Below are positions 1 through 64,000 of a DNA stretch of 64,000 bases, piece by piece. The DNA is from Paraburkholderia sp. HP33-1 (GTDB lineage: Bacteria; Pseudomonadota; Gammaproteobacteria; Burkholderiales; Burkholderiaceae). The notes under the pieces are model-generated. The model saw nothing but the letters and a program-made list of their open reading frames with translations. It was not told where the DNA came from and made no database searches. Location of the stretch: assembly GCF_021390595.1 (NCBI RefSeq), contig NZ_JAJEJR010000002.1:372001-436000 (forward strand), written 5' to 3'. The translations under genes were made by a program, and so were the position numbers. Position 1 is the first letter of the stretch; each line of letters starts with the position of its first letter.

Positions 1-336
1 CCCGGCGAGCGCCATGCCGATCCCGGCCGACGTGCCATAGACGACGCTCGGGTCCTTGATGGTCGGCGCGGTGCCGATCAGGAACGCGATCAGCGAAGTG
101 ATGATGATGGCGCTCGCCTCGTACGACACGGCCTCGGTCAACCAGACGACCACCGCGAAGGCGAGAATCGCTAGCATCCGGTGGCCGGCGGGCGGCAGCG
201 TCGCGGGCAGCGGCAACAGCAGAACGACGATCATGGCGACGACGCTCGCGATCAGGCCGATCGGCACGCCCCCTTTAGCCGGGGCGGAGCCAGTCGGACC
301 GGCGCCGGGTTGAGCTTCGGATTTCGATGCGCTCAT
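1..336 (-). CDS. DASS/SLC13-family anion:Na+ symporter, N-terminal part (cut by window edge)
   Basis: The reverse strand reads from an ATG at 336 to the window edge without a stop, giving 112 residues. A Ser/Ala/Pro/Gly-rich leader is followed by a hydrophobic helix (about 25-45), then the segment around PPAGHRMLAILAFAVVVWL with TEAVSYEASAIIITSL. That arrangement is typical of the first membrane spans of the divalent anion:sodium symporter family, which carries dicarboxylates, tricarboxylates or sulfate across the inner membrane. A GAGGAG ribosome site lies about 8 bases before the ATG. Its place next to a LysR regulator and a CitMHS carrier suggests an organic acid substrate, but this is inference. 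The C-terminal part is outside the window. Confidence 0.75.
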   Translation of the reverse strand, partial: MSASKSEAQPGAGPTGSAPAKGGVPIGLIASVVAMIVVLLLPLPATLPPAGHRMLAILAFAVVVWLTEAVSYEASAIIITSLIAFLIGTAPTIKDPSVVYGTSAGIGMALAG

Positions 337-451
337 GCTGTTCGCTCCTCGGTGGGGGAGGCCCGCCGCGATGGTCGATGCTTAACGCATCGAGCCAACT
401 CCCGCAGCGAGCTTCACGGTATCGCAAGGGGATGTCGCAAGCGCTGTTGTA

Positions 452-1375
452 TCACGCCGACGGTGTCCGTGCGAAGGCAGCATCCGCGCCGAGCCGCTCG
501 ATCAGCATTGCGACGAAGGTCTCGGTGACCGGCGGCAGAGTCCTGCCGCGCTTTCTGATCAGCGCGATGCGCCGCGTGAACGCGGGTTCGTCGATCGGCC
601 GCGCAACCAGCTCGGGCTCCGCGCGCACCTCGCGCGCCGACGCCGGCAGGATCGTGATGCCGAGCCCGGCGCGCGCCATCGCGACCGCGCTCATCATGTA
701 GGTCGGCTCGCAGGCGATGCGCGGCACGCATTGCGCGTCGGCGAACGCGCTGTCGACGACCGCGCGCACGCTCGTGCCCTGCGCGGTCAGAACGAGCGGC
801 TCGTTCGCGAGATCGGCGAGCGTGACGTGCCGGCGCCGCCGCGCGAGCGCGTGCTGCCTGGGCAACACCGCGACGAGCCGGTCGATGCCCGCATGCAGCA
901 CCTCGAGCCCGCTGTCGTTAAGCTCGCCGCCCGTCAGCCCGAGATCGGCTTCCTCGTTGCGCACCAGCGTGTTGACCATGCTCGCGACGCCGTCGCGCAC
1001 CTCGAAGCCGACGCGCGGCACGGCCTTTCTCAGCGCCTGCACGAGTTCGGGCAGCAGGCTCGCCGCGAAGGTCGGCAGACACGCGATGCGCACCGTGCCG
1101 CTCGCACCTTCGCCGAGCGCACGCGCGTCGAGCAGCACGCGCTCCATGTCGTGCAGCGATTTCTGCAGCACGGGCAGCAGCTCGCGGCCGGTCGGCGTCA
1201 GTGCGACGTTGCGGCTGTTGCGATCGAACAGGCGCAAGCCGACGGTTTCCTCGAGCCGGCGAATCTGCACCGTCAATGCCGGCTGCGACAGATGCAGCCG
1301 CGCGGCCGCGCGCGTGAAGCTACCCGTTTGCGCGACCGCGATAAACGCGCGGATGTCCCGCAGATTCAGATCCAT
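452..1375 (-). CDS. LysR-family transcriptional regulator
   Basis: 307 residues, the normal LysR length. The N-terminal winged helix is clear: DIRAFIAVAQTGSFTRAAARLHLSQPALTV, followed by RRLEETVGLRLFDR, then the linker and a periplasmic-binding-like effector domain to the end. I chose ATG 1375 (MDLNLRDIR), which matches where family proteins begin, rather than an in-frame start 7 codons upstream. It is divergent from the CitMHS transporter gene at 1474 with under 100 bases between, the standard arrangement for a regulator of that transporter and the AtuA-like pair. The effector is probably an organic acid (inference). Confidence 0.9.
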   Translation of the reverse strand: MDLNLRDIRAFIAVAQTGSFTRAAARLHLSQPALTVQIRRLEETVGLRLFDRNSRNVALTPTGRELLPVLQKSLHDMERVLLDARALGEGASGTVRIACLPTFAASLLPELVQALRKAVPRVGFEVRDGVASMVNTLVRNEEADLGLTGGELNDSGLEVLHAGIDRLVAVLPRQHALARRRRHVTLADLANEPLVLTAQGTSVRAVVDSAFADAQCVPRIACEPTYMMSAVAMARAGLGITILPASAREVRAEPELVARPIDEPAFTRRIALIRKRGRTLPPVTETFVAMLIERLGADAAFARTPSA

Positions 1376-1384
1376 GATGATTTG

Positions 1385-1399
1385 TGATTGCTGCAATCA
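1385..1399. promoter_or_regulatory. Candidate LysR operator (palindrome between divergent genes)
   Basis: A perfect inverted repeat TGATTGC-T-GCAATCA lies directly upstream of the LysR start and 75 bases before the CitMHS start. LysR proteins usually bind such imperfect palindromes in the shared intergenic region. The assignment to this regulator is inference. Confidence 0.45.
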
Positions 1400-1473
1400 A
1401 TTCATTTCAATTGTTTTATTACTGTCCCGAACTTACGCTCGATCACACTAAAAAACAACCTGGAGACAAGCTC

Positions 1474-2778
1474 ATGCTGCCATTGCTGGGGCTGGCCACC
1501 ATCGTCGTGCTGCTTGGCGCGATCCTGTCGAAACGCATGTCGCCGCTCGTCGCGCTGATCATCGTGCCGCTCGCGGCAGCGCTGCTCGGCGGCTTCGGAT
1601 TGCAGACGAGCAAGTTCGTCGTCGATGGTCTCAAGAGCCTCGCGCCCGTCGTCTGCATGTTCGTATTCGCGATCCTGTACTTCGGCACGATCACCGACGC
1701 CGGCACACTGGACCCGATCATCGAGCGCATCCTGCGCGCGGTCGGCACGCGGCCCACGCGCATCGTGATGGGCACCACGCTGCTCGCGCTGCTGATCCAC
1801 CTCGACGGCTCCGGGGCCGTCTGCTTCCTCGTCACGATTCCCGCGATGCTGCCGCTCTACGATCGCCTGAAGATGGACCGGCGCGTGCTCGCCGCGGCGG
1901 TCTCGATGGCGGCCGGCATCAACTTCCTGCCGTGGACGGGGCCGATGATTCGCGCGTCGGCGTCGCTGCATCTACCGATCTCGGCGTTGTTCAATCCGCT
2001 GATTCCGGTGCAGGCGATCGGCCTCGTGTTCGTGTTCTCGATGGCGTACTGGCTCGGGCGGCGCGAGGAGAAGCGCCTCGGCCTCACCGCCGCGAGCGGC
2101 GCCGTACCGATGCCCCGACGCGAGCTGACGCCGGAAGAACAGGCACTGCGCCGCCCGCGAAACTTCTGGTTCAACATCGTGTTGACGCTGATCGTGCTAG
2201 GCACGATGGTCGTGATGGGCGAGAAGATTCCGCCGGCAATCATGTTCATGGTGGGCCTGTGCATCGCGTTGATGGTCAACTATCCGAACGTCGACATGCA
2301 GCGCAAACGGATCGACGCGCATGCGCGCGCCGCGCTGATGATGGCCGGCATCCTGCTCGCGGCCGGTGTGTTCACCGGCGTGATGCAGGGCAGCGGCATG
2401 CTGAAGGCGATGGCGCAGGCGGCGGTCGGCTTCGTGCCGCCGGCGATGGCGAGCCATATTCCGATCGTGCTCGGCCTGCTGTCGATGCCGCTCAGCATGC
2501 TGTTCGATCCCGACTCGTTTTACTTCGGTGTACTACCCGTGATCGCGGAAGTGGCGGGCCAGCTCGGCGTGCCCGCGGTGCACGTCGGCCAGGCCGCGTT
2601 GCTTGGACAGATGACGACCGGTTTCCCGGTCAGCCCGCTCACGCCCGCGACGTTTCTCGTGGTCGGCCTGTGCGGCATCGAACTGGCCGATCATCAAAGA
2701 TTCACGTTTCCCCTGCTGTTCGGCGCGTCGGTCGTGATGACGATCGCGTGCGTCGTGCTCGGGATCTTTCCACTCTGA
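1474..2778 (+). CDS. CitMHS-family citrate-metal:proton symporter
   Basis: 434 residues and strongly hydrophobic, with about 11-12 predicted membrane spans. The segments FAILYFGTITDAGTLDPIIE, IHLDGSGAVCFLVTIPAMLPLY and GINFLPWTGPMIRASASL match the CitMHS family, which imports citrate bound to Mg2+ or Ca2+ with protons. A charged cytoplasmic loop (GRREEKRLG, then TPEEQALRRPRNFW) splits the protein in the middle. ATG 1474 is preceded by TGGAGA at good spacing; the 30 in-frame codons before it read as untranslated leader. It is followed closely by the AtuA-like gene at 2804, so the three genes 1474-4469 probably form an operon under the divergent LysR. Confidence 0.85.
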   Translation: MLPLLGLATIVVLLGAILSKRMSPLVALIIVPLAAALLGGFGLQTSKFVVDGLKSLAPVVCMFVFAILYFGTITDAGTLDPIIERILRAVGTRPTRIVMGTTLLALLIHLDGSGAVCFLVTIPAMLPLYDRLKMDRRVLAAAVSMAAGINFLPWTGPMIRASASLHLPISALFNPLIPVQAIGLVFVFSMAYWLGRREEKRLGLTAASGAVPMPRRELTPEEQALRRPRNFWFNIVLTLIVLGTMVVMGEKIPPAIMFMVGLCIALMVNYPNVDMQRKRIDAHARAALMMAGILLAAGVFTGVMQGSGMLKAMAQAAVGFVPPAMASHIPIVLGLLSMPLSMLFDPDSFYFGVLPVIAEVAGQLGVPAVHVGQAALLGQMTTGFPVSPLTPATFLVVGLCGIELADHQRFTFPLLFGASVVMTIACVVLGIFPL

Positions 2779-2803
2779 GCTTCACCGAACGAACGGAAAC
2801 AGC

Positions 2804-4162
2804 ATGACAGCCACTGAACCTCGACGCGTCGTGCGCATCGGAGCGGGCGCGGGCTATTCGGGCGACCGCATCGAACCGGCGCTCGAACTCGCCGAGCACG
2901 GCCAGCTCGACTATCTCGTGTTCGAATGTCTCGCCGAACGCACCATCGCGATCGCGCAGCAGGCGCGCAGCAAGAACCCGGAGCTCGGCTACGACCCGCT
3001 GCTCGAAGCGCGCATGCGCGCGGTGCTGCCCGCGGCGGCGCGCAACGGCGTGCGCATCGTGTCGAACATGGGCGCGGCCAATCCGCTCGCGGCGGCGCGC
3101 AGAACCGCGCAGATCGCGCGTGAGCTGGGTCTCGGCTGCCTGAAGATTGCCGCCGTCACCGGCGACGACGTGCTCGACGTCGTGCGCGCGGGCGACTTCC
3201 GCTTCGTCGAATCGGGCGAGGCGGTGGCCGCGTGCAAGGACCGGCTCATTTCTGCGAATGCGTACCTCGGCGCGAGCGGCATCGTCGAGGCGCTCGCGGC
3301 CGGCGCGCAGATCGTGCTGACCGGGCGCGTCGCCGATCCGTCGCTGTTCGTCGCGCCGCTGATCCACGAATTTGGCTGGCGCATGGACGATTGGCCGATG
3401 CTCGGCCAGGCTACCGTAATCGGCCATTTGCTCGAATGCGCGGGGCAGATCACGGGCGGCTATTTCGCGGACCCCGGCTTCAAGGACGTGCCGAATCTCG
3501 CGCGCCTCGGGTTTCCGATCGCTGAAGTCGAGCGGGACGGTTCGGTGGTGATCACGAAGCTCGCGCAAAGTGGCGGGCTCGTGACCGAGGCGACCTGCAA
3601 GGAGCAGTTGCTCTACGAGATCCACGATCCGCGTTGTTATCTGCAGCCCGACGTGGTCGCCGATTTCTCGCAGGTGCGCATCGCGCAGGAAGCGCCGGAC
3701 CGCGTGCGCGTGAGCGGCGGTAGCGGCACGGAGCGCACCGCGACGCTGAAGGTGTCGGTGGCGTATTTCGACGGCTATATCGGCGAGGGACAGATTTCGT
3801 ACGGTGGTCCGGGCGCGCTCGCACGAGCGCGGCTCGCGCTCGACATCGTGCGGGAACGGCTCGCGCTGACCGGCGTACAGACGCGCGAGTTGCGCTTCGA
3901 TCTGATCGGTGTGAACGCGCTGTATGGCGACACGGTGGCGGCCGGCCATGGCGAGCCGTACGAAGTGCGCGCGCGCGTGGCGGGGCGCACGGCATCGCTC
4001 GCGCAAGCGCTACGCATCGGCAACGAGGTCGAGACGCTGTATACGAACGGACCGGCGGGCGGTGGCGGCGTGACGAAGTCGACGCGCGAGGTGGTCGCGG
4101 TGCAATCGGTGCTGCTGCCGCGCGCGCACGCGACACCCGCTTTCTCGCTCGTGGAGGCTTGA
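2804..4162 (+). CDS. AtuA-like (DUF1446) acyclic terpene utilization family protein
   Basis: 452 residues. The opening RIGAGAGYSGDRIEPALELAEHG, then LDYLVFECLAERTIA and VRIVSNMGAANP, followed by ITGGYFADPG and the glycine-rich SYGGPGA, are hallmarks of the DUF1446/AtuA family. AtuA is known from the Pseudomonas citronellol/geraniol pathway, but its reaction is not well defined and many homologues occur outside terpene clusters. The terpene role is therefore not assured here, since no atu carboxylase or acyl-CoA genes are present. It starts 25 bases after the CitMHS stop and ends one base before the next gene, so co-translation is likely. Confidence 0.85.
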   Translation: MTATEPRRVVRIGAGAGYSGDRIEPALELAEHGQLDYLVFECLAERTIAIAQQARSKNPELGYDPLLEARMRAVLPAAARNGVRIVSNMGAANPLAAARRTAQIARELGLGCLKIAAVTGDDVLDVVRAGDFRFVESGEAVAACKDRLISANAYLGASGIVEALAAGAQIVLTGRVADPSLFVAPLIHEFGWRMDDWPMLGQATVIGHLLECAGQITGGYFADPGFKDVPNLARLGFPIAEVERDGSVVITKLAQSGGLVTEATCKEQLLYEIHDPRCYLQPDVVADFSQVRIAQEAPDRVRVSGGSGTERTATLKVSVAYFDGYIGEGQISYGGPGALARARLALDIVRERLALTGVQTRELRFDLIGVNALYGDTVAAGHGEPYEVRARVAGRTASLAQALRIGNEVETLYTNGPAGGGGVTKSTREVVAVQSVLLPRAHATPAFSLVEA

Positions 4163-4163
4163 G

Positions 4164-4469
4164 ATGAAACTACGTGAACTGGCCCATTCGCGCACCGGCG
4201 ACAAGGGCAATACGCTCAATATCTCGGTGATCTGCTACGACGCGCGGCATTACGAGCGGCTGCGCGATGTGCTGACGCCCGAGCGCGTCAAGGCGCATCT
4301 GTGCGACGTGGTGCGCGGCCAGGTGGTGCGCCATGAGTTGCCGGGCCTAGCCGCGTTCAACTTCGTGCTCGGCGATGCGCTCGGCGGCGGTGTCACGCGT
4401 TCGCTCGCGCTCGATGCGCATGGCAAATCGCTGAGCTCGGCGTTGATGGATCTCGACGTGGGGGAATGA
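4164..4469 (+). CDS. Small AtuA-related C-terminal-domain protein
   Basis: 101 residues beginning MKLRELAHSRTGDKGNTLNIS, a motif typical of the stand-alone domain that accompanies or is fused to AtuA/DUF1446 proteins. The conserved RTGDKG and FVLGDALGGGVTRSLALD stretches are present. Its start is one base after the stop of the large AtuA-like protein, which implies a fixed stoichiometric partnership; in some relatives the two parts are fused. No catalytic function can be assigned from sequence. It is the last gene of the unit that begins with the CitMHS transporter. Confidence 0.85.
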   Translation: MKLRELAHSRTGDKGNTLNISVICYDARHYERLRDVLTPERVKAHLCDVVRGQVVRHELPGLAAFNFVLGDALGGGVTRSLALDAHGKSLSSALMDLDVGE

Positions 4470-4526
4470 GCGGGTGCTGCTGGCGGCGTTTCGCGTTGGA
4501 TGGCTGCCGATCAGCCCCGCATGCCG

Positions 4527-5237
4527 TCACACCCCGGCCTTCGTCAGCTCATGCGCGCGGCGCAGTCGCTCGCGGCTGTTGCTCAGATGCATGCGCATCG
4601 CGGCGCGCGCGTCGTCGGCGTCCTGACGCTCGATCGCGCGATAGATCAGCATGTGCTCGCCGAGCACGCTGCGCAAAACCTCGATCTGGTCGAGCTCCGC
4701 GATCTCGGCCGAACCGAGCCGCGTGCGCGGGCTGACCGAGCGGCCGAGCTGGCTCAGCACGTCGAAGAAATAGCGGTTGCCGCTCGCGCGTGCGATCTGC
4801 AGATGGAACTCGATGTCGTGCGCGAGCGTGTCGGTGCTGCCGCGCTCCAGTTCCGACTCGAAGCGATCGAGCGCGATGCGAATCTGCTTGAGGTTCTGCT
4901 CGGTGCGCCGCGACGCCGCGAGAGCGGCCGCGGCCGCTTCGACGTCGATCCGGAACTCGATGATCGCCATCACGTCGAGCATGCTCGTGAGGTCGGCGGC
5001 GGGCAGTTGCATCGGCTTCTCGCCGGCGGGTGCGAGCACGAACGTGCCGATGCCGTGGCGCGTCTCGACGATGTTGGCCGCCTGCAGACGCGAAATCGCC
5101 TCGCGAACCACGGATCGGCTCACGGACAACTGCTTCATCATCGCGACTTCGGTGGGGATGCGGTCGCCTGGCCTCAGCGCGCCGCGGCGAATTTCATCGG
5201 AAAGGGTGGCCACCACCTTTTCAGTTAGGCTGCTCAT
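4527..5237 (-). CDS. FadR-subfamily GntR regulator, probable glucarate regulator
   Basis: 236 residues. The N-terminal GntR winged helix reads KVVATLSDEIRRGALRPGDRIPTEVAMMKQLSVSRSVVREAISRLQAANIVETRHGIGTFV (shown here in order: helix 1, recognition helix, wing). An all-helical FCD effector domain follows, with the conserved RIDVEAAAAALAA segment and metal-binding-type Asp/His positions. I chose ATG 5237 (MSSLTEKV); the 59 upstream codons are Arg-rich and carry no family features. It faces away from gudP/gudD, so it is the likely repressor of glucarate use. Candidate operators with a common core lie at 5411-5422, 5554-5564, 8623-8633 and 8684-8694. Confidence 0.88.
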   Translation of the reverse strand: MSSLTEKVVATLSDEIRRGALRPGDRIPTEVAMMKQLSVSRSVVREAISRLQAANIVETRHGIGTFVLAPAGEKPMQLPAADLTSMLDVMAIIEFRIDVEAAAAALAASRRTEQNLKQIRIALDRFESELERGSTDTLAHDIEFHLQIARASGNRYFFDVLSQLGRSVSPRTRLGSAEIAELDQIEVLRSVLGEHMLIYRAIERQDADDARAAMRMHLSNSRERLRRAHELTKAGV

Positions 5238-5401
5238 TTTTGTGGCTGGTTGACTGGTCCTGCAAAGTATCGCACAGGACTTTACTCGATTCTGCCGCGT
5301 TCGGCGGCATCGGCGCGGGCTATTTTTGCGTGTGGCCGCGCGTCGGGCCGGAAGTGAACCGCGGGGTCGGGCAAGTGTGCCAGCCGCAACTCGCCACGTC
5401 G

Positions 5402-5429
5402 GAATTAAAGACATCAGACGTCTTAATTC
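5402..5429. promoter_or_regulatory. Candidate GntR operator 1 in a longer inverted repeat
   Basis: The core ACATCAGACGTC (5411-5422) sits inside arms GAATTAA and TTAATTC, giving a 28-base near-palindrome between the divergent GntR regulator and gudP. The CATCAGACGTC core recurs upstream of the GH3 gene. Confidence 0.5.
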
Positions 5430-5551
5430 GAATGGAGTCTCGGTCGTGCAAGAAGGCGGGAAAGCGCCGAATCGGCCTTTATTTCAAGGTACTTGGTTCG
5501 GATTGACAGGGTAAACACCTAACTGGATTTAACAAAAATAACGCGGTAGAC

Positions 5552-5566
5552 TGTCGTCAGACAACA
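5552..5566. promoter_or_regulatory. Candidate GntR operator 2, upstream of gudP
   Basis: TCGTCAGACAA at 5554-5564 fits the FadR-type GntR consensus TnGTnnnACnA at every fixed position and is 50 bases before the gudP start. Binding here would block the promoter or the early transcript of gudP-gudD (inference). Confidence 0.55.
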
Positions 5567-5613
5567 TAACATACCCACAGCCGGGTTTTTGCACCCAACA
5601 GGGGAGACACATC

Positions 5614-6945
5614 TTGACATCAGTTCTGAGCACCGCGCTCGATCCGCTGGAATCGGCGGTCTCGAAGGTGAAGCGCAACGTGCTGCCGCTTTTCCTGATC
5701 ATGTTCATCGCGAACTATATCGACCGCGTGAACATCGGCTTCGTCAATGCGCACATGAAGACCGATCTCGGCATCGGGGCGGCCGCTTACGGGCTCGGCA
5801 GCGGTCTGTTCTTCGTCGGCTACGCGCTGTTCGAAGTGCCGTCGAACGTGCTGATGCAGAAGTTCGGCGCGCGCGCGTGGCTCACGCGCATCATGGGCAC
5901 GTGGGGGCTGGTGGCGGGCGCGATGGCGTTCGTATGGAACGACACGTCGTTCTACGTGCTGCGTTTTCTGCTCGGTGTCGCCGAGGCGGGCTTCTTTCCC
6001 GGCGTCGTCTTTTACTTCACGCAGTGGCTGCCGCAAAAAGAACGCGGCAAGGCGATGGCGATCTTTCTGTCCGGCTCGGCGCTCGCGTCGGTGCTATCCG
6101 GTCCGATCACCGGCTCGCTGCTGTCGATTCGCGGTCTCGGTCTGCAAGGCTGGCAGTGGATGTTCCTGATCGAAGGCGGGTTCTCGATCGTGCTGTGCGC
6201 CGTGAGCTGGCTGTTGCTGAAGTCGCACATCCGCGACGCGCACTGGCTCACCGGCGAAGAACAGCGGGTGCTCGAACAATCGATCGCGGCCGAGCAGGCC
6301 GAGCGCGAAGCGCAGGGCGGCGCGCATCTGCCGACGATGAAGCTGCTGAAGGACCCGCAGATCGCGCTGTTCTGCTTCCTGTACTTCGCGATCCAGCTGA
6401 CGATCTACGCGGCCACCTTCTGGCTGCCGACCATCATCCGCAAGATGGGCGGCCTGACCGACTTCGAGGTCGGCATGTTCAACGCGATTCCGTGGTTGAT
6501 CGCGATGGTCGCGATGTACGGCTTCGCGGTCGTGTCGGCGAAATGGCGTCATCAGCAGGGCTGGATGGCGGTCGCGCTCGTCATTGCGGCGATTGGCCTG
6601 TTCGCGTCGACGTCGGGCAACCCGGTGTTCTCGTTCGTCGCGATCTGCTTCTCGGCGATCGGCTTCAAGGCCGCGTCGTCGCTGTTCTGGCCGATTCCGC
6701 AGGGCTACCTCGATGCGCGCGTCGCCGCCGGCGTGCTCGCGCTGATCAACTCGCTCGGCAACCTCGGCGGCTTCTTCGCGCCGGCCACCTTCGGCTATCT
6801 GCAGCAGCACACGGGCTCGATCACGGGCGGGCTGTACGGTCTCGGCGTGGCATCGCTGCTCGCGGCGGCGGCGGGCTTCCTGACGCGCAAGAAGCCCGGC
6901 AATCGCGATCCTTTGCCCGACTCGTTGCAGGGCAACGCGCATTGA
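5614..6945 (+). CDS. gudP: MFS D-glucarate/galactarate:proton symporter
   Basis: 443 residues, 12 predicted membrane spans with a central cytoplasmic loop. NYIDRVNIGFVNAHM, then GLGSGLFFVGYALFEVPSNVLMQ, and the later RFLLGVAEAGFFPGV with YFTQWLPQKERGKAM are the standard signature of the anion:cation symporter branch of the MFS that includes hexuronate, tartrate and glucarate carriers. The start is TTG 5614, with GGGGAG at 5601-5606 placed correctly and no in-frame ATG nearby. It lies 54 bases upstream of gudD and is divergent from a GntR regulator, so glucarate or galactarate uptake is the natural reading; substrate specificity itself cannot be seen in the sequence. Confidence 0.85.
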   Translation: MTSVLSTALDPLESAVSKVKRNVLPLFLIMFIANYIDRVNIGFVNAHMKTDLGIGAAAYGLGSGLFFVGYALFEVPSNVLMQKFGARAWLTRIMGTWGLVAGAMAFVWNDTSFYVLRFLLGVAEAGFFPGVVFYFTQWLPQKERGKAMAIFLSGSALASVLSGPITGSLLSIRGLGLQGWQWMFLIEGGFSIVLCAVSWLLLKSHIRDAHWLTGEEQRVLEQSIAAEQAEREAQGGAHLPTMKLLKDPQIALFCFLYFAIQLTIYAATFWLPTIIRKMGGLTDFEVGMFNAIPWLIAMVAMYGFAVVSAKWRHQQGWMAVALVIAAIGLFASTSGNPVFSFVAICFSAIGFKAASSLFWPIPQGYLDARVAAGVLALINSLGNLGGFFAPATFGYLQQHTGSITGGLYGLGVASLLAAAAGFLTRKKPGNRDPLPDSLQGNAH

Positions 6946-6999
6946 CTACACTGACGGCTCGCATGTGGCCGTCAATTTTCACACACAGGTGCTTTTCCC

Positions 7000-8349
7000 A
7001 TGTCCACGAAACCTACCGAATCGAACGCCACGCCGATCGTCACCGAACTGCGCGTCGTGCCCGTCGCTGGCCGCGACAGCATGCTGATGAATCTGAGCGG
7101 CGCGCATGGTCCGTTCTTCACGCGTAACGTCGTGATCCTGCGCGACAGCGCGGGCCATACCGGCGTCGGCGAAGTGCCGGGCGGCGAGAACATCCGCAAG
7201 ACGATCGACGACGCGCGGCCGTTCGTGGTTGGTCAGTCGATCGGCAATCTGCAGGCGATCCTGAACAAGGTGCGCACGCAGTTCGCCGATCGCGACGCGG
7301 GCGGCCGCGGCCTGCAAACCTTCGATCTGCGCACGACGATTCACGCGGTGACCGCGCTCGAAGCCGCGCTGCTCGACCTGCTCGGCCAGCATCTCGGCGT
7401 GCCGGTCGCTGCCCTGCTCGGCGAAGGCCAGCAGCGCGACGAAGTGGAAATGCTCGGCTACCTGTTCTATATCGGCGATCGTAACAAGACCGATCTGCCG
7501 TACGCGAACAACGCCGGCGCGCGTGATGACTGGGAGCGCGTGCGCACCGAAGAGGCGATGACTCCCGAAACGGTCGTGCGTCTCGCCGAAGCCGCGAAGG
7601 CGCGCTACGGCTTCAACGACTTCAAGTTGAAGGGCGGCGTGCTGCAAGGCGACGCCGAGATCGAAGCGGTCACGGCTCTCGCCGAGCGCTTCCCCGAAGC
7701 GCGCGTGACGCTCGACCCGAACGGCGCGTGGTCGCTCGCGGAAGCGGTGCGCCTGTGCCGTGACAAGCACGACGTGCTCGCGTACGCGGAAGATCCGTGC
7801 GGCGCGGAGAACGGCTACTCGGGCCGCGAAGTGATGGCCGAGTTCCGCCGCGCGACCGGCCTGCCGACGGCGACCAACATGATCGCGACCGACTGGCGTC
7901 AGATGGGTCACGCAATCCAGCTGCAATCGGTCGACATTCCGCTCGCCGATCCGCATTTCTGGACCATGCAGGGGTCGGTGCGCGTCGCGCAGATGTGTAA
8001 CGACTGGGGTCTCACGTGGGGTTCGCATTCGAACAACCACTTCGACATTTCGCTCGCGATGTTCACGCACGTCGCGGCCGCGGCGCCGGGCAAGATCACC
8101 GCGATCGACACGCACTGGATCTGGCAGGACGGTCAGTTCCTGACGCAAGATCCGCTGCAGATCGTCGGCGGCAAGGTCAAGGTTCCGCAGAAGCCGGGGC
8201 TCGGCGTCGAACTCGATATGGACGCGCTCGAGAAAGCGCACGCGCTGTATCAGCAGCACGGCCTCGGCGCGCGCGATGACGGCGTGGCGATGCAGTATCT
8301 GATTCCGAACTGGAAGTTCGATAATAAACGTCCGTGTCTCGTGCGTTAA
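7000..8349 (+). CDS. gudD: Glucarate dehydratase
   Basis: 449 residues, nearly collinear with the E. coli enzyme (446). It removes water from D-glucarate (and L-idarate) to give 5-keto-4-deoxyglucarate in the cytoplasm. Enolase-superfamily features are intact: the KLK pair at K209/K211 as base, metal ligands in [15 protein letters not shown] and the TNMIATDW strand, and the His-Asp dyad at H343 (SHSNNHFD) and D370 (TAIDTHW), which correspond to E. coli H339 and D366. It follows gudP and ends at a strong terminator (8371-8414). No kdgD-type dehydratase or semialdehyde dehydrogenase is adjacent. Two internal segments of this gene recur at 12456-12597 and 15744-15882. Confidence 0.97.
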
Positions 8350-8370
8350 TCGCGATTTGACTTGAATCGA

Positions 8371-8414
8371 AAGCCTGGCGGGCTGCACAAAAATGCGGTC
8401 CGCCAGGCTTTTTT
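8371..8414 (+). terminator. Rho-independent terminator of gudP-gudD
   Basis: An 11-bp stem, AAGCCTGGCGG (8371-8381) with CCGCCAGGCTT (8400-8410), is followed by a run of T to 8414. Confidence 0.9.
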
Positions 8415-8939
8415 GTTTTGCATTGGCAATTCGGGCCATTCTCCAAATAACGCCGAACCGGATTAACCATTACAAAAAAAGCATGAATGAATCGCGCTAT
8501 CGATGCGCGAATAAGCGAGTCATGCCGCGACGCAATGCTCTCCCGCCGCTTGCGCATATTCAATACCTCTTGAGCGCCCGCCACGACCGGGCTCAAAGTC
8601 GGATTTGTCAATTGATAAACACTCATCAGACGTCGGCGCATTCGTATAAGTAATTGTTTTTATTGGTGTAGTGTAAACACCAGTCGTCTGATGACGAAAT
8701 AAAACTTACGATGTCTTCACTGGCAAGCAGACGTCTCCATGCCGATGGCTCAACGTCGATCTCGACTTCGGGTGACCATCGGGGGGGCGCAAAGTTTCCA
8801 GTCAGGCCTACATGTCTCTTGGGTTTAAGGCAGGGGAAACAGCATACGGAATGCTGGCAATAGATTGAATGGCAGTCCTTCACATTAGAACGACCGGTGC
8901 GCGTCGCGCATGTGTGCATATAACAATTGAGGAACGACA
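8415..8939. other. Long leader/intergenic region before the GH3 gene
   Basis: No convincing gene. A short open frame at 8711-8863 has no ribosome site and no familiar composition. The region holds two copies of the GntR-like operator core (8623-8633 and 8684-8694), separated by an AT-rich stretch that could contain a promoter. A 16-base match to gudD (CGGTGCGCGTCGCGCA, here at 8895-8910) occurs shortly before the GH3 start. Confidence 0.4.
8623..8695. promoter_or_regulatory. Pair of GntR-like operators upstream of the GH3 gene
   Basis: TCATCAGACGT (8623-8633) and, on the other strand, TCATCAGACGA (8684-8694) share the core found twice upstream of gudP. They are 61 bases apart (about six helical turns) around an AT-rich segment. 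Spacing and repetition fit looping or cooperative repression by the GntR protein at 4527-5237, but that link is inferred. Confidence 0.5.
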
Positions 8940-11357
8940 ATGTCTGTGAAATTCATTCAGAGGAGAACGGCCGCTGCCGCGAGTATCGTGTTCATTCTGG
9001 CAGCGTGCGGTGGAAGCGATAGTCCCAACTCAGCGGCAACGGGTTCAACCCCAGCCACGACGCAGGCATCCGCGATGCCATGGATGAATACGTCACTGTC
9101 TCCCGAAGCACGCGCGGCACTGCTTGTCCCCGCAATGACGCTTGCCGATAAGGAAGAGCAATTAACCGGTTCAAATCCCGGCATCCTGCCTGAGTTGCCG
9201 CAGTGCTACGGTGCCCGGCACATTCTCGGGCTGTCGAAATACGCTATTCCGACGCTGCGGATTACCAATGGGCCCGTGGGTATCGGCCAGAACGACTGCG
9301 TTTCTACTTCCGTGACAGGCTACGCCGCCTATACGAATTCCAGTTCGGCCAAGGCGACCGCCCTGCCGTCAGCAATTGCAATGGCGGCCTCGTTCGATCC
9401 TACCGTAGCAACCCAGTTTGGCAACGTGGTCGGTGTCGAGGGAGGAAATCTGGCGCTGCACGTGTTCGAAGCGCCGGGTATGAACCTGGCAAGACTGCCC
9501 GTGGGTGGGCGCAACTTCGAGTACATGGGCGAGGATCCGTACCTCACCGGGACGATGGGTGTGGCCGAAATCCAGGCCGTGCAAGCCCGCGGCATGATCG
9601 CCATGGCCAAGCACCTGGTGGCGAATGAACAGGAAACGAATCGCATGACGATTCAGGAGAGCGTGGACGATCAAACGTTGCACGAGCTCTATATGCTGCC
9701 GTTCGAGATGGCGGTGAAATCAGGCAACGTCGGTGCCGTCATGTGTTCGTACAACTCGGTGAACGGCTTTTCGATGTGCGAGCAAAAACACATCCTCTCC
9801 GATGTTCTGCGCGGACAATGGGGCTTCAAAGGCTACGTGCAGTCGGACTTCTTCGCTGCTCATAGCACCGCGCCGACACTGCTTGCAGGCATGGACAACG
9901 AGATGCCGCTTCCGCAGAACTGGTCGCCGGCGAACCTGAATGCGGCTTTGGCCGCGGGGCAGATTCAGACCTCGGATATCGACAATGCGCTGCTGCGCCG
10001 ATATACGCAGATGTTCCGCGCGGGTATCTTCGATCGGCCCATTGCGCAGACCGCTATTAACGCGACGGCTGACGGTACGGTCGCGAAGCAGATTGGCGAG
10101 CAGTCGGCCGTGCTGCTGCAGAACAACGGGACCTTGCCGCTGAAAAAGACGGTTGGAAACGTCCTCGTAGTCGGCAAGACAACCCAGGTCTACGCCCAGC
10201 AAGCTGTTGCTGGAGGCAGCTCGGTCGGCAACTCGATGGGTTCAGGCGGTGGTAGCTCCGACGTTGTCGCCTTGTACACCGTCACGCCGGTGCAGGGCAT
10301 CAAGGACACGCTTGCCAACCTCGGTAATACCGGCGTTCAGGTCCATCTGGCTCTCGTGGACGATAACAATTCGACCGCCACGATTGACGGCGCGGCTGCG
10401 ACCATTTCCGACGTCAAGACCGCGGCGACCGGTGCTGACGCCGTGATCTTCATGGCCGGTTCCATGTCGGAGGAAGGGGCCGACCAGGCGACCTTTACGG
10501 ACTCGACGGGCCTGACGCTCGACACCGGCAAATTCCTCAATACGCTCGACTGGTATGCGCCGAAGTCGAACTCGATTACGACCTCGAGTACCGCGAAAAA
10601 CAGCAACACGCTCGCGTTGCTGCAGACCATCGTCGCGGCCAATAGCAACACCGTGCTCGTTCTGAAGGACAGTGCCGCCGAAGCGCTGGATCCCTCGATC
10701 CTCACCGGCGGGACATCCGCCGCGAGCGCGATTCTCGAGACCTGGTTCCCTGGCGAGGAAGATGGGCACATCGTCGCGGATCTGCTGTGGGGTGTCGCGA
10801 ATCCGTCCGGCAAGCTTCCTGTGACGTTCCCTCAGGTCGGCCAGGGGTTTATGGATTCGATTACGGCGTACCAATACCCAGGCGTGTCGATCAACGGAAG
10901 CCCGTCGGTTACCTACTCGGAAGCGCTCAATGTAGGCTATCGCTGGTATGACGCGATGGGTAAAACGCCGGCGTTCCCGTTCGGTTTTGGTCTTTCGTAC
11001 ACGACCTTCACGATTACCAACCCGACCGTCAGTACTGGAGCAAACGGCACTTATACGGTTAGCGCGGTCGTGAAAAACACGGGTTCTGTCGCGGGCGCCG
11101 AAGTTCCGCAGGTGTACATCGCGCTGCCGACCTCGGCGGGAGAACCGCCTAAGCGTCTGGTGGGATTCCAGAAGGTTAGTCTGAATGCAGGCGGAACGCA
11201 GACGGTGTCGATCACCATCGATCCCGCCGCGCCGAATCATCCGCTCAGTACCTGGAACAAAGATTCGCAGCAGTGGACGACCCCGACTGGTTCTTACTCG
11301 GTGTATATCGGCAACTCGTCACGCAGCCTGACTCTTGCGGGAACCATTACCCAATAA
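8940..11357 (+). CDS. GH3 glycoside hydrolase lipoprotein (beta-glucosidase/xylosidase type)
   Basis: 805 residues. A lipoprotein signal ends in ILAACGG (lipobox Cys about residue 21), followed by a Ser/Thr/Ala-rich linker, so the enzyme is probably anchored facing the periplasm or cell surface. The N-terminal barrel carries the GH3 markers FEAPGMNLAR, GGRNFEYMGEDPYLTG, AKHLVANEQETNR and YVQSDFFAAHS; D303 in SDFF is the expected nucleophile. The (alpha/beta)6 domain follows (AVLLQNNGTLPL to PSGKLPVTFP), then FGFGLSYTTF and a fibronectin-III-like domain. It releases terminal sugars from oligosaccharides; the exact sugar is not determinable. An AGGA site precedes the ATG, and a hairpin follows the stop. 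Confidence 0.93.
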   Translation: MSVKFIQRRTAAAASIVFILAACGGSDSPNSAATGSTPATTQASAMPWMNTSLSPEARAALLVPAMTLADKEEQLTGSNPGILPELPQCYGARHILGLSKYAIPTLRITNGPVGIGQNDCVSTSVTGYAAYTNSSSAKATALPSAIAMAASFDPTVATQFGNVVGVEGGNLALHVFEAPGMNLARLPVGGRNFEYMGEDPYLTGTMGVAEIQAVQARGMIAMAKHLVANEQETNRMTIQESVDDQTLHELYMLPFEMAVKSGNVGAVMCSYNSVNGFSMCEQKHILSDVLRGQWGFKGYVQSDFFAAHSTAPTLLAGMDNEMPLPQNWSPANLNAALAAGQIQTSDIDNALLRRYTQMFRAGIFDRPIAQTAINATADGTVAKQIGEQSAVLLQNNGTLPLKKTVGNVLVVGKTTQVYAQQAVAGGSSVGNSMGSGGGSSDVVALYTVTPVQGIKDTLANLGNTGVQVHLALVDDNNSTATIDGAAATISDVKTAATGADAVIFMAGSMSEEGADQATFTDSTGLTLDTGKFLNTLDWYAPKSNSITTSSTAKNSNTLALLQTIVAANSNTVLVLKDSAAEALDPSILTGGTSAASAILETWFPGEEDGHIVADLLWGVANPSGKLPVTFPQVGQGFMDSITAYQYPGVSINGSPSVTYSEALNVGYRWYDAMGKTPAFPFGFGLSYTTFTITNPTVSTGANGTYTVSAVVKNTGSVAGAEVPQVYIALPTSAGEPPKRLVGFQKVSLNAGGTQTVSITIDPAAPNHPLSTWNKDSQQWTTPTGSYSVYIGNSSRSLTLAGTITQ

Positions 11358-11370
11358 AGTCGTTTAGTTC

Positions 11371-11410
11371 GCCAGAGTCTGATCAGGTGTGATTCCTGAT
11401 CAGACCTGGC
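11371..11410 (+). terminator. Long hairpin after the GH3 gene
   Basis: Stem GTCTGATCAGG/CCTGATCAGAC around a TGTGATT loop is extended by GCCAG/CTGGC outside one bulged base, giving about 16 pairs. No T run follows, so it may end transcription only weakly or act as a 3' stabiliser. Its arm GATCAGAC also resembles the GntR operator core. Confidence 0.55.
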
Positions 11411-11474
11411 GCGACACCTGTGCCTTTGGCGGTCGCTCGCTAAAGTGCTCGAACCAACGTAAGTGGTCCGCTCA

Positions 11475-12293
11475 ATGACAGTACTATCACGATGGACGTT
11501 CGCACTTGTGCTCGGTGCAACGCTCTCCCTGGCGACGGGGGCGACAGAGAAACCTTTCGTCACGGTCAACGGCAAACCGGTTTCTCAGACAGACGCTGAT
11601 TTGTATATCGGACAGGCGCATGCCCAAGGTTTTTCCGATTCCCCACAATTGACCGACCATGTCCGGGACGAACTGATTCGGCGCGAAGTCGTCTTCCAGC
11701 AGGCGCAGAAAGTTGGCTTCGACCGGAACCCGGAAGTCGCGGCACGTGCCGAGGCGGCCCGGCAAAAGATTCTCGTTCAGGCGCAGGCGACGTGGGAGAT
11801 CGAGATCGTCAGAGCGTACATGCAGGACTTTCTGAAGAAGAACCCTGTGAGTGACGATCAATTGAAGGCGATGTACAACGACATGAAGTCGAAAGGCGGC
11901 AGCACTGAATACAAGGTCCGCCATATCCTCGTCAAAGATGAAGGTGAGGCAAAAGACATCATTGCGAAGCTCAACAAGGGGGCGTCGTTCAGCGACCTCG
12001 CGAAGGAATCAATCGATTCCGGTTCAAGATACAACGGCGGAGATCTGGGCTGGATCACGTCCAGCAAGGTGGTCAAACCGTTCGCCGACGCAGTCTCGCA
12101 TTTGCACAAGGGCGAATATACCCAGGCTCCGGTTAAGACCGGATACGGCTTTCATGTCATCGAAGTGGATGACACGCGCCCGTTGCAGGTTCCGTCTTTC
12201 GAAGAAATGAAGCCGATGCTGTACCAGCAGGCACAAGCCGAACTCGTCGACAGAATGGTGAAGAACCTTAGAGCGAAAGCAACCATTCGGTAA
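11475..12293 (+). CDS. PpiC/SurA-type periplasmic peptidyl-prolyl isomerase
   Basis: 272 residues. A signal peptide (RWTFALVLGATLSLATGA) is followed by a helical chaperone-like region and a parvulin domain from about residue 140: YKVRHILVKDEGEAKDI, ASFSDLAKESIDSGSRYNGGDLGW and TGYGFHVIEVDDTRP are diagnostic. Such proteins help fold exported proteins in the periplasm. It lies between two secreted polysaccharide-degrading enzymes, so a dedicated folding role is attractive but unproven. I took ATG 11475 rather than the in-frame GTG at 11463, because it gives a standard signal peptide; both are weakly supported by ribosome sites. Confidence 0.9.
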   Translation: MTVLSRWTFALVLGATLSLATGATEKPFVTVNGKPVSQTDADLYIGQAHAQGFSDSPQLTDHVRDELIRREVVFQQAQKVGFDRNPEVAARAEAARQKILVQAQATWEIEIVRAYMQDFLKKNPVSDDQLKAMYNDMKSKGGSTEYKVRHILVKDEGEAKDIIAKLNKGASFSDLAKESIDSGSRYNGGDLGWITSSKVVKPFADAVSHLHKGEYTQAPVKTGYGFHVIEVDDTRPLQVPSFEEMKPMLYQQAQAELVDRMVKNLRAKATIR

Positions 12294-12376
12294 GCGACCG
12301 AATCACGTCTGTCATCCTTGGGATGCGGCAAAGAGCCTGATGAGACGGCGTCAGGTCTCTTCGTCCAACCCATTTG

Positions 12377-12416
12377 CTCCCCGTTCTCTCATCCGGATCG
12401 GGGAGTGTTTTTATTC
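12377..12416 (+). terminator. Rho-independent terminator after the PpiC gene
   Basis: Stem CTCCCCG (12377-12383) with CGGGGAG (12399-12405), followed by TGTTTTTATT. A weaker hairpin (12331-12361) lies just upstream. Confidence 0.8.
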
Positions 12417-12455
12417 GCGTCGATTCGCGTTGATTCGAATACTCAACTCTTGCCC

Positions 12456-12597
12456 GTGGCAAGCACGACGTGCTCGCGTACGCGGAAGATCCGTGCGGCG
12501 CGGAGAACGGCTACTCGGGCCGCGAAGTGATGGCCTAGTTCCGCCGCGCGACCGGCCTGCCGACGGCGACCAACATGATCGCGACCGACTGGCGTCA
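12456..12597 (+). pseudogene. gudD fragment A (internal duplicate with a stop codon)
   Basis: About 142 bases align without gaps to gudD 7760-7901 at an offset of 4696. I count only two differences by eye: A to G at 12459 and G to T at 12536. The second turns the GAG codon of the MAEFRR motif into an in-frame TAG at 12536-12538. The segment encodes the [16 protein letters not shown] and [10 protein letters not shown] active-site strands. Neither edge continues into gudD-like sequence. It cannot make a functional enzyme and looks like a recent partial copy. Confidence 0.9.
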
Positions 12598-12693
12598 AGC
12601 ACTTTGTTCCTGCGTGCGCCGCTACCTATTAAAGCCCTTTGAATTTCGTAGCAGACCAGAAGCGAAGATTGAGCGCTAAACGGAAACATCGTA

Positions 12694-13056
12694 TTAGCGC
12701 GTCTCCGGACCTGTAAAAAGGGTGGCGTGCGGTCCCCCTACGGTAAATGAGAATTGGCGGGTAGCGACCTGATACGCCTTGATGTTGGTGACAGGTTTGT
12801 TGTCGATCGTCACGGACATGTCTTGAATTCGGTCAGCCCAAAGCTCCGCATTTGCGTGCTGGCCTGCCGCCGTAGGTGCAGTGAAGGGGAGGCCGTCATC
12901 CGTACGATTTTGGATCATCAGGGACTGGACCGCGTGGAAGCCCAATGTCAGACGCTGCTCGTCGAGAACCAGCAGAAGATCAACGGTCTTCAGGCGCTGC
13001 TCTCCAAAGCCCACGTCGTGCCCGCGAAAACGTGTCAGCAGGAGATTCACGCTCAT
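12694..13056 (-). pseudogene. Possible truncated hypothetical protein
   Basis: A 120-codon frame from ATG 13056 (MSVNLLLTRF) to a stop at 12694. The C-terminal part, with LWADRIQDMSVTIDNKPVTNIKAYQVATRQFSFTV, resembles a family of secreted Burkholderiales hypothetical proteins that normally continue with a further conserved segment ending in a beta-rich tail. Here it stops early (TGPETR). I therefore read it as the broken remnant of such a gene; the resemblance is from memory. The opposite-strand frame at 12754-13068 has no recognisable features. Confidence 0.35.
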
Positions 13057-13102
13057 TGCGCCGCGTAAGTTAATAGATAGAAACACTTACTCTGAACAAT
13101 TT

Positions 13103-13208
13103 GCATTCTTGTAACGAATTCATGTAATTTGTAAGACATCTCGTGATATGTCACCAAGATGTTTTAGCTGAAGCATTCTTGTAAGACCTATAGGCGCGGT
13201 TGTACAAC
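13103..13208 (+). promoter_or_regulatory. Repeat-containing promoter region of the GH28 gene
   Basis: This AT-rich stretch contains GCATTCTTGTAA twice (13103-13114 and 13173-13184, 70 bases apart) and the overlapping element TTGTAAGAC twice (13129-13137 and 13179-13187). A perfect palindrome GTTGTACAAC at 13199-13208 lies 31 bases before the start codon and nearly fits the FadR-type GntR consensus. The composition differs sharply from the coding DNA around it. Confidence 0.5.
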
Positions 13209-13239
13209 ACCAAAAGGTTTCAACTAGAAAGGAAAAGTA

Positions 13240-15627
13240 ATGACTTTGACGTCCATGCGCCTGACAGCGCTTGTAAGCACAGTCGCTGTGCTTACAGCCG
13301 CTTGTGGTGGCAGTAATTCGAATTCGACGGCTGCCGCGCCTGCTGCAGCGTCAGCCCCGGCACCTGCAATCTACAAGGTAGGCGTCACGACAAGCGATGC
13401 AGATTTGCCTGCTGCTCCCCAGTTGCCGACTGCAGCACAGACTTGTGCTGGTGGTGACCTGTACGCCAGCAATTACCTCGTGCGTCAACCGGATGGTTCG
13501 TTGACCCCTGAAATGGACGATGGCAAGACTGCAGTGGCTGCAGCTTCGCTGGCTAGCGGTGTCAGCGAAACTGTTGCCGGGTACAACCCTGACCAGGCGC
13601 GTATTCAAGCTGCTCTCGACGCGTGCGGTGCATACGTAGACAGCAAGGTCGGGGCGGCAATTGCTACTCAAGACGCTTCGGACGCAGCAGCAGAGCCCGC
13701 AGTCTCGGCGTCGAATGCTGTTATCCCTGCTGGTTCGTCGGCTCAGACGTTGAATGCATCGCAGTTCCACGCAGACAAGTTCGCAGTCGTGTTGCACGCT
13801 TCGAACAACGGGGCAGGTAACTCGTTCATCACAGGCCCGCTCACGCTGCCGTCTGGCGTCACGCTCGTGATCGACACCGGGGTCACCATGTACGCTACGC
13901 GTGACGTGATGGCCTATATGCCTGGCTTGCCATACAAGAATGGCACGCTGGCAGCAGGCCTGCCGACAGCCCCTACTGTTGCTCAGCCTTCGGTTGGCAA
14001 GTACTGCGCGAACGTAGCAACGCCGTCGAATGTCGCGAACGCAAGCTCGTCGTCTAACATGTCGAGCGGTTCGTCGTCGAACTGTGCTGCGCTGATCAGC
14101 GGTGAATACCTCGTGAACTCGGCAGTTATGGGTGGCGGTAACATCGACAGCCGTGGTGCTTCGGAAATCGTTTCGACGGACGCTCTGTATCCGCTGATGC
14201 GCGCCGACTTGACGTGTACGAACACGTACTACTCGTACAACCTGGGTCAGCAAGCAACGAACGGCACCCCGTGTGATGACGGCGGCACGACTGTCGACCT
14301 GACGTCTGATGCTCGCCACATGTCGTGGTGGGATCTGGCATGGCTCGGCAACATGGTCGAAAACGGCGAGACTGGCGTTGGTTCGCAGTCTGTTTTCAAA
14401 ATGATGGTGTTCTCGTATGTCAAGAACCTGACGGTTGCTGGCGTGACGATGAACAACAGCGCGAACTATCACCTCGTGCCGCAAGGTGTTGATGGTCTGA
14501 CCGTCTGGGGTGCGAAGATTCAGACCCCGTCGCTTTCGGCAACGGCTAACCCAGCTGGTAACGGGAACCCGAACTACCTGGGTATGCTCCCGACTATCAC
14601 GACGGCGAAGAACACCGATGGTATCGACCCTGCGTCGATGAGCAAGCCGGGTTTGAACAAGCTGATGATCGGTAGCGGTAAGAACAACTACTCGACTGCT
14701 GGCTCCGTGACGTTCGACGGCTACATGAAGAACACGGTTATCGCGTACAACTACCTCAGCGAAGGCGATGACAACGTGAGCCCGAAGGGTTCGAACAACC
14801 CTCTCACGTCGTTCACGTCGTTCAAGGATTCGAATAACAATCCTATCTACGGTACGTTCGACGGTGTTTCGACCGCAGCGACAGGCTATGGCATCGACGG
14901 TGACCGCAACAAGGCTACGGATCGTAAGTACGGTTTTGTGATCGCTCACAACCATATCTACTATGGTCATGGCGTCTCGATCGGCAGCGAAACGAATTCG
15001 AACGTGCGTAACATGCACGTCTATGACAACTCGTTTGACGGTGGTGAAACGGCTCTGCGTATCAAGTCGGACTGGGCGCGCGGTGGTCAAGTGAACAACA
15101 TCGACTACCACGACATCTGTATCCGTAACGCTGGTACGGCTATCCTCGACACCCCGTACTACTCGACGAAGGCTCTTCCGAGTGCTGGTGCTGCTAACGG
15201 TGGCGCTAGTGGCAGTGTTGCTCCGCTGTATCCGAACTTCACCGCGATCACAATGACGGACATCAAGATCATGGGCTCGACGGCGCTGACGCTGCAGGGT
15301 TTCCAGGCGAACAACGGCTACACGTGGGCAGATGGCACGACGAACCCGCAGTTCCCGCTCGGTCTGACGCTGAACAACGTGCTGGCTGATTCGCCGAATA
15401 CCATCGCGACGACCTCGTCGGACGCAAACATCGTAGCTAACAACACGAACCTCCCGATTTTCCAATCGACGGCTAATCGTGTGAACATCACGGGTACGAC
15501 TACGAATGCAGTGCCTTCAACTTACACGGTCGATTGCTCGAATGCGTTTGTCGATTTCCCCGGGATTGGCACGTCGTCGCCTTCGGGTCAGACGTGGCCG
15601 GGCCAGACTGCAGCTGCAGCACAATAA
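13240..15627 (+). CDS. GH28 polygalacturonase-like lipoprotein
   Basis: 795 residues. A lipoprotein signal (LVSTVAVLTAACGGS) and Ala/Ser/Pro linker come first, then a long beta-helix. All four GH28 catalytic motifs are present in order: NTDGID (458-463), EGDDN with D510/D511, GHG (576-578) and RIK (607-609). The family hydrolyses alpha-1,4 bonds of pectate and related galacturonans. It is longer than typical bacterial GH28 enzymes, with an extra N-terminal region of about 160 residues. Codon use is unusual for this window: serine is mostly TCG and many codons end in T (GGT, GCT, CGT), suggesting a different origin or selection for high expression. It is flanked by gudD fragments. The ribosome site is AAAGGAAAA. 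Confidence 0.93.
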   Translation: MTLTSMRLTALVSTVAVLTAACGGSNSNSTAAAPAAASAPAPAIYKVGVTTSDADLPAAPQLPTAAQTCAGGDLYASNYLVRQPDGSLTPEMDDGKTAVAAASLASGVSETVAGYNPDQARIQAALDACGAYVDSKVGAAIATQDASDAAAEPAVSASNAVIPAGSSAQTLNASQFHADKFAVVLHASNNGAGNSFITGPLTLPSGVTLVIDTGVTMYATRDVMAYMPGLPYKNGTLAAGLPTAPTVAQPSVGKYCANVATPSNVANASSSSNMSSGSSSNCAALISGEYLVNSAVMGGGNIDSRGASEIVSTDALYPLMRADLTCTNTYYSYNLGQQATNGTPCDDGGTTVDLTSDARHMSWWDLAWLGNMVENGETGVGSQSVFKMMVFSYVKNLTVAGVTMNNSANYHLVPQGVDGLTVWGAKIQTPSLSATANPAGNGNPNYLGMLPTITTAKNTDGIDPASMSKPGLNKLMIGSGKNNYSTAGSVTFDGYMKNTVIAYNYLSEGDDNVSPKGSNNPLTSFTSFKDSNNNPIYGTFDGVSTAATGYGIDGDRNKATDRKYGFVIAHNHIYYGHGVSIGSETNSNVRNMHVYDNSFDGGETALRIKSDWARGGQVNNIDYHDICIRNAGTAILDTPYYSTKALPSAGAANGGASGSVAPLYPNFTAITMTDIKIMGSTALTLQGFQANNGYTWADGTTNPQFPLGLTLNNVLADSPNTIATTSSDANIVANNTNLPIFQSTANRVNITGTTTNAVPSTYTVDCSNAFVDFPGIGTSSPSGQTWPGQTAAAAQ

Positions 15628-15688
15628 CGGAGTCGTTGGTGTAGAGATGATCGTCGGGTAACTGACGATTAAAAAAAGCCCTGACTAG

Positions 15689-16097
<409 letters not shown>

Positions 16098-16098
16098 T

Positions 16099-16365
16099 TC
16101 AGAACCAGTCCTGGACATTCAAATTATGCGGAACGGGATTTGGACCGGGATTGGTGATCGTAATCGTGTAATTCAGACCGTTATTGGTCGCGATCACACC
16201 CTGATTGACGATCACGAGCACGTCGCTGCCGATCACATCGTCGATGATGTTTGGAGCTTGAACAACGACACCTCCGTCGAGCCCGCTGCCGATTGTCGTG
16301 GTCCAGGTGACCGTTTCCTCCGGCTCCAAAGTGAAAAGCCCGCCTACTGAACGATGTTGAGCCAT
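16099..16365 (-). CDS. Small conserved hypothetical protein
   Basis: 88 residues starting MAQHRSVGGLFTLEPEETVTWTTTIG and ending NPGPNPVPHNLNVQDWF. It is rich in beta strands and Asn, with no signal peptide or membrane segment. The shape (an Ig-like or jelly-roll strand pattern, ITITNPGPNPV) suggests a small beta-sandwich, but function is unknown. It precedes another small gene with a one-base gap, and both follow the patatin-like gene on the same strand, which suggests a three-gene unit. Confidence 0.65.
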   Translation of the reverse strand: MAQHRSVGGLFTLEPEETVTWTTTIGSGLDGGVVVQAPNIIDDVIGSDVLVIVNQGVIATNNGLNYTITITNPGPNPVPHNLNVQDWF

Positions 16366-16607
16366 GGTGTTGGGGCCTCCAATGCTCGCCTTGGGAACAT
16401 GTGAAGATCATATTCCATTCCAGCGGTAATGGATGTCGAACGGCCGCTTCTGGCTGTACACGGTCCGATGCTGATCCGACGACGGGGACTATCGTTATCT
16501 CCCCGGCTGCATCCGGCAGAAGGCGACCCGAAGCGGTCTACCGACATATCCATATATCGACGGCTCCTTGCGCGGGCGGTCATTCAGGGTCCTTATCTGG
16601 GCAGGCG
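16366..16607 (-). other. Spacer between the patatin-like gene and the small genes
   Basis: 242 bases with no frame that looks coding. It may hold a separate promoter for the two small genes downstream. Confidence 0.4.
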
Positions 16608-17747
16608 TCAAACTCGTCTTTTATCGGTTACGTCTACATCCGCGCTGTAGACGGTCAATCCTTCTATTGGGTCCATCGGTGCGTCCCATGGGTGTGCGGC
16701 AATGGCCCGCATTGCTGCTTCATAGCCCGCGCGCTGTCGGGAAGCAATGCCGGCTGGGGTGAAATCGATATCCTTCAACTGGTCGTCCCCGCCCAGGCGG
16801 GGTGCGGCAAGTTTGATCATACGCATGGTGGTCTGGCACCCCCAGGCGGCAAGCTCCTGGACTTCGGACGAGGCGCGCTCGGCTTCCGGCAAGCGCTTAA
16901 CCAGTTCGCGGATCACATGGCGCAGACGGTGTATCTGCTGCTGACGCTCGATGTGACTGTCGGTGCGACTGGCGTACTGGATGTCCTTTTGCCGTTCCGA
17001 GATCTGCCATATGCTTTCGGGCTCTGGGCCGATCGGGTTCCACACCTGTACCGAGAAGATGACTGAACTCTTGCGGGGCTTGTCATCCAGCACCACCTCG
17101 ACCGGGGTGTTGGAATAGACGCCGCCGTCCCAATACGGTTCTCCGTCAATCCGCACTGCCGGAAACGCGGGCGGCAGCGCGCCCGAGCTCATGATGTGCG
17201 AGACATTCAGCCGCTGGTCGCGCGAGTCGAAGTAGCGCATCGCGCCCGTGCAGGCGTGAACTGCGCCCACGGTCAGTCGCGGATGCCCGGCGTTGAGCAG
17301 ATCGAAGTCGACCAGCGAACTAAGCGTATCGCGCAACGGCGCAATCAGGTAATACGACGCTCGATCCACGCCGAGCCGGGCGAGCGGCCCGAGCCAGGAT
17401 GCCGGATTGGGCTGGAAGAATCCCTCGATGCCGCCGGCGATGATCATCCATTTTGCAAAGATTTTGTCCCAGCCTGGCAAGGCAGCGGGCACGTCCAGGC
17501 GGGTGCGGTCGGTCACCTGGTTCCAGAATTCCGCCAGCCGTCGATAACGGCGCTCCGGTGGATTCCCGGCGATCAAGGCTGCGTTGATCGCGCCAATGGA
17601 GGTGCCGATCACCCAATCCGGCTGTATGCCCGCTTCGTCCATCGCCTGGTAGACACCCAGCTGATACGCGCCCAATGCGCCACCACCCTGAAAGACGAGT
17701 ACGACTTGCCCGGGCAACTCCATACGCGCTGGCTGGTTCACTCTCAT
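16608..17747 (-). CDS. Patatin-like phospholipase with DUF3734 C-terminus
   Basis: 379 residues. The patatin fold is clear: oxyanion loop GGGALGAYQLGV (about 22-33), the nucleophile elbow GTSIG (about 48-52) and the catalytic Asp in YWDGGVYSNTP, forming the Ser-Asp dyad that hydrolyses acyl esters of phospholipids or related lipids. The C-terminal third (QKDIQYASRTDSH, LRHVIRELVKRLPE) matches the DUF3734 extension seen in proteobacterial patatins, some linked to polyhydroxyalkanoate metabolism. There is no signal peptide, so it is likely cytoplasmic. ATG 17747 follows GAGGC at proper spacing. Two small genes follow downstream on the same strand. Confidence 0.92.
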   Translation of the reverse strand: MRVNQPARMELPGQVVLVFQGGGALGAYQLGVYQAMDEAGIQPDWVIGTSIGAINAALIAGNPPERRYRRLAEFWNQVTDRTRLDVPAALPGWDKIFAKWMIIAGGIEGFFQPNPASWLGPLARLGVDRASYYLIAPLRDTLSSLVDFDLLNAGHPRLTVGAVHACTGAMRYFDSRDQRLNVSHIMSSGALPPAFPAVRIDGEPYWDGGVYSNTPVEVVLDDKPRKSSVIFSVQVWNPIGPEPESIWQISERQKDIQYASRTDSHIERQQQIHRLRHVIRELVKRLPEAERASSEVQELAAWGCQTTMRMIKLAAPRLGGDDQLKDIDFTPAGIASRQRAGYEAAMRAIAAHPWDAPMDPIEGLTVYSADVDVTDKRRV

Positions 17748-18149
17748 CGATTGCCTCGCTGATCTTTTCGTTAGCGCGACCTAGGTAAGGCGCCCCACGC
17801 GCAGTTTCGCCGTTGGGGGCAGCGGTACGCGGGACGAGCGCGAATCGATTGCCAGGATGGCATCCTGTTTCCTTGGCGTTGCGTGACGGCGTGCGACGAT
17901 GGAACCCGAATGCCATTAGCAAGTGTAGGCGATCACCGCACACTTACCTCCGTTTCATCTGGCGACTCTCGAGCGTTGAGCGCCGCCTGAAACTCAGTAA
18001 CTATTGGAGTCCGAATTGCCAGCGATGTTCGCTAAAAAGGCAACTGAGCGCCGGGCCCTCAACGTCGCGTGGCCCGCTGGGAACACGAAGCTGTTCTGTC
18101 CGCAAGCGGCCTCCCCGCAAATCAGCGAAGAACTTTTTTATTCGAATGG
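17748..18149. other. Intergenic region between two minus-strand genes
   Basis: About 400 bases with no frame that looks coding and no clear terminator. It should contain the patatin promoter. Base composition is near the local average. Confidence 0.4.
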
Positions 18150-19724
18150 TCAGCTCTTGCGAAACACCACATGCGAGATCCGCTGCACCAGCAGCGCGGC
18201 CGCCAGCGACGCCACCGCCGTCAGCCACACGCCGATATGAATCGACTGCACGAGCGCATCGCGCGCGCTGTCGATCAGCGCGAGCGTATTGAGCCCCGAC
18301 GTCTTCATATCCGCGATCAGCTGCGTGCGCGACGCGTCGTCGATCAGGATGTGCAGATCGACGAAACGCGGCCGCCATTGCGATGCGGCCGGCTCGCCGA
18401 GCACGCTCATCGTGCGCGTGACGACGTTGCGATAGTGATGCTGCGCGACGGTCGCGACGATGCTGGTGCCGAGCATGCCGCCGACCATGCGCGTCGATTG
18501 CAATAGCGCGGTCGTGATGCCGAAACGCTCACGTCCGGCGATCTCCTGGCCGAACACGTTCAGATTGTTCAGGATGAAACCGAGGCCGATGCCGACCGCG
18601 CCCATCGGCAGCACGATGCGCAGGTGCGGCGTGTCCGGATTCGCGAACGCGAGCGCGATCGACGCGAACATCAGCAGGCCGAAACCGATCGTCAGAATGC
18701 GCGTCGGCTTCTTCATGTGAATCACGATGCGCGTGTTGAGCAGACTGCCGAGCGCGATACACGCGGCGATCGGCGTCGCGAGCAGGCCGGCCTGCTGCGG
18801 CGACAGGCCGAAGCCGCCTTGCAGCAGCAACGGCGCGAAGAAAATCAGCGAGAACATCACGAAGCCGGACAGCATGCCGAGCGTGAATAGCGTGACGAGC
18901 TGCGCGTCCTTGAACAGATCGAGCGGAAGGATCGGATGCGTCGCGCGCTTTTCGCAAATATAGAGCGCGACCGCGCCGGCGATCACGCACGCGCCGAGCA
19001 CGAGGTTGCCCACCGTCAGACCGTTCTTCGGCACCGCTTCGATAAACGCCTGCAAGCCGCCGAGCACGCCCGCGACGAGCCCCGCGCCGAGCCAGTCGAT
19101 CTTGACTTCGCCCTCGTGCGGCCGCCGGAAATTCGGCAGATGCATCCAGATGAAATAGAGCGCCGCCGCGCCGACCGGCAGATTGACGAGAAACGTCGAG
19201 CGCCAGCCGAGGTGCTCCGTCATCCAGCCGCCGAGCGACGGGCCGGCCGCCGTGCCGATGCCGTAGGCCGCGGCCAGCACCACCTGCCAACGCACGCGGG
19301 TGCGCGGGTCAGGGAACAGATCGGGAATCGACGCGAACGCGGTGCCGACCATCATGCCGCCGCCGATGCCTTGCAGCCCGCGCGCCATCGCGAGAAACAG
19401 CATGCTGTTGGCGAGGCCGCAGAACACCGACGCGACCGTGAACGTGATCACCGCGGCGATCACGAAGCGCTTGCGGCCGAAGTAGTCGCCGAGCCGCCCG
19501 AACACCGGCACCGTTACTACCGACGCGAGCAGATACGCGCTCGCGATCCACGCGAAATATTCGAAGCCGTGCAGCTCCGCGACGATCGACGGCAGCGCAG
19601 TGCTGACGACGGTCTGGTCGAGCGCGACCAGCATGTTGACGAGGCCGATGCCGAGCATCGCGTACAACGCGTGGCGAAACGGCAGGGCAGAAACGGCGGG
19701 ACTAGCGGAGGCGGTGGAATTCAC
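18150..19724 (-). CDS. MFS exporter of the DHA2 (14-spanner, EmrB/QacA) family
   Basis: 524 residues with 14 hydrophobic spans. Motif A-type loop GRLGDYFGRKRF, motif D1 LVALDQTVVSTALPSIV, and motif C-like GIGTAAGPSLGGWMTE place it among drug:proton antiporters of the inner membrane. A periplasmic loop with the conserved QWRPRFVDLHIL segment precedes the last span, and the final residues are basic (RISHVVFRKS). No membrane-fusion or outer-membrane partner is adjacent, so it probably works alone rather than as an EmrAB complex. It diverges from the porin gene at 19979. The substrate is unknown. Confidence 0.9.
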   Translation of the reverse strand: MNSTASASPAVSALPFRHALYAMLGIGLVNMLVALDQTVVSTALPSIVAELHGFEYFAWIASAYLLASVVTVPVFGRLGDYFGRKRFVIAAVITFTVASVFCGLANSMLFLAMARGLQGIGGGMMVGTAFASIPDLFPDPRTRVRWQVVLAAAYGIGTAAGPSLGGWMTEHLGWRSTFLVNLPVGAAALYFIWMHLPNFRRPHEGEVKIDWLGAGLVAGVLGGLQAFIEAVPKNGLTVGNLVLGACVIAGAVALYICEKRATHPILPLDLFKDAQLVTLFTLGMLSGFVMFSLIFFAPLLLQGGFGLSPQQAGLLATPIAACIALGSLLNTRIVIHMKKPTRILTIGFGLLMFASIALAFANPDTPHLRIVLPMGAVGIGLGFILNNLNVFGQEIAGRERFGITTALLQSTRMVGGMLGTSIVATVAQHHYRNVVTRTMSVLGEPAASQWRPRFVDLHILIDDASRTQLIADMKTSGLNTLALIDSARDALVQSIHIGVWLTAVASLAAALLVQRISHVVFRKS

Positions 19725-19978
19725 GGATCGGGCGGAAGGCGGTTCGGGTTGGACGCTGCACGGCGGCTCGCGGTCAGGATCATCGCGATTTTACGCAAGT
19801 TGTCTGACCTCTTGATGGATTATACGGGTTTTCCCTTAGTTAAAACTGTCCGTCGTGCAAAAAAAAACCGCATCGTTCACATGTGCGCCAGCGAACGGGA
19901 CAGGCCGCACGGGCTGGCCCGAACGTGATAAGTTCGCTCGCGCAATATCCGATCGATGTGCCTGAGGAGGACCTCATC

Positions 19979-21085
19979 CTGCGTCACGCCCCGGTTTGCT
20001 CGCTCAACACAGTCCGCGAAGCCCTGACGATCCCGGTGTGCGCATGGGGAGCGGCGCTACTGCTCTACGCGCACGGCGCGGCCGCCGCCACCGACATCGA
20101 TACCAGCACCGACGTCGCCAACGGAGTCAACAGCGGCTTCGTCTCGCTGTACGGCGTGATCGATACGAGCCTCGAAATCACCGACCCCGGTTCCGGCTGG
20201 ACCCCGCGCATGGACTCCGGCGCGTATCGCGGCTCGCGCGTCGGACTGCATGGCGCGGAGCCGCTCGGCGGCGGCAACGCGATCGTGTTCACGCTCGAAA
20301 ACGGCTTCAGCTCGACCGACGGCACCCAGCAGGTGCCCGGCTCGATCTTCAATCGGCAGGCATGGATCGGTGCGAGCGGCATTTGGGGTGAACTGCGCTT
20401 CGGCCGCCAGTACTCGCCGATCTATATTCCGTTCAAGGGCGATCTCGACGCGTTCGGCGCCGGCACGATAGCCTCGGGGCTCAACAACCTGTCGAAGATC
20501 ACGCCTTATGCGAACAACGCGCTCGCGTATCTGTCGCCGCGCATCGCCGGCTTCAGCACGACGTTGATGATGGCGACGCGCGATCCGTCTGAGCACGATG
20601 GCAACGGCATCGACGGTTACTACTTGACCACGTCGTATCGGCTCGACGCATTGCGCCTGTCATACGCGCATCAGCAGACGCACGGGGCCGGTGCGCTGCG
20701 CGCGAATCTCGGCGGCGCGAATTACGCCTTCGGCAAGCTGCGCGTCTGGCTGTCCTTTTTCAACGGCGATGGCGGCACGCCGGTCTATCACGGCGCGGGC
20801 GGCTCGCTGTCGGCGCAGTACAGTTTTTCGACCAGCGCGCGCGCGTCGCTCGGCTATGCGCACGTGCGCGACTACACGACGCCGGCCGGCAGCGCGGACC
20901 AGTTCAGCGCCGCATTCGAATACAACATGTCGCCCACGCTGCTGCTGTACTTCAGCGCCGCGTATCTCGCGAATCACGACGACTCGAGCTTCACGCTGCG
21001 CGGCGTCAACGTCACCGGGCTACCGGTCGCCTATCCGGGCGCACCGGTTGCCGGCGTGCAATTCGGCGTGGTGGAGCGTTTCTAG
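19979..21085 (+). CDS. Gram-negative porin of the Burkholderiales type
   Basis: About 368 residues, a 16-strand barrel pattern. Diagnostic segments are VSLYGVIDTSLE, SGAYRGSRVGLHGAEPLGGGNAIVFTLENGF, FNRQAWIGASG with GELRFGRQYSP, and the C-terminal VQFGVVERF ending in Phe, needed for outer-membrane insertion. The start is uncertain. The only strong ribosome site, GAGGAGG at 19964-19970, points to CTG 19979, which gives a signal peptide ending AHGAAAA. Alternative in-frame GTG starts at 19925 and 19883 lack a ribosome site and give an implausible leader. It diverges from the DHA2 exporter gene. Confidence 0.85.
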   Translation: MRHAPVCSLNTVREALTIPVCAWGAALLLYAHGAAAATDIDTSTDVANGVNSGFVSLYGVIDTSLEITDPGSGWTPRMDSGAYRGSRVGLHGAEPLGGGNAIVFTLENGFSSTDGTQQVPGSIFNRQAWIGASGIWGELRFGRQYSPIYIPFKGDLDAFGAGTIASGLNNLSKITPYANNALAYLSPRIAGFSTTLMMATRDPSEHDGNGIDGYYLTTSYRLDALRLSYAHQQTHGAGALRANLGGANYAFGKLRVWLSFFNGDGGTPVYHGAGGSLSAQYSFSTSARASLGYAHVRDYTTPAGSADQFSAAFEYNMSPTLLLYFSAAYLANHDDSSFTLRGVNVTGLPVAYPGAPVAGVQFGVVERF

Positions 21086-21269
21086 CGCACATCGCAATAC
21101 GCCATGGATTTAGCCGGACTAACCCACTAATTGGATAAAAGCGCTTACATGCGTGTGTTAAATCAGGTGGGTGCATGCCTATTTTATTGATATATGTCAC
21201 GTACATTTTTTAATGCGCACCGTGAATTGTTAAATATCACGCGGTTCGAAATTACAAGGCGTCGCGAAT

Positions 21270-21298
21270 AAAAAAAGGCCGACACAAAGTGTCGGCCT
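21270..21298 (-). terminator. Rho-independent terminator on the minus strand
   Basis: Stem AGGCCGACAC/GTGTCGGCCT (21276-21298) with a 3-base loop. The A run at 21270-21275 becomes a T run on the minus strand, so it ends minus-strand transcription. It overlaps the stop codon of the frame at 21297-21710. Confidence 0.85.
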
Positions 21299-21710
21299 AA
21301 AGATTCTGGCATCCGAGGGTGATTGCCAGAACCTGAGAGACATGGGCCCGCAAAGCGGCGCCAATAGGGGGTTTCGGGTTGCCGCCGCGACGCATGGATC
21401 GATCTGCGCGCGCTTTAACGACGCTTTTCAACAGAAAATTGATGACCCGTTTCGCCGATAGCTCTTCGATCGGGATGTTGAACCAGAAAGCATGGCGCTG
21501 AGTATAACGTCGCAAAGCGATTTTGTGAAACCACTCGTCGACGAACGGAATAGTAAACTTTTCCGTAGGTTTATCCTCATATTGTTGGATTGAAATAACG
21601 CGCGGAATCAGCGGGAGCGCGCTTGCGGCGAGGCGACTGCGATAGAACAGAAGACGGGGCGGTGGCGCTATGCTAACGGTTTCGTCCACATGAGGAGCGA
21701 CCGATGACAC
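21297..21710 (-). CDS. Possible small hypothetical protein
   Basis: Up to 137 residues from a GTG at 21710; the true start may lie further in. The middle (EKFTIPFVDEWFHKIALRRYTQRHAFWFN then IPIEELSAKRVINFLLK) has a natural residue mix and lower GC than neighbouring shadow frames, and a perfect terminator overlaps the stop codon, so something is transcribed here. It has no recognised domain. A stable small RNA ending at the same terminator is an alternative. Confidence 0.4.
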   Translation of the reverse strand: MSSVAPHVDETVSIAPPPRLLFYRSRLAASALPLIPRVISIQQYEDKPTEKFTIPFVDEWFHKIALRRYTQRHAFWFNIPIEELSAKRVINFLLKSVVKARADRSMRRGGNPKPPIGAALRAHVSQVLAITLGCQNL

Positions 21711-22411
21711 AGTACGCAGGTTCGATGATCACGTTCAACCGTCCCGACGGCAAGCAGCTACAGGGCTATCTCGCGAAGCCTGAAAAAACCGCGGGCGCGC
21801 CCGCGGTCGTCGTGATTCAGGAATGGTGGGGCTTGAATGACCAGATTCGCGGCGTCGCCGACCGCCTCGCGAAGGCCGGCTACTTCGCGCTCGTGCCCGA
21901 TCTGTATCGCGGCAAGTCGACGGTTGAACAGGAAGAGGCAAACCATCTGATGAGCGGCCTCGACTTCGGCGACGCCGCGACGCAGGACGTGCGCGGCGCG
22001 GTCCAGTATCTGCAGCAGCACGCGGCGAAGGTCGGTGTGACCGGCTACTGCATGGGCGGCGCGCTGACGCTGCTCGCGCTGTGCAATGTGCCCGAAGCGG
22101 CGGCCGGCGTCGTCTGGTATGGCTGCCCGCCGCTCGACTATATCGACGCGTCGAAGATCAAGGTGCCGGTGATGGGTCACTGGGGTCTGCAGGACGAGTT
22201 CTTTGCCGCCGACACCGTCGACGCGCTCGAAAAGAAACTGACCGACGCGAAGGTCGAGATCGAGTTTCATCGCTATCTCGCGCGTCATGCGTTCGCGAAC
22301 GAAGAGGCGGTCGGGCCGGGCCGCATTGCGGCGACGCAATACGATCCGGTCTGGGCGCAACAGGCGTGGGATCGTACGCTGACGTTCTTCGGCCGCACGC
22401 TGTGGAAGTGA
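21704..22411 (+). CDS. Dienelactone hydrolase family protein
   Basis: 235 residues, alpha/beta hydrolase of the dienelactone hydrolase type, which opens 4-carboxymethylene-butenolides in chloroaromatic breakdown; many family members have other esterase roles. The catalytic triad is visible as C116 (GYCMGG), D164 (LQDEFF) and H196 (RHAFAN), with E40 (IQEWWG) as the usual fourth residue that activates the cysteine. A GAGGAG site precedes ATG 21704. No chlorocatechol genes surround it, so a general hydrolase role is possible. A strong terminator follows at 22483. Confidence 0.92.
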   Translation: MTQYAGSMITFNRPDGKQLQGYLAKPEKTAGAPAVVVIQEWWGLNDQIRGVADRLAKAGYFALVPDLYRGKSTVEQEEANHLMSGLDFGDAATQDVRGAVQYLQQHAAKVGVTGYCMGGALTLLALCNVPEAAAGVVWYGCPPLDYIDASKIKVPVMGHWGLQDEFFAADTVDALEKKLTDAKVEIEFHRYLARHAFANEEAVGPGRIAATQYDPVWAQQAWDRTLTFFGRTLWK

Positions 22412-22482
22412 GCTGGTGAATGGCGGAAGCGGACGGCTTGTCCGCTTCATGAGGGTGTCCGCCGTCGTGGCGCTTTCGTGAC

Positions 22483-22514
22483 ACGGCCGCGCTTTGCAGC
22501 GCGGCCGTTTTCTT
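22483..22514 (+). terminator. Rho-independent terminator of the dienelactone hydrolase gene
   Basis: Stem ACGGCCGCGCT (22483-22493) with AGCGCGGCCGT (22498-22508), loop TTGC, then TTTCTTA. Confidence 0.85.
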
Positions 22515-22567
22515 ATGCAGCGTGTTTCGGGCTTACCCGGCATGCTTCTTTGCGCGCAACTGGCTGC

Positions 22568-23314
22568 TCACAGCTTCGAGCCGCCATCGACGTGCAGCGT
22601 CTCGCCGGTAATCCAGCGCGCAGCGTCCGAAGCCAGGAAGGCCGCCGCGCCGGCGATATCGTCCGGTTGCGCGACCCGCTTCAACGCCTGCATGCTCAGC
22701 GTCAGTTCGCGTCCTGCGTCGGTCTTCGTGAAGCTCGACATATCGGTCTCGACGACGCCCGGTGCCACCGCGTTGACACGAATGCCGCGCTCGCCGAGCG
22801 CCGCCGCGAAATGCCTGACGAGTGTATCGACTGCACCCTTCGTCGCTGCATATGCCGGCAGCGTGCCGACGGCCGCGCGCGCCGCGAGCGACGACAGCAG
22901 GATCACGCTGCTGCCCTTGTGCAGCACCGGCAGCAGCTGCTGCACGAGGAAGTATGGCGCGCGCACGTTGACCGCGAACAGGTTGTCGAAATCGGCGACG
23001 CTGGTTTCTTCGATCGTGGCCGCTTTTGCAATGCCCGCGTTCGCGACCAGGATATCGAGCCGTTCGCCGACTACCGCGCGGACCTGTCTCGCGAGCGCAT
23101 GCGGGCCGTCCGCGTCGCGCAGATTCGCGGCGATCTTCTGCGCGTTGCCTCCGGCCGCGCGAATTTCGGCGACGACCTGCTCCGCTTCCTGCTCGCCGCT
23201 GCTGTAGTGGACGAGAACCTGCGCGCCCGCGAGCGCGAGGGCGAGGGCCGTGGCGCGGCCGATACCGCGCGATGCGCCCGTGACGAGCGCGGTCTTTCCG
23301 TTGAGGTTGTTCAT
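22568..23314 (-). CDS. Short-chain dehydrogenase/reductase
   Basis: 248 residues, classical SDR size. The cofactor motif TGASRGIG is near the N-terminus, followed by NAG (VANAGIA), the catalytic Ser in LLSSLAA and YAATK, then the conserved NAVAPGVVETDM and a C-terminal TGETLHVDGG. The sequence at the end of the second strand (VHYSSGEQEAE) suits NADP rather than NAD. It converts a carbonyl to an alcohol or the reverse; the substrate is unknown. ATG 23314 is preceded by AAAGGAG; an upstream extension of nearly 150 codons overlaps the hydrolase gene in another frame and is not real. It is probably co-transcribed with the hydrolase at 23383. Confidence 0.92.
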   Translation of the reverse strand: MNNLNGKTALVTGASRGIGRATALALALAGAQVLVHYSSGEQEAEQVVAEIRAAGGNAQKIAANLRDADGPHALARQVRAVVGERLDILVANAGIAKAATIEETSVADFDNLFAVNVRAPYFLVQQLLPVLHKGSSVILLSSLAARAAVGTLPAYAATKGAVDTLVRHFAAALGERGIRVNAVAPGVVETDMSSFTKTDAGRELTLSMQALKRVAQPDDIAGAAAFLASDAARWITGETLHVDGGSKL

Positions 23315-23382
23315 GGCAATGCTCCTTTGAAGGCGATCAGTGAACGGGGTGTGCTCGATGTATGTGCGTTTGCGGGAGTCGA

Positions 23383-24270
23383 TCAGTCGCGCTCGCCCAG
23401 GAACTCGCGTACGTGCGCGACGAATCGTTCGGGATACTGATATTGCGAACCGTGGTTCGCGTCCGGGTAGATGATCAACTGCGCGTTCGGCAGGTTCTGC
23501 TGCAGGATCCACGAGTTGATCGAGTAGATGATCACGTCGTGATCGCCGTTGACGACGAGCGTCGGCTGCTTCAGCGCGCGCAGGTAGTCGAACGGGTTGG
23601 CGCGCGGCTCGCCCCATTTCGCGAGCGCGGCGAGCTGCGCCGGCGCGACCTTGTCGTTGGCCTCGGGATCGCGTCCTTCGCTGCGCAGACGGAAGCGCTG
23701 CAGGAAACGGCGCCCGGCTGCCTGGCTCGCCGCCGACGGCGAGAAGTGCACGCGCAGCCATAGATCGTCGGGGTTTGCATAGGTCGCGCCGAAAATGTCC
23801 TGCGCTTCGGGCGTCAGCGAGTTCATCGCCTCGCCGCTGCGTGGGCCGGTGCCGACCAGAATCACGCGGCGCACCAGCGCGGGTTCAGCGATCGCCAGCG
23901 TCTGCGCGATCAGGCCGCCCATCGAAAAGCCGAGTACGTCGACGGTCGTCAAGCCGAGCGCCTTGATGAACGCGGCGGCATTCGCAGCCATCTCCTCGAT
24001 CGATTCCGGTACCTCGCCGGACGTGCTTGAAATACCGGCGTTGTTGAACAGGATCACTTCGCGATCCGCGGCGACACCGTCGGTCACGGCCGGGTCCCAG
24101 TGATCCATCGTGCCGGTGAAGTGGATGTTGAACACAAGCGGCACGCCGCCCGGCTTACCGAAGCGGCGATACGCGAAGCGGATGCCGTTCGCCTCGACGT
24201 ATTGGGTCGGGGCGGTCTGGTGGGTGTGGCGGACGACTGCGACGTCGTCTGAAACGGTCGGGGAGTTCAT
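23383..24270 (-). CDS. Alpha/beta fold hydrolase
   Basis: 295 residues. The nucleophile elbow GFSMGG, the acid in NGDHDVI and the histidine in DANHGSQYQYPE form the usual triad, and the oxyanion region has the NIHFTGTMDHWDP strand. The sequence AVTDGVAADREVILFNNAGISSTSGEVPESIEEMA is typical of the haloperoxidase-like/epoxide-hydrolase-like group common in Burkholderia. I chose ATG 24270 (MNSPTVSDD), preceded by AAAGGAA. It is followed by the SDR gene and divergent from a LysR gene at 24431, so the pair is likely under that regulator. The substrate is unknown. Confidence 0.9.
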   Translation of the reverse strand: MNSPTVSDDVAVVRHTHQTAPTQYVEANGIRFAYRRFGKPGGVPLVFNIHFTGTMDHWDPAVTDGVAADREVILFNNAGISSTSGEVPESIEEMAANAAAFIKALGLTTVDVLGFSMGGLIAQTLAIAEPALVRRVILVGTGPRSGEAMNSLTPEAQDIFGATYANPDDLWLRVHFSPSAASQAAGRRFLQRFRLRSEGRDPEANDKVAPAQLAALAKWGEPRANPFDYLRALKQPTLVVNGDHDVIIYSINSWILQQNLPNAQLIIYPDANHGSQYQYPERFVAHVREFLGERD

Positions 24271-24430
24271 GTCCGGTTCCTTTGCGCTATAGATGAGAGG
24301 CATGGAGCGGGCGGTATCTGAAATCTGATGCGCCGCTGCATGAGTCGTAATGTAGTGAGGTCTTGCGCGCTGGAAAAAGACTTTGTAGGCTCATGGGCAT
24401 GCCTGCCAGGCATGACTCACGAGGAGGCGC

Positions 24431-25330
24431 ATGGAGCTTCGACATCTGCGGTATTTCTTGGCCGTGGCCGAAACGGGCAGTCTGACCGTGGCCGCGCAGC
24501 AGCGCCTGTTCACGTCGCAGCCGTCGCTGAGCCGGCAGATTCGCGATCTCGAAGACGAGGTCGGTGCCGAACTGTTCAGCCGCAGCGCGCGCGGCGTCGA
24601 ACTGACCGCGGCGGGCAAGGCCTTTCTCGATCACGCGCGGCTCGCGCTGACCCAGGTCGATGCCGCCATCGAGGCCGCGCGCCGTGCCGCGCGGCCGGCG
24701 CGTCAGGTGTTCGCGCTCGGCTTTCTGACCGGCCAGGAAATGACGTGGCTGCCTCGCGCAATGCAACTGCTGCGCGACGAGCTGCCAAACACCGACGTCA
24801 CGGTGTCGAGCCACTATTCGCCGGACCTCGCCGATGCGCTCGCGCGAGGCAAGCTCGACCTCGCGTTTCTGCGGGCCGAGCCGGGCTTCGATCTCGACTA
24901 CCGCGTGGTCAGCAGCGAGAAGCTGATCGTGCTGATGCCAAGCGACCATCCGCTCGCCGAGCGTACGGCGATCAGTCCGCGCGATTTCGTCGGCGAACCG
25001 TTCATCATGGCGTCGAACAAGGCGCGCGTGCTGCACGACGTGATCGAGCGTTACCTGCGCGAGAGCGGTGTGCACGTGTCCGTCGAACATGGTGTCGACA
25101 ATCTCGCGATGGCGATGTCGCTCGTCGCGTCGACGCGCGGGCTCGCGCTGATGCCGGAGTACGCGCGCAACCTGCTGCCGTGGTCGGTGGTGAGCCGGCC
25201 GCTCGCAGGCGACGCGCCGAGCGTCGATCTCGTGATCGGGTACAGCCGCTCGAACGCGTCGCCGGTGTTGAAGCTGTTCCTGTCCAGAGCCGAGGAATTG
25301 CTGGCGCCGCTCGCGACCGCGCCCCATTGA
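24431..25330 (+). CDS. LysR-family regulator (BenM/CatM/HcaR-like group)
   Basis: 299 residues. The HTH region is MELRHLRYFLAVAETGSLTVAAQQ and SQPSLSRQIRDLEDEVGAELF. The start MELRHLRYF and the effector domain with LGFLTGQEMTWLPRAMQLLRDELPNTDV are typical of the subgroup that responds to aromatic acids. It diverges from the hydrolase/SDR pair (start at 24270), leaving a 160-base shared control region, and most likely governs that pair. Confidence 0.92.
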   Translation: MELRHLRYFLAVAETGSLTVAAQQRLFTSQPSLSRQIRDLEDEVGAELFSRSARGVELTAAGKAFLDHARLALTQVDAAIEAARRAARPARQVFALGFLTGQEMTWLPRAMQLLRDELPNTDVTVSSHYSPDLADALARGKLDLAFLRAEPGFDLDYRVVSSEKLIVLMPSDHPLAERTAISPRDFVGEPFIMASNKARVLHDVIERYLRESGVHVSVEHGVDNLAMAMSLVASTRGLALMPEYARNLLPWSVVSRPLAGDAPSVDLVIGYSRSNASPVLKLFLSRAEELLAPLATAPH

Positions 25331-25488
25331 TGCGCTGGCAGCAGGCTCATGACGGTGTCGCCAGGCGCAGCTATCATGCGGGCGCACACGATGGAACCAG
25401 CGCGATCTGACGCTCAGGCATGCTTAAGATATGTCGCCGGGCGATTTTCGCGCGGCGGCATCGGCAATCCATTCAAGGAGATGACAAC

Positions 25489-26730
25489 GTGGTGAAGATC
25501 GATCCCGACCGGCTGATGGCCGACCTCAAACGGCTGCGCAGTTTTGGCGCGACGGGGCCCGGCGTGGTCCGGCTGGCGTTGTCGCCGGTCGATCTGGCGG
25601 CGCGCGAATGGCTGGTCGGCAGGATGACGGAGGCGGGGCTCGACGCACGCATCGACGGCGTGGGCACCGTGTTCGGACGCTCGCGCAATCGCGGTCCCGC
25701 GCTCGTGATCGGCTCGCATACGGACACGCAGCCGACCGGCGGCTGGCTCGATGGCGCGATGGGCGTGATGTACGGGCTCGAAATCGCCCGCGCGCTCGCA
25801 GAGAACGAGGCGACGCGGCATCTCGCCGTCGACGTCGCGTCGTGGATCGACGAGGAGGGCACGTTCTCGGGCCTGCTCGGTAGCCGCAGCTTCGCCGGCG
25901 AGGCGGTCGACGAATCGATTCGCGGCGCGACGAACCGGCAGGGCGAGCGTCTCACCGACGTGCTCGATGCCGCGGGACTCGCGGGAAGGCCGCGCGCGCG
26001 ATTCGAGGCGGGGCGCCAGCTCGCGTATCTGGAGCCGCATATCGAGCAGGGCGGGCGGCTCGAAGCGATCGGCAAAGCGATCGGTGTCGTCACGACGATC
26101 GTCGGGCTGCGCGAATCGCGGCTGCGCTTCACGGGGCAGCGCAATCACGCGGGCACGACGCCAATGGCGATCCGCCGCGATGCGGGCGCGGCGCTGGTCG
26201 CGTTCATCGGGCGGATGAACGACGCGTTCGCGAAGCTGGCTGACGCCGATACCGTCTGGACCGTGGGCCGCATCGATCTCGACCCGGGCGCGATGAGCGT
26301 CGTGCCGGGCGCGGCCGACATGTACCTGCAATTCCGCGACGCGAACCCGGCGCGGCTTCTGGCAATGGGACAGGCGCTCGCCGGGCTGGTGCGCGACTTC
26401 AACGCAAACAGCGCGGTGAGCGTCGAATTGCAGACCATCGACCAGCCGATCGAGCCCGTCAGCATGGACGCCACGCTCGCGGAGCACATCGCGCGAGCCG
26501 CCGAAGCGATCGCGCCCGGGCAGTGGCTGCGCATGCCGAGCGGCGCCGCGCACGATGCGCAGGTGATCGCGCGTTGCATGCCGGCCTGCATGATGTTCGT
26601 GCCGAGCATCGGCGGCGTGAGTCACGACTTTATCGAGGACACGGCCGAGGAGCATATCGTGCTCGGCTGCCAGGTTGCAGCGACGGCCGCCGCTTCGATG
26701 CTGCTGGAGCTATCGGGCAGTCGTTCCTGA
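25489..26730 (+). CDS. M20-family Zn-dependent amidohydrolase (carbamoyl-amino-acid/allantoate type)
   Basis: 413 residues. The dinuclear metal site is visible as His in IGSHTDTQPTGG, Asp in WLDGAMGV, the Glu pair in WIDEEGTF, and a late His in GGVSHDF. The lid domain carries PHIEQGGRLEA and GQRNHAGTTPM, markers of the N-carbamoyl-L-amino acid hydrolase/allantoate amidohydrolase group rather than carboxypeptidases. It hydrolyses a carbamoyl or ureido group to release ammonia and CO2 or a similar product; the exact substrate is unknown. AAGGAG at 25475-25480 selects GTG 25489 (VVKIDPDRL) over an in-frame ATG 69 bases upstream that has no ribosome site. Confidence 0.9.
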   Translation: MVKIDPDRLMADLKRLRSFGATGPGVVRLALSPVDLAAREWLVGRMTEAGLDARIDGVGTVFGRSRNRGPALVIGSHTDTQPTGGWLDGAMGVMYGLEIARALAENEATRHLAVDVASWIDEEGTFSGLLGSRSFAGEAVDESIRGATNRQGERLTDVLDAAGLAGRPRARFEAGRQLAYLEPHIEQGGRLEAIGKAIGVVTTIVGLRESRLRFTGQRNHAGTTPMAIRRDAGAALVAFIGRMNDAFAKLADADTVWTVGRIDLDPGAMSVVPGAADMYLQFRDANPARLLAMGQALAGLVRDFNANSAVSVELQTIDQPIEPVSMDATLAEHIARAAEAIAPGQWLRMPSGAAHDAQVIARCMPACMMFVPSIGGVSHDFIEDTAEEHIVLGCQVAATAAASMLLELSGSRS

Positions 26731-26749
26731 GTGCGGCATGCGTCTCGCG

Positions 26750-27373
26750 TCAGATACCGAACAGCGAACCTTGCGTTCCTCGGCTGGGCAGGTGATGCGA
26801 CGGTTTCGCGGGTGCATCGTCTTGAGCCGCTTGTGTCGCTTCCCGCTCTGGAGCGTGCCGTTGCGTGTCATCCGCCGCTGCTTCGAGCGACGTCTGCCCC
26901 GCTTCCAGCGAAAGCAGCAGCATTTTGTTCGCGAGGCCGCCGGCGAATCCCGTCAGCTCGCCTGACGCGCCAATCACGCGATGACATGGCGCGACGATCG
27001 AAATCGGATTCCGGCCATTTGCCGCGCCCACCGCGCGCACGGCATTGACGTTGCCGATTTGCTGCGCGATCTCCGCATAGCTGCGCGTCTGGCCGAACGG
27101 GATGGTCAGCAGCGCGTGCCACACCTGCTTCTGGAACTCGGTGCCCTGAAAGTCGAGCGGCAGGTCGAAGGTCTGCCGCGTGCCCGCGAAGTACTCGCGC
27201 AATTGCCTCTCCGTTTCGACGAGCACCGCCAGTTCGTTCGCTTCGGTCATTTCGCCGAGTCGCACGCGGTTCGGCTTGTCGTGCTCCCACAGAATCGCGG
27301 CAAGGCGTTCGCCTTTTGCCACGAGCTTTAACTGACCGACCGGCGAATCGATCAACTTGTATGCGTACGTCAC
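26750..27373 (-). CDS. ogt: Methylated-DNA--[protein]-cysteine S-methyltransferase
   Basis: 207 residues. The active site IVAPCHRVIG (C130) accepts methyl groups from O6-methylguanine in DNA, inactivating the protein in the act. The DNA-binding HTH around RSYAEIAQQIGNVNAVRAVGAANGRNP is complete, with the arginine finger and the Asn hinge. A 40-residue, low-complexity tail (EREATQAAQDDAPAKPSHH and onward) extends past the usual end of the domain. I chose GTG 27373 (VTYAYKLIDSPVG), preceded by CAGGAG; a longer frame reaching 27529 adds residues without family features. Confidence 0.92.
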   Translation of the reverse strand: MTYAYKLIDSPVGQLKLVAKGERLAAILWEHDKPNRVRLGEMTEANELAVLVETERQLREYFAGTRQTFDLPLDFQGTEFQKQVWHALLTIPFGQTRSYAEIAQQIGNVNAVRAVGAANGRNPISIVAPCHRVIGASGELTGFAGGLANKMLLLSLEAGQTSLEAAADDTQRHAPEREATQAAQDDAPAKPSHHLPSRGTQGSLFGI

Positions 27374-27601
27374 TTTCCAGGCTCCTGACAGGGTGGAGGC
27401 GCAAAGCTGCAAGAAGGCTGCGCCGTTATCCGATAGTGTCTGGCTCGCGTCGCCTGAACGCACTCCGGATATTGCTGTCTCATTCGCATTCGACATGGCC
27501 GCGATGATTGTGATCATCGCGCCGCTCACGTCACTGTACCGCAGAGAACCCCAGAAGGCCTTCGACTCAGTAAAATCGATAGCTTCGGAACAACGCGCCG
27601 T

Positions 27602-28999
27602 ATGCGTAACCCGATCTACTTTCCCACGACTGTGACCACGACTTTAGAACAACTGCGGGCCGGGCAACTGGCGGGTGCGCGCGAACTCAAGCTCGCGTGC
27701 GGCCTGAGCGAATTTCCGCGCGAGATTTTCGATCTCGCCGACACGCTCGAAGTGCTCGACCTGTCGAACAATGCACTGACTTCGCTGCCCGACGATCTGC
27801 CACGCCTGCGCAAACTGCGCATTCTGTTCGCGTCCGACAACCCGTTCACCGAACTGCCCGCCGTACTCGGCGAATGCGCGCATCTGAGCATGATCGGCTT
27901 CAAGGCGAATCGCATCCGCGAAGTGCCGGGGCGCGCGTTGCCGCCGCGACTGCGTTGGCTGATCCTGACCGACAACGACATCGAGCGCTTGCCGGCGGAG
28001 ATTGGCGGTTGCACACAACTGCAGAAGCTGATGCTCGCCGGCAACCGGCTGCGCGCGCTGCCCGAGGAGCTGGCCGCATGCACGCGGCTCGAATTGCTAC
28101 GGCTCGCGGCGAATCGTTTCGACGTATTGCCGCGTTGGCTGCTGCGTCTGCCGCGGCTTTCGTGGCTCGCGTATGCGGGCAATCCTTTCGACGCGGCGCT
28201 CGAACAGGCGGCGCTCAGCGACACGCCGATCAGCGGCATCCGCTGGGATGCGTTGCGGCTCGAACAGCCGTTGGGCATGGGCGCATCGGGCGTGATCTAT
28301 CGCGCGACGCTGCAGCTGGAAAACGAGCCTGCGCCGCGTGCGGTAGCCGTCAAGCTGTTCAAGGGCGCGGTGACGAGCGACGGTTTGCCCGACTGCGAAA
28401 TGGCCGCTTGCATTCGCGGCGGCGAGCATGCGAACCTGATCCCGGTGCTCGGCAAAGTGATCGGGCATCCGTCGGACACGCACGGCCTCGTGATGGGATT
28501 GATCGATCCGCGCTTCGCTAGTCTCGCCGGTCCGCCGAGCCTCGCATCGTGCACGCGCGATATCTATCGCGATGACGCAAGCTTCGACCTCGCGACGGTG
28601 CTGGGTATAGCGAGCGGCATCGCGAACGCCGCGAGTCATCTGCATCGGCGTGGCGTGATGCATGGCGATCTCTACGCCCACAATATCCTGCACGGCGGCG
28701 CGGAGCGCGCGCTGCTCGGCGATTTCGGCGCAGCATCGTTTTATGACGTTGGCGATCGCGAGCTTGGTGTCGCATTGCAGCGGCTCGAAGTGAGGGCGTA
28801 TGGCTGTCTGCTGGAAGAGTTGCTCGAGCGTTGCAATGCGGTCGATGGGCTCGATACGGAACCGCGCGTCGCCGCGCAACTCACCGCATTGAAGACGCGT
28901 TGTCTGAGCGAAGACATCGACAGCCGGCCGCTCTTCGACGAAATCGCTGCCAGCGTCGCGTCGTTCGATCGGCACGTCTGCGAAGGAGTCAAGCCATGA
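27602..28999 (+). CDS. Leucine-rich-repeat protein with eukaryotic-like protein kinase domain
   Basis: 465 residues in two parts. Residues about 30-205 contain seven or so 23-residue leucine-rich repeats (LEVLDLSNNALTSLPDDLPRL, LRWLILTDNDIERLPAEIGG, LELLRLAANRFDVLP). The second part is a Hanks-type kinase: glycine loop PLGMGASGVIYRA, VAVKLFKG lysine, catalytic loop HRRGVMHGDLYAHNIL (Asp before LYAHN) and LGDFGAASF for Mg2+. All key residues are kept, although the activation segment after DFG is short. It has no signal or membrane span, so it is cytoplasmic. Its stop overlaps the ATG of the sugar-binding protein (ATGA at 28996-28999). Confidence 0.92.
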   Translation: MRNPIYFPTTVTTTLEQLRAGQLAGARELKLACGLSEFPREIFDLADTLEVLDLSNNALTSLPDDLPRLRKLRILFASDNPFTELPAVLGECAHLSMIGFKANRIREVPGRALPPRLRWLILTDNDIERLPAEIGGCTQLQKLMLAGNRLRALPEELAACTRLELLRLAANRFDVLPRWLLRLPRLSWLAYAGNPFDAALEQAALSDTPISGIRWDALRLEQPLGMGASGVIYRATLQLENEPAPRAVAVKLFKGAVTSDGLPDCEMAACIRGGEHANLIPVLGKVIGHPSDTHGLVMGLIDPRFASLAGPPSLASCTRDIYRDDASFDLATVLGIASGIANAASHLHRRGVMHGDLYAHNILHGGAERALLGDFGAASFYDVGDRELGVALQRLEVRAYGCLLEELLERCNAVDGLDTEPRVAAQLTALKTRCLSEDIDSRPLFDEIAASVASFDRHVCEGVKP

Positions 29000-29976
29000 C
29001 GCAGAACCTGCGCCGCCGCGTGCTGCTCGCGGGCGCGCTGGCCGCAACCGGTCTCAGCGGCATCGCGCGGTTTGCCAGCGTCGCCCGCGCCGAAGTGCCG
29101 CCCGGCACGAAGCCGAAGATCGCGCTCGTGCTCAAATCGATGTCGGACCCGTTCACGGTCGCGATGGTCAACGCCGCGCGCAATTACCAGAATCACTTCT
29201 CGTCGCAATTCAATCTGACGATTCGGGGCACGGTGAAACAGACCGACACCGCCGCGCAGATCCGCATGGTCGACGAGATGATCAAGGCGAAGATGAACGC
29301 GATCGTGATCGCGCCGACCGACTCGAAGGCGCTGACTCCGGTGGTCGCGCGCGCGATCAAGGCCGGCATCATCACGATCACGATCGACAACCCGCTCGAC
29401 GACGCGGCGCAAGCGGCCGCCGGCATCACGGTGCCTTTCGTCGGACCGAATAATCGCAACGGCGCAAAGCAGGTCGGCGATTATCTGGCGAAGCGGCTGA
29501 AGCCCGGCGATCAGGTCGGCATCATCGAGGGTATTCCGGTGACTCGCAATGCGCAGCAGCGCACGGCCGGCAGCCGCGACGCGATGGAGGCCGCGAACGT
29601 GGAGGTCGTCGCGGTCGAGTCGGGTAACTGGGAGTACGGCAAGGGCCGCGACGTGGCCGCGAAGATGCTCGCCGAGCATGCGCAACTTCGCGCGCTGCTA
29701 TGCGGCAACGACAGCATGGCGATGGGCGCGGTCGACGCGATTCGCGACGCGGGCCGTGAGGGCGGCGTCTACGTCACCGGCTACAACGCGATCGATGCGA
29801 TCAAGCCGCTGCTCGCCGATGGCCGCGTGCTCGCGACGATGAACCAGTTCGCTGACCGTCAAGCGGTATTCGGCATCGACTTCGCGCTGAAAGCCGTGAC
29901 CGAGCGGCGCAAGCAGCGCGAGTTGTCGCCGGTGATCGAGACACCGCTGCAACTGGTGACGGCCTCGAAGCGTTGA
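28996..29976 (+). CDS. Periplasmic sugar-binding protein (RbsB-like), orphan
   Basis: 326 residues. A signal peptide with RRR before a hydrophobic run (VLLAGALAATGLSG) ends near VARAEVPPG and may be Tat-like. The body matches the ribose/galactose-type substrate-binding fold: IALVLKSMSDPFTVAMVNAAR, IVIAPTDSKALTPVV, GIIEGIPVTRNAQQRTAG, and LLCGNDSMAMGAVDAIRDAG. No ABC permease or ATPase gene adjoins it. It is translationally coupled to the LRR-kinase gene, and AAGGAG sits 10 bases before its ATG. It could deliver sugar to a transporter encoded elsewhere or act in signalling. Confidence 0.9.
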   Translation: MTQNLRRRVLLAGALAATGLSGIARFASVARAEVPPGTKPKIALVLKSMSDPFTVAMVNAARNYQNHFSSQFNLTIRGTVKQTDTAAQIRMVDEMIKAKMNAIVIAPTDSKALTPVVARAIKAGIITITIDNPLDDAAQAAAGITVPFVGPNNRNGAKQVGDYLAKRLKPGDQVGIIEGIPVTRNAQQRTAGSRDAMEAANVEVVAVESGNWEYGKGRDVAAKMLAEHAQLRALLCGNDSMAMGAVDAIRDAGREGGVYVTGYNAIDAIKPLLADGRVLATMNQFADRQAVFGIDFALKAVTERRKQRELSPVIETPLQLVTASKR

Positions 29977-30028
29977 GGTGGCGCGCGGCGTCAAGCTGCT
30001 GATCGCGCAACGCGCATAGTCCCTTGGG

Positions 30029-30475
30029 ATGCCCACACATATGAGCCGAATGCAAACCGTCGTCGACGTCAACGTGCTGTTTCTGAACGGGCAGGGCGAG
30101 TGCCTTTTCATCCAGCGAGCGAATACCGGTTTCAAGGACGGCCAGTATGCGTTGATTGCCGGTCATCTCGAACCGGGCGAATCGATCGAACAGTGCGCGA
30201 TTCGCGAATCGAAAGAAGAAGCAGGCGTGACGATCGCGCCCGGCGCGCTCGAATTCAAGCTCGTGATGCGGCGCGACTCGGATACGAATCGCATCAGTTT
30301 CTTTCTCGCGTGCCGCTCATGGCAAGGCGAACTCGCGAACATGGAGCCGCACAAGTGCTCGGGCTTCGTGTGGGCGAAGCCGGACCATCCGCCGGCACCG
30401 ATCGTCGACTATGTGGCGGCCGCCCTCGCGCATATCCGCGAGGGCGTGATGCTGGCCGATTTCAAGCCTTCCTGA
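30029..30475 (+). CDS. NUDIX hydrolase
   Basis: 148 residues. The Nudix box GHLEPGESIEQCAIRESKEEAGVTI is complete (Gly, the REXXEE Glu residues and the EExG). Such enzymes split nucleoside diphosphates linked to another group, using Mg2+ bound by the box. The exact substrate is unknown, but the short length and the FLNGQGECLFIQRANTGFKDGQYALIAG opening match small housecleaning nucleotide hydrolases. The start may be ATG 30029 or 30041. A separate promoter is likely because 52 bases separate it from the binding-protein gene. Confidence 0.9.
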   Translation: MPTHMSRMQTVVDVNVLFLNGQGECLFIQRANTGFKDGQYALIAGHLEPGESIEQCAIRESKEEAGVTIAPGALEFKLVMRRDSDTNRISFFLACRSWQGELANMEPHKCSGFVWAKPDHPPAPIVDYVAAALAHIREGVMLADFKPS

Positions 30476-31087
30476 GCGCAGTCCCAGGACCGTAAGGGTT
30501 CAACCGCCCCTCTTACCGCCTTGCTCATTGGGCGGGAAGAAGAGAGCGATAGAACGGTGACGCGAAAGACGCGGCTGTCGGGTGCCACAGAAAGTGAAAA
30601 CTGTGCCAAGTAAGTGAAAAACAGCTGACACAGTCGGTGAAAAGTTTCGGGCGGGCGGCGTGCAATCCGAGCGTGCGCGGCCCGTGCCCGTCTCAGTTCG
30701 ACCCACTTGAGCCACATGGACGAAGCCGACGAGCGTCCGATCGCCGACCGACATGAGACACTGGCAAGCAACATTGCAGGCTTAAGGAATACGCCTGCTG
30801 CGTGTCGTGGCGCACGCGGAGGTGCTGGATATCCAGGATCGCGTCAGCCATCTCGGGCGCGCCGCGTCTCGGTGCCTGACGCCATCAACGATTTCCCGAA
30901 GGGCACGGAAATCGGCACTGCGGCGTGAATCAAAAAGGCAGGCAACCGTCCTCACAGACATCGCGCGTCGGCTTGATTTGACGGCTTGCTGGATTGATCC
31001 CTGCCAATACTTTCAGTTGACCGCTGCCTGGCCTAGCATGAACCGAGTGCCCGCAAAGATCGCGACAGGGTGCGAAGGACGCTGAAC
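30476..31087. other. Gene-poor stretch, possible insertion-sequence scar
   Basis: No convincing gene. At 30592-30600 and 30612-30620 the 9-mer AAGTGAAAA repeats at 20-base spacing, and a third variant GGTGAAAAG follows near 30637. Repeats of this kind recall the multiple terminal repeats of IS21-family elements; no IstA or IstB remnant was found. The rest is uninformative. Confidence 0.35.
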
Positions 31088-31804
31088 ATGAATCCGTCAA
31101 CGAAGGACTGGCGACCGCAGCGGATTGAGCCAGGCACGCGCTTCAGAGCCCCCCGCGGTGCCGCCATCGCCGGCATCATATTTTCTGTTTTACTGATTAC
31201 GAGCCTTTTGCTGCTGCGGCAATCTGTTCCTGTTGTCCATTCAGAAGCGGGCGCTTGGCTTCGAGAAAAATCGAGTACCGTATCTGTTGCGGTTAGCCTG
31301 GTGCCGTTCGCCGGCATTGCCTTTCTCTGGTTCATTGGCGTGCTGCGGGATCGTCTCGGAGATCACGAGGATCGCTTCTTTGCCACGGTGTTTATGGGGA
31401 GCGGCCTCCTGTTCCTGGCGATGTTTTTTGCCGCTGCCGCGTTCGTCGGCGGGATTGTGATCGCGTATGGCATCGACTTCGATCGACTTGTCGGTTCGGC
31501 TACGTTCACCGTCGCACGAGCGGTTGCCTACGAAATCATGAATGTCTACGCGGTCCGCATGGCCGCAGTATTTACGATCGCCACCTGTACGCTTGCTCTT
31601 CGCACCGGCTTTGTTTCGCGCTGGATCGCGTTTATTGGATACGCCGCGGCACTTGCGTTGCTCTTTGCTGGCCGCCACATAGATTGGATCGTGCTGGTTT
31701 TTCCGCTCTGGGTTCTCCTTCTCAGTCTGCACATCCTGTTTGACAATTTCGGCGTATCGCCCAAGGCCGGCGCGAGTGATTCTGACAGGAAAGGCAACGC
31801 TTGA
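31088..31804 (+). CDS. Integral membrane protein of unknown function
   Basis: 238 residues with about six hydrophobic segments (AAIAGIIFSVLLITSLLLL, VSLVPFAGIAFLWFIGV, GSGLLFLAMFFAAAAFVGGIV, AAVFTIATCTLALR, WIAFIGYAAALALLFA, WIVLVFPLWVLLLSLHIL). Acidic and Arg/Lys residues in the loops, and the EDRFFATVFMGSG segment before the third span, are the most distinctive. I took ATG 31088 with GAAGGA upstream. No named family is recognised. Both sides look like insertion-sequence debris, so it may be recently acquired; its codon use is less G/C-biased than the neighbours. Confidence 0.7.
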   Translation: MNPSTKDWRPQRIEPGTRFRAPRGAAIAGIIFSVLLITSLLLLRQSVPVVHSEAGAWLREKSSTVSVAVSLVPFAGIAFLWFIGVLRDRLGDHEDRFFATVFMGSGLLFLAMFFAAAAFVGGIVIAYGIDFDRLVGSATFTVARAVAYEIMNVYAVRMAAVFTIATCTLALRTGFVSRWIAFIGYAAALALLFAGRHIDWIVLVFPLWVLLLSLHILFDNFGVSPKAGASDSDRKGNA

Positions 31805-32541
31805 TTCGTTGTTCCCGGGGGAGCGCAAACGGCAGACGGTTTCCACCGACTCGAGCGCTCTGAATCCCCGATTTGTAGCTGAAAGCGGCCTCTTCGTTTG
31901 GTACATGTGAGGGCCGCTCATACACCTAATGGCCGAGCACGGCAAACGCCTCGCGCAACGGCGACAGCGAGACCGCGACCACCCCATTGAGTGGCGTATT
32001 CATATCCAGAATCAGCGACATGGCGCCGGACGTGGATAGTGCGCCCGGGCACGACGGATCTTCTGTCACTGCGGCCCGCTTTCGAATGCAGTTCGGCCAT
32101 TCGTACGAAAAGGTGACTGTCGCCTTGTGGCCGCATATTGCCGCATACCGCTTGCATAGATTTGCAATCTGCCCGGTCGATTTAGACCTGCTGCCCTACG
32201 TTGGGAATTTTCACCATTTGTGGGGTAACCAAAGGGAATTTTGACATTCCACGGCACAGGCCCGGACATGCGCGCCACCGTTAGTGAAAAAGCCCTTTGG
32301 AATCAGCGTCGCGGTTTTCACTTGCCGCGTCACTCGACAGCGGTGCCGATCCCGATTGCGCGGGAATCTGTCGCATGCGGCGATTTTGCGTTATCGTTCT
32401 GCACCAAAATTGGCGGACCCGGCGAATTGCCGGATTGGCCCTATTTCTACTCATCCTGAATGGATGAATGGCAATGTCTCAGTGGTATCAGGAATCTCCA
32501 ACCATCCGGTTGGCAAGGTAAGTAAAGAGGAGATGTGTCGT
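31805..32541. other. Gene-poor stretch with repeats
   Basis: No convincing gene. The 9-mer GGGAATTTT occurs at 32203-32211 and 32234-32242, the second continuing as GACATTCC; this resembles end sequences I recall for IS21-family elements. A short minus-strand frame near 31929-32006 is too short to assign. The last 200 bases should hold the promoter of the LivK-like gene. Confidence 0.35.
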
Positions 32542-33687
32542 ATGTCGTTCAAGCTTCACAAACTGCTGCCGGTTAGCGCGGCAGTCGTCGCATTCGCAGG
32601 CTTCGCCGGCACGGCGAACGCCGATCAGGTGGTCAAGATCGCTCACGTGGGTCCGTTGACGGGCGGCTCCGCCCACCTCGGCAAGGACAATGAAAACGGC
32701 GCGCGCCTCGCGATCGAGGAAATCAACGCGAAGGGCCTGACGATCAACGGGCAGAAGATCACGCTCGTGCTCGACGCGCAGGACGACGCGGGCGACCCCC
32801 GCCAGGCAACCCAGGTCGCGCAGAAGCTCGTCGACGACAAGGTCGTCGCGGTGGTGGGCCACCTGAACTCGGGCGCGTCGATTCCGGCGTCGAAGATCTA
32901 TAGCGACGCGGGCATCGTGCAGATTTCGCCGTCGTCGACCAATCCGGCATACACGCTGCAGGGCTTCAAGACGACGTACCGCGTCGTCGCGACCGATGCG
33001 CAACAAGGCCCGGCGCTCGCCACCTTCGCCGCGAAGAATCTCAACGTGAAGACCGTGGCCGTGGTCGACGATTCGACCGCCTATGGCCAGGGCCTCGCGA
33101 ACGAATTCGAAAAGACCGCGAAGTCGCTCGGCCTGAAGGTCGTGTCGCACGACGCGACCAACGACAAGGCCGTCGACTTCCGCGCGATCCTGACGAAGAT
33201 CAAGGGCGAGAATCCCGACGCGATCATGTACGGCGGCATGGACGCGACCGGCGGTCCGCTGGCGAAGCAGGCGCGTCAACTGGGCCTGCGTGCGAAGCTG
33301 CTGTCCGGCGATGGCGTGTGCACCGAAAGCCTCGCGGACCTCGCCGGTCCGGCGGCCGGTAACGTGGTGTGCTCACAACCCGGCATGGCGGTCGAGCGCA
33401 TGAACGGCGGCGCGGAATTCGCGGCGAAGTACGCGAAGCGCTTCGGCCATCCGATCGAATTCGACGCACCGTTCACGTACGACGCGGTGTATATCGTCGT
33501 CGACGCGATGAAGCGCGCGAACTCGACCGACCCGGCGAAGGTCCTCGCGAAGGTGTCGGGCACCGACTACAAGGGCGTAACCGGCCAAACGACGTTTGAC
33601 GCGAAGGGTGACCTTCAGCACGGCGTGATCTCGCTGTACGACTACAAGGACGGCAAGAAGACGCTGCTCGACGTCGTGAAGATGTAA
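32542..33687 (+). CDS. Branched-chain amino acid ABC transporter binding protein (LivK-like)
   Basis: 381 residues. A Sec signal (LHKLLPVSAAVVAFAGFAGTANA) is cleaved before DQVVKIAHVGPLTGG. The Leu/Ile/Val-binding fold is seen in GPLTGGSAHLGKDNENGARLAIEEINAKG, GHLNSGASIPASKIY, and SPSSTNPAYT, which line the ligand pocket. It captures branched-chain amino acids (or related ligands) in the periplasm for a LivHMGF transporter encoded elsewhere. AAAGAGGAG at 32524-32532 selects ATG 32542, although ATG 32533 is possible. A terminator follows directly, so it is a single-gene transcript, as often seen for livK copies in Burkholderia. Confidence 0.92.
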   Translation: MSFKLHKLLPVSAAVVAFAGFAGTANADQVVKIAHVGPLTGGSAHLGKDNENGARLAIEEINAKGLTINGQKITLVLDAQDDAGDPRQATQVAQKLVDDKVVAVVGHLNSGASIPASKIYSDAGIVQISPSSTNPAYTLQGFKTTYRVVATDAQQGPALATFAAKNLNVKTVAVVDDSTAYGQGLANEFEKTAKSLGLKVVSHDATNDKAVDFRAILTKIKGENPDAIMYGGMDATGGPLAKQARQLGLRAKLLSGDGVCTESLADLAGPAAGNVVCSQPGMAVERMNGGAEFAAKYAKRFGHPIEFDAPFTYDAVYIVVDAMKRANSTDPAKVLAKVSGTDYKGVTGQTTFDAKGDLQHGVISLYDYKDGKKTLLDVVKM

Positions 33688-33711
33688 GAGCGGTAGAGGC
33701 GGTAAAGACAC

Positions 33712-33750
33712 AAAGGGCCGATGAAGCATTGCTTCATCGGCCCTTTTCTT
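33712..33750 (+). terminator. Rho-independent terminator of the LivK-like gene
   Basis: A 16-bp stem, AAAGGGCCGATGAAGC (33712-33727) with GCTTCATCGGCCCTTT (33731-33746), loop ATT, then TTCTT. Confidence 0.92.
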
Positions 33751-33908
33751 CAACGGTCGCGGCACGCATTAATATCTTTTTCGACCTAATTACGCAGAAA
33801 AAATATATTGGACGTCTTACTGGCGTTCTTGCACTATTCGTTCCCAGCGATCCCCACGCCCGCGCGGGCGCTCATCAAAACCGATAACAGCCATTCCTGA
33901 GGATACAG

Positions 33909-35771
33909 ATGCCCCACTATCGCTCACGCACTTCGACTCATGGCCGCAACATGGCCGGCGCCCGCGCGCTGTGGCGCGCGACCGGCATGAAGGACGACGA
34001 TTTCGGCAAGCCGATCATCGCGGTCGTGAACTCGTTCACGCAGTTCGTACCGGGCCATGTGCACCTGCGCGACCTGGGCGCGCTGGTCGCGAAGCAGATC
34101 GAAGCGGCCGGCGGCGTGGCGAAGGAATTCAACACGATCGCCGTCGACGACGGCATCGCGATGGGCCACGGGGGCATGCTGTATTCGCTGCCGTCGCGCG
34201 AGCTGATCGCCGACTCGGTCGAGTACATGGTCAATGCGCATTGCGCGGACGCGATGGTCTGCATCTCCAACTGCGACAAGATCACCCCGGGCATGCTGAT
34301 GGCCGCGATGCGCCTGAACATTCCGGTCGTGTTCGTGTCGGGCGGTCCGATGGAAGCGGGCAAGGTCAAGGCGCCGACCGACGGCCAGGTGATCGCGAAG
34401 ATCGATCTGATCGACGCGATGATCAAGGCCGCCGATCCGAAGATCAGCGACGCCGAAGTCGCCGAAGTCGAGCGCAGCGCGTGCCCGACCTGTGGATCGT
34501 GCTCGGGCATGTTCACCGCGAACTCGATGAACTGCCTGACCGAGGCGATCGGCCTCGCGCTGCCGGGCAACGGTACGATCGTCGCGACGCACGCATGGCG
34601 CAAGGGCCTGTTCGAACAGGCCGGCAGCCTCGTCGTCGATCTGTGCCGCCGTTACTACCAGGAAGAAGACACCTCGGTCCTGCCGCGCAACATCGCCACG
34701 AAGCAGGCGTTCGAAAACGCGATGACGCTCGACGTCGCGATGGGCGGCTCGACGAACACCGTGCTGCACCTGCTGGCCGCCGCGCAGGAAGCGGGCGTCG
34801 ATTTCACGATGTCGGACATCGACCGCATTTCGCGCAAAGTGCCGTGCCTGTGCAAGGCCGCGCCCATGACCGACAAGTACCACATCGAGGACGTGCATCG
34901 CGCGGGCGGCATCATCGGTATTCTCGGCGAGCTCGCGCGCGCGGAGCTGCTCGACCTGTCGTGCGGCAACGTGCATAGCGGCACGCTCGGCAATGCGATC
35001 GCGAAGTGGGACATCGCCGGCGGCGCGGGCGAGGAAGCGCAGAAGTTCTTCCGCGCGGCGCCGGGCGGCATTCCGACCACGGTCGCGTTCAGCCAGGAAG
35101 CGACCTTCGCGACGCTCGACACGGACCGCAAGAGCGGCTGTATCCGCAGCAAGACGAACGCGTACTCGAAGGACGGCGGCCTCGCGGTGCTGTACGGCAA
35201 CCTCGCGGAGAAGGGCTGTATCGTGAAGACCGCGGGTGTCGACGAATCGCAGTGGATCTTCTCGGGCCGCGCGCGCGTGTTCGAAAGCCAGGACGACGCG
35301 GTTGACGCGATTCTCGGCGACAAGATCGTGGCGGGTGATGTCGTGGTGATCCGCTACGAAGGTCCGAAGGGCGGTCCGGGTATGCAGGAAATGCTGTACC
35401 CGACTTCGTACCTGAAGTCTAAGGGCCTCGGCAAGAGCTGCGCGCTGTTTACCGATGGCCGCTTCTCGGGCGGCTCGTCGGGCCTCGTGATCGGCCATGC
35501 GTCGCCGGAAGCGGCCGAAGGCGGCACGATCGGTCTGGTCGAAGACGGCGACGTGATCGAGATCGACATTCCGCAGCGCAAGATGCACCTCGCGGTGTCG
35601 AATGAAGAGCTCGCACGCCGTCGCGCGGCGATGGAAGCACGCGGCGACGACGCATGGCAGCCGACGAATCGCGAGCGTGTGGTGTCGCAGGCATTGCAGG
35701 CGTACGCGGCGCTCGCGACCTCGGCCGATCGCGGCGCGGTGCGCGATATTTCGCAATTGAAGCGCAAGTAA
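33909..35771 (+). CDS. ilvD: Dihydroxy-acid dehydratase
   Basis: 620 residues, the length of the E. coli enzyme. It removes water from 2,3-dihydroxy-isovalerate and -methylvalerate in valine and isoleucine synthesis. The [4Fe-4S] ligands are visible in [11 protein letters not shown] and [33 protein letters not shown] and the C-terminal [23 protein letters not shown] are also conserved. It is preceded by AGGATA and ends before a strong terminator, so it is a stand-alone gene. A long open frame on the opposite strand is a compositional shadow. Confidence 0.97.
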
Positions 35772-35827
35772 AGCGCGGATCAGTGCGCGGGTTCCGTTCG
35801 CGGTGACGCGAGTGGGGCCGAACGGAG

Positions 35828-35861
35828 ACCGGTATGCGGGCGACTGCATACCGGTTTTTTC
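35828..35861 (+). terminator. Rho-independent terminator of ilvD
   Basis: Stem ACCGGTATGC (35828-35837) with GCATACCGGT (35846-35855), followed by six T. It lies just beside the end of the convergent pentapeptide-repeat gene. Confidence 0.9.
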
Positions 35862-35863
35862 AA

Positions 35864-36580
35864 CTACATCACACGCACGCCGCAGTCTCCAACCAGCATA
35901 ACGGCCTGGTCGACGGAGAGTATCGTGCCTTTGAGGTGCTGCAGCACGTCGGACAGTCGCAGGCCACTCAGATCTACGGAACGTAGGTCAGCACCGTCGA
36001 AGCGGCTGTTTCGTAGTTGGGCGTGGCTGAGGCTGCCACCTTCGAACACGGCGTCGCGAAAGTCGCAGTCAGATAGATCCGCGTCGGAGAAATTCAATGC
36101 CTCGAGGGTCTGTTTCCGAAACGAAAGCCCCTTCAGATCGGCCCCAACGAGCAGCGAATCGTGGAAGCTAAGCCCCAGCGTGCGGGCGTCCACGAAGCGG
36201 GCTCCTGTCAGCTTGACCTCCGTAAATACCGCGGATGCGAGTTTTGAGCCCGACCAATCGGTATTGTTCAGATCACTCCGGCAGAAACGAGCTTCCGTTA
36301 GATTGGCATACCGAAAATTTGCGGAAGCGCCCTTGCACGCCAACCAACGGCTCCTCGCGAGGTCGCTGTGCTCAAAGAGCGTGCGCTCGAAGTTGCACCT
36401 TGTGAATCGGGCGGCACGAAAATCAAGATTGGCAAGATCTTCGCCGTCGAAAGTGCAGTTCTCGAAAGTCGGTCCATCACGGCATTCTCGAAGTACGCGA
36501 GCCAGTTCTTCGCGGTCGAATGTCAATCCGCTGAACACTGCTTCCTCTCCGGATGATGGTTCCATTGTGTTGGTGCGCAT
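35864..36580 (-). CDS. Pentapeptide-repeat protein, Qnr-like architecture
   Basis: 238 residues. From about residue 38 the sequence runs in the A(D/N)LxX five-residue pattern (FENCTFDGEDLANLDFRAARFTRCNFERTLFEHSDL and so on), predicting a right-handed quadrilateral beta-helix. A short non-repeat break near the middle (ACKGASANFRY) and a C-terminal helix (GTILSVDQAVMLVGDCGV) match the layout of Qnr proteins, which protect DNA gyrase from quinolones. The identity to known Qnr proteins cannot be measured here, and many such proteins have other roles. It is convergent with ilvD. Confidence 0.85.
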   Translation of the reverse strand: MRTNTMEPSSGEEAVFSGLTFDREELARVLRECRDGPTFENCTFDGEDLANLDFRAARFTRCNFERTLFEHSDLARSRWLACKGASANFRYANLTEARFCRSDLNNTDWSGSKLASAVFTEVKLTGARFVDARTLGLSFHDSLLVGADLKGLSFRKQTLEALNFSDADLSDCDFRDAVFEGGSLSHAQLRNSRFDGADLRSVDLSGLRLSDVLQHLKGTILSVDQAVMLVGDCGVRVM

Positions 36581-36770
36581 CTGAGCAGACTCCTCTTATA
36601 GAGGGGCGCGGAGTGCAGTCCACAGCGCGTCCCCCCAACTTGGTCGAAGTAAGGTTGACGCCGCGGAATACATAGAACCCAGCAGCTGGGCGCAGGAGAT
36701 ACCAACCTGCCACTCTATTTTCGGCGGACAAGATTTTATCTCCCCCGCTCTTACGCACACAAGGCCTTCT

Positions 36771-38240
36771 TCAGGCGGCGCCGAGCCCGTCCCAGCAGAG
36801 ATACTTCACCTCGAGAAACTCGTCGATGCCGAGATGGGATCCCTCGCGTCCGAGCCCGCTCTGCTTGACGCCGCCGAACGGCGCGACCTCGTTCGATATC
36901 AGGCCACAGTTGATTCCAACCATGCCCGATTCGAGTCCCGCGGCGTTCCTCCAGATGCGCGCCGCGTCGCGGCTGTAGAGGTAGGCGGCGAGGCCGTATT
37001 CGCTGTCGTTGGCCATCGCGATAGCGTCGTCGTCCGAATCGAAGCGGATCAGCGGCGCGACCGGTCCGAACGTTTCTTCGTGGGCAATGAGCATGGCGGG
37101 CGTCACGTCGCGCAGCACGGTCGGCTCGAAGAAGGTGCCGCCACGCGCATGGCGGCGGCCGCCATGCAGCAGACGGGCGCCCCTGGCCAATGCGTCGCCG
37201 ATATGCTCCTCGACCTTCGCGACGGCGGTGTCATCGATGAGCGGCCCAAGGTCCACGTTTGCATCCAGGCCGTTGCCCACCCGCAGACGCGCCACACGCT
37301 CGACCACGCGCGCAGACAGCGCATCGTAGACACCGGATTGCACGAGCACGCGGTTCGCGCTGATGCAGGCTTGACCCGTATTGCGGAATTTCGCGGCGAC
37401 GATCCCGTCGGCGGCGGCGTCGAGGTCCGCGTCGTCGAACACGATGAACGGCGCGTTGCCGCCCAGTTCCATCGAGCACTTCTTCACGGTCTGCGCGGCC
37501 TGCGCAAGCAGCGTGCGGCCGACCTCGGTCGAGCCTGTGAAGGTGATCTTGCGCACCAGCGGGTTGCTCGTCAGCTCGCCGCCAATTGCGCGGGTGTCGG
37601 TGCCGGTCACCACGTTGAACACACCAGGCGGCACTCCGGCGCGCTCGGCAAGCACCGTGAGGGCGAGTGCGCTCAACGGCGTCTGGCTCGCTGGCTTGAC
37701 GACCATCGTGCATCCCGCCGCAAGGGCCGGCCCGGCCTTGCGCGTAATCATCGCGGCCGGGAAATTCCACGGGGTGATGGCTGCGCAAACGCCAATAGGC
37801 TCGCGCAGCGCGATGATCCGCTGGGTTTCCCTGGCAGCCGGTATTACGTCGCCGCGTACGCGCGTCGCTTCTTCGCCAAACCAGCGTAGAAAGGATGCCG
37901 CGTAGTCGATTTCACCGCGCGCTTCGGCGAGCGGCTTGCCTTCTTCCAGCGTGATAAGCGTCGCGAGGTCTTCGCGATGCTCGATCACCAGTTCGAACCA
38001 GCGTCTTAGCACTTCGCCGCGTCGTTTGGCAGTAGCGTTTCGCCATGAGCCGAAGGCTTGCTGCGCGGCCTCGATCGCGCGCCGTACTTCCGGCGCACCA
38101 CAACGCGGCAATTCGACGAGCCGCGATTGATCGGCGGGATTCCTGAGCGTATAGGCTCCGTTCGGCGTATCGGCGATCCATGCTCCGCCGATAAATGCCT
38201 GCTCCCGCCACAGCGACGCGTCTTTGAGAAGGTGTTTCAT
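36771..38240 (-). CDS. Aldehyde dehydrogenase (succinate-semialdehyde/ketoglutarate-semialdehyde type)
   Basis: 489 residues. The cofactor-binding TPWNFPAAMITRK, the catalytic Glu in MELGGNAPFIVFDDADLD, the Cys in NTGQACISANR and the EETFGPVAPLIRFDSDDDAI block are complete. The pattern fits NAD(P)-dependent semialdehyde dehydrogenases such as GabD or 2,5-dioxovalerate dehydrogenase. It follows a DapA-fold gene by 11 bases, so it probably oxidises an aldehyde made by that lyase. ATG 38240 has GGAG upstream; the longer frame continuing to 39101 is the shadow of the neighbouring gene. The transcript begins at the OCD-like or LysR gene upstream. Confidence 0.93.
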   Translation of the reverse strand: MKHLLKDASLWREQAFIGGAWIADTPNGAYTLRNPADQSRLVELPRCGAPEVRRAIEAAQQAFGSWRNATAKRRGEVLRRWFELVIEHREDLATLITLEEGKPLAEARGEIDYAASFLRWFGEEATRVRGDVIPAARETQRIIALREPIGVCAAITPWNFPAAMITRKAGPALAAGCTMVVKPASQTPLSALALTVLAERAGVPPGVFNVVTGTDTRAIGGELTSNPLVRKITFTGSTEVGRTLLAQAAQTVKKCSMELGGNAPFIVFDDADLDAAADGIVAAKFRNTGQACISANRVLVQSGVYDALSARVVERVARLRVGNGLDANVDLGPLIDDTAVAKVEEHIGDALARGARLLHGGRRHARGGTFFEPTVLRDVTPAMLIAHEETFGPVAPLIRFDSDDDAIAMANDSEYGLAAYLYSRDAARIWRNAAGLESGMVGINCGLISNEVAPFGGVKQSGLGREGSHLGIDEFLEVKYLCWDGLGAA

Positions 38241-38251
38241 CGTTTGCTCCG

Positions 38252-39271
38252 TTAGCAGGGGAAGCGGCCGACCATGAAATCGGCATCCGGGTCCGCGGTG
38301 ACGGGCAAGCCTGAAGCCACGAGCCCCTGGCGCAGGCTTTTCATCAGGCGGTCGGGCACACGCATCGCCGGTGCGCGCAGCGGCCCGCCGTTGAAACCGG
38401 CCAGCCAGTCCTGGTACTTCCACATCGTGCGGTTGAGCACGCCGGTGCCGCCCGCATACGTCTGCGCCGCTGCGCCGTTGGCGTTGCGAGCCGGATTGAC
38501 TTTCCAGTACATCGCCATCGCTTCCTCCCACTGCCCGCTGCGCGCGAGTTCGAACGCCTTCGGGTAGTAATCGCTCATCCATGCGGTATTGCTCGTGCCG
38601 GAAAACTGGAGCTTCATGAGACTCATCAGCGGAATGGCGTCGCCTTCGATCGGACAACTGATTACGACGTCGTCGCGGAAGTGGTGGTACATCTCGCAGA
38701 TCCCCGCGGGAAGCGGAAAGCCTTGCTCGGATTTGATCGCGACGATGTTGGGGCAGTCGTTCAGCAGGCGGCGCACGAGTTCCACCGGCATGCCGGCTGG
38801 GTGGACGCGCTCGAAGCCCCACAGCGGAATCGGAAACAGCATGACGGCCAACTCTGTCGCGTCGCAGAAGGCCTTTGTGTAGTCGTAGATTTCCTGTTCG
38901 GTGGTTGGCCAGAATTGCGGCGGGTACGACAGCAGCACGATGTCCGCTCCCGCTTTTTCCGCGAGCTTGACCGCTTCGATATTCTCCGCGAGCGTGCCGA
39001 ACGCGGCGTGAAAAAAGAGGCCGAACTGACTGCCGGCGGTGTCGCGTGCCCATGCCGTGAACTGCGCGTTTTCTTCGGGCGTGATGGCCACCTCGCTGCA
39101 CAGGAGCGTGTAGCGAAAGCCGAAGCGCTTGGCGAGTTCGATGTCGTGCCGGATACCGCGTTCGTTCAGCCGTTTGAGGTCGGCGCTATAGCTCGGAATC
39201 GTGACGGCCGAGCAGCCGACCAGGTTTTCGCGGGCCCATGCGCGGGCGTCGGACTTCTTGTAACTAGCCAT
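38252..39271 (-). CDS. DapA-fold lyase/aldolase with altered active site
   Basis: 339 residues of the dihydrodipicolinate synthase/N-acetylneuraminate lyase family. The Schiff-base lysine is kept (NIVAIKSEQGFP), but the usual GTTGE motif is replaced by LLCSEVAIT and the active-site tyrosine strand (normally YN-P) reads LFPIPLWGF, so no canonical Tyr is present. It is therefore neither a DapA nor a clear KdgD enzyme. It may act on a larger 2-oxoacid, feeding the ALDH that follows. About 30 residues longer than DapA, with a basic N-terminus (MASYKKSDARAWARENLVG). Confidence in family is high, in reaction low. Confidence 0.85.
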   Translation of the reverse strand: MASYKKSDARAWARENLVGCSAVTIPSYSADLKRLNERGIRHDIELAKRFGFRYTLLCSEVAITPEENAQFTAWARDTAGSQFGLFFHAAFGTLAENIEAVKLAEKAGADIVLLSYPPQFWPTTEQEIYDYTKAFCDATELAVMLFPIPLWGFERVHPAGMPVELVRRLLNDCPNIVAIKSEQGFPLPAGICEMYHHFRDDVVISCPIEGDAIPLMSLMKLQFSGTSNTAWMSDYYPKAFELARSGQWEEAMAMYWKVNPARNANGAAAQTYAGGTGVLNRTMWKYQDWLAGFNGGPLRAPAMRVPDRLMKSLRQGLVASGLPVTADPDADFMVGRFPC

Positions 39272-39301
39272 GAGTTGCTGTCTCCTTGAGTGATTCGTGC
39301 G

Positions 39302-40312
39302 TCATTTCGCGACGGGAATGATGGTGGCGGGCAATGTCACGCCACGACCTTGCTGTTGTGCGCGCGCCAGCAGCATTTCAGCGATGACGACGTCTTGCAG
39401 TGCGGAGCCGACCGACTTGTAGAGGACGATGTCATCGTCCGCGCGGCGGGCCGCGATGCTGCCCGCTGCGAGCGCGGTGAGTGCCACGAGCTTGTCGGCG
39501 AGCGCGACGCCGGCCCGCGTCGCGGCGATCGCGTCGCCCGTGTCGTGCGCCACTTCATCGGGCATGTCGGCGACGATGCTGACGGCGCGCGCCATCGTTG
39601 CTTCGTCTACTTCGCGCTGTTCCGGCAACGTCGAGCCGAGCGAGACCACGGTGGCGCCGGCCGGCAACCATGCGCCTTGCAACACTGGCGATTCGTCACG
39701 GCTGCGTGCGGCGCAGATCACTACGTCGGCATCCTGAACAGTGGCTTCGGGGCTGTCGGCCGCGAAGATGTCCAGCGTCTCGCGGAAGCCTTCGGCGAAG
39801 CGTTCGCGGCTCGCGGGCGTCGGGCTGAAGACGCGTGCGCTTTGCACCTCGCGCACGGCGCGCAGGCAATCGAGCGCGTTGCGCGCCTCGAAGCCCGAGC
39901 CGATAACCGCGACGCGCAGCGGGCGCTGCGGCGCGAGGAGCGTGACGGCGAGCGCCGCCGTGGCTGCGGTGCGCAGCCCGGTCACGCGGTTGCCGTCGAT
40001 CAGCGCCCGCAGTTCCGTGGAGCCTTGATCGAACAGCGAGATCAGGTAGCTGGCGCGGCGCGCGCGCGTGTTGGCGGCAATCAGCTTGCAGCCCAGATGG
40101 CCGCCGTTGGGTGATACCGCGCTCAGGCTGCGTAACCAGATGCCGTCGCCGCGTGCCATCGCGCGCGGCGGCACCATTGCGTTGGAGACGGGGCGTGCAT
40201 AAGCATCGGCGAGTGCGGCGACGGCCGAAGGCCAATCGGCGAGTGACGCGACATCGGCGTCGCTGAGAAAGAGGGTATGCGAAGGCGGTGGTGTGTGCGA
40301 ATTGTCAGGCAT
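39302..40312 (-). CDS. Ornithine cyclodeaminase/mu-crystallin family oxidoreductase
   Basis: 336 residues. The NAD(P)-binding motif VIGSGFEARNALDCLRAVREV and the substrate loop LISLFDQGSTELRALIDGNRVTGLRTAATAALA define the family. Members cyclise ornithine, reduce ketimines or dehydrogenate amino acids; the Burkholderia members outside proline pathways are mostly of unknown function. ATG 40312 (MPDNSH) is the natural start; a 98-codon extension upstream overlaps the divergently read regulator region and is not real. It lies upstream of the DapA-fold and ALDH genes on the same strand. Confidence 0.88.
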   Translation of the reverse strand: MPDNSHTPPPSHTLFLSDADVASLADWPSAVAALADAYARPVSNAMVPPRAMARGDGIWLRSLSAVSPNGGHLGCKLIAANTRARRASYLISLFDQGSTELRALIDGNRVTGLRTAATAALAVTLLAPQRPLRVAVIGSGFEARNALDCLRAVREVQSARVFSPTPASRERFAEGFRETLDIFAADSPEATVQDADVVICAARSRDESPVLQGAWLPAGATVVSLGSTLPEQREVDEATMARAVSIVADMPDEVAHDTGDAIAATRAGVALADKLVALTALAAGSIAARRADDDIVLYKSVGSALQDVVIAEMLLARAQQQGRGVTLPATIIPVAK

Positions 40313-40415
40313 GGTGCTGGCGTTGGAGTGAACGACCAGCGAACTATAGAAAGCATGGCCTGTTTCGGGCACTGCCCGGCATCGAAAGCAGTTATGACGT
40401 AAATCGATGGCTCGG

Positions 40416-41345
40416 CTAGCCGGCTTCCAGCGATTCGGCGAGACGGCAGACCAGCCGGCGCACCTCGCGGGTGGCGCGCGTATGCGGGCGGCGAGGGGAT
40501 TCCGCGAGCACGACGAAGCGCTCGAGTACAGGCTGGACGATGCGCGAGGATGCAAGCCGCTCGTCCAGCTTTCCCGGCATGACCGAGGCGATGGCGTAGC
40601 CGCCACCGGCGGCCACGACTTCGTATTGCAGTCTGACCGAGTCCACCTCGGCGGCTATATGCAAATCCAGCCCGTATTGAGAGGCCAGCCGGTCGAGCCG
40701 CGCGCGCAGGAGGTGAGGCCGGCCCGGGATGACGAGCGGCAGTTCAGATAACTGCGCGAGGTCAACATGCGCGGATTTGACGACGGGGTCCCCGAGCCGG
40801 CCGACGAGATGCAATGGAACCCTCGCCAGCACGTGGTTGTCGCCTACGCTCGCTTCGTCTTCGCGCAGCACGATTGCCATATCGAGGCGCCCTTCGCGCA
40901 GATGCTCTTCGAGTTGCGCGCTGGCTGCCTCAGCCAGATGTAGCCGCACGCCTGGAAACTGGGCGCGCACGGCGCCGTAGAGCGCGCCTGCGAACTGACC
41001 GACGGCAGAAGGCAGCAGTCCGAACAGAACTTCGCCAGCGGGCTGCCCGCGGGCACTGCGAATGTCGTCGGCAAGCGCATCCGCTTCGGCGGCAAGGCGT
41101 GCGACGCGTGGCAGCATGCGTTCACCGAACTCGGTGAGGACGACGCCGCGGCCGGTGCGACGAAACAGGCGCTCGCCGCACTGCTGTTCGAGTTGCGCGA
41201 CATTCCGGCTGACCATGGACTGCGGCATGTCGAGCGCGGCCGCCGCCTTGCTCAGACTGCCGGAGGCCGACACCTGAATGAAAATAAGCCAGCGTGGGTC
41301 GACGATGGTCGGGGTCGCCGTGAAGTTGTCCCTCTCATGCGACAT
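40416..41345 (-). CDS. LysR-family regulator
   Basis: 309 residues. The HTH reads FIQVSASGSLSKAAAALDMPQSMVSRNVAQLEQQCGERLFRRTG. The effector domain (LHLAEAASAQLEEHLREGRLDMAIVL) resembles LysR proteins of nitrogenous-compound catabolism. It lies 23 bases from the next LysR gene on the same strand and upstream of the OCD/DapA/ALDH group. It may control that group, the divergent 42.6-51.8 kb operon or both. Confidence 0.9.
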   Translation of the reverse strand: MSHERDNFTATPTIVDPRWLIFIQVSASGSLSKAAAALDMPQSMVSRNVAQLEQQCGERLFRRTGRGVVLTEFGERMLPRVARLAAEADALADDIRSARGQPAGEVLFGLLPSAVGQFAGALYGAVRAQFPGVRLHLAEAASAQLEEHLREGRLDMAIVLREDEASVGDNHVLARVPLHLVGRLGDPVVKSAHVDLAQLSELPLVIPGRPHLLRARLDRLASQYGLDLHIAAEVDSVRLQYEVVAAGGGYAIASVMPGKLDERLASSRIVQPVLERFVVLAESPRRPHTRATREVRRLVCRLAESLEAG

Positions 41346-41368
41346 GACAGTCCTCTTCCCGCAGCGGC

Positions 41369-42298
41369 TTACAGGCGCTCGTCATCGTGAGCGTGGTCCA
41401 TCACGACGACGGCTTCCTTGATCAGCCCGCGCAACCAGATGAGGCCCGGGTCCGATGTGCGATGTTTGTGCCATTGCATCGACTGTTCCATCGCAGGCAT
41501 CGGGACGGGCGCGTCGCGCAGCACGACTGGCAGGCTGCGCGCCGCCTCCTGTGCGAGCCGCCGGTGCATCGTGGCAATCCGGTTCGTGCCGGGCAACAAC
41601 TGCGCCGGCGACAGGAAGCTGTAGGTCGTCACTTCCACCTTGCGCTCGATGCCGAGCTTGTGCATGAACCCGTCTTCCAGCGCCGAGTGGACTGCGCCGG
41701 GCTGGACGATGATGTGGCCCGCCGCCAGATACCGCTCGGCCGTCATCTCGCCTTTCGCGAGCGGGCTTTGGTCCCACAGCACGCAGCAAAACGTTTCCGT
41801 GAGCAGCAGCTCCGCGGGATGGTCGACCGAACAATACTCCTTGGGGATGATCAGCAGATCGGCTTCGCCGCGCTCCAGCACGCGGTGGGGGTGCATGATC
41901 TGCGCGCGCAGCTCCAGACGAATGCCGGGCGCGCGCTGGTAGGCGAGCGCAAGCACATGCGGCATCAACGTCGTCATCGTGTAGTCGGACAAGTGCAGAC
42001 GGAAGACGCGGTCCGAATGCGCGGGCACGAAATCGGGCTGCGCGGAGACCGTTGAATCGACTCGCACCAGAATGTCGCGTACGGGGTCCTGGAGCGCCTG
42101 CGCGCGTGGCGTCAGCTCCATCTTGCGGCCCACCTGGACTAGCAGCTCGTCGCCGAAATAGTCGCGCAAGCGCGCGAGAGCGCTGCTCATCGCCGACTGG
42201 CTCAGATAAATTTTTTCGGCTGCGCGACTGATGTTCTGTTCAGTCAGCAGCGCGTCGAGTGCGACGAGCAGATTGAGGTCGAGCTTGTTAAACCGCAT
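41369..42298 (-). CDS. LysR-family regulator (NodD/NahR-like group)
   Basis: 309 residues. The opening MRFNKLDLNLLVALDALLTEQNISRAAEKIYLSQSAMSSALARLRDYFGDELLVQVGRKMELTPRA (quoted in parts: HTH then wing) is the form found in NodD, NahR and LinR, which sense aromatic inducers or flavonoids. It is directly divergent from the ten-gene operon starting at 42625, so it is the best candidate activator for that operon. ATG 42298 is chosen because family proteins begin M-R-F-N-K-L-D; the 20-codon extension upstream lacks support. Confidence 0.92.
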   Translation of the reverse strand: MRFNKLDLNLLVALDALLTEQNISRAAEKIYLSQSAMSSALARLRDYFGDELLVQVGRKMELTPRAQALQDPVRDILVRVDSTVSAQPDFVPAHSDRVFRLHLSDYTMTTLMPHVLALAYQRAPGIRLELRAQIMHPHRVLERGEADLLIIPKEYCSVDHPAELLLTETFCCVLWDQSPLAKGEMTAERYLAAGHIIVQPGAVHSALEDGFMHKLGIERKVEVTTYSFLSPAQLLPGTNRIATMHRRLAQEAARSLPVVLRDAPVPMPAMEQSMQWHKHRTSDPGLIWLRGLIKEAVVVMDHAHDDERL

Positions 42299-42624
42299 GC
42301 GTACTGTCTCCCTTCTCCTTTTCCTTGCGACCTGGCGCGCGTTGCATTGTCGCTGCATGGCTTCTTCTTGTGCGCAATTTCAGGGTTTCTCCTGAAAGTA
42401 TCGATGTCGCGGATATCTCCCATCTATCGAATTCATTTATGGGGATACCTGAGCCTATCTTAATCTACGACGCATCCCGAAGTGACGGCAGCAAGACGAA
42501 CGTTCCGGGAAAAACCGCATGCCGGTGGGTTCAGTAGGCAACGTCGCTGTTGCATCCCCGAACCTTGCCGCGCTTGCCATGACGATGAGACACAAGGTGG
42601 TGTGCCCGCCCTGGTTGAGGAGAC
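42299..42624. other. Control region between the NodD-like regulator and the catabolic operon
   Basis: 326 bases without a gene. It is AT-richer near 42360-42480 (for example ATCTCCCATCTATCG followed by TTTATGGGGATACC). It should hold the divergent promoters. No clear T-N11-A element was pinned down by eye. Confidence 0.4.
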
Positions 42625-43542
42625 ATGATGCAGAAGAGACTGACCGCAGCCGCTGTCGGCTGCGCCGTGCTGGCCGCAGGATTGGTGAACGACGCAAATG
42701 CGTTTGAAGGAGGTGTTTCCCCTTATCCGGCCGGCGCCGTTGGCACGAACATCGCCAACCTGCCGCCGATACCCGGCCTGTTCGCACTGGAGCAGTTCAA
42801 TTACAGCTTCGCCAATGGCCTTTACGGTAACGACGGCAAGAAGCTGCCAATTCCGTTCCACCTGGATGCGTATTCGGCAACGACGCGCTTACTGTTGGCG
42901 TATCCGTTTCAGCTTCTGGGCGCGAAAGTCTACACGCAGCTTGTCATTCCAGTCGTGTCCCTGCACACCAGTGTCTTCGGCGAGTCGAGCACGCAGAACG
43001 GTCTTTCCAACATCACGCTCACGCCCGTGCTGCTGCAATGGCAGCTCTCGCAGAATCTGGCGATCGCGTCGGGCATCGACGTCGCATTCGAGACGGGCTC
43101 CTATAGTCCAGTCAAATCGAGCGTGGCGGTAGGCTACACCTCGGTGCAGCCGGTGATCTCGATTCGCTACAACGTGCCCAACGGCATCGATGTCGCGCTG
43201 GCAAACCGTTTCCTGCTTAACCAGAAGAATGGCACGACGAACTACAGATCGGGCGACGGCTACGTTGCCGAGTTCACCGCCGGCTGGAATTTCGGCCCTT
43301 GGAAGCTCGGCGTGGTTGGCGCATACCTGAATCAGTTCAGCGACGACAAAGCGGATGGTGTGAACGTGGGCAATCGCATGAGGACCTTTGGTATCGGTCC
43401 TTCAGTCGTCTACGACGCCAGAAGCTGGAACGTCAACCTCAATTATCAGCAAGGCGTCTATGCGGCGAACACCTCCAAAAGCAACAGCGTGTGGCTAAAC
43501 ATCGCCATTCCGCTGTGGCCTGGTTTCGGGCGCAAGGGCTGA
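42625..43542 (+). CDS. Outer-membrane SphA/phenol-degradation MetA-family protein
   Basis: 305 residues. A signal peptide (AAAVGCAVLAAGLVNDANAFEGG) is followed by a beta-barrel pattern with alternating hydrophobic strands and a C-terminal strand ending near IPLWPGFGRKG. Features such as GVSPYPAGAVGTNIANLPPIPG and LALANRF-like repeats match the family often encoded at the head of aromatic-degradation operons, where it is thought to admit hydrophobic substrates. Two ATG codons (42625 and 42628) follow GAGGAGAC. It is the first gene of the 42.6-51.8 kb operon. Confidence 0.85.
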   Translation: MMQKRLTAAAVGCAVLAAGLVNDANAFEGGVSPYPAGAVGTNIANLPPIPGLFALEQFNYSFANGLYGNDGKKLPIPFHLDAYSATTRLLLAYPFQLLGAKVYTQLVIPVVSLHTSVFGESSTQNGLSNITLTPVLLQWQLSQNLAIASGIDVAFETGSYSPVKSSVAVGYTSVQPVISIRYNVPNGIDVALANRFLLNQKNGTTNYRSGDGYVAEFTAGWNFGPWKLGVVGAYLNQFSDDKADGVNVGNRMRTFGIGPSVVYDARSWNVNLNYQQGVYAANTSKSNSVWLNIAIPLWPGFGRKG

Positions 43543-43607
43543 GCACTGTCGTTCGATGCGTCGCGCCATCCATCGAGCAATACGTTAATTCCATCAAGGT
43601 AATCGGC

Positions 43608-44768
43608 ATGTTTCGTTATTTTCCAACCAACTACGTTTGGGATCTGTCGGTCAATCTCGCGATTGAAATGGGCGCGCGCATCGGCGAAATCGAGGAGATG
43701 TGCGGCCCGTTGCAGGAGGCGGCCAGGCAACCGGACGCCGAGGGCACGCGCGCGTTTCGCGAGGCGTGGGTCAGGAAGGCCGATCTTCTGTGCGAGCTAG
43801 CGGTGGAGGACGAAGCGAGAGGGCGGATGCTCTCGGCCGGTGAAAAATACCGGCGCGCGGCCATCTATCTGATCACGGCCGAACGCATGCTGGCGCACGA
43901 TGAGCCGGGGCGCATCGAGCTTTACCTGCGTTCGCTCGACACATTCGACCAGGGCGTCGCGCTGCGCGGCGACAACTGCGAACGCGTGCGCATTCCGTAC
44001 GGCGACGCGCACCTTTCCGGGCTGCTCGTGAAGGCGCCGAATGCCGGAGTCCGCAGCCCGCTACTCGTGCAGGTCAACGGGCTCGATTCGACCAAGGAGA
44101 TGAAGTACTTCGTGGGCCTGCCGGCATGGCTCGGCGCACGCGGCGTCTCCTCGCTGATCGTCGATCAGCCCGGCACCGGCGAGGCGCTTCGTCTGCACGG
44201 CATGCATGCGATCTACAACTCCGAGGCGTGGGCGAGCGAGATCGTCGACTGGCTGGAGACGCGCGACGATGTCGATCCGCTGCGAATCGGCATGGAGGGC
44301 GTGTCGCTGGGCGGCTACTACTGCCCGCGTGCGGTCGCCTTCGAGCCGCGCTTCGCTTGCGGGGTAGTTTGGGGCGCGAACCATGACTGGCGCGACGTGC
44401 AGAAAAAGCGCCTGCAACGCGAGGGCAATTTTCCGGTGCCGCATTACTGGAAGCATGTTTGCTGGGTCTGGGGTGCGAAAGACATCGACGACTTCATGCG
44501 CATCGCCGAAAACGTGCACCTCGACGGCGTGCTCGATCGCGTCAAGGTGCCGTTTCTCGTCACGCATGGCGCAAAGGATTCGCAGATTCCCGTCGCCTGG
44601 GCGCATCGCACGTATGAACAACTCGTGAACAGCCCGAAGCGCGAACTCAAGATTTTTACCGATCGCGAAGGCGGGGTTCAGCACTCGAGCTTCGATAACT
44701 CGATCAACGCAGGGCACTGGATTGCCGACTGGATTGCCGAAACACTCGGCGGCCACACCTCGCTCTGA
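43608..44768 (+). CDS. Alpha/beta hydrolase, 2,6-dihydroxypseudooxynicotine-hydrolase-like C-C hydrolase
   Basis: 386 residues. A helical N-terminal domain of about 120 residues is followed by a hydrolase fold with nucleophile S233 (EGVSLGGYY), acid D324 (HGAKDSQIP) and H359 (GGVQHSSF). This two-part layout, with MEGVSLGGYYCPR, is that of the family including 2,6-dihydroxypseudooxynicotine hydrolase and some acyl-ester or acyl-amide hydrolases, which split a C-C bond beside a carbonyl on a hydroxylated ring. Here it probably removes or splits a side chain of the operon's substrate. ATG 43608 has CAAGG upstream; the frame continuing to 43299 overlaps the outer-membrane gene in another frame. 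Confidence 0.88.
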   Translation: MFRYFPTNYVWDLSVNLAIEMGARIGEIEEMCGPLQEAARQPDAEGTRAFREAWVRKADLLCELAVEDEARGRMLSAGEKYRRAAIYLITAERMLAHDEPGRIELYLRSLDTFDQGVALRGDNCERVRIPYGDAHLSGLLVKAPNAGVRSPLLVQVNGLDSTKEMKYFVGLPAWLGARGVSSLIVDQPGTGEALRLHGMHAIYNSEAWASEIVDWLETRDDVDPLRIGMEGVSLGGYYCPRAVAFEPRFACGVVWGANHDWRDVQKKRLQREGNFPVPHYWKHVCWVWGAKDIDDFMRIAENVHLDGVLDRVKVPFLVTHGAKDSQIPVAWAHRTYEQLVNSPKRELKIFTDREGGVQHSSFDNSINAGHWIADWIAETLGGHTSL

Positions 44769-44800
44769 CACATCCACACTTTCAAACGAACCCACCTCTC

Positions 44801-45754
44801 ATGAACATCATCGGACCCGATACGCTGGTCTTCGGCGTGGACGACGTCGCCAGCTGCAAACAGTATTTGCTCGACTACGGCCTGCTGCCCGCGCACGCGA
44901 ACGAGGCCGGCGGGCGCTTCGAGGCGCTCGACGGGACGGGCATCGAAATCGCTCACCGCGACGCGCCGTCCTTGCCGCCCGCACTCGGCACGGCGAGCAT
45001 GCTGCGCAAGACGGTCTATGGCGTGGCCGACGCGGCGACGCTCGACGCCATCGCACATGAACTGCAGCGCGATCGTGAGGTGCGCAAGCTTGCCGACGGC
45101 TCGATCGAATCAGCCGACGACATGGGTTTTGCCATCGGCTTTCAGGTCACGAAACGCCGCACGCTGGTCTTGCCGGCAGAACCGCTGAACGCGCCGGGCG
45201 CGCCCGCGCAACGCGCGCCGAACGTGGTCGGCGCGGACGAACACGTCACGCTCACGCCACGCACGCTCTCGCATGTCGTCTATTTCGTGCCCGATGCGGT
45301 GAAGGCGGAAGCGTTCTACGTCGATCGTCTCGGCTTTCGCTGCACCGACCGCTTCACGGGCGTGGGCCCGTTCCTGCGGCCGGCGGGCACGCTCGAACAT
45401 CACACGCTGTTCATGATCGAAACGCCGCCGTTCATGAAGGGTTGCGAGCATTTCACGTTTCATATGGGCGGGCCGAGCGAGGTCCTGCAGGCTGGCAGCC
45501 GCTTCGTCGCGAAGGGCTATCAGTCGTTCTGGGGACCGGGCCGTCACCGCTTCGGGTCGAACTGGTTCTGGTACTTCAACAGCCCGCTTGGCTGCCATGT
45601 GGAGTACGACGCCGACATGGACCTGCACGACGATGCATGGACGTCACGCGTTGCACCAATGAGCGCGGATACCTCGCAACTGTTTCTCTTCCAGGCGCGG
45701 GAAAAGTGGGCCCCGGGCGGGCCGCCGCCCGCAGCGAAGGCCGAAACGAACTAA
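44801..45754 (+). CDS. VOC-family two-domain extradiol-type dioxygenase
   Basis: 317 residues with two glyoxalase/extradiol repeats. The C-terminal repeat carries the expected metal ligands: H158 (LSHVVYF), a His at 217-221 (EHFTFHMGG) and E268 (CHVEYDAD). This is the 2-His-1-carboxylate site of type I extradiol dioxygenases, which open catechols next to the hydroxyl groups. The N-terminal repeat has lost equivalent residues, also as in true extradiol enzymes. Its stop overlaps the ATG of the Rieske gene (TAATG). Ring cleavage of the FAD-monooxygenase product is the likely role. Confidence 0.85.
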   Translation: MNIIGPDTLVFGVDDVASCKQYLLDYGLLPAHANEAGGRFEALDGTGIEIAHRDAPSLPPALGTASMLRKTVYGVADAATLDAIAHELQRDREVRKLADGSIESADDMGFAIGFQVTKRRTLVLPAEPLNAPGAPAQRAPNVVGADEHVTLTPRTLSHVVYFVPDAVKAEAFYVDRLGFRCTDRFTGVGPFLRPAGTLEHHTLFMIETPPFMKGCEHFTFHMGGPSEVLQAGSRFVAKGYQSFWGPGRHRFGSNWFWYFNSPLGCHVEYDADMDLHDDAWTSRVAPMSADTSQLFLFQAREKWAPGGPPPAAKAETN

Positions 45755-46113
45755 TGGCGCGCTTCACGCCCGTTCGCCTCGCGCGCATCGATGAACTGCC
45801 GGATCCTGGCGCGCGCGGCTTCGATCCCGAAGGCGCCGGGCATGACACGGTATTCGTCGTTCGCCGCGGCGAGGCAGTTTTTGCATACCGCGACGCGTGC
45901 CCCCATTACGGCGATACCGCGATGGCCTGGCGCAAGGACGCCTACCTGAATGGCGATGGAACCCGCATCGTGTGTCATGCGCACGGCGCGCAGTTCGACA
46001 TCGAGACAGGAATGTGCCTGATCGGCCCGTGTGAAGGAAAGCGGTTAGTTAGCCTGAATATCGACGTGACGGAAGACGGCGACATCATGCTGACCCGCCC
46101 ACTAAAAGACTAG
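45754..46113 (+). CDS. Rieske [2Fe-2S] ferredoxin
   Basis: 119 residues. C49-x-H51 (CPHYGD) and C74-x2-H77 (CHAHG) form the Rieske cluster site, with a glycine-containing loop before each. It is a small electron carrier of the type that feeds oxygenases. The start ATG shares its A with the last base of the preceding TAA. No Rieske oxygenase alpha subunit is present in the window, so it may support the FAD monooxygenase or the dioxygenase (for example by re-reducing Fe). The gap to the next gene is 11 bases. Confidence 0.92.
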   Translation: MARFTPVRLARIDELPDPGARGFDPEGAGHDTVFVVRRGEAVFAYRDACPHYGDTAMAWRKDAYLNGDGTRIVCHAHGAQFDIETGMCLIGPCEGKRLVSLNIDVTEDGDIMLTRPLKD

Positions 46114-46124
46114 GAGACACCCGG

Positions 46125-47255
46125 ATGACCACTCAACTTCAAAACGTCCTCGTCATTGGCGGAGGTTTCTCCGGCATGGCGACGGCAATTCAATGCGCGA
46201 AGCTCGGCCTGCAGGTCGACCTGGTGGAGATCGACGAGGGCTGGCGCTCGTATGGCGCGGGCATCAGCATCGGCGGCCCGACGTTGCGTGCGTTGCGCAC
46301 GATCGGTGTGCTCGACGCATTCTTCGAGCGCGGCTATGGCGGCGACGGCGTGAACCTGCTCACCGCCGGTGGCCAGCCGCTTCGCACGCTGCCAACACCG
46401 CGCGTCGCCGGGGCCGATGTGCCCGGCGGCGGCGCCATCATGCGTCCCGTGCTCGCCGATATTCTCGCGAAAGCGACGCGAGCGGCAGGCGTGCGGGTTC
46501 GCCTTGGCAGCACGTTCTCGCGGATGGAGCAGCACGACGACGGGGTGCGCGTGTCGTTGACGGACGGCACGCAGCGCAGCTACGACCTCGTGGTCGGGGC
46601 CGACGGCCTGTATTCGAAGGTGCGCGAAGTGGTGTTCCCCGACGCGCCAAAGCCGCGTTACACCGGGCAAGGCGTGTGGCGCGCAGTCTTGCCCCGGCCT
46701 GCGGACATCGTCTGCGCGACGATGTGGATGGGGCAGAAGGTGAAGGTTGGCGTCAATCCGGTTTCGCAGGAGGAGATGTACCTCTTCGTCACGGAGAACC
46801 GCCCGACGAACGAGCACATCGATCCCGACCACTGGCCGCGCATGCTCGCCGATCTGCTGGCGCCGTTTGACGCTCCGTTGATCCAGTCGCTGCGCGCGCA
46901 GATCGGCCTTCAATCGCGCGTCAACTATCGTCCGCTCGAACGCATGCTGATGGCGCAGCCCTGGTACAGCGGACGCGTGGTGCTGGTCGGCGACGCCGTG
47001 CACGCCACCACGCCGCATATGGCGGCGGGCGCGGGCATTGGTCTCGAGGATGCGATCGTGCTTGCCGAAGAACTGGCGCGGGCATCGACCGTGGATACTG
47101 CCTTGCGGGCGTTCGGGGAGCGGCGCTGGGAACGCTGCCGCATGGTGGTCGAGAATTCGGGGCGTCTTGGCGAGATCGAAATTGCCGGCGGCGACAAGGC
47201 GGAACACGCCCGCATCATGCACGAGACGCATATGAGTCTCGCGCAGCCGATCTGA
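46125..47255 (+). CDS. FAD-dependent aromatic monooxygenase
   Basis: 376 residues, group A flavin hydroxylase. The dinucleotide motif VLVIGGGFSGMATAIQCAKLGLQV, the DG motif (VVGADGLYSKVREVVF) and GD motif (VVLVGDAVHATTPHMAAGAGIGLEDAIVLAEEL) are all intact. Enzymes of this kind, such as salicylate or 6-hydroxynicotinate/2,6-dihydroxypyridine hydroxylases, hydroxylate phenol-like rings using NAD(P)H and O2. The operon context suggests it makes the catechol-like ring opened by the VOC dioxygenase. GGAGA precedes the start. Confidence 0.93.
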   Translation: MTTQLQNVLVIGGGFSGMATAIQCAKLGLQVDLVEIDEGWRSYGAGISIGGPTLRALRTIGVLDAFFERGYGGDGVNLLTAGGQPLRTLPTPRVAGADVPGGGAIMRPVLADILAKATRAAGVRVRLGSTFSRMEQHDDGVRVSLTDGTQRSYDLVVGADGLYSKVREVVFPDAPKPRYTGQGVWRAVLPRPADIVCATMWMGQKVKVGVNPVSQEEMYLFVTENRPTNEHIDPDHWPRMLADLLAPFDAPLIQSLRAQIGLQSRVNYRPLERMLMAQPWYSGRVVLVGDAVHATTPHMAAGAGIGLEDAIVLAEELARASTVDTALRAFGERRWERCRMVVENSGRLGEIEIAGGDKAEHARIMHETHMSLAQPI

Positions 47256-47270
47256 CCAGGCGGAGGCACG

Positions 47271-48464
47271 ATGCAAACGAACCTCTCCACCTCGACGCCG
47301 ACGGACCAGCACACCGCGGACGGCGCGTCGGCACGCCTCGGCGTGACGGGCACGCTCGCTCTGATGGTTGCGCATTGCGCGGGCATGGTCGATCTGGTCG
47401 CGTTGCCGGTATGGGTTGGCACCTTGATTGGCGCCTACCATCTCGACCCGCAACAGGCGGGACTGCTTGCCACGCTGTTTCTCGCCGGTGCCGTGGCGAG
47501 CAGCCTGTTCTTTTCCCCGCGCCTGAACCGCTCGCGTGCAAGGGCGGCGGCGACCATCGGCTTTGGTGTCGCGGCGCTCGCGTTTGCCGGCATGATATCG
47601 ACAGACCGCTTTGCGGTGATGGCGCTCCTGCATGCCGTCGCGGGCATCGCGGTGGGCTGCGGGCTCAGTTTCACGCACGGCACGATCGGACGCAGCGCGA
47701 ATCCACATCGGCTGTTTGCGATCGCGGGCCTCGCGCTTGGCGTGTTTGCCATTGCATTTCTCGGGCTCACGCCGGGGATGATCGCGTTGCACGGCGGGCC
47801 CACGTTGTTTCGCGTTTTCGCCGGTGTCATGGCAGTGGCGGCCATCGCGTGCGTGCTCGCGTTTCCGTCGCTCCGTGCGGGCCGGGGCGAAGCGACAGCC
47901 GACGAGCCCCGTATCGACCGCGCGGTGTGGTTCGGCATGGCCGGCGTGAGTTGCATGGCGCTGACTCAGGCCATGCTATTCAGCTTCGTCCAGCGTATCG
48001 GCCTCGATCGTGGCTTCGGCTTGACGGCGGTGACGACCACGCTGATCGCATTGGGCGTCGTGAATCTGTTTCCCGCGCCGGTAGCCGGGCTGCTGGAGTT
48101 GCGCGTGCCGGGCCGCAGGGTCGTGCAGGCGGGGCCCGTGGTGCAGGCGGCGCTCGCACTGATCATCACGCAAAGCGCGGCGTTCGCGCCGTATGCGGCG
48201 GCCACCTCGGTTTTTGCGGCCGTCATGATCTTCACGCACACCTTCGCGTTCGGCATGCTGGCCCGCATCGACAGCACTGGCCGGGCTGTCGCGGCGACAC
48301 CCGCCATGCTGATGACGGGCGCGGCAATCGGCCCGGTTCTGGGCGGCACGCTGGTCAAGCAATCCGGTTACGGCAGCCTCGGCATGGCAGCAATACTGGT
48401 CGCCGCCGCTGCAGTGTATTGCTTCTCGCGTCTCGAGCGCCGTCCAAATTCCGCAGGAGTCTGA
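47271..48464 (+). CDS. MFS transporter, probable uptake carrier for the operon's substrate
   Basis: 397 residues with 12 hydrophobic spans. It is a compact MFS protein with short loops, e.g. SRARAAATIGFGVAAL after the third span, and a central basic loop SLRAGRGEATADEPRID. It has GGAGG upstream and sits in the operon, so it likely imports the pathway substrate. No family-level specificity is visible. Confidence 0.85.
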   Translation: MQTNLSTSTPTDQHTADGASARLGVTGTLALMVAHCAGMVDLVALPVWVGTLIGAYHLDPQQAGLLATLFLAGAVASSLFFSPRLNRSRARAAATIGFGVAALAFAGMISTDRFAVMALLHAVAGIAVGCGLSFTHGTIGRSANPHRLFAIAGLALGVFAIAFLGLTPGMIALHGGPTLFRVFAGVMAVAAIACVLAFPSLRAGRGEATADEPRIDRAVWFGMAGVSCMALTQAMLFSFVQRIGLDRGFGLTAVTTTLIALGVVNLFPAPVAGLLELRVPGRRVVQAGPVVQAALALIITQSAAFAPYAAATSVFAAVMIFTHTFAFGMLARIDSTGRAVAATPAMLMTGAAIGPVLGGTLVKQSGYGSLGMAAILVAAAAVYCFSRLERRPNSAGV

Positions 48465-48466
48465 GC

Positions 48467-49276
48467 ATGAAGCCAGTACGCCGATTTATCGATCTATCCA
48501 TCTATCTGGAGAACGAAGTACTCTCCGATCCGCCGCCGCTTGCGCCGAAGATCACCTACCAGAAGCACGCCGATACGCTGCCGGAATTCATGGCGATGCT
48601 GCCGGGCACGAAACCCGAGGACTATCCCGATGGCGAGGCCGCCGCTGCGGAATGGGTCACGCTGACCACGCATAGCGGCACGCATCTCGACGCGCCGTGG
48701 CATTTCCATTCGACCATGGATGCGGACCTCGGCGAAGCGAGACCTTCGATTACGATCGATCAGGTGCCGCTGGAATGGTGCTTTCAACCGGGCGTGAAGC
48801 TGGATTTCCGACATTTTACTGATGGTTATGTCGTGACAGCCGCGGACGTCGAAGCTGAACTCGCGCGCATCGGCCATGTGCTGCAACCGCTCGATATCGT
48901 CGTCGTCAACACGCGTGCGGGGTCGCGATACGGCCATGCCGACTATGTCAATTCCGGGTGCGGCATGGGCTATGAGGCCACCATGTACCTGCTGGAGCGT
49001 GGCGTGCGCTTGACGGGTACCGACGCGTGGAGCTGGGATGCTCCGTTCTCCTACACAGCGAAGAAGATTTCGGAAACTGGCGATACGTCGCTGATCTGGG
49101 AAGGTCACAAGGCGGGGAGGGATATCGGCTATTGCCACCTGGAGAAGCTGCACAACCTCGAAGTGCTGCCGGCGACCGGCTTCGTGATCAGCTGCTTCCC
49201 TCACAAGATTCGCGGCGCTTCTGCCGGCTGGACGCGCGCCGTAGCGATCTTTGAAGCCACGGAGGCCATGCCGTGA
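48467..49276 (+). CDS. Cyclase/kynurenine-formamidase-like metal hydrolase
   Basis: 269 residues of the cyclase family. The metal-binding motif HSGTHLDAPWHF (HxGTHxDxPxH) is complete. Members hydrolyse amides or lactones, such as N-formylkynurenine or isatin, or open cyclic imides. ATG 48467 overlaps the previous operon gene's downstream spacer by two bases only, and its stop overlaps the GTG of the cupin gene (GTGA), so the last four genes are translationally coupled. It probably hydrolyses a ring-cleavage intermediate. Confidence 0.9.
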   Translation: MKPVRRFIDLSIYLENEVLSDPPPLAPKITYQKHADTLPEFMAMLPGTKPEDYPDGEAAAAEWVTLTTHSGTHLDAPWHFHSTMDADLGEARPSITIDQVPLEWCFQPGVKLDFRHFTDGYVVTAADVEAELARIGHVLQPLDIVVVNTRAGSRYGHADYVNSGCGMGYEATMYLLERGVRLTGTDAWSWDAPFSYTAKKISETGDTSLIWEGHKAGRDIGYCHLEKLHNLEVLPATGFVISCFPHKIRGASAGWTRAVAIFEATEAMP

Positions 49277-49869
49277 GCTTTCGTGCAATTCGCCGCGTGG
49301 TGACCGGCCACGACGCCAACGGCCAGGCGGTTGTCGTGTCGGATGGCGCACTGCCGAACGTGGCGCAGATCGCCGCGATTCCCGGCACCGTATTCCACGA
49401 AGTGTGGTCGACCTCGGCAACACCTGCGCGGTTGGACAACGGCGCGGACCCGACCGTCGGCGCGCTGATGCTGCCGCCGCCGAAGCAGGGTACGCGGATG
49501 CGATTCGTCGATATTCCGCCCGATACGGCCGAGTTTCTTGCGCATGGTGCGGCTAGAATGCACGACGCGTTCAGCCAGATTGGCGACGCTGAAGCGTCAA
49601 CGGTAAGCACGGACTCGCCGCATCCGCTGATGCACCGCACGGAGTCGATCGACTACGGCGTGGTGATCGAAGGCGAAATGACGCTGGTTCTCGACGCTGC
49701 CGAGGTCGCGCTCGCGCCCGGCAGTGTGGTGATCCAGCGCGGGACGAACCATGCCTGGGCGAACCGGTCCGGCCGTCCGTGCCGGATGTTGTTCGTGCTC
49801 GTCGACGGCGCCTACGCCCCGGAAATCGCGGCGGCGCTCGAAGCATCCACACAACGAGGACCACGATGA
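49273..49869 (+). CDS. Cupin-domain protein
   Basis: 198 residues. The cupin barrel occupies the C-terminal half: HRTESIDYGVVIEGEMTLVLD (motif 1) and PGSVVIQRGTNHAWANRSGRPCRML (motif 2). The usual His residues of motif 1 are reduced to one His and a Glu/Tyr set, so metal binding is uncertain. It starts at GTG 49273, overlapping the preceding TGA, and its stop overlaps the ATG of the FAH gene. Function in the pathway is unknown; an isomerase or decarboxylase-like role is possible. Confidence 0.88.
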   Translation: MSFRAIRRVVTGHDANGQAVVVSDGALPNVAQIAAIPGTVFHEVWSTSATPARLDNGADPTVGALMLPPPKQGTRMRFVDIPPDTAEFLAHGAARMHDAFSQIGDAEASTVSTDSPHPLMHRTESIDYGVVIEGEMTLVLDAAEVALAPGSVVIQRGTNHAWANRSGRPCRMLFVLVDGAYAPEIAAALEASTQRGPR

Positions 49870-50873
49870 AATTCGCAACCCTGCCCGATGGCGGCAAGGA
49901 TGGCCGCTTGCTACTGGTGTCGCGCGACCTGCGCCATGCCGTGGAGGCCGCGCCGATAGCGGGAACGCTGCTCGACGCACTGGAACGCTGGGCCGACGTG
50001 GCGCCAGCCTTGCAGGCGCGTTATGACGATCTGAACGGCGCGCGCGTGCCCGAAGCGCGCCCTTTCGACCCGGCCGCGTGCGCTGCGCCGCTGCCGCGCA
50101 GCCCGCAGTGGTGCGATGGCTCCGCCTTTCTCAACCACGGCCGGCTGATGGAGCAGGCGTTCAACACGCCACCGATCCCCGAGTTCGATACCGTGCCGGT
50201 GATGTACCAGGGCGCCAGCGACGATTTCCTCGGGCCGTCATGCGATGTGCCGTTGCCTGATGAGGCCGCTGGCATCGATTTCGAGGGCGAATTCGGCGTC
50301 GTCGTGGATCGCGTGACGATGGACACTTCGGCTTCGGATGCGATGCAGCGTATCCGCCTCCTCGTGCAGATCAACGACTGGAGTCTGCGGGCATTCGGGC
50401 CGCGCGAAATGAAAACGGGCTTCGGGTTTCTGCAGGCCAAGCCCTCTACGTCGTTCGCGCCCGTCGCCATCACGCCTGATGAACTCGGCGACGGCTGGCG
50501 CGACGGCCGCGTGCATCTGAGCCTGCATGTCGAGTGGAATGGCAACTGGTTTGGTCAACCACATGGCCGCGAGATGAACTTCAGCTTTGGCGAACTCATT
50601 GCCCACGCCGCGCGTACGCGCAGTCTCGCCGCGGGCTCGATCGTCGGGTCCGGCACGGTGTCGAACGTGGATCGCCGTGCGGGCTCGGCGTGCATCGCCG
50701 AGCGGCGCGTGATCGAGATGATCGACGAGGGCGCGGCGCGCACGGGCTTCATGCGCTTCGGCGAGCGGGTGAGGATGGTGGCTCGCGACGAGGCGGGTAA
50801 CGCACCGTTCGGGGCGATCGATCAGCGGGTGGTGCGTGCGCCGCGCAGTGAGGAACGAGGAGAGAAGACTTGA
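49866..50873 (+). CDS. Fumarylacetoacetate-hydrolase-family enzyme
   Basis: 335 residues. The metal ligands are visible in FEGEFGVVVD (two Glu) and NDWSLR (Asp), with the downstream SFAPVAITPDELG and the C-terminal SGTVSNVD loop. FAH-family enzymes hydrolyse C-C bonds of 1,3-diketones or decarboxylate/isomerise 2-oxo-dienoates after aromatic ring opening, using Mg2+. The ATG overlaps the cupin stop (ATGA). An unusual N-terminal domain of about 100 residues precedes the catalytic fold, as in FAH itself. Confidence 0.93.
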   Translation: MKFATLPDGGKDGRLLLVSRDLRHAVEAAPIAGTLLDALERWADVAPALQARYDDLNGARVPEARPFDPAACAAPLPRSPQWCDGSAFLNHGRLMEQAFNTPPIPEFDTVPVMYQGASDDFLGPSCDVPLPDEAAGIDFEGEFGVVVDRVTMDTSASDAMQRIRLLVQINDWSLRAFGPREMKTGFGFLQAKPSTSFAPVAITPDELGDGWRDGRVHLSLHVEWNGNWFGQPHGREMNFSFGELIAHAARTRSLAAGSIVGSGTVSNVDRRAGSACIAERRVIEMIDEGAARTGFMRFGERVRMVARDEAGNAPFGAIDQRVVRAPRSEERGEKT

Positions 50874-51829
50874 GAGTGCTGGTGACGGGGGCGGGCGGAT
50901 TCGTTGGGACCGCGCTTGTCGAACGGCTGCTGCGCGAGGGCATCGCAGCAGCGGGCGATGTGTCGGAGCTGGTACTGGTCGATCAGTCTCCTGGCCTGAC
51001 GCGTGACGATGCCCGTGTTACGTCGCTTGCCGGCGATTTTAGCGATTCGCAGACGCTTGAAAGACTGCTTCTGAAGCCCGTCGATGTCGTCTTTCATCTC
51101 GCGAGCATGCCTGGCGCTCAGGCGGAACGTAACCCCGACGAAGGCGACCGCGTGAACCTATGGGGTACGTTGAGGCTGTTCGACCGGCTCGCAATGCAGG
51201 CAGAGGAGTACGGTCGTGTGGCGCGCGTTGTCTTTGCCAGCAGCGTGGCCGTCTATGGTGAATCGTTGCCGGCGTTCATTGACGAGCACACCGCGCCCTG
51301 TCCGACGATCAGCTATGGCGTACACAAGCTGACCGGCGAACTGGTCCTCGCTGATTGGACGCGGCGCGGCAAGTTGGACGGCCGTTCGCTGCGCCTGCCT
51401 GGAATCGTAGCGCGCAAGGAGCGCTCCGTCGGACACGGCTCGGCTTTCATGAGTGAGATCTTCCGGACTGCGCAGGCACATGAGGCGTATAAGTGTCCGG
51501 TGTCGCCAACGGCAACGGCGTGGTGGATGTCGCGAGCCTGTTGCGTGGAAAACCTGCTGCATGCGGCGCGGCTGCCGTCGGACGGCTTGCATGCTGGACG
51601 TTTCTGGACACCTCCGGTTTTGCATTTGCGCGTGAATCAGATCGTCGACGCACTTGCAAAGCGATTCGGCAGGATTGGGATCGACTTCGCCCCTGTGGAA
51701 TGGATCGAACGGCTTTTCGGGCGACAACCGCCGCTTGTCGATCATCGTGCGATCAAGGACGGATTTCTGAACGACGGGACTATTGAGAACCTTGTGGAGT
51801 GCGCTATCGAGGCGCTATCAAACGGTTGA
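50870..51829 (+). CDS. NAD-dependent epimerase/dehydratase (erythronate-dehydrogenase-like)
   Basis: 319 residues. The extended-SDR cofactor motif GAGGFVG is at 7-13, the catalytic site is SSVAVYGE with YGVHK (about 144-148), and the LAGDFSD strand suits NAD. It resembles the DenD branch that oxidises D-erythronate, but the substrate in this operon is not known. The start is TTG 50870, overlapping the TGA of the FAH gene, preceded by GAGGAGAGAA. It is the last operon gene; a terminator was not clearly seen. Confidence 0.88.
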   Translation: MRVLVTGAGGFVGTALVERLLREGIAAAGDVSELVLVDQSPGLTRDDARVTSLAGDFSDSQTLERLLLKPVDVVFHLASMPGAQAERNPDEGDRVNLWGTLRLFDRLAMQAEEYGRVARVVFASSVAVYGESLPAFIDEHTAPCPTISYGVHKLTGELVLADWTRRGKLDGRSLRLPGIVARKERSVGHGSAFMSEIFRTAQAHEAYKCPVSPTATAWWMSRACCVENLLHAARLPSDGLHAGRFWTPPVLHLRVNQIVDALAKRFGRIGIDFAPVEWIERLFGRQPPLVDHRAIKDGFLNDGTIENLVECAIEALSNG

Positions 51830-52137
51830 TAGCAACAATGCTTCTCAAAACGTTGCAGGACAAAGAGTTAGGCAGAAGCCGAAATGCGAGATCAGCACCC
51901 GTGCGACCGGCTGAATCCGCCGGCGGATACCTGCTCCTGCAACTGCGGCTCTTCCATCGACCGCGACGGGTCAACCCGAGACGAAAGGTAATGGGACGCT
52001 GTGATAGCGATTCGCCGCCTGTTTCCGGCAACGCCGTACCGCTTTTCGCTCAATGGCGTTTTGAACAACATCGAGGTTGAAGTCAAGGGTGACTAGTGCG
52101 CGGCCACAAACGGCATGGCCATGATCGAGCCAGTGAT
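51830..52137. other. Intergenic region between convergent genes
   Basis: 308 bases separating the end of the catabolic operon from the convergent regulator. No gene or T-tailed hairpin recognised. Confidence 0.4.
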
Positions 52138-54888
52138 TCATCGGGCGACTCCGCTTTGAACTACCGGAAATGCCATTGCAGTGACTTGCTCGAAGCTTAA
52201 CCGCGCACCTTCGCTGGCAAGTCGATCGCATTCTTCTCGCGTGAATGCCGAGTCGACAATGGCTCGCGCTTCCTTGTAGCTGGATACCGCCATCGGCGGT
52301 ATCCAATCGCGGACTGCCTGTAGCTGGCGGTTGTCAATCCAGGCAAGTGTCCTCGCGGCGTCGACGAGACGGCCCTGCCGCGCAAGTAGAAGCGCCACAT
52401 GGCAGTAGGGACAGGCCATCGGATCGCGTGCGTGCATCGACAGCGTGCAAGCACTCCGCAATGCAAGTTCAGCCGCCTTGAAGTCGTCGAGATAGACGAG
52501 CGCCGCGCCGCGCAAACTGAGGATATGCGACCGCAGTTGGACACTCTCTGTCACACTCGATCTGTTGAGAATATCGTTACATCGCCGCAATGCAGAAGCA
52601 AAGTCGCCTTCCAGCAAGTCGCAGGCGGGAAGCATAATTTCACAGCGGTTTCCGTAGAAACTGTGATCAAGACGAAGGCCCTGCAACGCCGCATTGGCCA
52701 GTCGTCTCGCTTCATCCGGCTTGCGGTCGATGAAATAGGCGAAAACCACTCTGCAATACGCGACGGACGTTTGCAGCCATGATGGCCACGCATCGTCCAA
52801 CAGGGCTTCCGCTCCGGTCAGCGCTGCTATCGCCGCGTCGCGATCGGCCAGGAAGGCAAACTGATGCGCAGCGACCGTCAAGGACCTGAAGGCTCCGAAT
52901 CGGTCGTTCAGGCCTTGAAATAGTCGAGCCGCTCTGAGGGCCGAAGCGGCCTCGCGTTTTAGCTCCGTGCGCATGCGCAGATCAGCGACGGCAAACCAGA
53001 AGCGCGCTGCCAGTCGAGGCGGCGTTGACTCGTCCACCCAGGGCTCGATCGTACGGTACAGCCGCGCGCCTTCGTCGTTGAAGCCTCGCGCATCCCATAG
53101 CCTGTCGGTGGCCGCAGCAAGTTCGACCGCGATCTGGTGATCGCCCGTCGGCCCCAGTGCCCACGCCACGGCCGCGCGTACATTGTCGAGGTCAGGCGCG
53201 ATGCGACGCATCCGCGCCAGGGGCTCCTCAAAGAGATCGTCTCCGGTCAGGATCTGCGCCAGTGCTTCGGCGTGGCGCCGGCGCGTCGCGTCGAGCGAGC
53301 CAGTGATGGCTAGCCGCTCCAATGCGAAGGCCCGGCTGCTTTCGAGGAGCCGGTAGCGCGGCACCTCCCCACGTTCAACCATCACGAGCGATTTATCCAC
53401 GAGTGAGGCGAGGTGATCGATGACTGCCCAGCTATCGGTGGTCTGGTCGCTCGCCACGCACTGTGCGGCTTCAAGCGAGAAGGTGCCCATGAACACGCCG
53501 AGCCGATCGAACACCGTTTGCTCGGGCGCACTCAACAGCCCATAGCTCCACTGCAGCGCTCCCCGCAAGGTTTGATGGCGAGCCGGTGCGGTTCGATTGC
53601 CGCCCGCGAGCAGCCTCAGGCTCTCGTCGAGCCGACGCAGCAGACCATGCACTCCGAGGAGCGGTTCCCGCGCCGCGGCGAACTCGATCGCCAGAGGAAT
53701 TCCATCGAGCCGCCGGCAGATCTCGACCACATCGCTCACGTTCCCGCTATCGACCGTGAACTTCGGATCGGCGGCCTGGATCCGCGCGACGAACAGTTGG
53801 ACAGCGCCGAAACCGGGGGCAGCGGTCGCGTCTGCGTTCGCGGGCACGGCCAGCGCGTCGAGACGAAAGATCTGCTCCTGATCGATGTGCAACGGTTCCT
53901 GGCTTGTGACCAGCACCCGCACGCCCGGTGCGTCGGCCACGATCTGCGTGACCAGATGCGCTGCCTGTTGGAGCAGATGTTCGCAGTTGTCCAGCAACAG
54001 CAGAAGACTCTGATCCCGGATCAACTGCACCAGCGACGTGAGTCCGCCTTCACTGAGCGCTATCTGGTGCCCCAACACGCGCGCCACGGTCGGCACGAGC
54101 AACAGGCCGTCCGCCAGCGACGCCAGTTCGACAATCCAGACGCCGTCCGCATAGTCATTACGCAGCTCGTACGCCACTGCCTGCGCTAACCGTGTCTTTC
54201 CGATGCCCGCGGGGCCTACGACGCTGACGACCCGGGAAACCTCCAGCAAACGCGCCAGCGCGGCGACGTCTTCCGCACGCCCATAGAGCGGAGGCATCTG
54301 GACCGGCAGATTATTGGTCGCCCTGGTCGATCTTGCGAGGGAAGTGAGCTCTTCTCCGGCCTCTCCGGTGTTCGAAGCCGCGCGTCTTTTCCCGGCCACA
54401 TCGACAAAATCACAAGGAGCCTGCTCAGGCGTCCCTTCGTGAACCGATTCCGGCACGCAGTCCTCTTCATCGAACGCCTGCGATTGGGAGGGTGCTGTCA
54501 GATCCAAACTTTCGCCGGAAATTGACCCGATCGGCCGGACGTCAAAAATATAGCCTCGGCGCGGCACCGTCCGGATCAACTTTTGACTCCGATCGTCCAA
54601 CGCCGCGCGCAACTCGCTGATGCACTGAACCAGGGAATCGTCGGTGACGATAACGTCGCGCCACACGGCCTCGATCAGCTCGTTTCTGCCCAGCAGGCGA
54701 CCGGGATGGCGCGCCAGATGCTGCAATAGCGCAAAGGTCTTCGGTCTGAGCGCGACAGGCCGTCCCGCGACTCTCAGTTCGCCGCGCGCTTTATCGATGT
54801 CAAATCTCGGGTAATGCAGCACAGCCACGACGTCGCCGCTGGCGGAATCCGGCGTCGTGATGGATTTCGGGGATCTTTCGGCGTTCAT
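52138..54888 (-). CDS. Winged-helix transcriptional regulator with NB-ARC-like ATPase and TPR domain (copy 1)
   Basis: 916 residues. An OmpR/PhoB-type winged helix is at about 15-120: RPVALRPKTFALLQHLARHPGRLLGRNELIEAVW, then SLVQCISELRAALDD and IRTVPRRGYIF. An AAA/NB-ARC-like ATPase follows with Walker A GPAGIGKTRLAQAVAY and Walker B-like LLLLLDNCEHLL, and a long helical repeat region with TPR character to the end. There is no receiver domain and no membrane span, so it is probably a STAND-type switch that binds ATP and an unknown ligand. ATG 54888 (MNAERSPKS) is preferred over a TTG at 55059. Residues from about 360 to the C-terminus are duplicated at the right end of the window. Confidence 0.88.
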   Translation of the reverse strand: MNAERSPKSITTPDSASGDVVAVLHYPRFDIDKARGELRVAGRPVALRPKTFALLQHLARHPGRLLGRNELIEAVWRDVIVTDDSLVQCISELRAALDDRSQKLIRTVPRRGYIFDVRPIGSISGESLDLTAPSQSQAFDEEDCVPESVHEGTPEQAPCDFVDVAGKRRAASNTGEAGEELTSLARSTRATNNLPVQMPPLYGRAEDVAALARLLEVSRVVSVVGPAGIGKTRLAQAVAYELRNDYADGVWIVELASLADGLLLVPTVARVLGHQIALSEGGLTSLVQLIRDQSLLLLLDNCEHLLQQAAHLVTQIVADAPGVRVLVTSQEPLHIDQEQIFRLDALAVPANADATAAPGFGAVQLFVARIQAADPKFTVDSGNVSDVVEICRRLDGIPLAIEFAAAREPLLGVHGLLRRLDESLRLLAGGNRTAPARHQTLRGALQWSYGLLSAPEQTVFDRLGVFMGTFSLEAAQCVASDQTTDSWAVIDHLASLVDKSLVMVERGEVPRYRLLESSRAFALERLAITGSLDATRRRHAEALAQILTGDDLFEEPLARMRRIAPDLDNVRAAVAWALGPTGDHQIAVELAAATDRLWDARGFNDEGARLYRTIEPWVDESTPPRLAARFWFAVADLRMRTELKREAASALRAARLFQGLNDRFGAFRSLTVAAHQFAFLADRDAAIAALTGAEALLDDAWPSWLQTSVAYCRVVFAYFIDRKPDEARRLANAALQGLRLDHSFYGNRCEIMLPACDLLEGDFASALRRCNDILNRSSVTESVQLRSHILSLRGAALVYLDDFKAAELALRSACTLSMHARDPMACPYCHVALLLARQGRLVDAARTLAWIDNRQLQAVRDWIPPMAVSSYKEARAIVDSAFTREECDRLASEGARLSFEQVTAMAFPVVQSGVAR
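52164..53804. repeat. Direct repeat, left copy (regulator 3' region)
   Basis: About 1.64 kb that aligns without gaps (offset exactly 10196) to 62360-64000. By eye the first 117 bases differ at about nine positions; later blocks such as 53010-53400 are nearly identical. The right copy runs off the window, so the full length is not known. Confidence 0.9.
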
Positions 54889-55683
54889 TCGGCCAATCGT
54901 CGTGTGAGTTGACGCCTCCCTGACTACCCTTTCATTGGTGGAGCATATGATGCCGAGAGTTTCGCCGCCAGTGTTTGATGCCTTTTCGGACGCGTCGCTT
55001 CCGCTCTCGAGCGTTGTGTTCCGATTCCTCGATGATGTGTCGGTCGGCGACCGACTCAAGCGCCCGGTCGATCGTCACTGCAACCTTCGAGCCGAGCAAG
55101 CTTCGACTCCCCGCTCATCGCCGCAAAGCTCGCATTTGACTGGCGTGCCCGTTCCCTTCACAGGCAGCGCGCTGGGTTCCGCCCTGAACCGAACGTCGCG
55201 CAGGACAGGACCAACAACGCCGCGACGATTGCAGTCGGTTCGGCGAAAACGCATTTATTAGTGGAAGACGTGCTTCAGATTCGCAGATGGAGACCACTGC
55301 CCAACCGATGACAGTAACTGGACGACGAAGAATGGCAAAACGCCCCGATCTCGATGCGATGAGCGGATTGGCCGATTTCAACTTGTAAACCGTACTCGTT
55401 GCCAAGTCCCATCGCCTATCATAAGTAGATAGCTTCCGTTGCTTGTCGGTGCTGTTGGCAAGAAACAAAAGGTCGTTGGATTTTTCGCAAGACCGATCTT
55501 GCGGGACTGCTAACCGTTTGTGCGATCTTTAACACTGCGATTAACCGGATCATTTCAGTCCCTGCGCTTTAACTTTTGAGTGACATTCGACCAATACAAG
55601 AGAAAGCGTCACTGAACGGAGGAAGCCACGACGTTGGTCGCTTAATCCGCATAATGACCGGTTGAAGATGAGTCACTGGTGAC
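54889..55683. other. Long intergenic region upstream of the regulator and the liv operon
   Basis: About 795 bases without a credible gene; short frames here have no family features. It becomes AT-richer near 55400-55680, where the promoter of the transporter operon should be. Confidence 0.4.
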
Positions 55684-56547
55684 ATGGTCAGTCTCTACAC
55701 AATGCAGGCCCTGCACGGTCTGGTCTACGGGATGCTTCTCTTCCTGGTTGCGTCCGGACTGACACTCATCTTTGGGCTGCTGCGCGTTATAAACATCGCA
55801 CATGCTGCCTTTTATATGTTAGGCGCTTATCTCACCTATGCCGTTGTCGCGGTCACGCAGAACTTCTGGCTTTCATTGTTCATCGCCCCAACCGCCGTGG
55901 GATTGCTTGGCGCCGGAGTGGAATCTGGGCTATTGCGTCGTATTCGCGGTCATGGACACGAACACGAATTGCTTTTGACTCTCGGTCTGTTTTACATGGT
56001 ATCCGAAGCAACGCGGTGGATCTGGGGCAACTATACGTTAGAGGTTCCAACACCTTTGCTTCTAGTTGGCTCGATTCCCCTGTTGGGTGGTCAATACCCG
56101 ATATATCGCCTGTTCATCCTGGCATTTTCAGCTCTGATTTGCGTGCTGTTGGGAATTGTCCTCAAACGTACACGGCTTGGCATCGTTATTCGTTCGTCTG
56201 TTTCGGATCGGGAAATGGTGAGTGCCTTGGGCGTCAACACTTCCTTTGTGATGACTGCCGTCTTTGGCCTGGGTTCTGCTTTGGCTGCTATCGCTGGAGT
56301 TGTCGCCGCGCCGTTTCTGCAGGTCGATCCGTCGATGGGCCAGGCAATTCTTGTCGATACTTTCGTGGTTGTCGTTATCGGTGGATTCGGGTCGCTTGCT
56401 GGAGCGCTGATGTCTTCCCTAATGATCGGTCAGCTAAAGTCTTTCGGAATACTGTTGTTTCCACAGTTTGCGCTCATTTTTCAATTTCTTCTTATGGCAG
56501 CAGTGCTGATAGTCCGGCCACAAGGTCTCCTCGGGGACAAGCCGTGA
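55684..56547 (+). CDS. Branched-chain-type ABC transporter permease (LivH-like)
   Basis: 287 residues, eight or so hydrophobic spans. It opens MVSLYTMQALHGLVYGMLLFLVASGLTLIFGLLRVINIAHAAFYMLGAYL, where GLLRVINIAHAAFYMLGAY is the family signature, and has the cytoplasmic EMVSALGVNTSFV loop that contacts the ATPase. It forms the inner-membrane channel with LivM for amino acids or related acids. GC is lower than in the surrounding genes, with many T-ending codons, which suggests transfer. The last base overlaps the LivM start. Confidence 0.92.
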   Translation: MVSLYTMQALHGLVYGMLLFLVASGLTLIFGLLRVINIAHAAFYMLGAYLTYAVVAVTQNFWLSLFIAPTAVGLLGAGVESGLLRRIRGHGHEHELLLTLGLFYMVSEATRWIWGNYTLEVPTPLLLVGSIPLLGGQYPIYRLFILAFSALICVLLGIVLKRTRLGIVIRSSVSDREMVSALGVNTSFVMTAVFGLGSALAAIAGVVAAPFLQVDPSMGQAILVDTFVVVVIGGFGSLAGALMSSLMIGQLKSFGILLFPQFALIFQFLLMAAVLIVRPQGLLGDKP

Positions 56548-57524
56548 TGTTGCTCGTCGGATGGATCTCAGCGCTCGTGGCGCTCTATCTTTTACCTCTG
56601 ATTCTGGACATCACTTCCCTGCGAATTGTCATAGAGATACTTTACCTTGGCCTCTTTGCTGCATCCTTCAATCTTCTCTTCGGTTATGGTGGAATGCTTT
56701 CCTTCGGCCATGCGGCCGCATTTGGAGTAGGCGGTTACGCAGCCGGTCTGACATGGAAGTTCCTGGGTGACGTTCCAGTTCCGCTTACTTTGATCGGTTG
56801 CGCGCTCGCTGGAGCATGCTTAGGGATGATTGTGGGAGTCTTTTGTGTGCGTGCTCGAGGGACGTCTTTCTCGATGCTCACACTGGCCTTCAACCAGTTT
56901 CTCTTTGCAGTGGCACTGAAATGGCGAACGGTGACGAGGGGCGACGACGGTCTGAGCGTCCGCCCACCGGATTTTCGCTTGCCCGGTGGATTCGCCTTGC
57001 ACATGAACCAGCCGCAGCACTTTTATTGGCTTGAACTGACGGTCGTGATTCTTTGCATTGTAGCGATATGGCACATCACCCGCACACCATTGGGAAACTC
57101 CGTCGTGTTGGTGCGTGAAAACGACGAGCGGTCTGCGTTCCTTGGCTACAACGTTTTCGTGACAAGGTTGATCGTCTTTTCCATTGCGTCCTCTTTAGCA
57201 GCGGTTGCGGGGGGACTCTTTGCGAGTTTTCAACAACTAGTTTCGCCTGAAGCACTGGATTTCAATACCAGTACGGAGGTGGTGTTGATGGCGCTTCTCG
57301 GTGGTACAGGAACGCTCGCTGGTCCTCTACTAGGCGCAGCCGCATATATTCTGCTTCAAAACTGGCTGTCGAGTATCACCGAGCACTGGCCGTTCGTGAT
57401 CGGTCTGCTCTTCGTTCTTCTGACCTTGTTCATGCGAACCGGTATCGTTGGCATTGTCGGGCAAGCAGGTCCAATCCAGCGCCTGATCGGCCTGCGGCGT
57501 TCACCCAGGAGAGGGCAGCCATGA
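56547..57524 (+). CDS. Branched-chain-type ABC transporter permease (LivM-like)
   Basis: 325 residues. The family block FNLLFGYGGMLSFGHAAAFGVGGYAAGL and the ATPase-contact loop LVRENDERSAFLGYNVFVTRLIVF are intact. ATG 56547 shares its first base with the last base of the LivH stop; GTG 56544 is an alternative. Its own stop overlaps the next start (ATGA at 57521-57524), so the operon is tightly coupled. Like LivH it has lower GC than the surrounding DNA. It looks functional, although its ATPases are broken. Confidence 0.92.
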   Translation: MLLVGWISALVALYLLPLILDITSLRIVIEILYLGLFAASFNLLFGYGGMLSFGHAAAFGVGGYAAGLTWKFLGDVPVPLTLIGCALAGACLGMIVGVFCVRARGTSFSMLTLAFNQFLFAVALKWRTVTRGDDGLSVRPPDFRLPGGFALHMNQPQHFYWLELTVVILCIVAIWHITRTPLGNSVVLVRENDERSAFLGYNVFVTRLIVFSIASSLAAVAGGLFASFQQLVSPEALDFNTSTEVVLMALLGGTGTLAGPLLGAAAYILLQNWLSSITEHWPFVIGLLFVLLTLFMRTGIVGIVGQAGPIQRLIGLRRSPRRGQP

Positions 57525-58080
57525 AACCCTCGCTCGAACTTCGTGATATTCATCACGATTTTTCGGAGCTTCGTGTGTCGGCAGGAATCGACCCGAAGGT
57601 CTTGTCGGGTGAGCTGCACGCCATTATCGGACTGCACGGCGCAGGCAAGACGACGCTGTTCAAAATATTGATCGGATGCCTTGAACCTGCGTCAAAAACA
57701 GGAGCCGCTGGACGTTGGAGCGCGTCTATGAGTTCTTTCCTCGCATGCAAGAGCGTGATGCACAGCGAGTCGGTACGTTGTCCGGCGGCGAACGGCAAAT
57801 GCTCTGCACTGGTCGAGCGCGAATGGGCAACCCGAGCTTGCTACTAGTGGACGAGCCAACCGAAGGGCTCGCTCCCGCGATCGTTACTCAAGCTGAGGGA
57901 ATACTTAGCGTGGCACATCATGACGGTACGGCCATCTTGCTGGTCGATCAGGCGACGGACCTCGCGCTGTCTCGAGCGAGCCGATTTGACGTGATGTCGA
58001 AAGGACGGGTCGTCTTTGCTGGTAGCGCAGTGGATTTGATGACGGACGATCAAGTCAGAAAGCGATATCCGCAGTTATGA
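57521..58080 (+). pseudogene. livG'-'livF fusion remnant (broken ABC ATPase)
   Basis: From ATG 57521 the frame encodes a LivG N-terminus: LELRDIHHDFSELRV, GELHAIIGLHGAGKTTLF (Walker A) and ILIGCLEP. Near 57700-57709 the homology jumps to a LivF C-terminus in a different frame: WTLERVYEFFPRM, then TLSGGERQML (signature), NPSLLLVDEPTEGLAP (Walker B) and VMSKGRVVFAGSAVDLM. So about 190 residues of LivG and 100 of LivF are missing and the reading frame is lost at the join. The joint frame in LivG runs to a stop at 57847 without a signature motif. Neither half can be a working ATPase. Confidence 0.88.
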
Positions 58081-58127
58081 CAGTCCGCACTTCAGGTGGG
58101 GTAGTTGCGTCTTCATAGAGGCTAAGC

Positions 58128-59426
58128 ATGAACATTCGAACGGGTCGGCGCACATTCATCAAAGGCGTAACCGCGGCTGGGGCCGTTGCTGTCGGACCGT
58201 GGATTGCCGCACGCCCTGCCTGGAGTCAGCATAGTTCCATCAAGATCGGTGTGATCGAACCACTGTCGGGTCCGATAGCATATGTTGGAGAAACTTTCGT
58301 CGCGGCCGCCAGATTTGGTGCTTACAGGCTCAATCGGGCTGGTGGGGTGCTTGGGCGGCAGGTGGAGATCGTGCCGGCGGATAGTGAACTCAAACCTGAC
58401 GTCGCCACTCGCCGCGCGAATGATCTGCTCTATCGTGAAAAGGTGGAAGTTCTCGCTGTTGGGCCGGGGTCGGCGGTAGCGAAGGCGGTTTCTCAGATTG
58501 CCAATCGGAATGGAAAGATATTCGTCACGTACGCTTCTGAGGCGGCTGAACTTACGGGCGAAGAGTTCCAGGATACAACCTTTCGATGCTGCCTTAACAC
58601 CGACATGCACTCACGAATGCTCGCTTTGTACTTCACGAGAATGGCGAAGCAGAAGCCCACGCGATTCTATCTTCTGAACGAGGACTACAATTTCGGGCAT
58701 GCTTTCGCGGAGGGCTTCAAAAAGGCTTTTGATAGGATGAAGGCGCCCAATCAAAGCATTGTCGGGGAGGAATACCACCCGCTTCAAAACGTGCAGGATT
58801 TCGCTCCGTACGTCACCAAGATCATGGCGTCCGGCGCCGAAGTCGTCATCACAGGGGACTGGGGCCAGGATCTCCGTCTGCTGCTTCAACAGGGGAAGTC
58901 CTTGGGGTGGAAGGTGAAGACGGGTGGATTCTATCTCAACGACCCGATAGTATTGCAAGCAGTACAGGGGGCAGCCGTCGGTCATATAACCGCAGACGCT
59001 TACCAGGTGACACTCGACACACCTGAAAACAAAGCGTTCATCCGGGAATGGCGAGAATACTATCCTGACGCGCCGATCAGTTATAAATATCCGAACGCCG
59101 CCGTTATTCACACGGTAAGCGCGATTCTCTGGCTCGGTGACGTGATAAAGCGTGCAGGCACTCTGGATACTGCCAGGTTGATTCAGACCTGGGAGGGAGC
59201 CAGGTTTGCAGCAATTTTGGGCGACGTAGAAATGCGAGCATGCGATCATCAGATGCAGAGTCCGGGGCTCATATCAGAGATACTCGATCCTGAACAGATA
59301 CCCGCTGAGATCCGCTACTACGGCGACGCCTTTCCATATATTGGCAGGCCCACGCGAATTCCGAAAGAAGAGCTGGCAGTAATTCCAAAGGACACCGGCA
59401 ACCCGCGCTGCGCTAGAGGGGGCTAA
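58128..59426 (+). CDS. Branched-chain-type ABC transporter binding protein with Tat signal
   Basis: 432 residues. It has a twin-arginine leader (RTGRRTFIKGVTAAGAVAV, with RRTFIKG) cleaved near PAWSQHS, unusual among Liv-type binding proteins. The mature part, IKIGVIEPLSGPIAYVGETFVAAARFGAYRLNRAGGVLGRQVEIVPADSELKPDVATRRANDLLYREKVEVLAVGPGS (cited in parts), and the later FYLLNEDYNFGHAFAEGFKKAF and YKYPNAAVIHTVSAILWLGD are typical of the group that binds amides, urea or aromatic acids rather than leucine. It lies 48 bases after the broken ATPase and completes the operon. Confidence 0.92.
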   Translation: MNIRTGRRTFIKGVTAAGAVAVGPWIAARPAWSQHSSIKIGVIEPLSGPIAYVGETFVAAARFGAYRLNRAGGVLGRQVEIVPADSELKPDVATRRANDLLYREKVEVLAVGPGSAVAKAVSQIANRNGKIFVTYASEAAELTGEEFQDTTFRCCLNTDMHSRMLALYFTRMAKQKPTRFYLLNEDYNFGHAFAEGFKKAFDRMKAPNQSIVGEEYHPLQNVQDFAPYVTKIMASGAEVVITGDWGQDLRLLLQQGKSLGWKVKTGGFYLNDPIVLQAVQGAAVGHITADAYQVTLDTPENKAFIREWREYYPDAPISYKYPNAAVIHTVSAILWLGDVIKRAGTLDTARLIQTWEGARFAAILGDVEMRACDHQMQSPGLISEILDPEQIPAEIRYYGDAFPYIGRPTRIPKEELAVIPKDTGNPRCARGG

Positions 59427-59911
59427 CATGTGCTGCACGACCGGCAGAGGGTAGATGGTCGGCTTGCGAAAGCTGTCAAAGCGGGTCCGTATGCGCGGAT
59501 TAGCGTCGTCTTCGACGTCGATATGCGCTCCCGCCTGAAGGGCAGATCATCTTTGATCAATCGAATTGATTGCCTTCCACATGCCATCGTCGAGGGCACG
59601 CCTTTCGGCACAATTTCGGCTTTTATTCGGCATACCTTCGTGCGGCTCGACTCCCCCATGGCTATGCTGGTCGTGCCAATGCCTGCGACTGAGACGGCTC
59701 CTCGTGGGGCACCGCCCAGATTGCCGCCTTTGCTCGACGACGGCTCGGTCAATAGTGAAGATCATCAAGGGACGGCCGCTCCTGGACTGAACAGGACGTA
59801 GAAAGTCTGATCTCCGGTCACGCCGTGCCTACAAAATGCGCGCGGCCGTTCAACGTCCAGATAACAGAAATGGACTGTCCCTCCAGCGCGAGCGCCCAGG
59901 AGGTACTCAAC
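59427..59911. other. Intergenic stretch, possible decayed gene
   Basis: 485 bases. A + frame from 59430 and a - frame at 59423-59752 are both open, but neither shows a family motif I recognise. It may hold the remnant of a catabolic gene that belonged to the transporter operon. The last 30 bases contain the ribosome site of the next gene. Confidence 0.35.
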
Positions 59912-60364
59912 ATGAAAATCCCTCAAATTAGCCGTGCGGCGTTTGCCTTCGCAGCGTTCATGACGCTCGAAGCTGCATGCCACGCAGGCGTTGCCGCTTC
60001 GTCCGGAGAGCGCGTCGCCGTGGCCGGTTCAGATTCATCTGTGACGGTGAGTACCGGATCGCGCGGCACCCAGCCAGCGGACGTCGACGGCGTCCCACTT
60101 ACCCTCAAACTGATAACACCGTCAGGTGGGACGTCGCGACTTACTTACGTCGACGAAGACGGCTGGCGGCTTGACGACCACGCCGAGCCATCGAAGCAGA
60201 AGGAAGCGCGAATCACACCCGCATCGACGCAGCGACAACAGGAAGCGTCAAGTTCGAGGCGGCCCATGAGCGTTTTCATCGACGGCCCCACGGGCTTCAC
60301 CTATGTTTGGGTGGCCGATCAAGGATGGAAGTTCGTCGGCCAATTGTCCGACTGGAAGCGATGA
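59912..60364 (+). CDS. Small secreted protein of unknown function
   Basis: 150 residues. A signal peptide (ISRAAFAFAAFMTLEAACHA) is followed by a polar, Ser-rich, beta-prone region and a C-terminal segment FIDGPTGFTYVWVADQGWKFVGQLSDW. Aromatic residues cluster at the end, as in small surface-binding domains. ATG 59912 has a perfect AGGAGG at 59898-59903. No family is recognised; it is not obviously linked to the transporter. Confidence 0.7.
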   Translation: MKIPQISRAAFAFAAFMTLEAACHAGVAASSGERVAVAGSDSSVTVSTGSRGTQPADVDGVPLTLKLITPSGGTSRLTYVDEDGWRLDDHAEPSKQKEARITPASTQRQQEASSSRRPMSVFIDGPTGFTYVWVADQGWKFVGQLSDWKR

Positions 60365-60825
60365 TCGACGTTGCGGGCTTCAACAGGCAGTGCGACTCGT
60401 AGGTCGATAAGCTAGCCGGGTACAGGGAAGCCAACCGCAAGCGAAACCGCGACCCGCATCAGGCTCGTACTGGCCGGACTCGGCAACGTCCGCACGTCGT
60501 TGATGCGTGCGTTCGGCGAAGACGATATGCAGGTATCGTCAGGCGCCCTCAAGTAGCGGCGGCTTAAGCCATTCGCGGGAGCAGCAGAGGCAAAGGCGGT
60601 CAGCCAGTCCACGCGCTGCTCCGCTGACTGGACAAACGCAGCGATGAATCATCAGCCTCGCTCCATATAGGAGACCACGCGTGTTTTACATAAGTGTTCG
60701 GGAGAGATTTCGACGAACGTGAACGTGTTGGTCTTCACCCAAGGAGTGGCACTATATTTAGTGCTCCGGACCGCGGTACGAAGCAGGCGTGCAATAAGCG
60801 ATTACGTGAACAAAGGGAGCCTGAG
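60365..60825. other. Intergenic stretch without a recognised gene
   Basis: 461 bases. A short + frame (about 60430-60555) ending in a TAG and reading RLVLAGLGNVRTSLMRAFGEDD looks like the tail of some coding sequence but cannot be assigned. Nothing else seen apart from the region before the next gene, which should hold its promoter. Confidence 0.35.
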
Positions 60826-61311
60826 ATGAATACGAATTGCAAGAAAGGTTTGGCAGTCATCCTATCAATTCTCACCAGTGCGGCGTCGGCGCAGAAAATT
60901 GAAATTCCACAACAAGGCAGTACGAGTTATGTCACATATTATATCAATCACGTGATATCGAGCATTGACATGGATGACCAAGGAAATGATGAAATAATTG
61001 AAAGCTTCGGAATTACGCGGAACACGAGCGGCCAAAAGATCTTCGACAACATGTCGGTCCATTGTGTGTTTTATTACGGCATGCACGGAGGCACAGATGC
61101 GGCAAAGGGAGCCTGCACTGAAATGGATGCCGACGGCGATAAGGTTTTCACAACATTCGTGGTGGGCACACACACGCTGATCGGCGGGACTGGAAAGTAT
61201 ACGGGCATCACCGGGGCTGCCAGCTTCACGGTAAATATGCTTAGGCCGCCGGCGGAGGGCACACACGCAGATGTGGTGGACCACAAGGTGAGCTGGAAGA
61301 TTAATAAGTAG
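60826..61311 (+). CDS. Secreted beta-barrel-like protein, paralogue 1
   Basis: 161 residues. A signal peptide (KGLAVILSILTSAASA) precedes IEIPQQGSTSYVTYYINHVISSIDMDDQGN, then SFGITRNTSGQKIFDNMSVHCVFYYG, ACTEMDADGDKVFTTF and GGTGKYTGITGAASFTV. The GTGKYxGITG motif is that of allene-oxide-cyclase/dirigent-like beta barrels of unknown bacterial function. It is clearly paralogous to the minus-strand gene at 61651-62136, which it faces. GGGAG precedes the ATG. Confidence 0.85.
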   Translation: MNTNCKKGLAVILSILTSAASAQKIEIPQQGSTSYVTYYINHVISSIDMDDQGNDEIIESFGITRNTSGQKIFDNMSVHCVFYYGMHGGTDAAKGACTEMDADGDKVFTTFVVGTHTLIGGTGKYTGITGAASFTVNMLRPPAEGTHADVVDHKVSWKINK

Positions 61312-61650
61312 CGGCCCGCGGCGGTCGATGCGCAAAGCGGGACGGAGCACGCGGTCGCTGATGGCGCTCGCCGGAATTTGTCACCAAGTTCCAGGGTCAC
61401 GTACGACCCGTTGCCCATCGGCGTCTGACCGGCTTGGGAAGAGGTCTGCGTTGTAGAGATATCTGTTAAGGAGATTCAACTATTGGAGCATCCGTTTAGT
61501 CTTTGTGCATTTTTTGGGTACTGTCGCTGCGGCCGGGACACGTGATCTGCTGCTCAAGCCTGGCGGATTGCTGACAGTAGCGGGATCGAGCAGCCGGCTG
61601 GCCTCCGCGCGGGCTGTTACCAGTTCCTTAGCTATTTGTCTCGACGACGC
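61312..61650. other. Intergenic region between convergent paralogues
   Basis: 339 bases between the two stop codons. No gene and no clear T-tailed hairpin seen. Confidence 0.4.
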
Positions 61651-62136
61651 TTACTTCATTTTCCAGGTGATTTTGTTCGTCACCTCGACCGCATGCGTGC
61701 CGGTGGCGGGCGCGTGCAATACGTTCCCCGAGAACGTCCCTGTACCGCTAATTCCGCTGTACTTTCCAGTACCTCCAGTCAACGTAAAAGTGTCTGTTTC
61801 GAAGGTGACGTTGATCTTGTCACCGTCCACGTCGGTTTCGGTGCAAGCACCTTTCAGATCGTATTTGTCGCCTCGTGCGCCCTCATAGAAAAGACAGTGG
61901 ACCGACATACGATCGAACGGTTTTTGGCCGATTGAATTACGCGTGATACCGAACCCCTCGATCAACGAACCGGAGCCTTGATCGCCCATGTCGACGGTGG
62001 CCAGTTCGTGATTGAGCGCGTAAGACGTGTAGGTCGTGCTACCTGCCTTGGGCATATCGAACGTCTGGGCCAATGCCGGGCTGACAGAAACTGTCAGGGA
62101 CGCGCCCAGTGCCAATGCGCTTAAGTTTGCCTTCAT
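61651..62136 (-). CDS. Secreted beta-barrel-like protein, paralogue 2
   Basis: 161 residues with a signal peptide (LSALALGASLTVSVSPALA). TFDMPKAGSTTYTSYALNHELATVDMGDQGSG, GFGITRNSIGQKPFDRMSVHCLFYEGARG, ACTETDVDGDKINVTFETDTFTLTGGTGKYSGISGTGTF match paralogue 1 across its whole length, and both are the same size. ATG 62136 is chosen (MKANLS), with GGAG upstream. It lies directly downstream of regulator copy 2, on the same strand, and might be its target. Confidence 0.85.
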   Translation of the reverse strand: MKANLSALALGASLTVSVSPALAQTFDMPKAGSTTYTSYALNHELATVDMGDQGSGSLIEGFGITRNSIGQKPFDRMSVHCLFYEGARGDKYDLKGACTETDVDGDKINVTFETDTFTLTGGTGKYSGISGTGTFSGNVLHAPATGTHAVEVTNKITWKMK

Positions 62137-62351
62137 TTCAATTAGCTCCTGAAGTGGCGAAGTCCGTTGCGACAATCGCGCGTAGAAGTGGCGTATGAAG
62201 ATCCAATGTGAAGACTAGAAGAGGAGGTCGTCAGGTTGCACGACCAGAGGCCGAATGAAATCCGAAAATTCCCCGAAAGCGGCAGCGACGACGGCGACTG
62301 GCGGTGAGGGTTGTTCGACGCCTGCCGACATTCATGTGCGCCGTTTTCGCT

Positions 62352-64000
62352 CTATCGCCCCGGAAATGCCATTGCAGTCACTTGTTCGAAGCTTAACCGC
62401 GCCCCATCGCTCGCAAGTCGATCGCATTCTTCTCGCGTGAAAGCCGAGTCGACCATGGTTCGCGCTTCCTCGTAGCTGGATACCGCAATCGGCGGAAACC
62501 AATCGCGGACTGCCTGTAGCTGGCGGTTGTCGATCCAGGCAAGTGTCCTCGCGGCGTCGACGAGACGGCCCTGCCGCGCAAGTAGAAGCGCCACATAGGA
62601 GTAGGGATAGGTAGTCGGACCGAATGTATGCATCAATAGCGTGCAAGCGCTCGCCAATGCAAGTTCAGCTGCCTTGACGTCACCGAGATGAACGAGCGCC
62701 GCGCCGCGCATAAGCAGGATTTGCGATCGCAGTTGCACACTCTCTCTCACACTCGAACTGTCAAGGATATCGTTACATCGCCGTAACGCCGACGCATAGT
62801 CACCCTGCGCGATGTCGAGGCTGGGAAGCAGGAGTTCGCAGCGGTCTCCGAAGTAGCTGTCGCCGCGACGATGGCCCTGCAACGCCGCATTGACAAGACT
62901 TCTCGCTTCATCCGGCTTGCGGTCGATGAGGTTTGCGAACAGTGCTCTGCAATAAGCGAGGGACGTTTGCAACCACGACGGCCACGTGTCGTCGGACAGG
63001 GCTTGCGCCTCAGCAAGGGCTGCTGCCGCCGCGTCGCGATCGGCCATAACGGCAAAGTAAAGCGCAGCAAACGTCAAGGACCGGAATACGCCGAATCGGT
63101 CGTTCAGGCCTTGATATAGTCGAGCGGCTTTGAGGGCCGAAGCGGCTTGGTGTTTCGCCTCCGTGCGCATGCGCAGACCAGCGACGGCAAACCAGAAGCG
63201 CGCTGCCAGTCGAGGCGGCGTTGACTCGTCCACCCAGGGCTCGATCGTACGGTACAGCCGCGCGCCTTCGTCGTTGACGCCTCGCGCATCCCATAGCATG
63301 TCGGTGGCCGCCGCAAGTTCGACCGCGATCTGGCGATCGCCCGTCGGCCCGAGTGCCCACGCCACGGCCGCGCGTACGTTGTCGAGGTCAGGCGCGATGC
63401 GACGCATCCGCGCCAGGGGCTCCTCAAAGAGATCGTCTCCGGTCAGGATCTGCGCCAGTGCTTCGGCGTGGCGCCGGCGCGTCGCGTCGAGCGAGCCAGT
63501 GATGGCTAGCCGCTCCAATGCGAAGGCCCGGCTGCTTTCGAGAAGCCGGTAGCGCGGCATCTCCCCCCGTTCAACCATCACGAGCGATTTGTCCACGAGT
63601 GAGGCGAGGTGATCGATGACTGCCCAGCTATCGATTGTCTGGTCGCTCGCCACGCGCTGTGCGGCTTCAAGCGAGAAGGTGCCCATGAACACGCCGAGCC
63701 GATCGAACACCGTTTGCTCGGGCGCACTCAACAGCTCATAGCTCCACTGCATTGCCCCCCGCAAAGTTTGATGGCGGGGCGGCGCAGTTCGATTTCCGCC
63801 CGCCAGCAGCCTCAGCCGCTCGTCGAGCCGCCGCAGCAGACCATGCACGCCGAGGAGCGGTTCCCGCGCTGCGGCGAACTCAATCGCCAGAGGAATTCCA
63901 TCGAGCCGCCGGCAGATCTCGACCACATCGCTCACGTTCCCGCTATCGACCGTGAACTTCGGATCGGCGGCCTGTATGCGCGCGACGAACAGTTGGACAG
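62352..64000 (-). CDS. Winged-helix/ATPase/TPR regulator, copy 2, C-terminal part (cut by window edge)
   Basis: 549 codons from the window edge to a TAG at 62352. The protein matches residues about 361-905 of copy 1 at high identity: the NB-ARC end (SDVVEICRRLDGIPLAIEFAAAREPLLGVHGLLRRLDE), the GALQ/MQWSYELLSAPEQTVFDRLGVFMGTFSLEAA region and the TPR part. It ends FEQVTAMAFPGR, six residues shorter than copy 1 (FPVVQSGVAR). Where it begins, and whether it has the same DNA-binding domain, cannot be seen. Confidence 0.88.
   Translation of the reverse strand, partial: VQLFVARIQAADPKFTVDSGNVSDVVEICRRLDGIPLAIEFAAAREPLLGVHGLLRRLDERLRLLAGGNRTAPPRHQTLRGAMQWSYELLSAPEQTVFDRLGVFMGTFSLEAAQRVASDQTIDSWAVIDHLASLVDKSLVMVERGEMPRYRLLESSRAFALERLAITGSLDATRRRHAEALAQILTGDDLFEEPLARMRRIAPDLDNVRAAVAWALGPTGDRQIAVELAAATDMLWDARGVNDEGARLYRTIEPWVDESTPPRLAARFWFAVAGLRMRTEAKHQAASALKAARLYQGLNDRFGVFRSLTFAALYFAVMADRDAAAAALAEAQALSDDTWPSWLQTSLAYCRALFANLIDRKPDEARSLVNAALQGHRRGDSYFGDRCELLLPSLDIAQGDYASALRRCNDILDSSSVRESVQLRSQILLMRGAALVHLGDVKAAELALASACTLLMHTFGPTTYPYSYVALLLARQGRLVDAARTLAWIDNRQLQAVRDWFPPIAVSSYEEARTMVDSAFTREECDRLASDGARLSFEQVTAMAFPGR
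62360..64000. repeat. Direct repeat, right copy (partial)
   Basis: Aligns without gaps to 52164-53804 at offset 10196, same orientation. It continues beyond the window. Recombination between the copies would delete the transporter operon and the small secreted proteins. Confidence 0.9.

Follow-up and report, generated by a model that had tools for sequence, protein, structure and literature searches.

A ten-gene operon of Paraburkholderia sp. HP33-1 that very probably belongs to the flavonoid-degrading fde type

The window, i.e., the whole 64,000-nucleotide stretch of Paraburkholderia sp. HP33-1 DNA analyzed here, carries ten collinear plus-strand open reading frames (ORFs) at 42625-51829, several of them overlapping (Table 1). 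All ten, with the domain types assigned by an earlier sequence-only reading, are present, and the domain search agrees with those assignments. The divergent LysR gene R was omitted from that reading; an RBS-like GGGAGAC and the position of the helix-turn-helix made 42298 its best start. The start codons of B, D, G, and I were moved to the positions listed in the table. The coupling of the last four genes by stop/start overlaps was confirmed as GTGA for G/H, ATGA for H/I, and TTGA for I/J (four bases each), while C and D overlap by one base within TAATG. In an NCBIfam scan of R, A-H, and J (R and E judged on the best 25 families), the cut-off was passed by E alone among the proteins scanned, with NF005313, a 'hypothetical protein' family. 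Among 17 proteins encoded from 36771 to 56547, the domain scan found no molybdenum hydroxylase, as had been noted.

Table 1. Genes of the operon, its divergent regulator, and the putative control region (positions in the window).
Feature	Assignment	Position	Strand	Basis
R	fdeR-like LysR regulator	41369..42298	-	Pfam LysR; 309 aa from ATG 42298; divergent from operon
Control region	Putative FdeR operator/promoter block	42382..42467		Conserved motif 42422-42438; R-A spacer alignment
A	Outer-membrane channel, Phenol_MetA_deg family (FdeA)	42625..43542	+	PF13557, E 1.6e-38
B	Alpha/beta C-C hydrolase, 2,6-dihydroxypseudooxynicotine hydrolase-like	43608..44768	+	2jbw, E 5.2e-16; triad S233/D324/H359
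C	VOC-type extradiol dioxygenase (FdeC)	44801..45754	+	PF00903; 3b59 and 1han matches; candidate ligands H158/H217/E268
D	Rieske [2Fe-2S] ferredoxin (FdeD)	45754..46113	+	PF00355, E 7.7e-10; CPH and CHAH present
E	FAD monooxygenase, flavonoid C8-hydroxylase type (FdeE)	46125..47255	+	FAD/GD motifs; tree
F	MFS transporter	47271..48464	+	PF07690
G	Cyclase-family metal hydrolase	48467..49276	+	PF04199, E 4.2e-36; HxGTHxDxxxH present
H	Cupin protein	49273..49869	+	PF07883
I	Fumarylacetoacetate-hydrolase-family enzyme	49866..50873	+	PF01557, PF18288
J	NAD-dependent epimerase/dehydrogenase	50870..51829	+	Nearest NCBIfam model D-erythronate dehydrogenase, 221 bits vs cut-off 325

Two neighboring regions lie on the minus strand. 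Directly 3' of the operon, 52138-55059 encodes a protein of 973 aa; it has an OmpR-type DNA-binding domain, and its ATPase (AAA/NACHT) matches are weak and below the cut-off. On the other side, genes for an aldehyde dehydrogenase and for DHDPS-family and ornithine-cyclodeaminase-family proteins (36771-41345) adjoin a further LysR gene (40416-41345) and probably form a separate pathway.

The catalytic residues of the hydrolase and the dioxygenase are intact. The triad reported earlier for B (386-aa numbering) aligns with the equivalent residues of 2jbw, the 2,6-dihydroxypseudooxynicotine hydrolase. In C, both H158 and E268, which had been pointed out before, and H217, a further candidate metal ligand absent from the sequence-only reading, are invariant in 12 of 12 aligned sequences (11 chosen homologues plus the window protein); H217 aligns with a histidine of 1han which we take to be a metal ligand. 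The CPH and CHAH sequences of D are presumably the Rieske ligand motif, and HxGTHxDxxxH of G is, on our assumption, the cyclase-family motif. E has GxGxxG and GDAxHxxxPxxxxG and lacks the F motif, the same pattern as described for FdeE (UniProt D8J0W9), in which the FAD and GD motifs are present and the F motif is likewise missing (PMC11303751).

With high confidence, the ten-gene set and its divergent LysR gene can be identified as an operon of the fde type, which stands for flavonoid degradation. Such an operon has been described in the plant-associated Herbaspirillum seropedicae SmR1, where it serves to break down naringenin (Marin et al., 2013, 2016). According to the citing papers, its genes form one operon of 10 ORFs (PMC9422121), whereby FdeC is Hsero_1005 and FdeE is Hsero_1007 (PMC10755750), FdeD is the Rieske carrier partnering FdeE (PMC8552027), and fdeA is the first gene, separated by an intergenic region from fdeR, which encodes a LysR-type activator binding naringenin, chrysin, and daidzein (PMC10799723). 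As far as these descriptions extend, the window shares with SmR1 the ten ORFs, the divergent LysR regulator with an intergenic regulatory region between R and A, FdeA as the first gene, and FdeC and FdeE two genes apart with a Rieske partner; FdeD would then be the gene between FdeC and FdeE. The letters B and F-J extrapolate the fde naming. While SmR1 was likened through published descriptions, protein identities were measured against Herbaspirillum sp. Sphag64 instead; H. seropedicae was neither among the best 80 loci of at least 398 relatives nor among the 120 rows listed of 6514. One homologue of E, 69% identical (P0235), is called 'naringenin degradation protein FdeE' in its source.

The conservation of the whole set was followed in a contig scan seeded by the dioxygenase gene C, in which at least 398 relatives were confirmed and the best 80 loci kept; these were scored by identity thresholds and gene order, ignoring adjacency. 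Such a comparison with other genomes had been proposed by the sequence-only reading, and the complete series -R A B C D E F G H I J, with order and orientation kept, was found in 10 of these best 80 loci: Trinickia (2), Paraburkholderia (2), Robbsia, Delftia, an Acidovorax MAG, Ralstonia pickettii, Burkholderiaceae bacterium 26, and Herbaspirillum sp. Sphag64. Other genes are interspersed among the eleven in the Acidovorax MAG and Sphag64. Since the loci were fetched by the dioxygenase gene alone, this eleven-gene conservation is more than chance. The content is nevertheless variable at the thresholds used: the single genes were present in 75 (D), 72 (B), 69 (E), 58 (G), 57 (I), 48 (F), 45 (R), 41 (J), 39 (H), and 16 (A) of the best 80 loci, all lower bounds because contig ends cut some loci. 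The divergent LysR gene stood beside gene A in 16 of the 80.

Sphag64 (L065), the sole Herbaspirillum among the best 80 loci, has a syntenic operon, differing from the window by one additional ORF between I and J. Its proteins are identical to those of the window at 88% (G), 76% (B), 75% (H), 71% (C), 68% (I), 62% (E), 56% (F), 52% (R), 50% (D), and 45% (J), and for A at 29% over 140 residues only. Shorter fde variants with the order B C D E I G or B C D E G I occur in Paraburkholderia, Caballeronia, and Massilia (L036, L049, L074, L043, L045, L048, L076), where A, F, H, and J were not found at the thresholds within the fetched stretch. In a wider search of 59 genomes, an fde-type E at 60% identity or more was present in 7 of 35 same-genus genomes.

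When the R-A spacers of 16 loci were aligned with that of the window by MAFFT, a common block emerged that contains a conserved motif and is weak in Sphag64. In its own genome, the motif pattern has one exact match, which is the window site by construction, and one single-mismatch match on C4. T-N11-A LysR boxes were not enriched (13 against a shuffle mean of 15.8, with 4298 of 5000 shuffles equal or higher), and their clustering was modest, up to 7 in 50 bp, which was equalled in 230 of 5000 shuffles. The numbers of consensus promoter-like sites (0 against a shuffle mean of 2.1) and terminator-like sites (8 against 8.4) were no higher than in shuffled sequence.

Other pathways were considered for the operon. 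One is isoflavone catabolism by an ifc cluster such as that of Variovorax V35, dedicated to daidzein and genistein, which has several enzyme types in common with the window: the cluster published for Variovorax sp. V35 includes a flavin-dependent C8 hydroxylase, a glyoxalase-type dioxygenase, a cupin, and an alpha/beta hydrolase (PMC11069340). Furthermore, C is 69-70% identical to its counterparts in two ifc-like Variovorax loci (L060/L075), and H is 36-39% identical to their cupin. However, E is merely 35-36% identical to the hydroxylase of the same loci, their gene order differs, and the genome of HP33-1 has a distinct ifc-like locus on C3. The published identities are 65.8% for FdeC versus IfcB and 36.3% for FdeE versus the Variovorax hydroxylase IfcA (PMC11069340); the Sphag64 proteins come close to the former (C against Variovorax C, 66-67%), with a poorer fit to the latter (E against Variovorax E, 31-32%). 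In a tree of flavin hydroxylases built from 72 of 114 collected rows (five were dropped as own-genome repeats, the remainder to thin near relatives), the window protein clusters with three Trinickia rows and a genome of its own genus in a supported group of five (98/97), nested in a group of 16 (100/98), whereas the ifc-like rows, from the two Variovorax loci and one own-genome gene, make up their own branch (100/100). Rows were labelled fde at 57% identity or more; three rows at 49-54% also fall on the fde side, and no single branch separates the labelled rows from the rest, since L030 (57%) sits beside rows of T3, one of the further modules of this genome described below. Rows of another such module, T4, group weakly (61/0), and several rows have long branches. 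Membership in the ifc cluster was thus rejected as very improbable from the hydroxylase tree and the low identity of E, with Variovorax L060/L075, not V35, as the comparators.

Even less credible is the pathway originally proposed, in which the operon would be an undescribed system for a nicotine-like or acyl-aromatic/heteroaromatic compound. The suggestion came from the hydrolase B, which shares the family and catalytic triad with the nicotine-pathway enzyme 2jbw. The genes beside B in the window are of other kinds. The ifc hydrolase of Variovorax is reported to be 25% identical to the same enzyme (PMC11069340), and the likeness is thus no pointer to nicotine. The set agrees with the published fde operon wherever the citing papers allow comparison, and its full order recurs in Herbaspirillum sp. 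Sphag64, so that the system is not an undescribed one; with B as the sole resembling part, a nicotine or heteroaromatic pathway was rejected. The more general proposal of aromatic-compound breakdown stands in that hydroxylation, extradiol opening, and C-C hydrolysis fit the enzyme families, although the compound can no longer be called 'unidentified' given the match to fde. A closer variant, still within the fde type, is that the main natural substrate is another flavonoid (a flavone, flavonol, or dihydrochalcone) and not naringenin. FdeE is described as accepting flavanones, flavones, isoflavones, and flavonols, the reported response of FdeR to pinocembrin is at least equal to that to naringenin, and E is just 62% identical to that of the Herbaspirillum sp. 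On the other hand, no particular alternative substrate is favored, and the regulator and gene order are conserved; this variant is rather unlikely. Judged by sequence likeness, naringenin or a similar flavonoid would be the most probable substrate of the fde operon in the window.

For H. seropedicae, the activities of FdeE and FdeC and the induction through FdeR are reported experimentally, and these functions probably hold for the corresponding genes of the window. A flavonoid would enter via A in the outer membrane and the transporter F, and its presence would let FdeR turn the operon on. FdeE with the Rieske protein FdeD would hydroxylate the A-ring at C8 to a 7,8-catechol, which FdeC would open by extradiol cleavage. 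I and B might then release a small acid by C-C hydrolysis, so that a lactone still bearing the B-ring remains; in the published proposal, the acid is oxaloacetate. This lactone may be processed further by G, H, and J, whereby G could hydrolyze a lactone or ester and H could act in a later oxidative cleavage, by analogy with the IfcD cupins, whose reported substrate is a pyranone intermediate (PMC11069340). The roles of A, B, and F-J are thus predictions from sequence. The steps after ring opening are, according to a 2023 paper, without experimental verification (PMC10755750), and a literature search for printed roles of FdeB, FdeG, FdeH, FdeI, and FdeJ found nothing relevant. Side-chain hydrolysis as the initial step, as read earlier from the gene order, is unsupported, because the scheme as published starts with hydroxylation, followed by ring opening. 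In Variovorax, disruption of the ifc hydrolase gene left daidzein degradation unaffected (PMC11069340), which speaks against B being essential early in the pathway, at any rate in the ifc cluster.

Apart from the operon, the 7.35-Mb genome (four contigs) contains three further fde-like modules. The ifc-like module (C3:415183-426957; L129 3183-14957) has a dioxygenase C 65%, hydroxylase E 34%, cupin 36%, Rieske protein 47%, and MFS transporter 43% identical to those of the window, and also includes a beta-keto acid cleavage enzyme. Because it resembles the Variovorax ifc cluster, the genome may degrade isoflavones too. The T3 module (C2:2072006-2082341; L128 7-10342) encodes C at 56%, B at 62%, E at 47%, a Rieske protein at 44%, a fumarylacetoacetate-hydrolase-family enzyme at 57%, and an epimerase at 48% identity to the window, with extra histidinol-dehydrogenase, amino-oxidase-like, and SDR genes. 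A 'stop inside' flag on its dioxygenase did not indicate a broken gene: the match extends beyond the ORF's own end at L128 6808. In Burkholderia sp. Ax-1719 (L031), T3-type genes adjoin an fde operon. The T4 module (C3:665249-672669; L130 9249-16669) has C at 32%, E at 38%, B at 54%, and the cyclase at 67% identity, together with an outer-membrane channel, a LysR gene, and a beta-keto acid cleavage enzyme.

The distribution of these modules was followed in 37 genomes, 23 of the same genus (own included) and 14 of the order. A T3 hydroxylase at 77% identity or more was present in 4 of the 37, a T4 hydroxylase at 80% or more in 2, with one more at 53%, and the ifc-like hydroxylase in the own genome alone, the other matches being 38-40% identical. 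No description of T3 or T4 was met in literature searches aimed at other questions. Two IfcA groups across Proteobacteria and ifc clusters in Burkholderia and Paraburkholderia have been published (PMC11069340), and T4 may therefore belong there. Tentatively, and with more doubt than trust, the genome could be read as holding four diverged A-ring-opening modules of a single family, every one adapted to its own flavonoid-like plant compound, with T3 and T4 as new pathways.

Overall, the close match to a described flavonoid gene cluster makes the operon a good but ordinary example: it is a well-formed representative of an already described pathway. The finding adds a naringenin-type flavonoid operon to another genome and offers a small gene set with which the steps that follow ring opening can be tested. 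The operon itself is of low interest, in comparison with the moderate interest of a genome with four such modules: four related modules in one genome would, if true, be a natural experiment on how a pathway splits by substrate.
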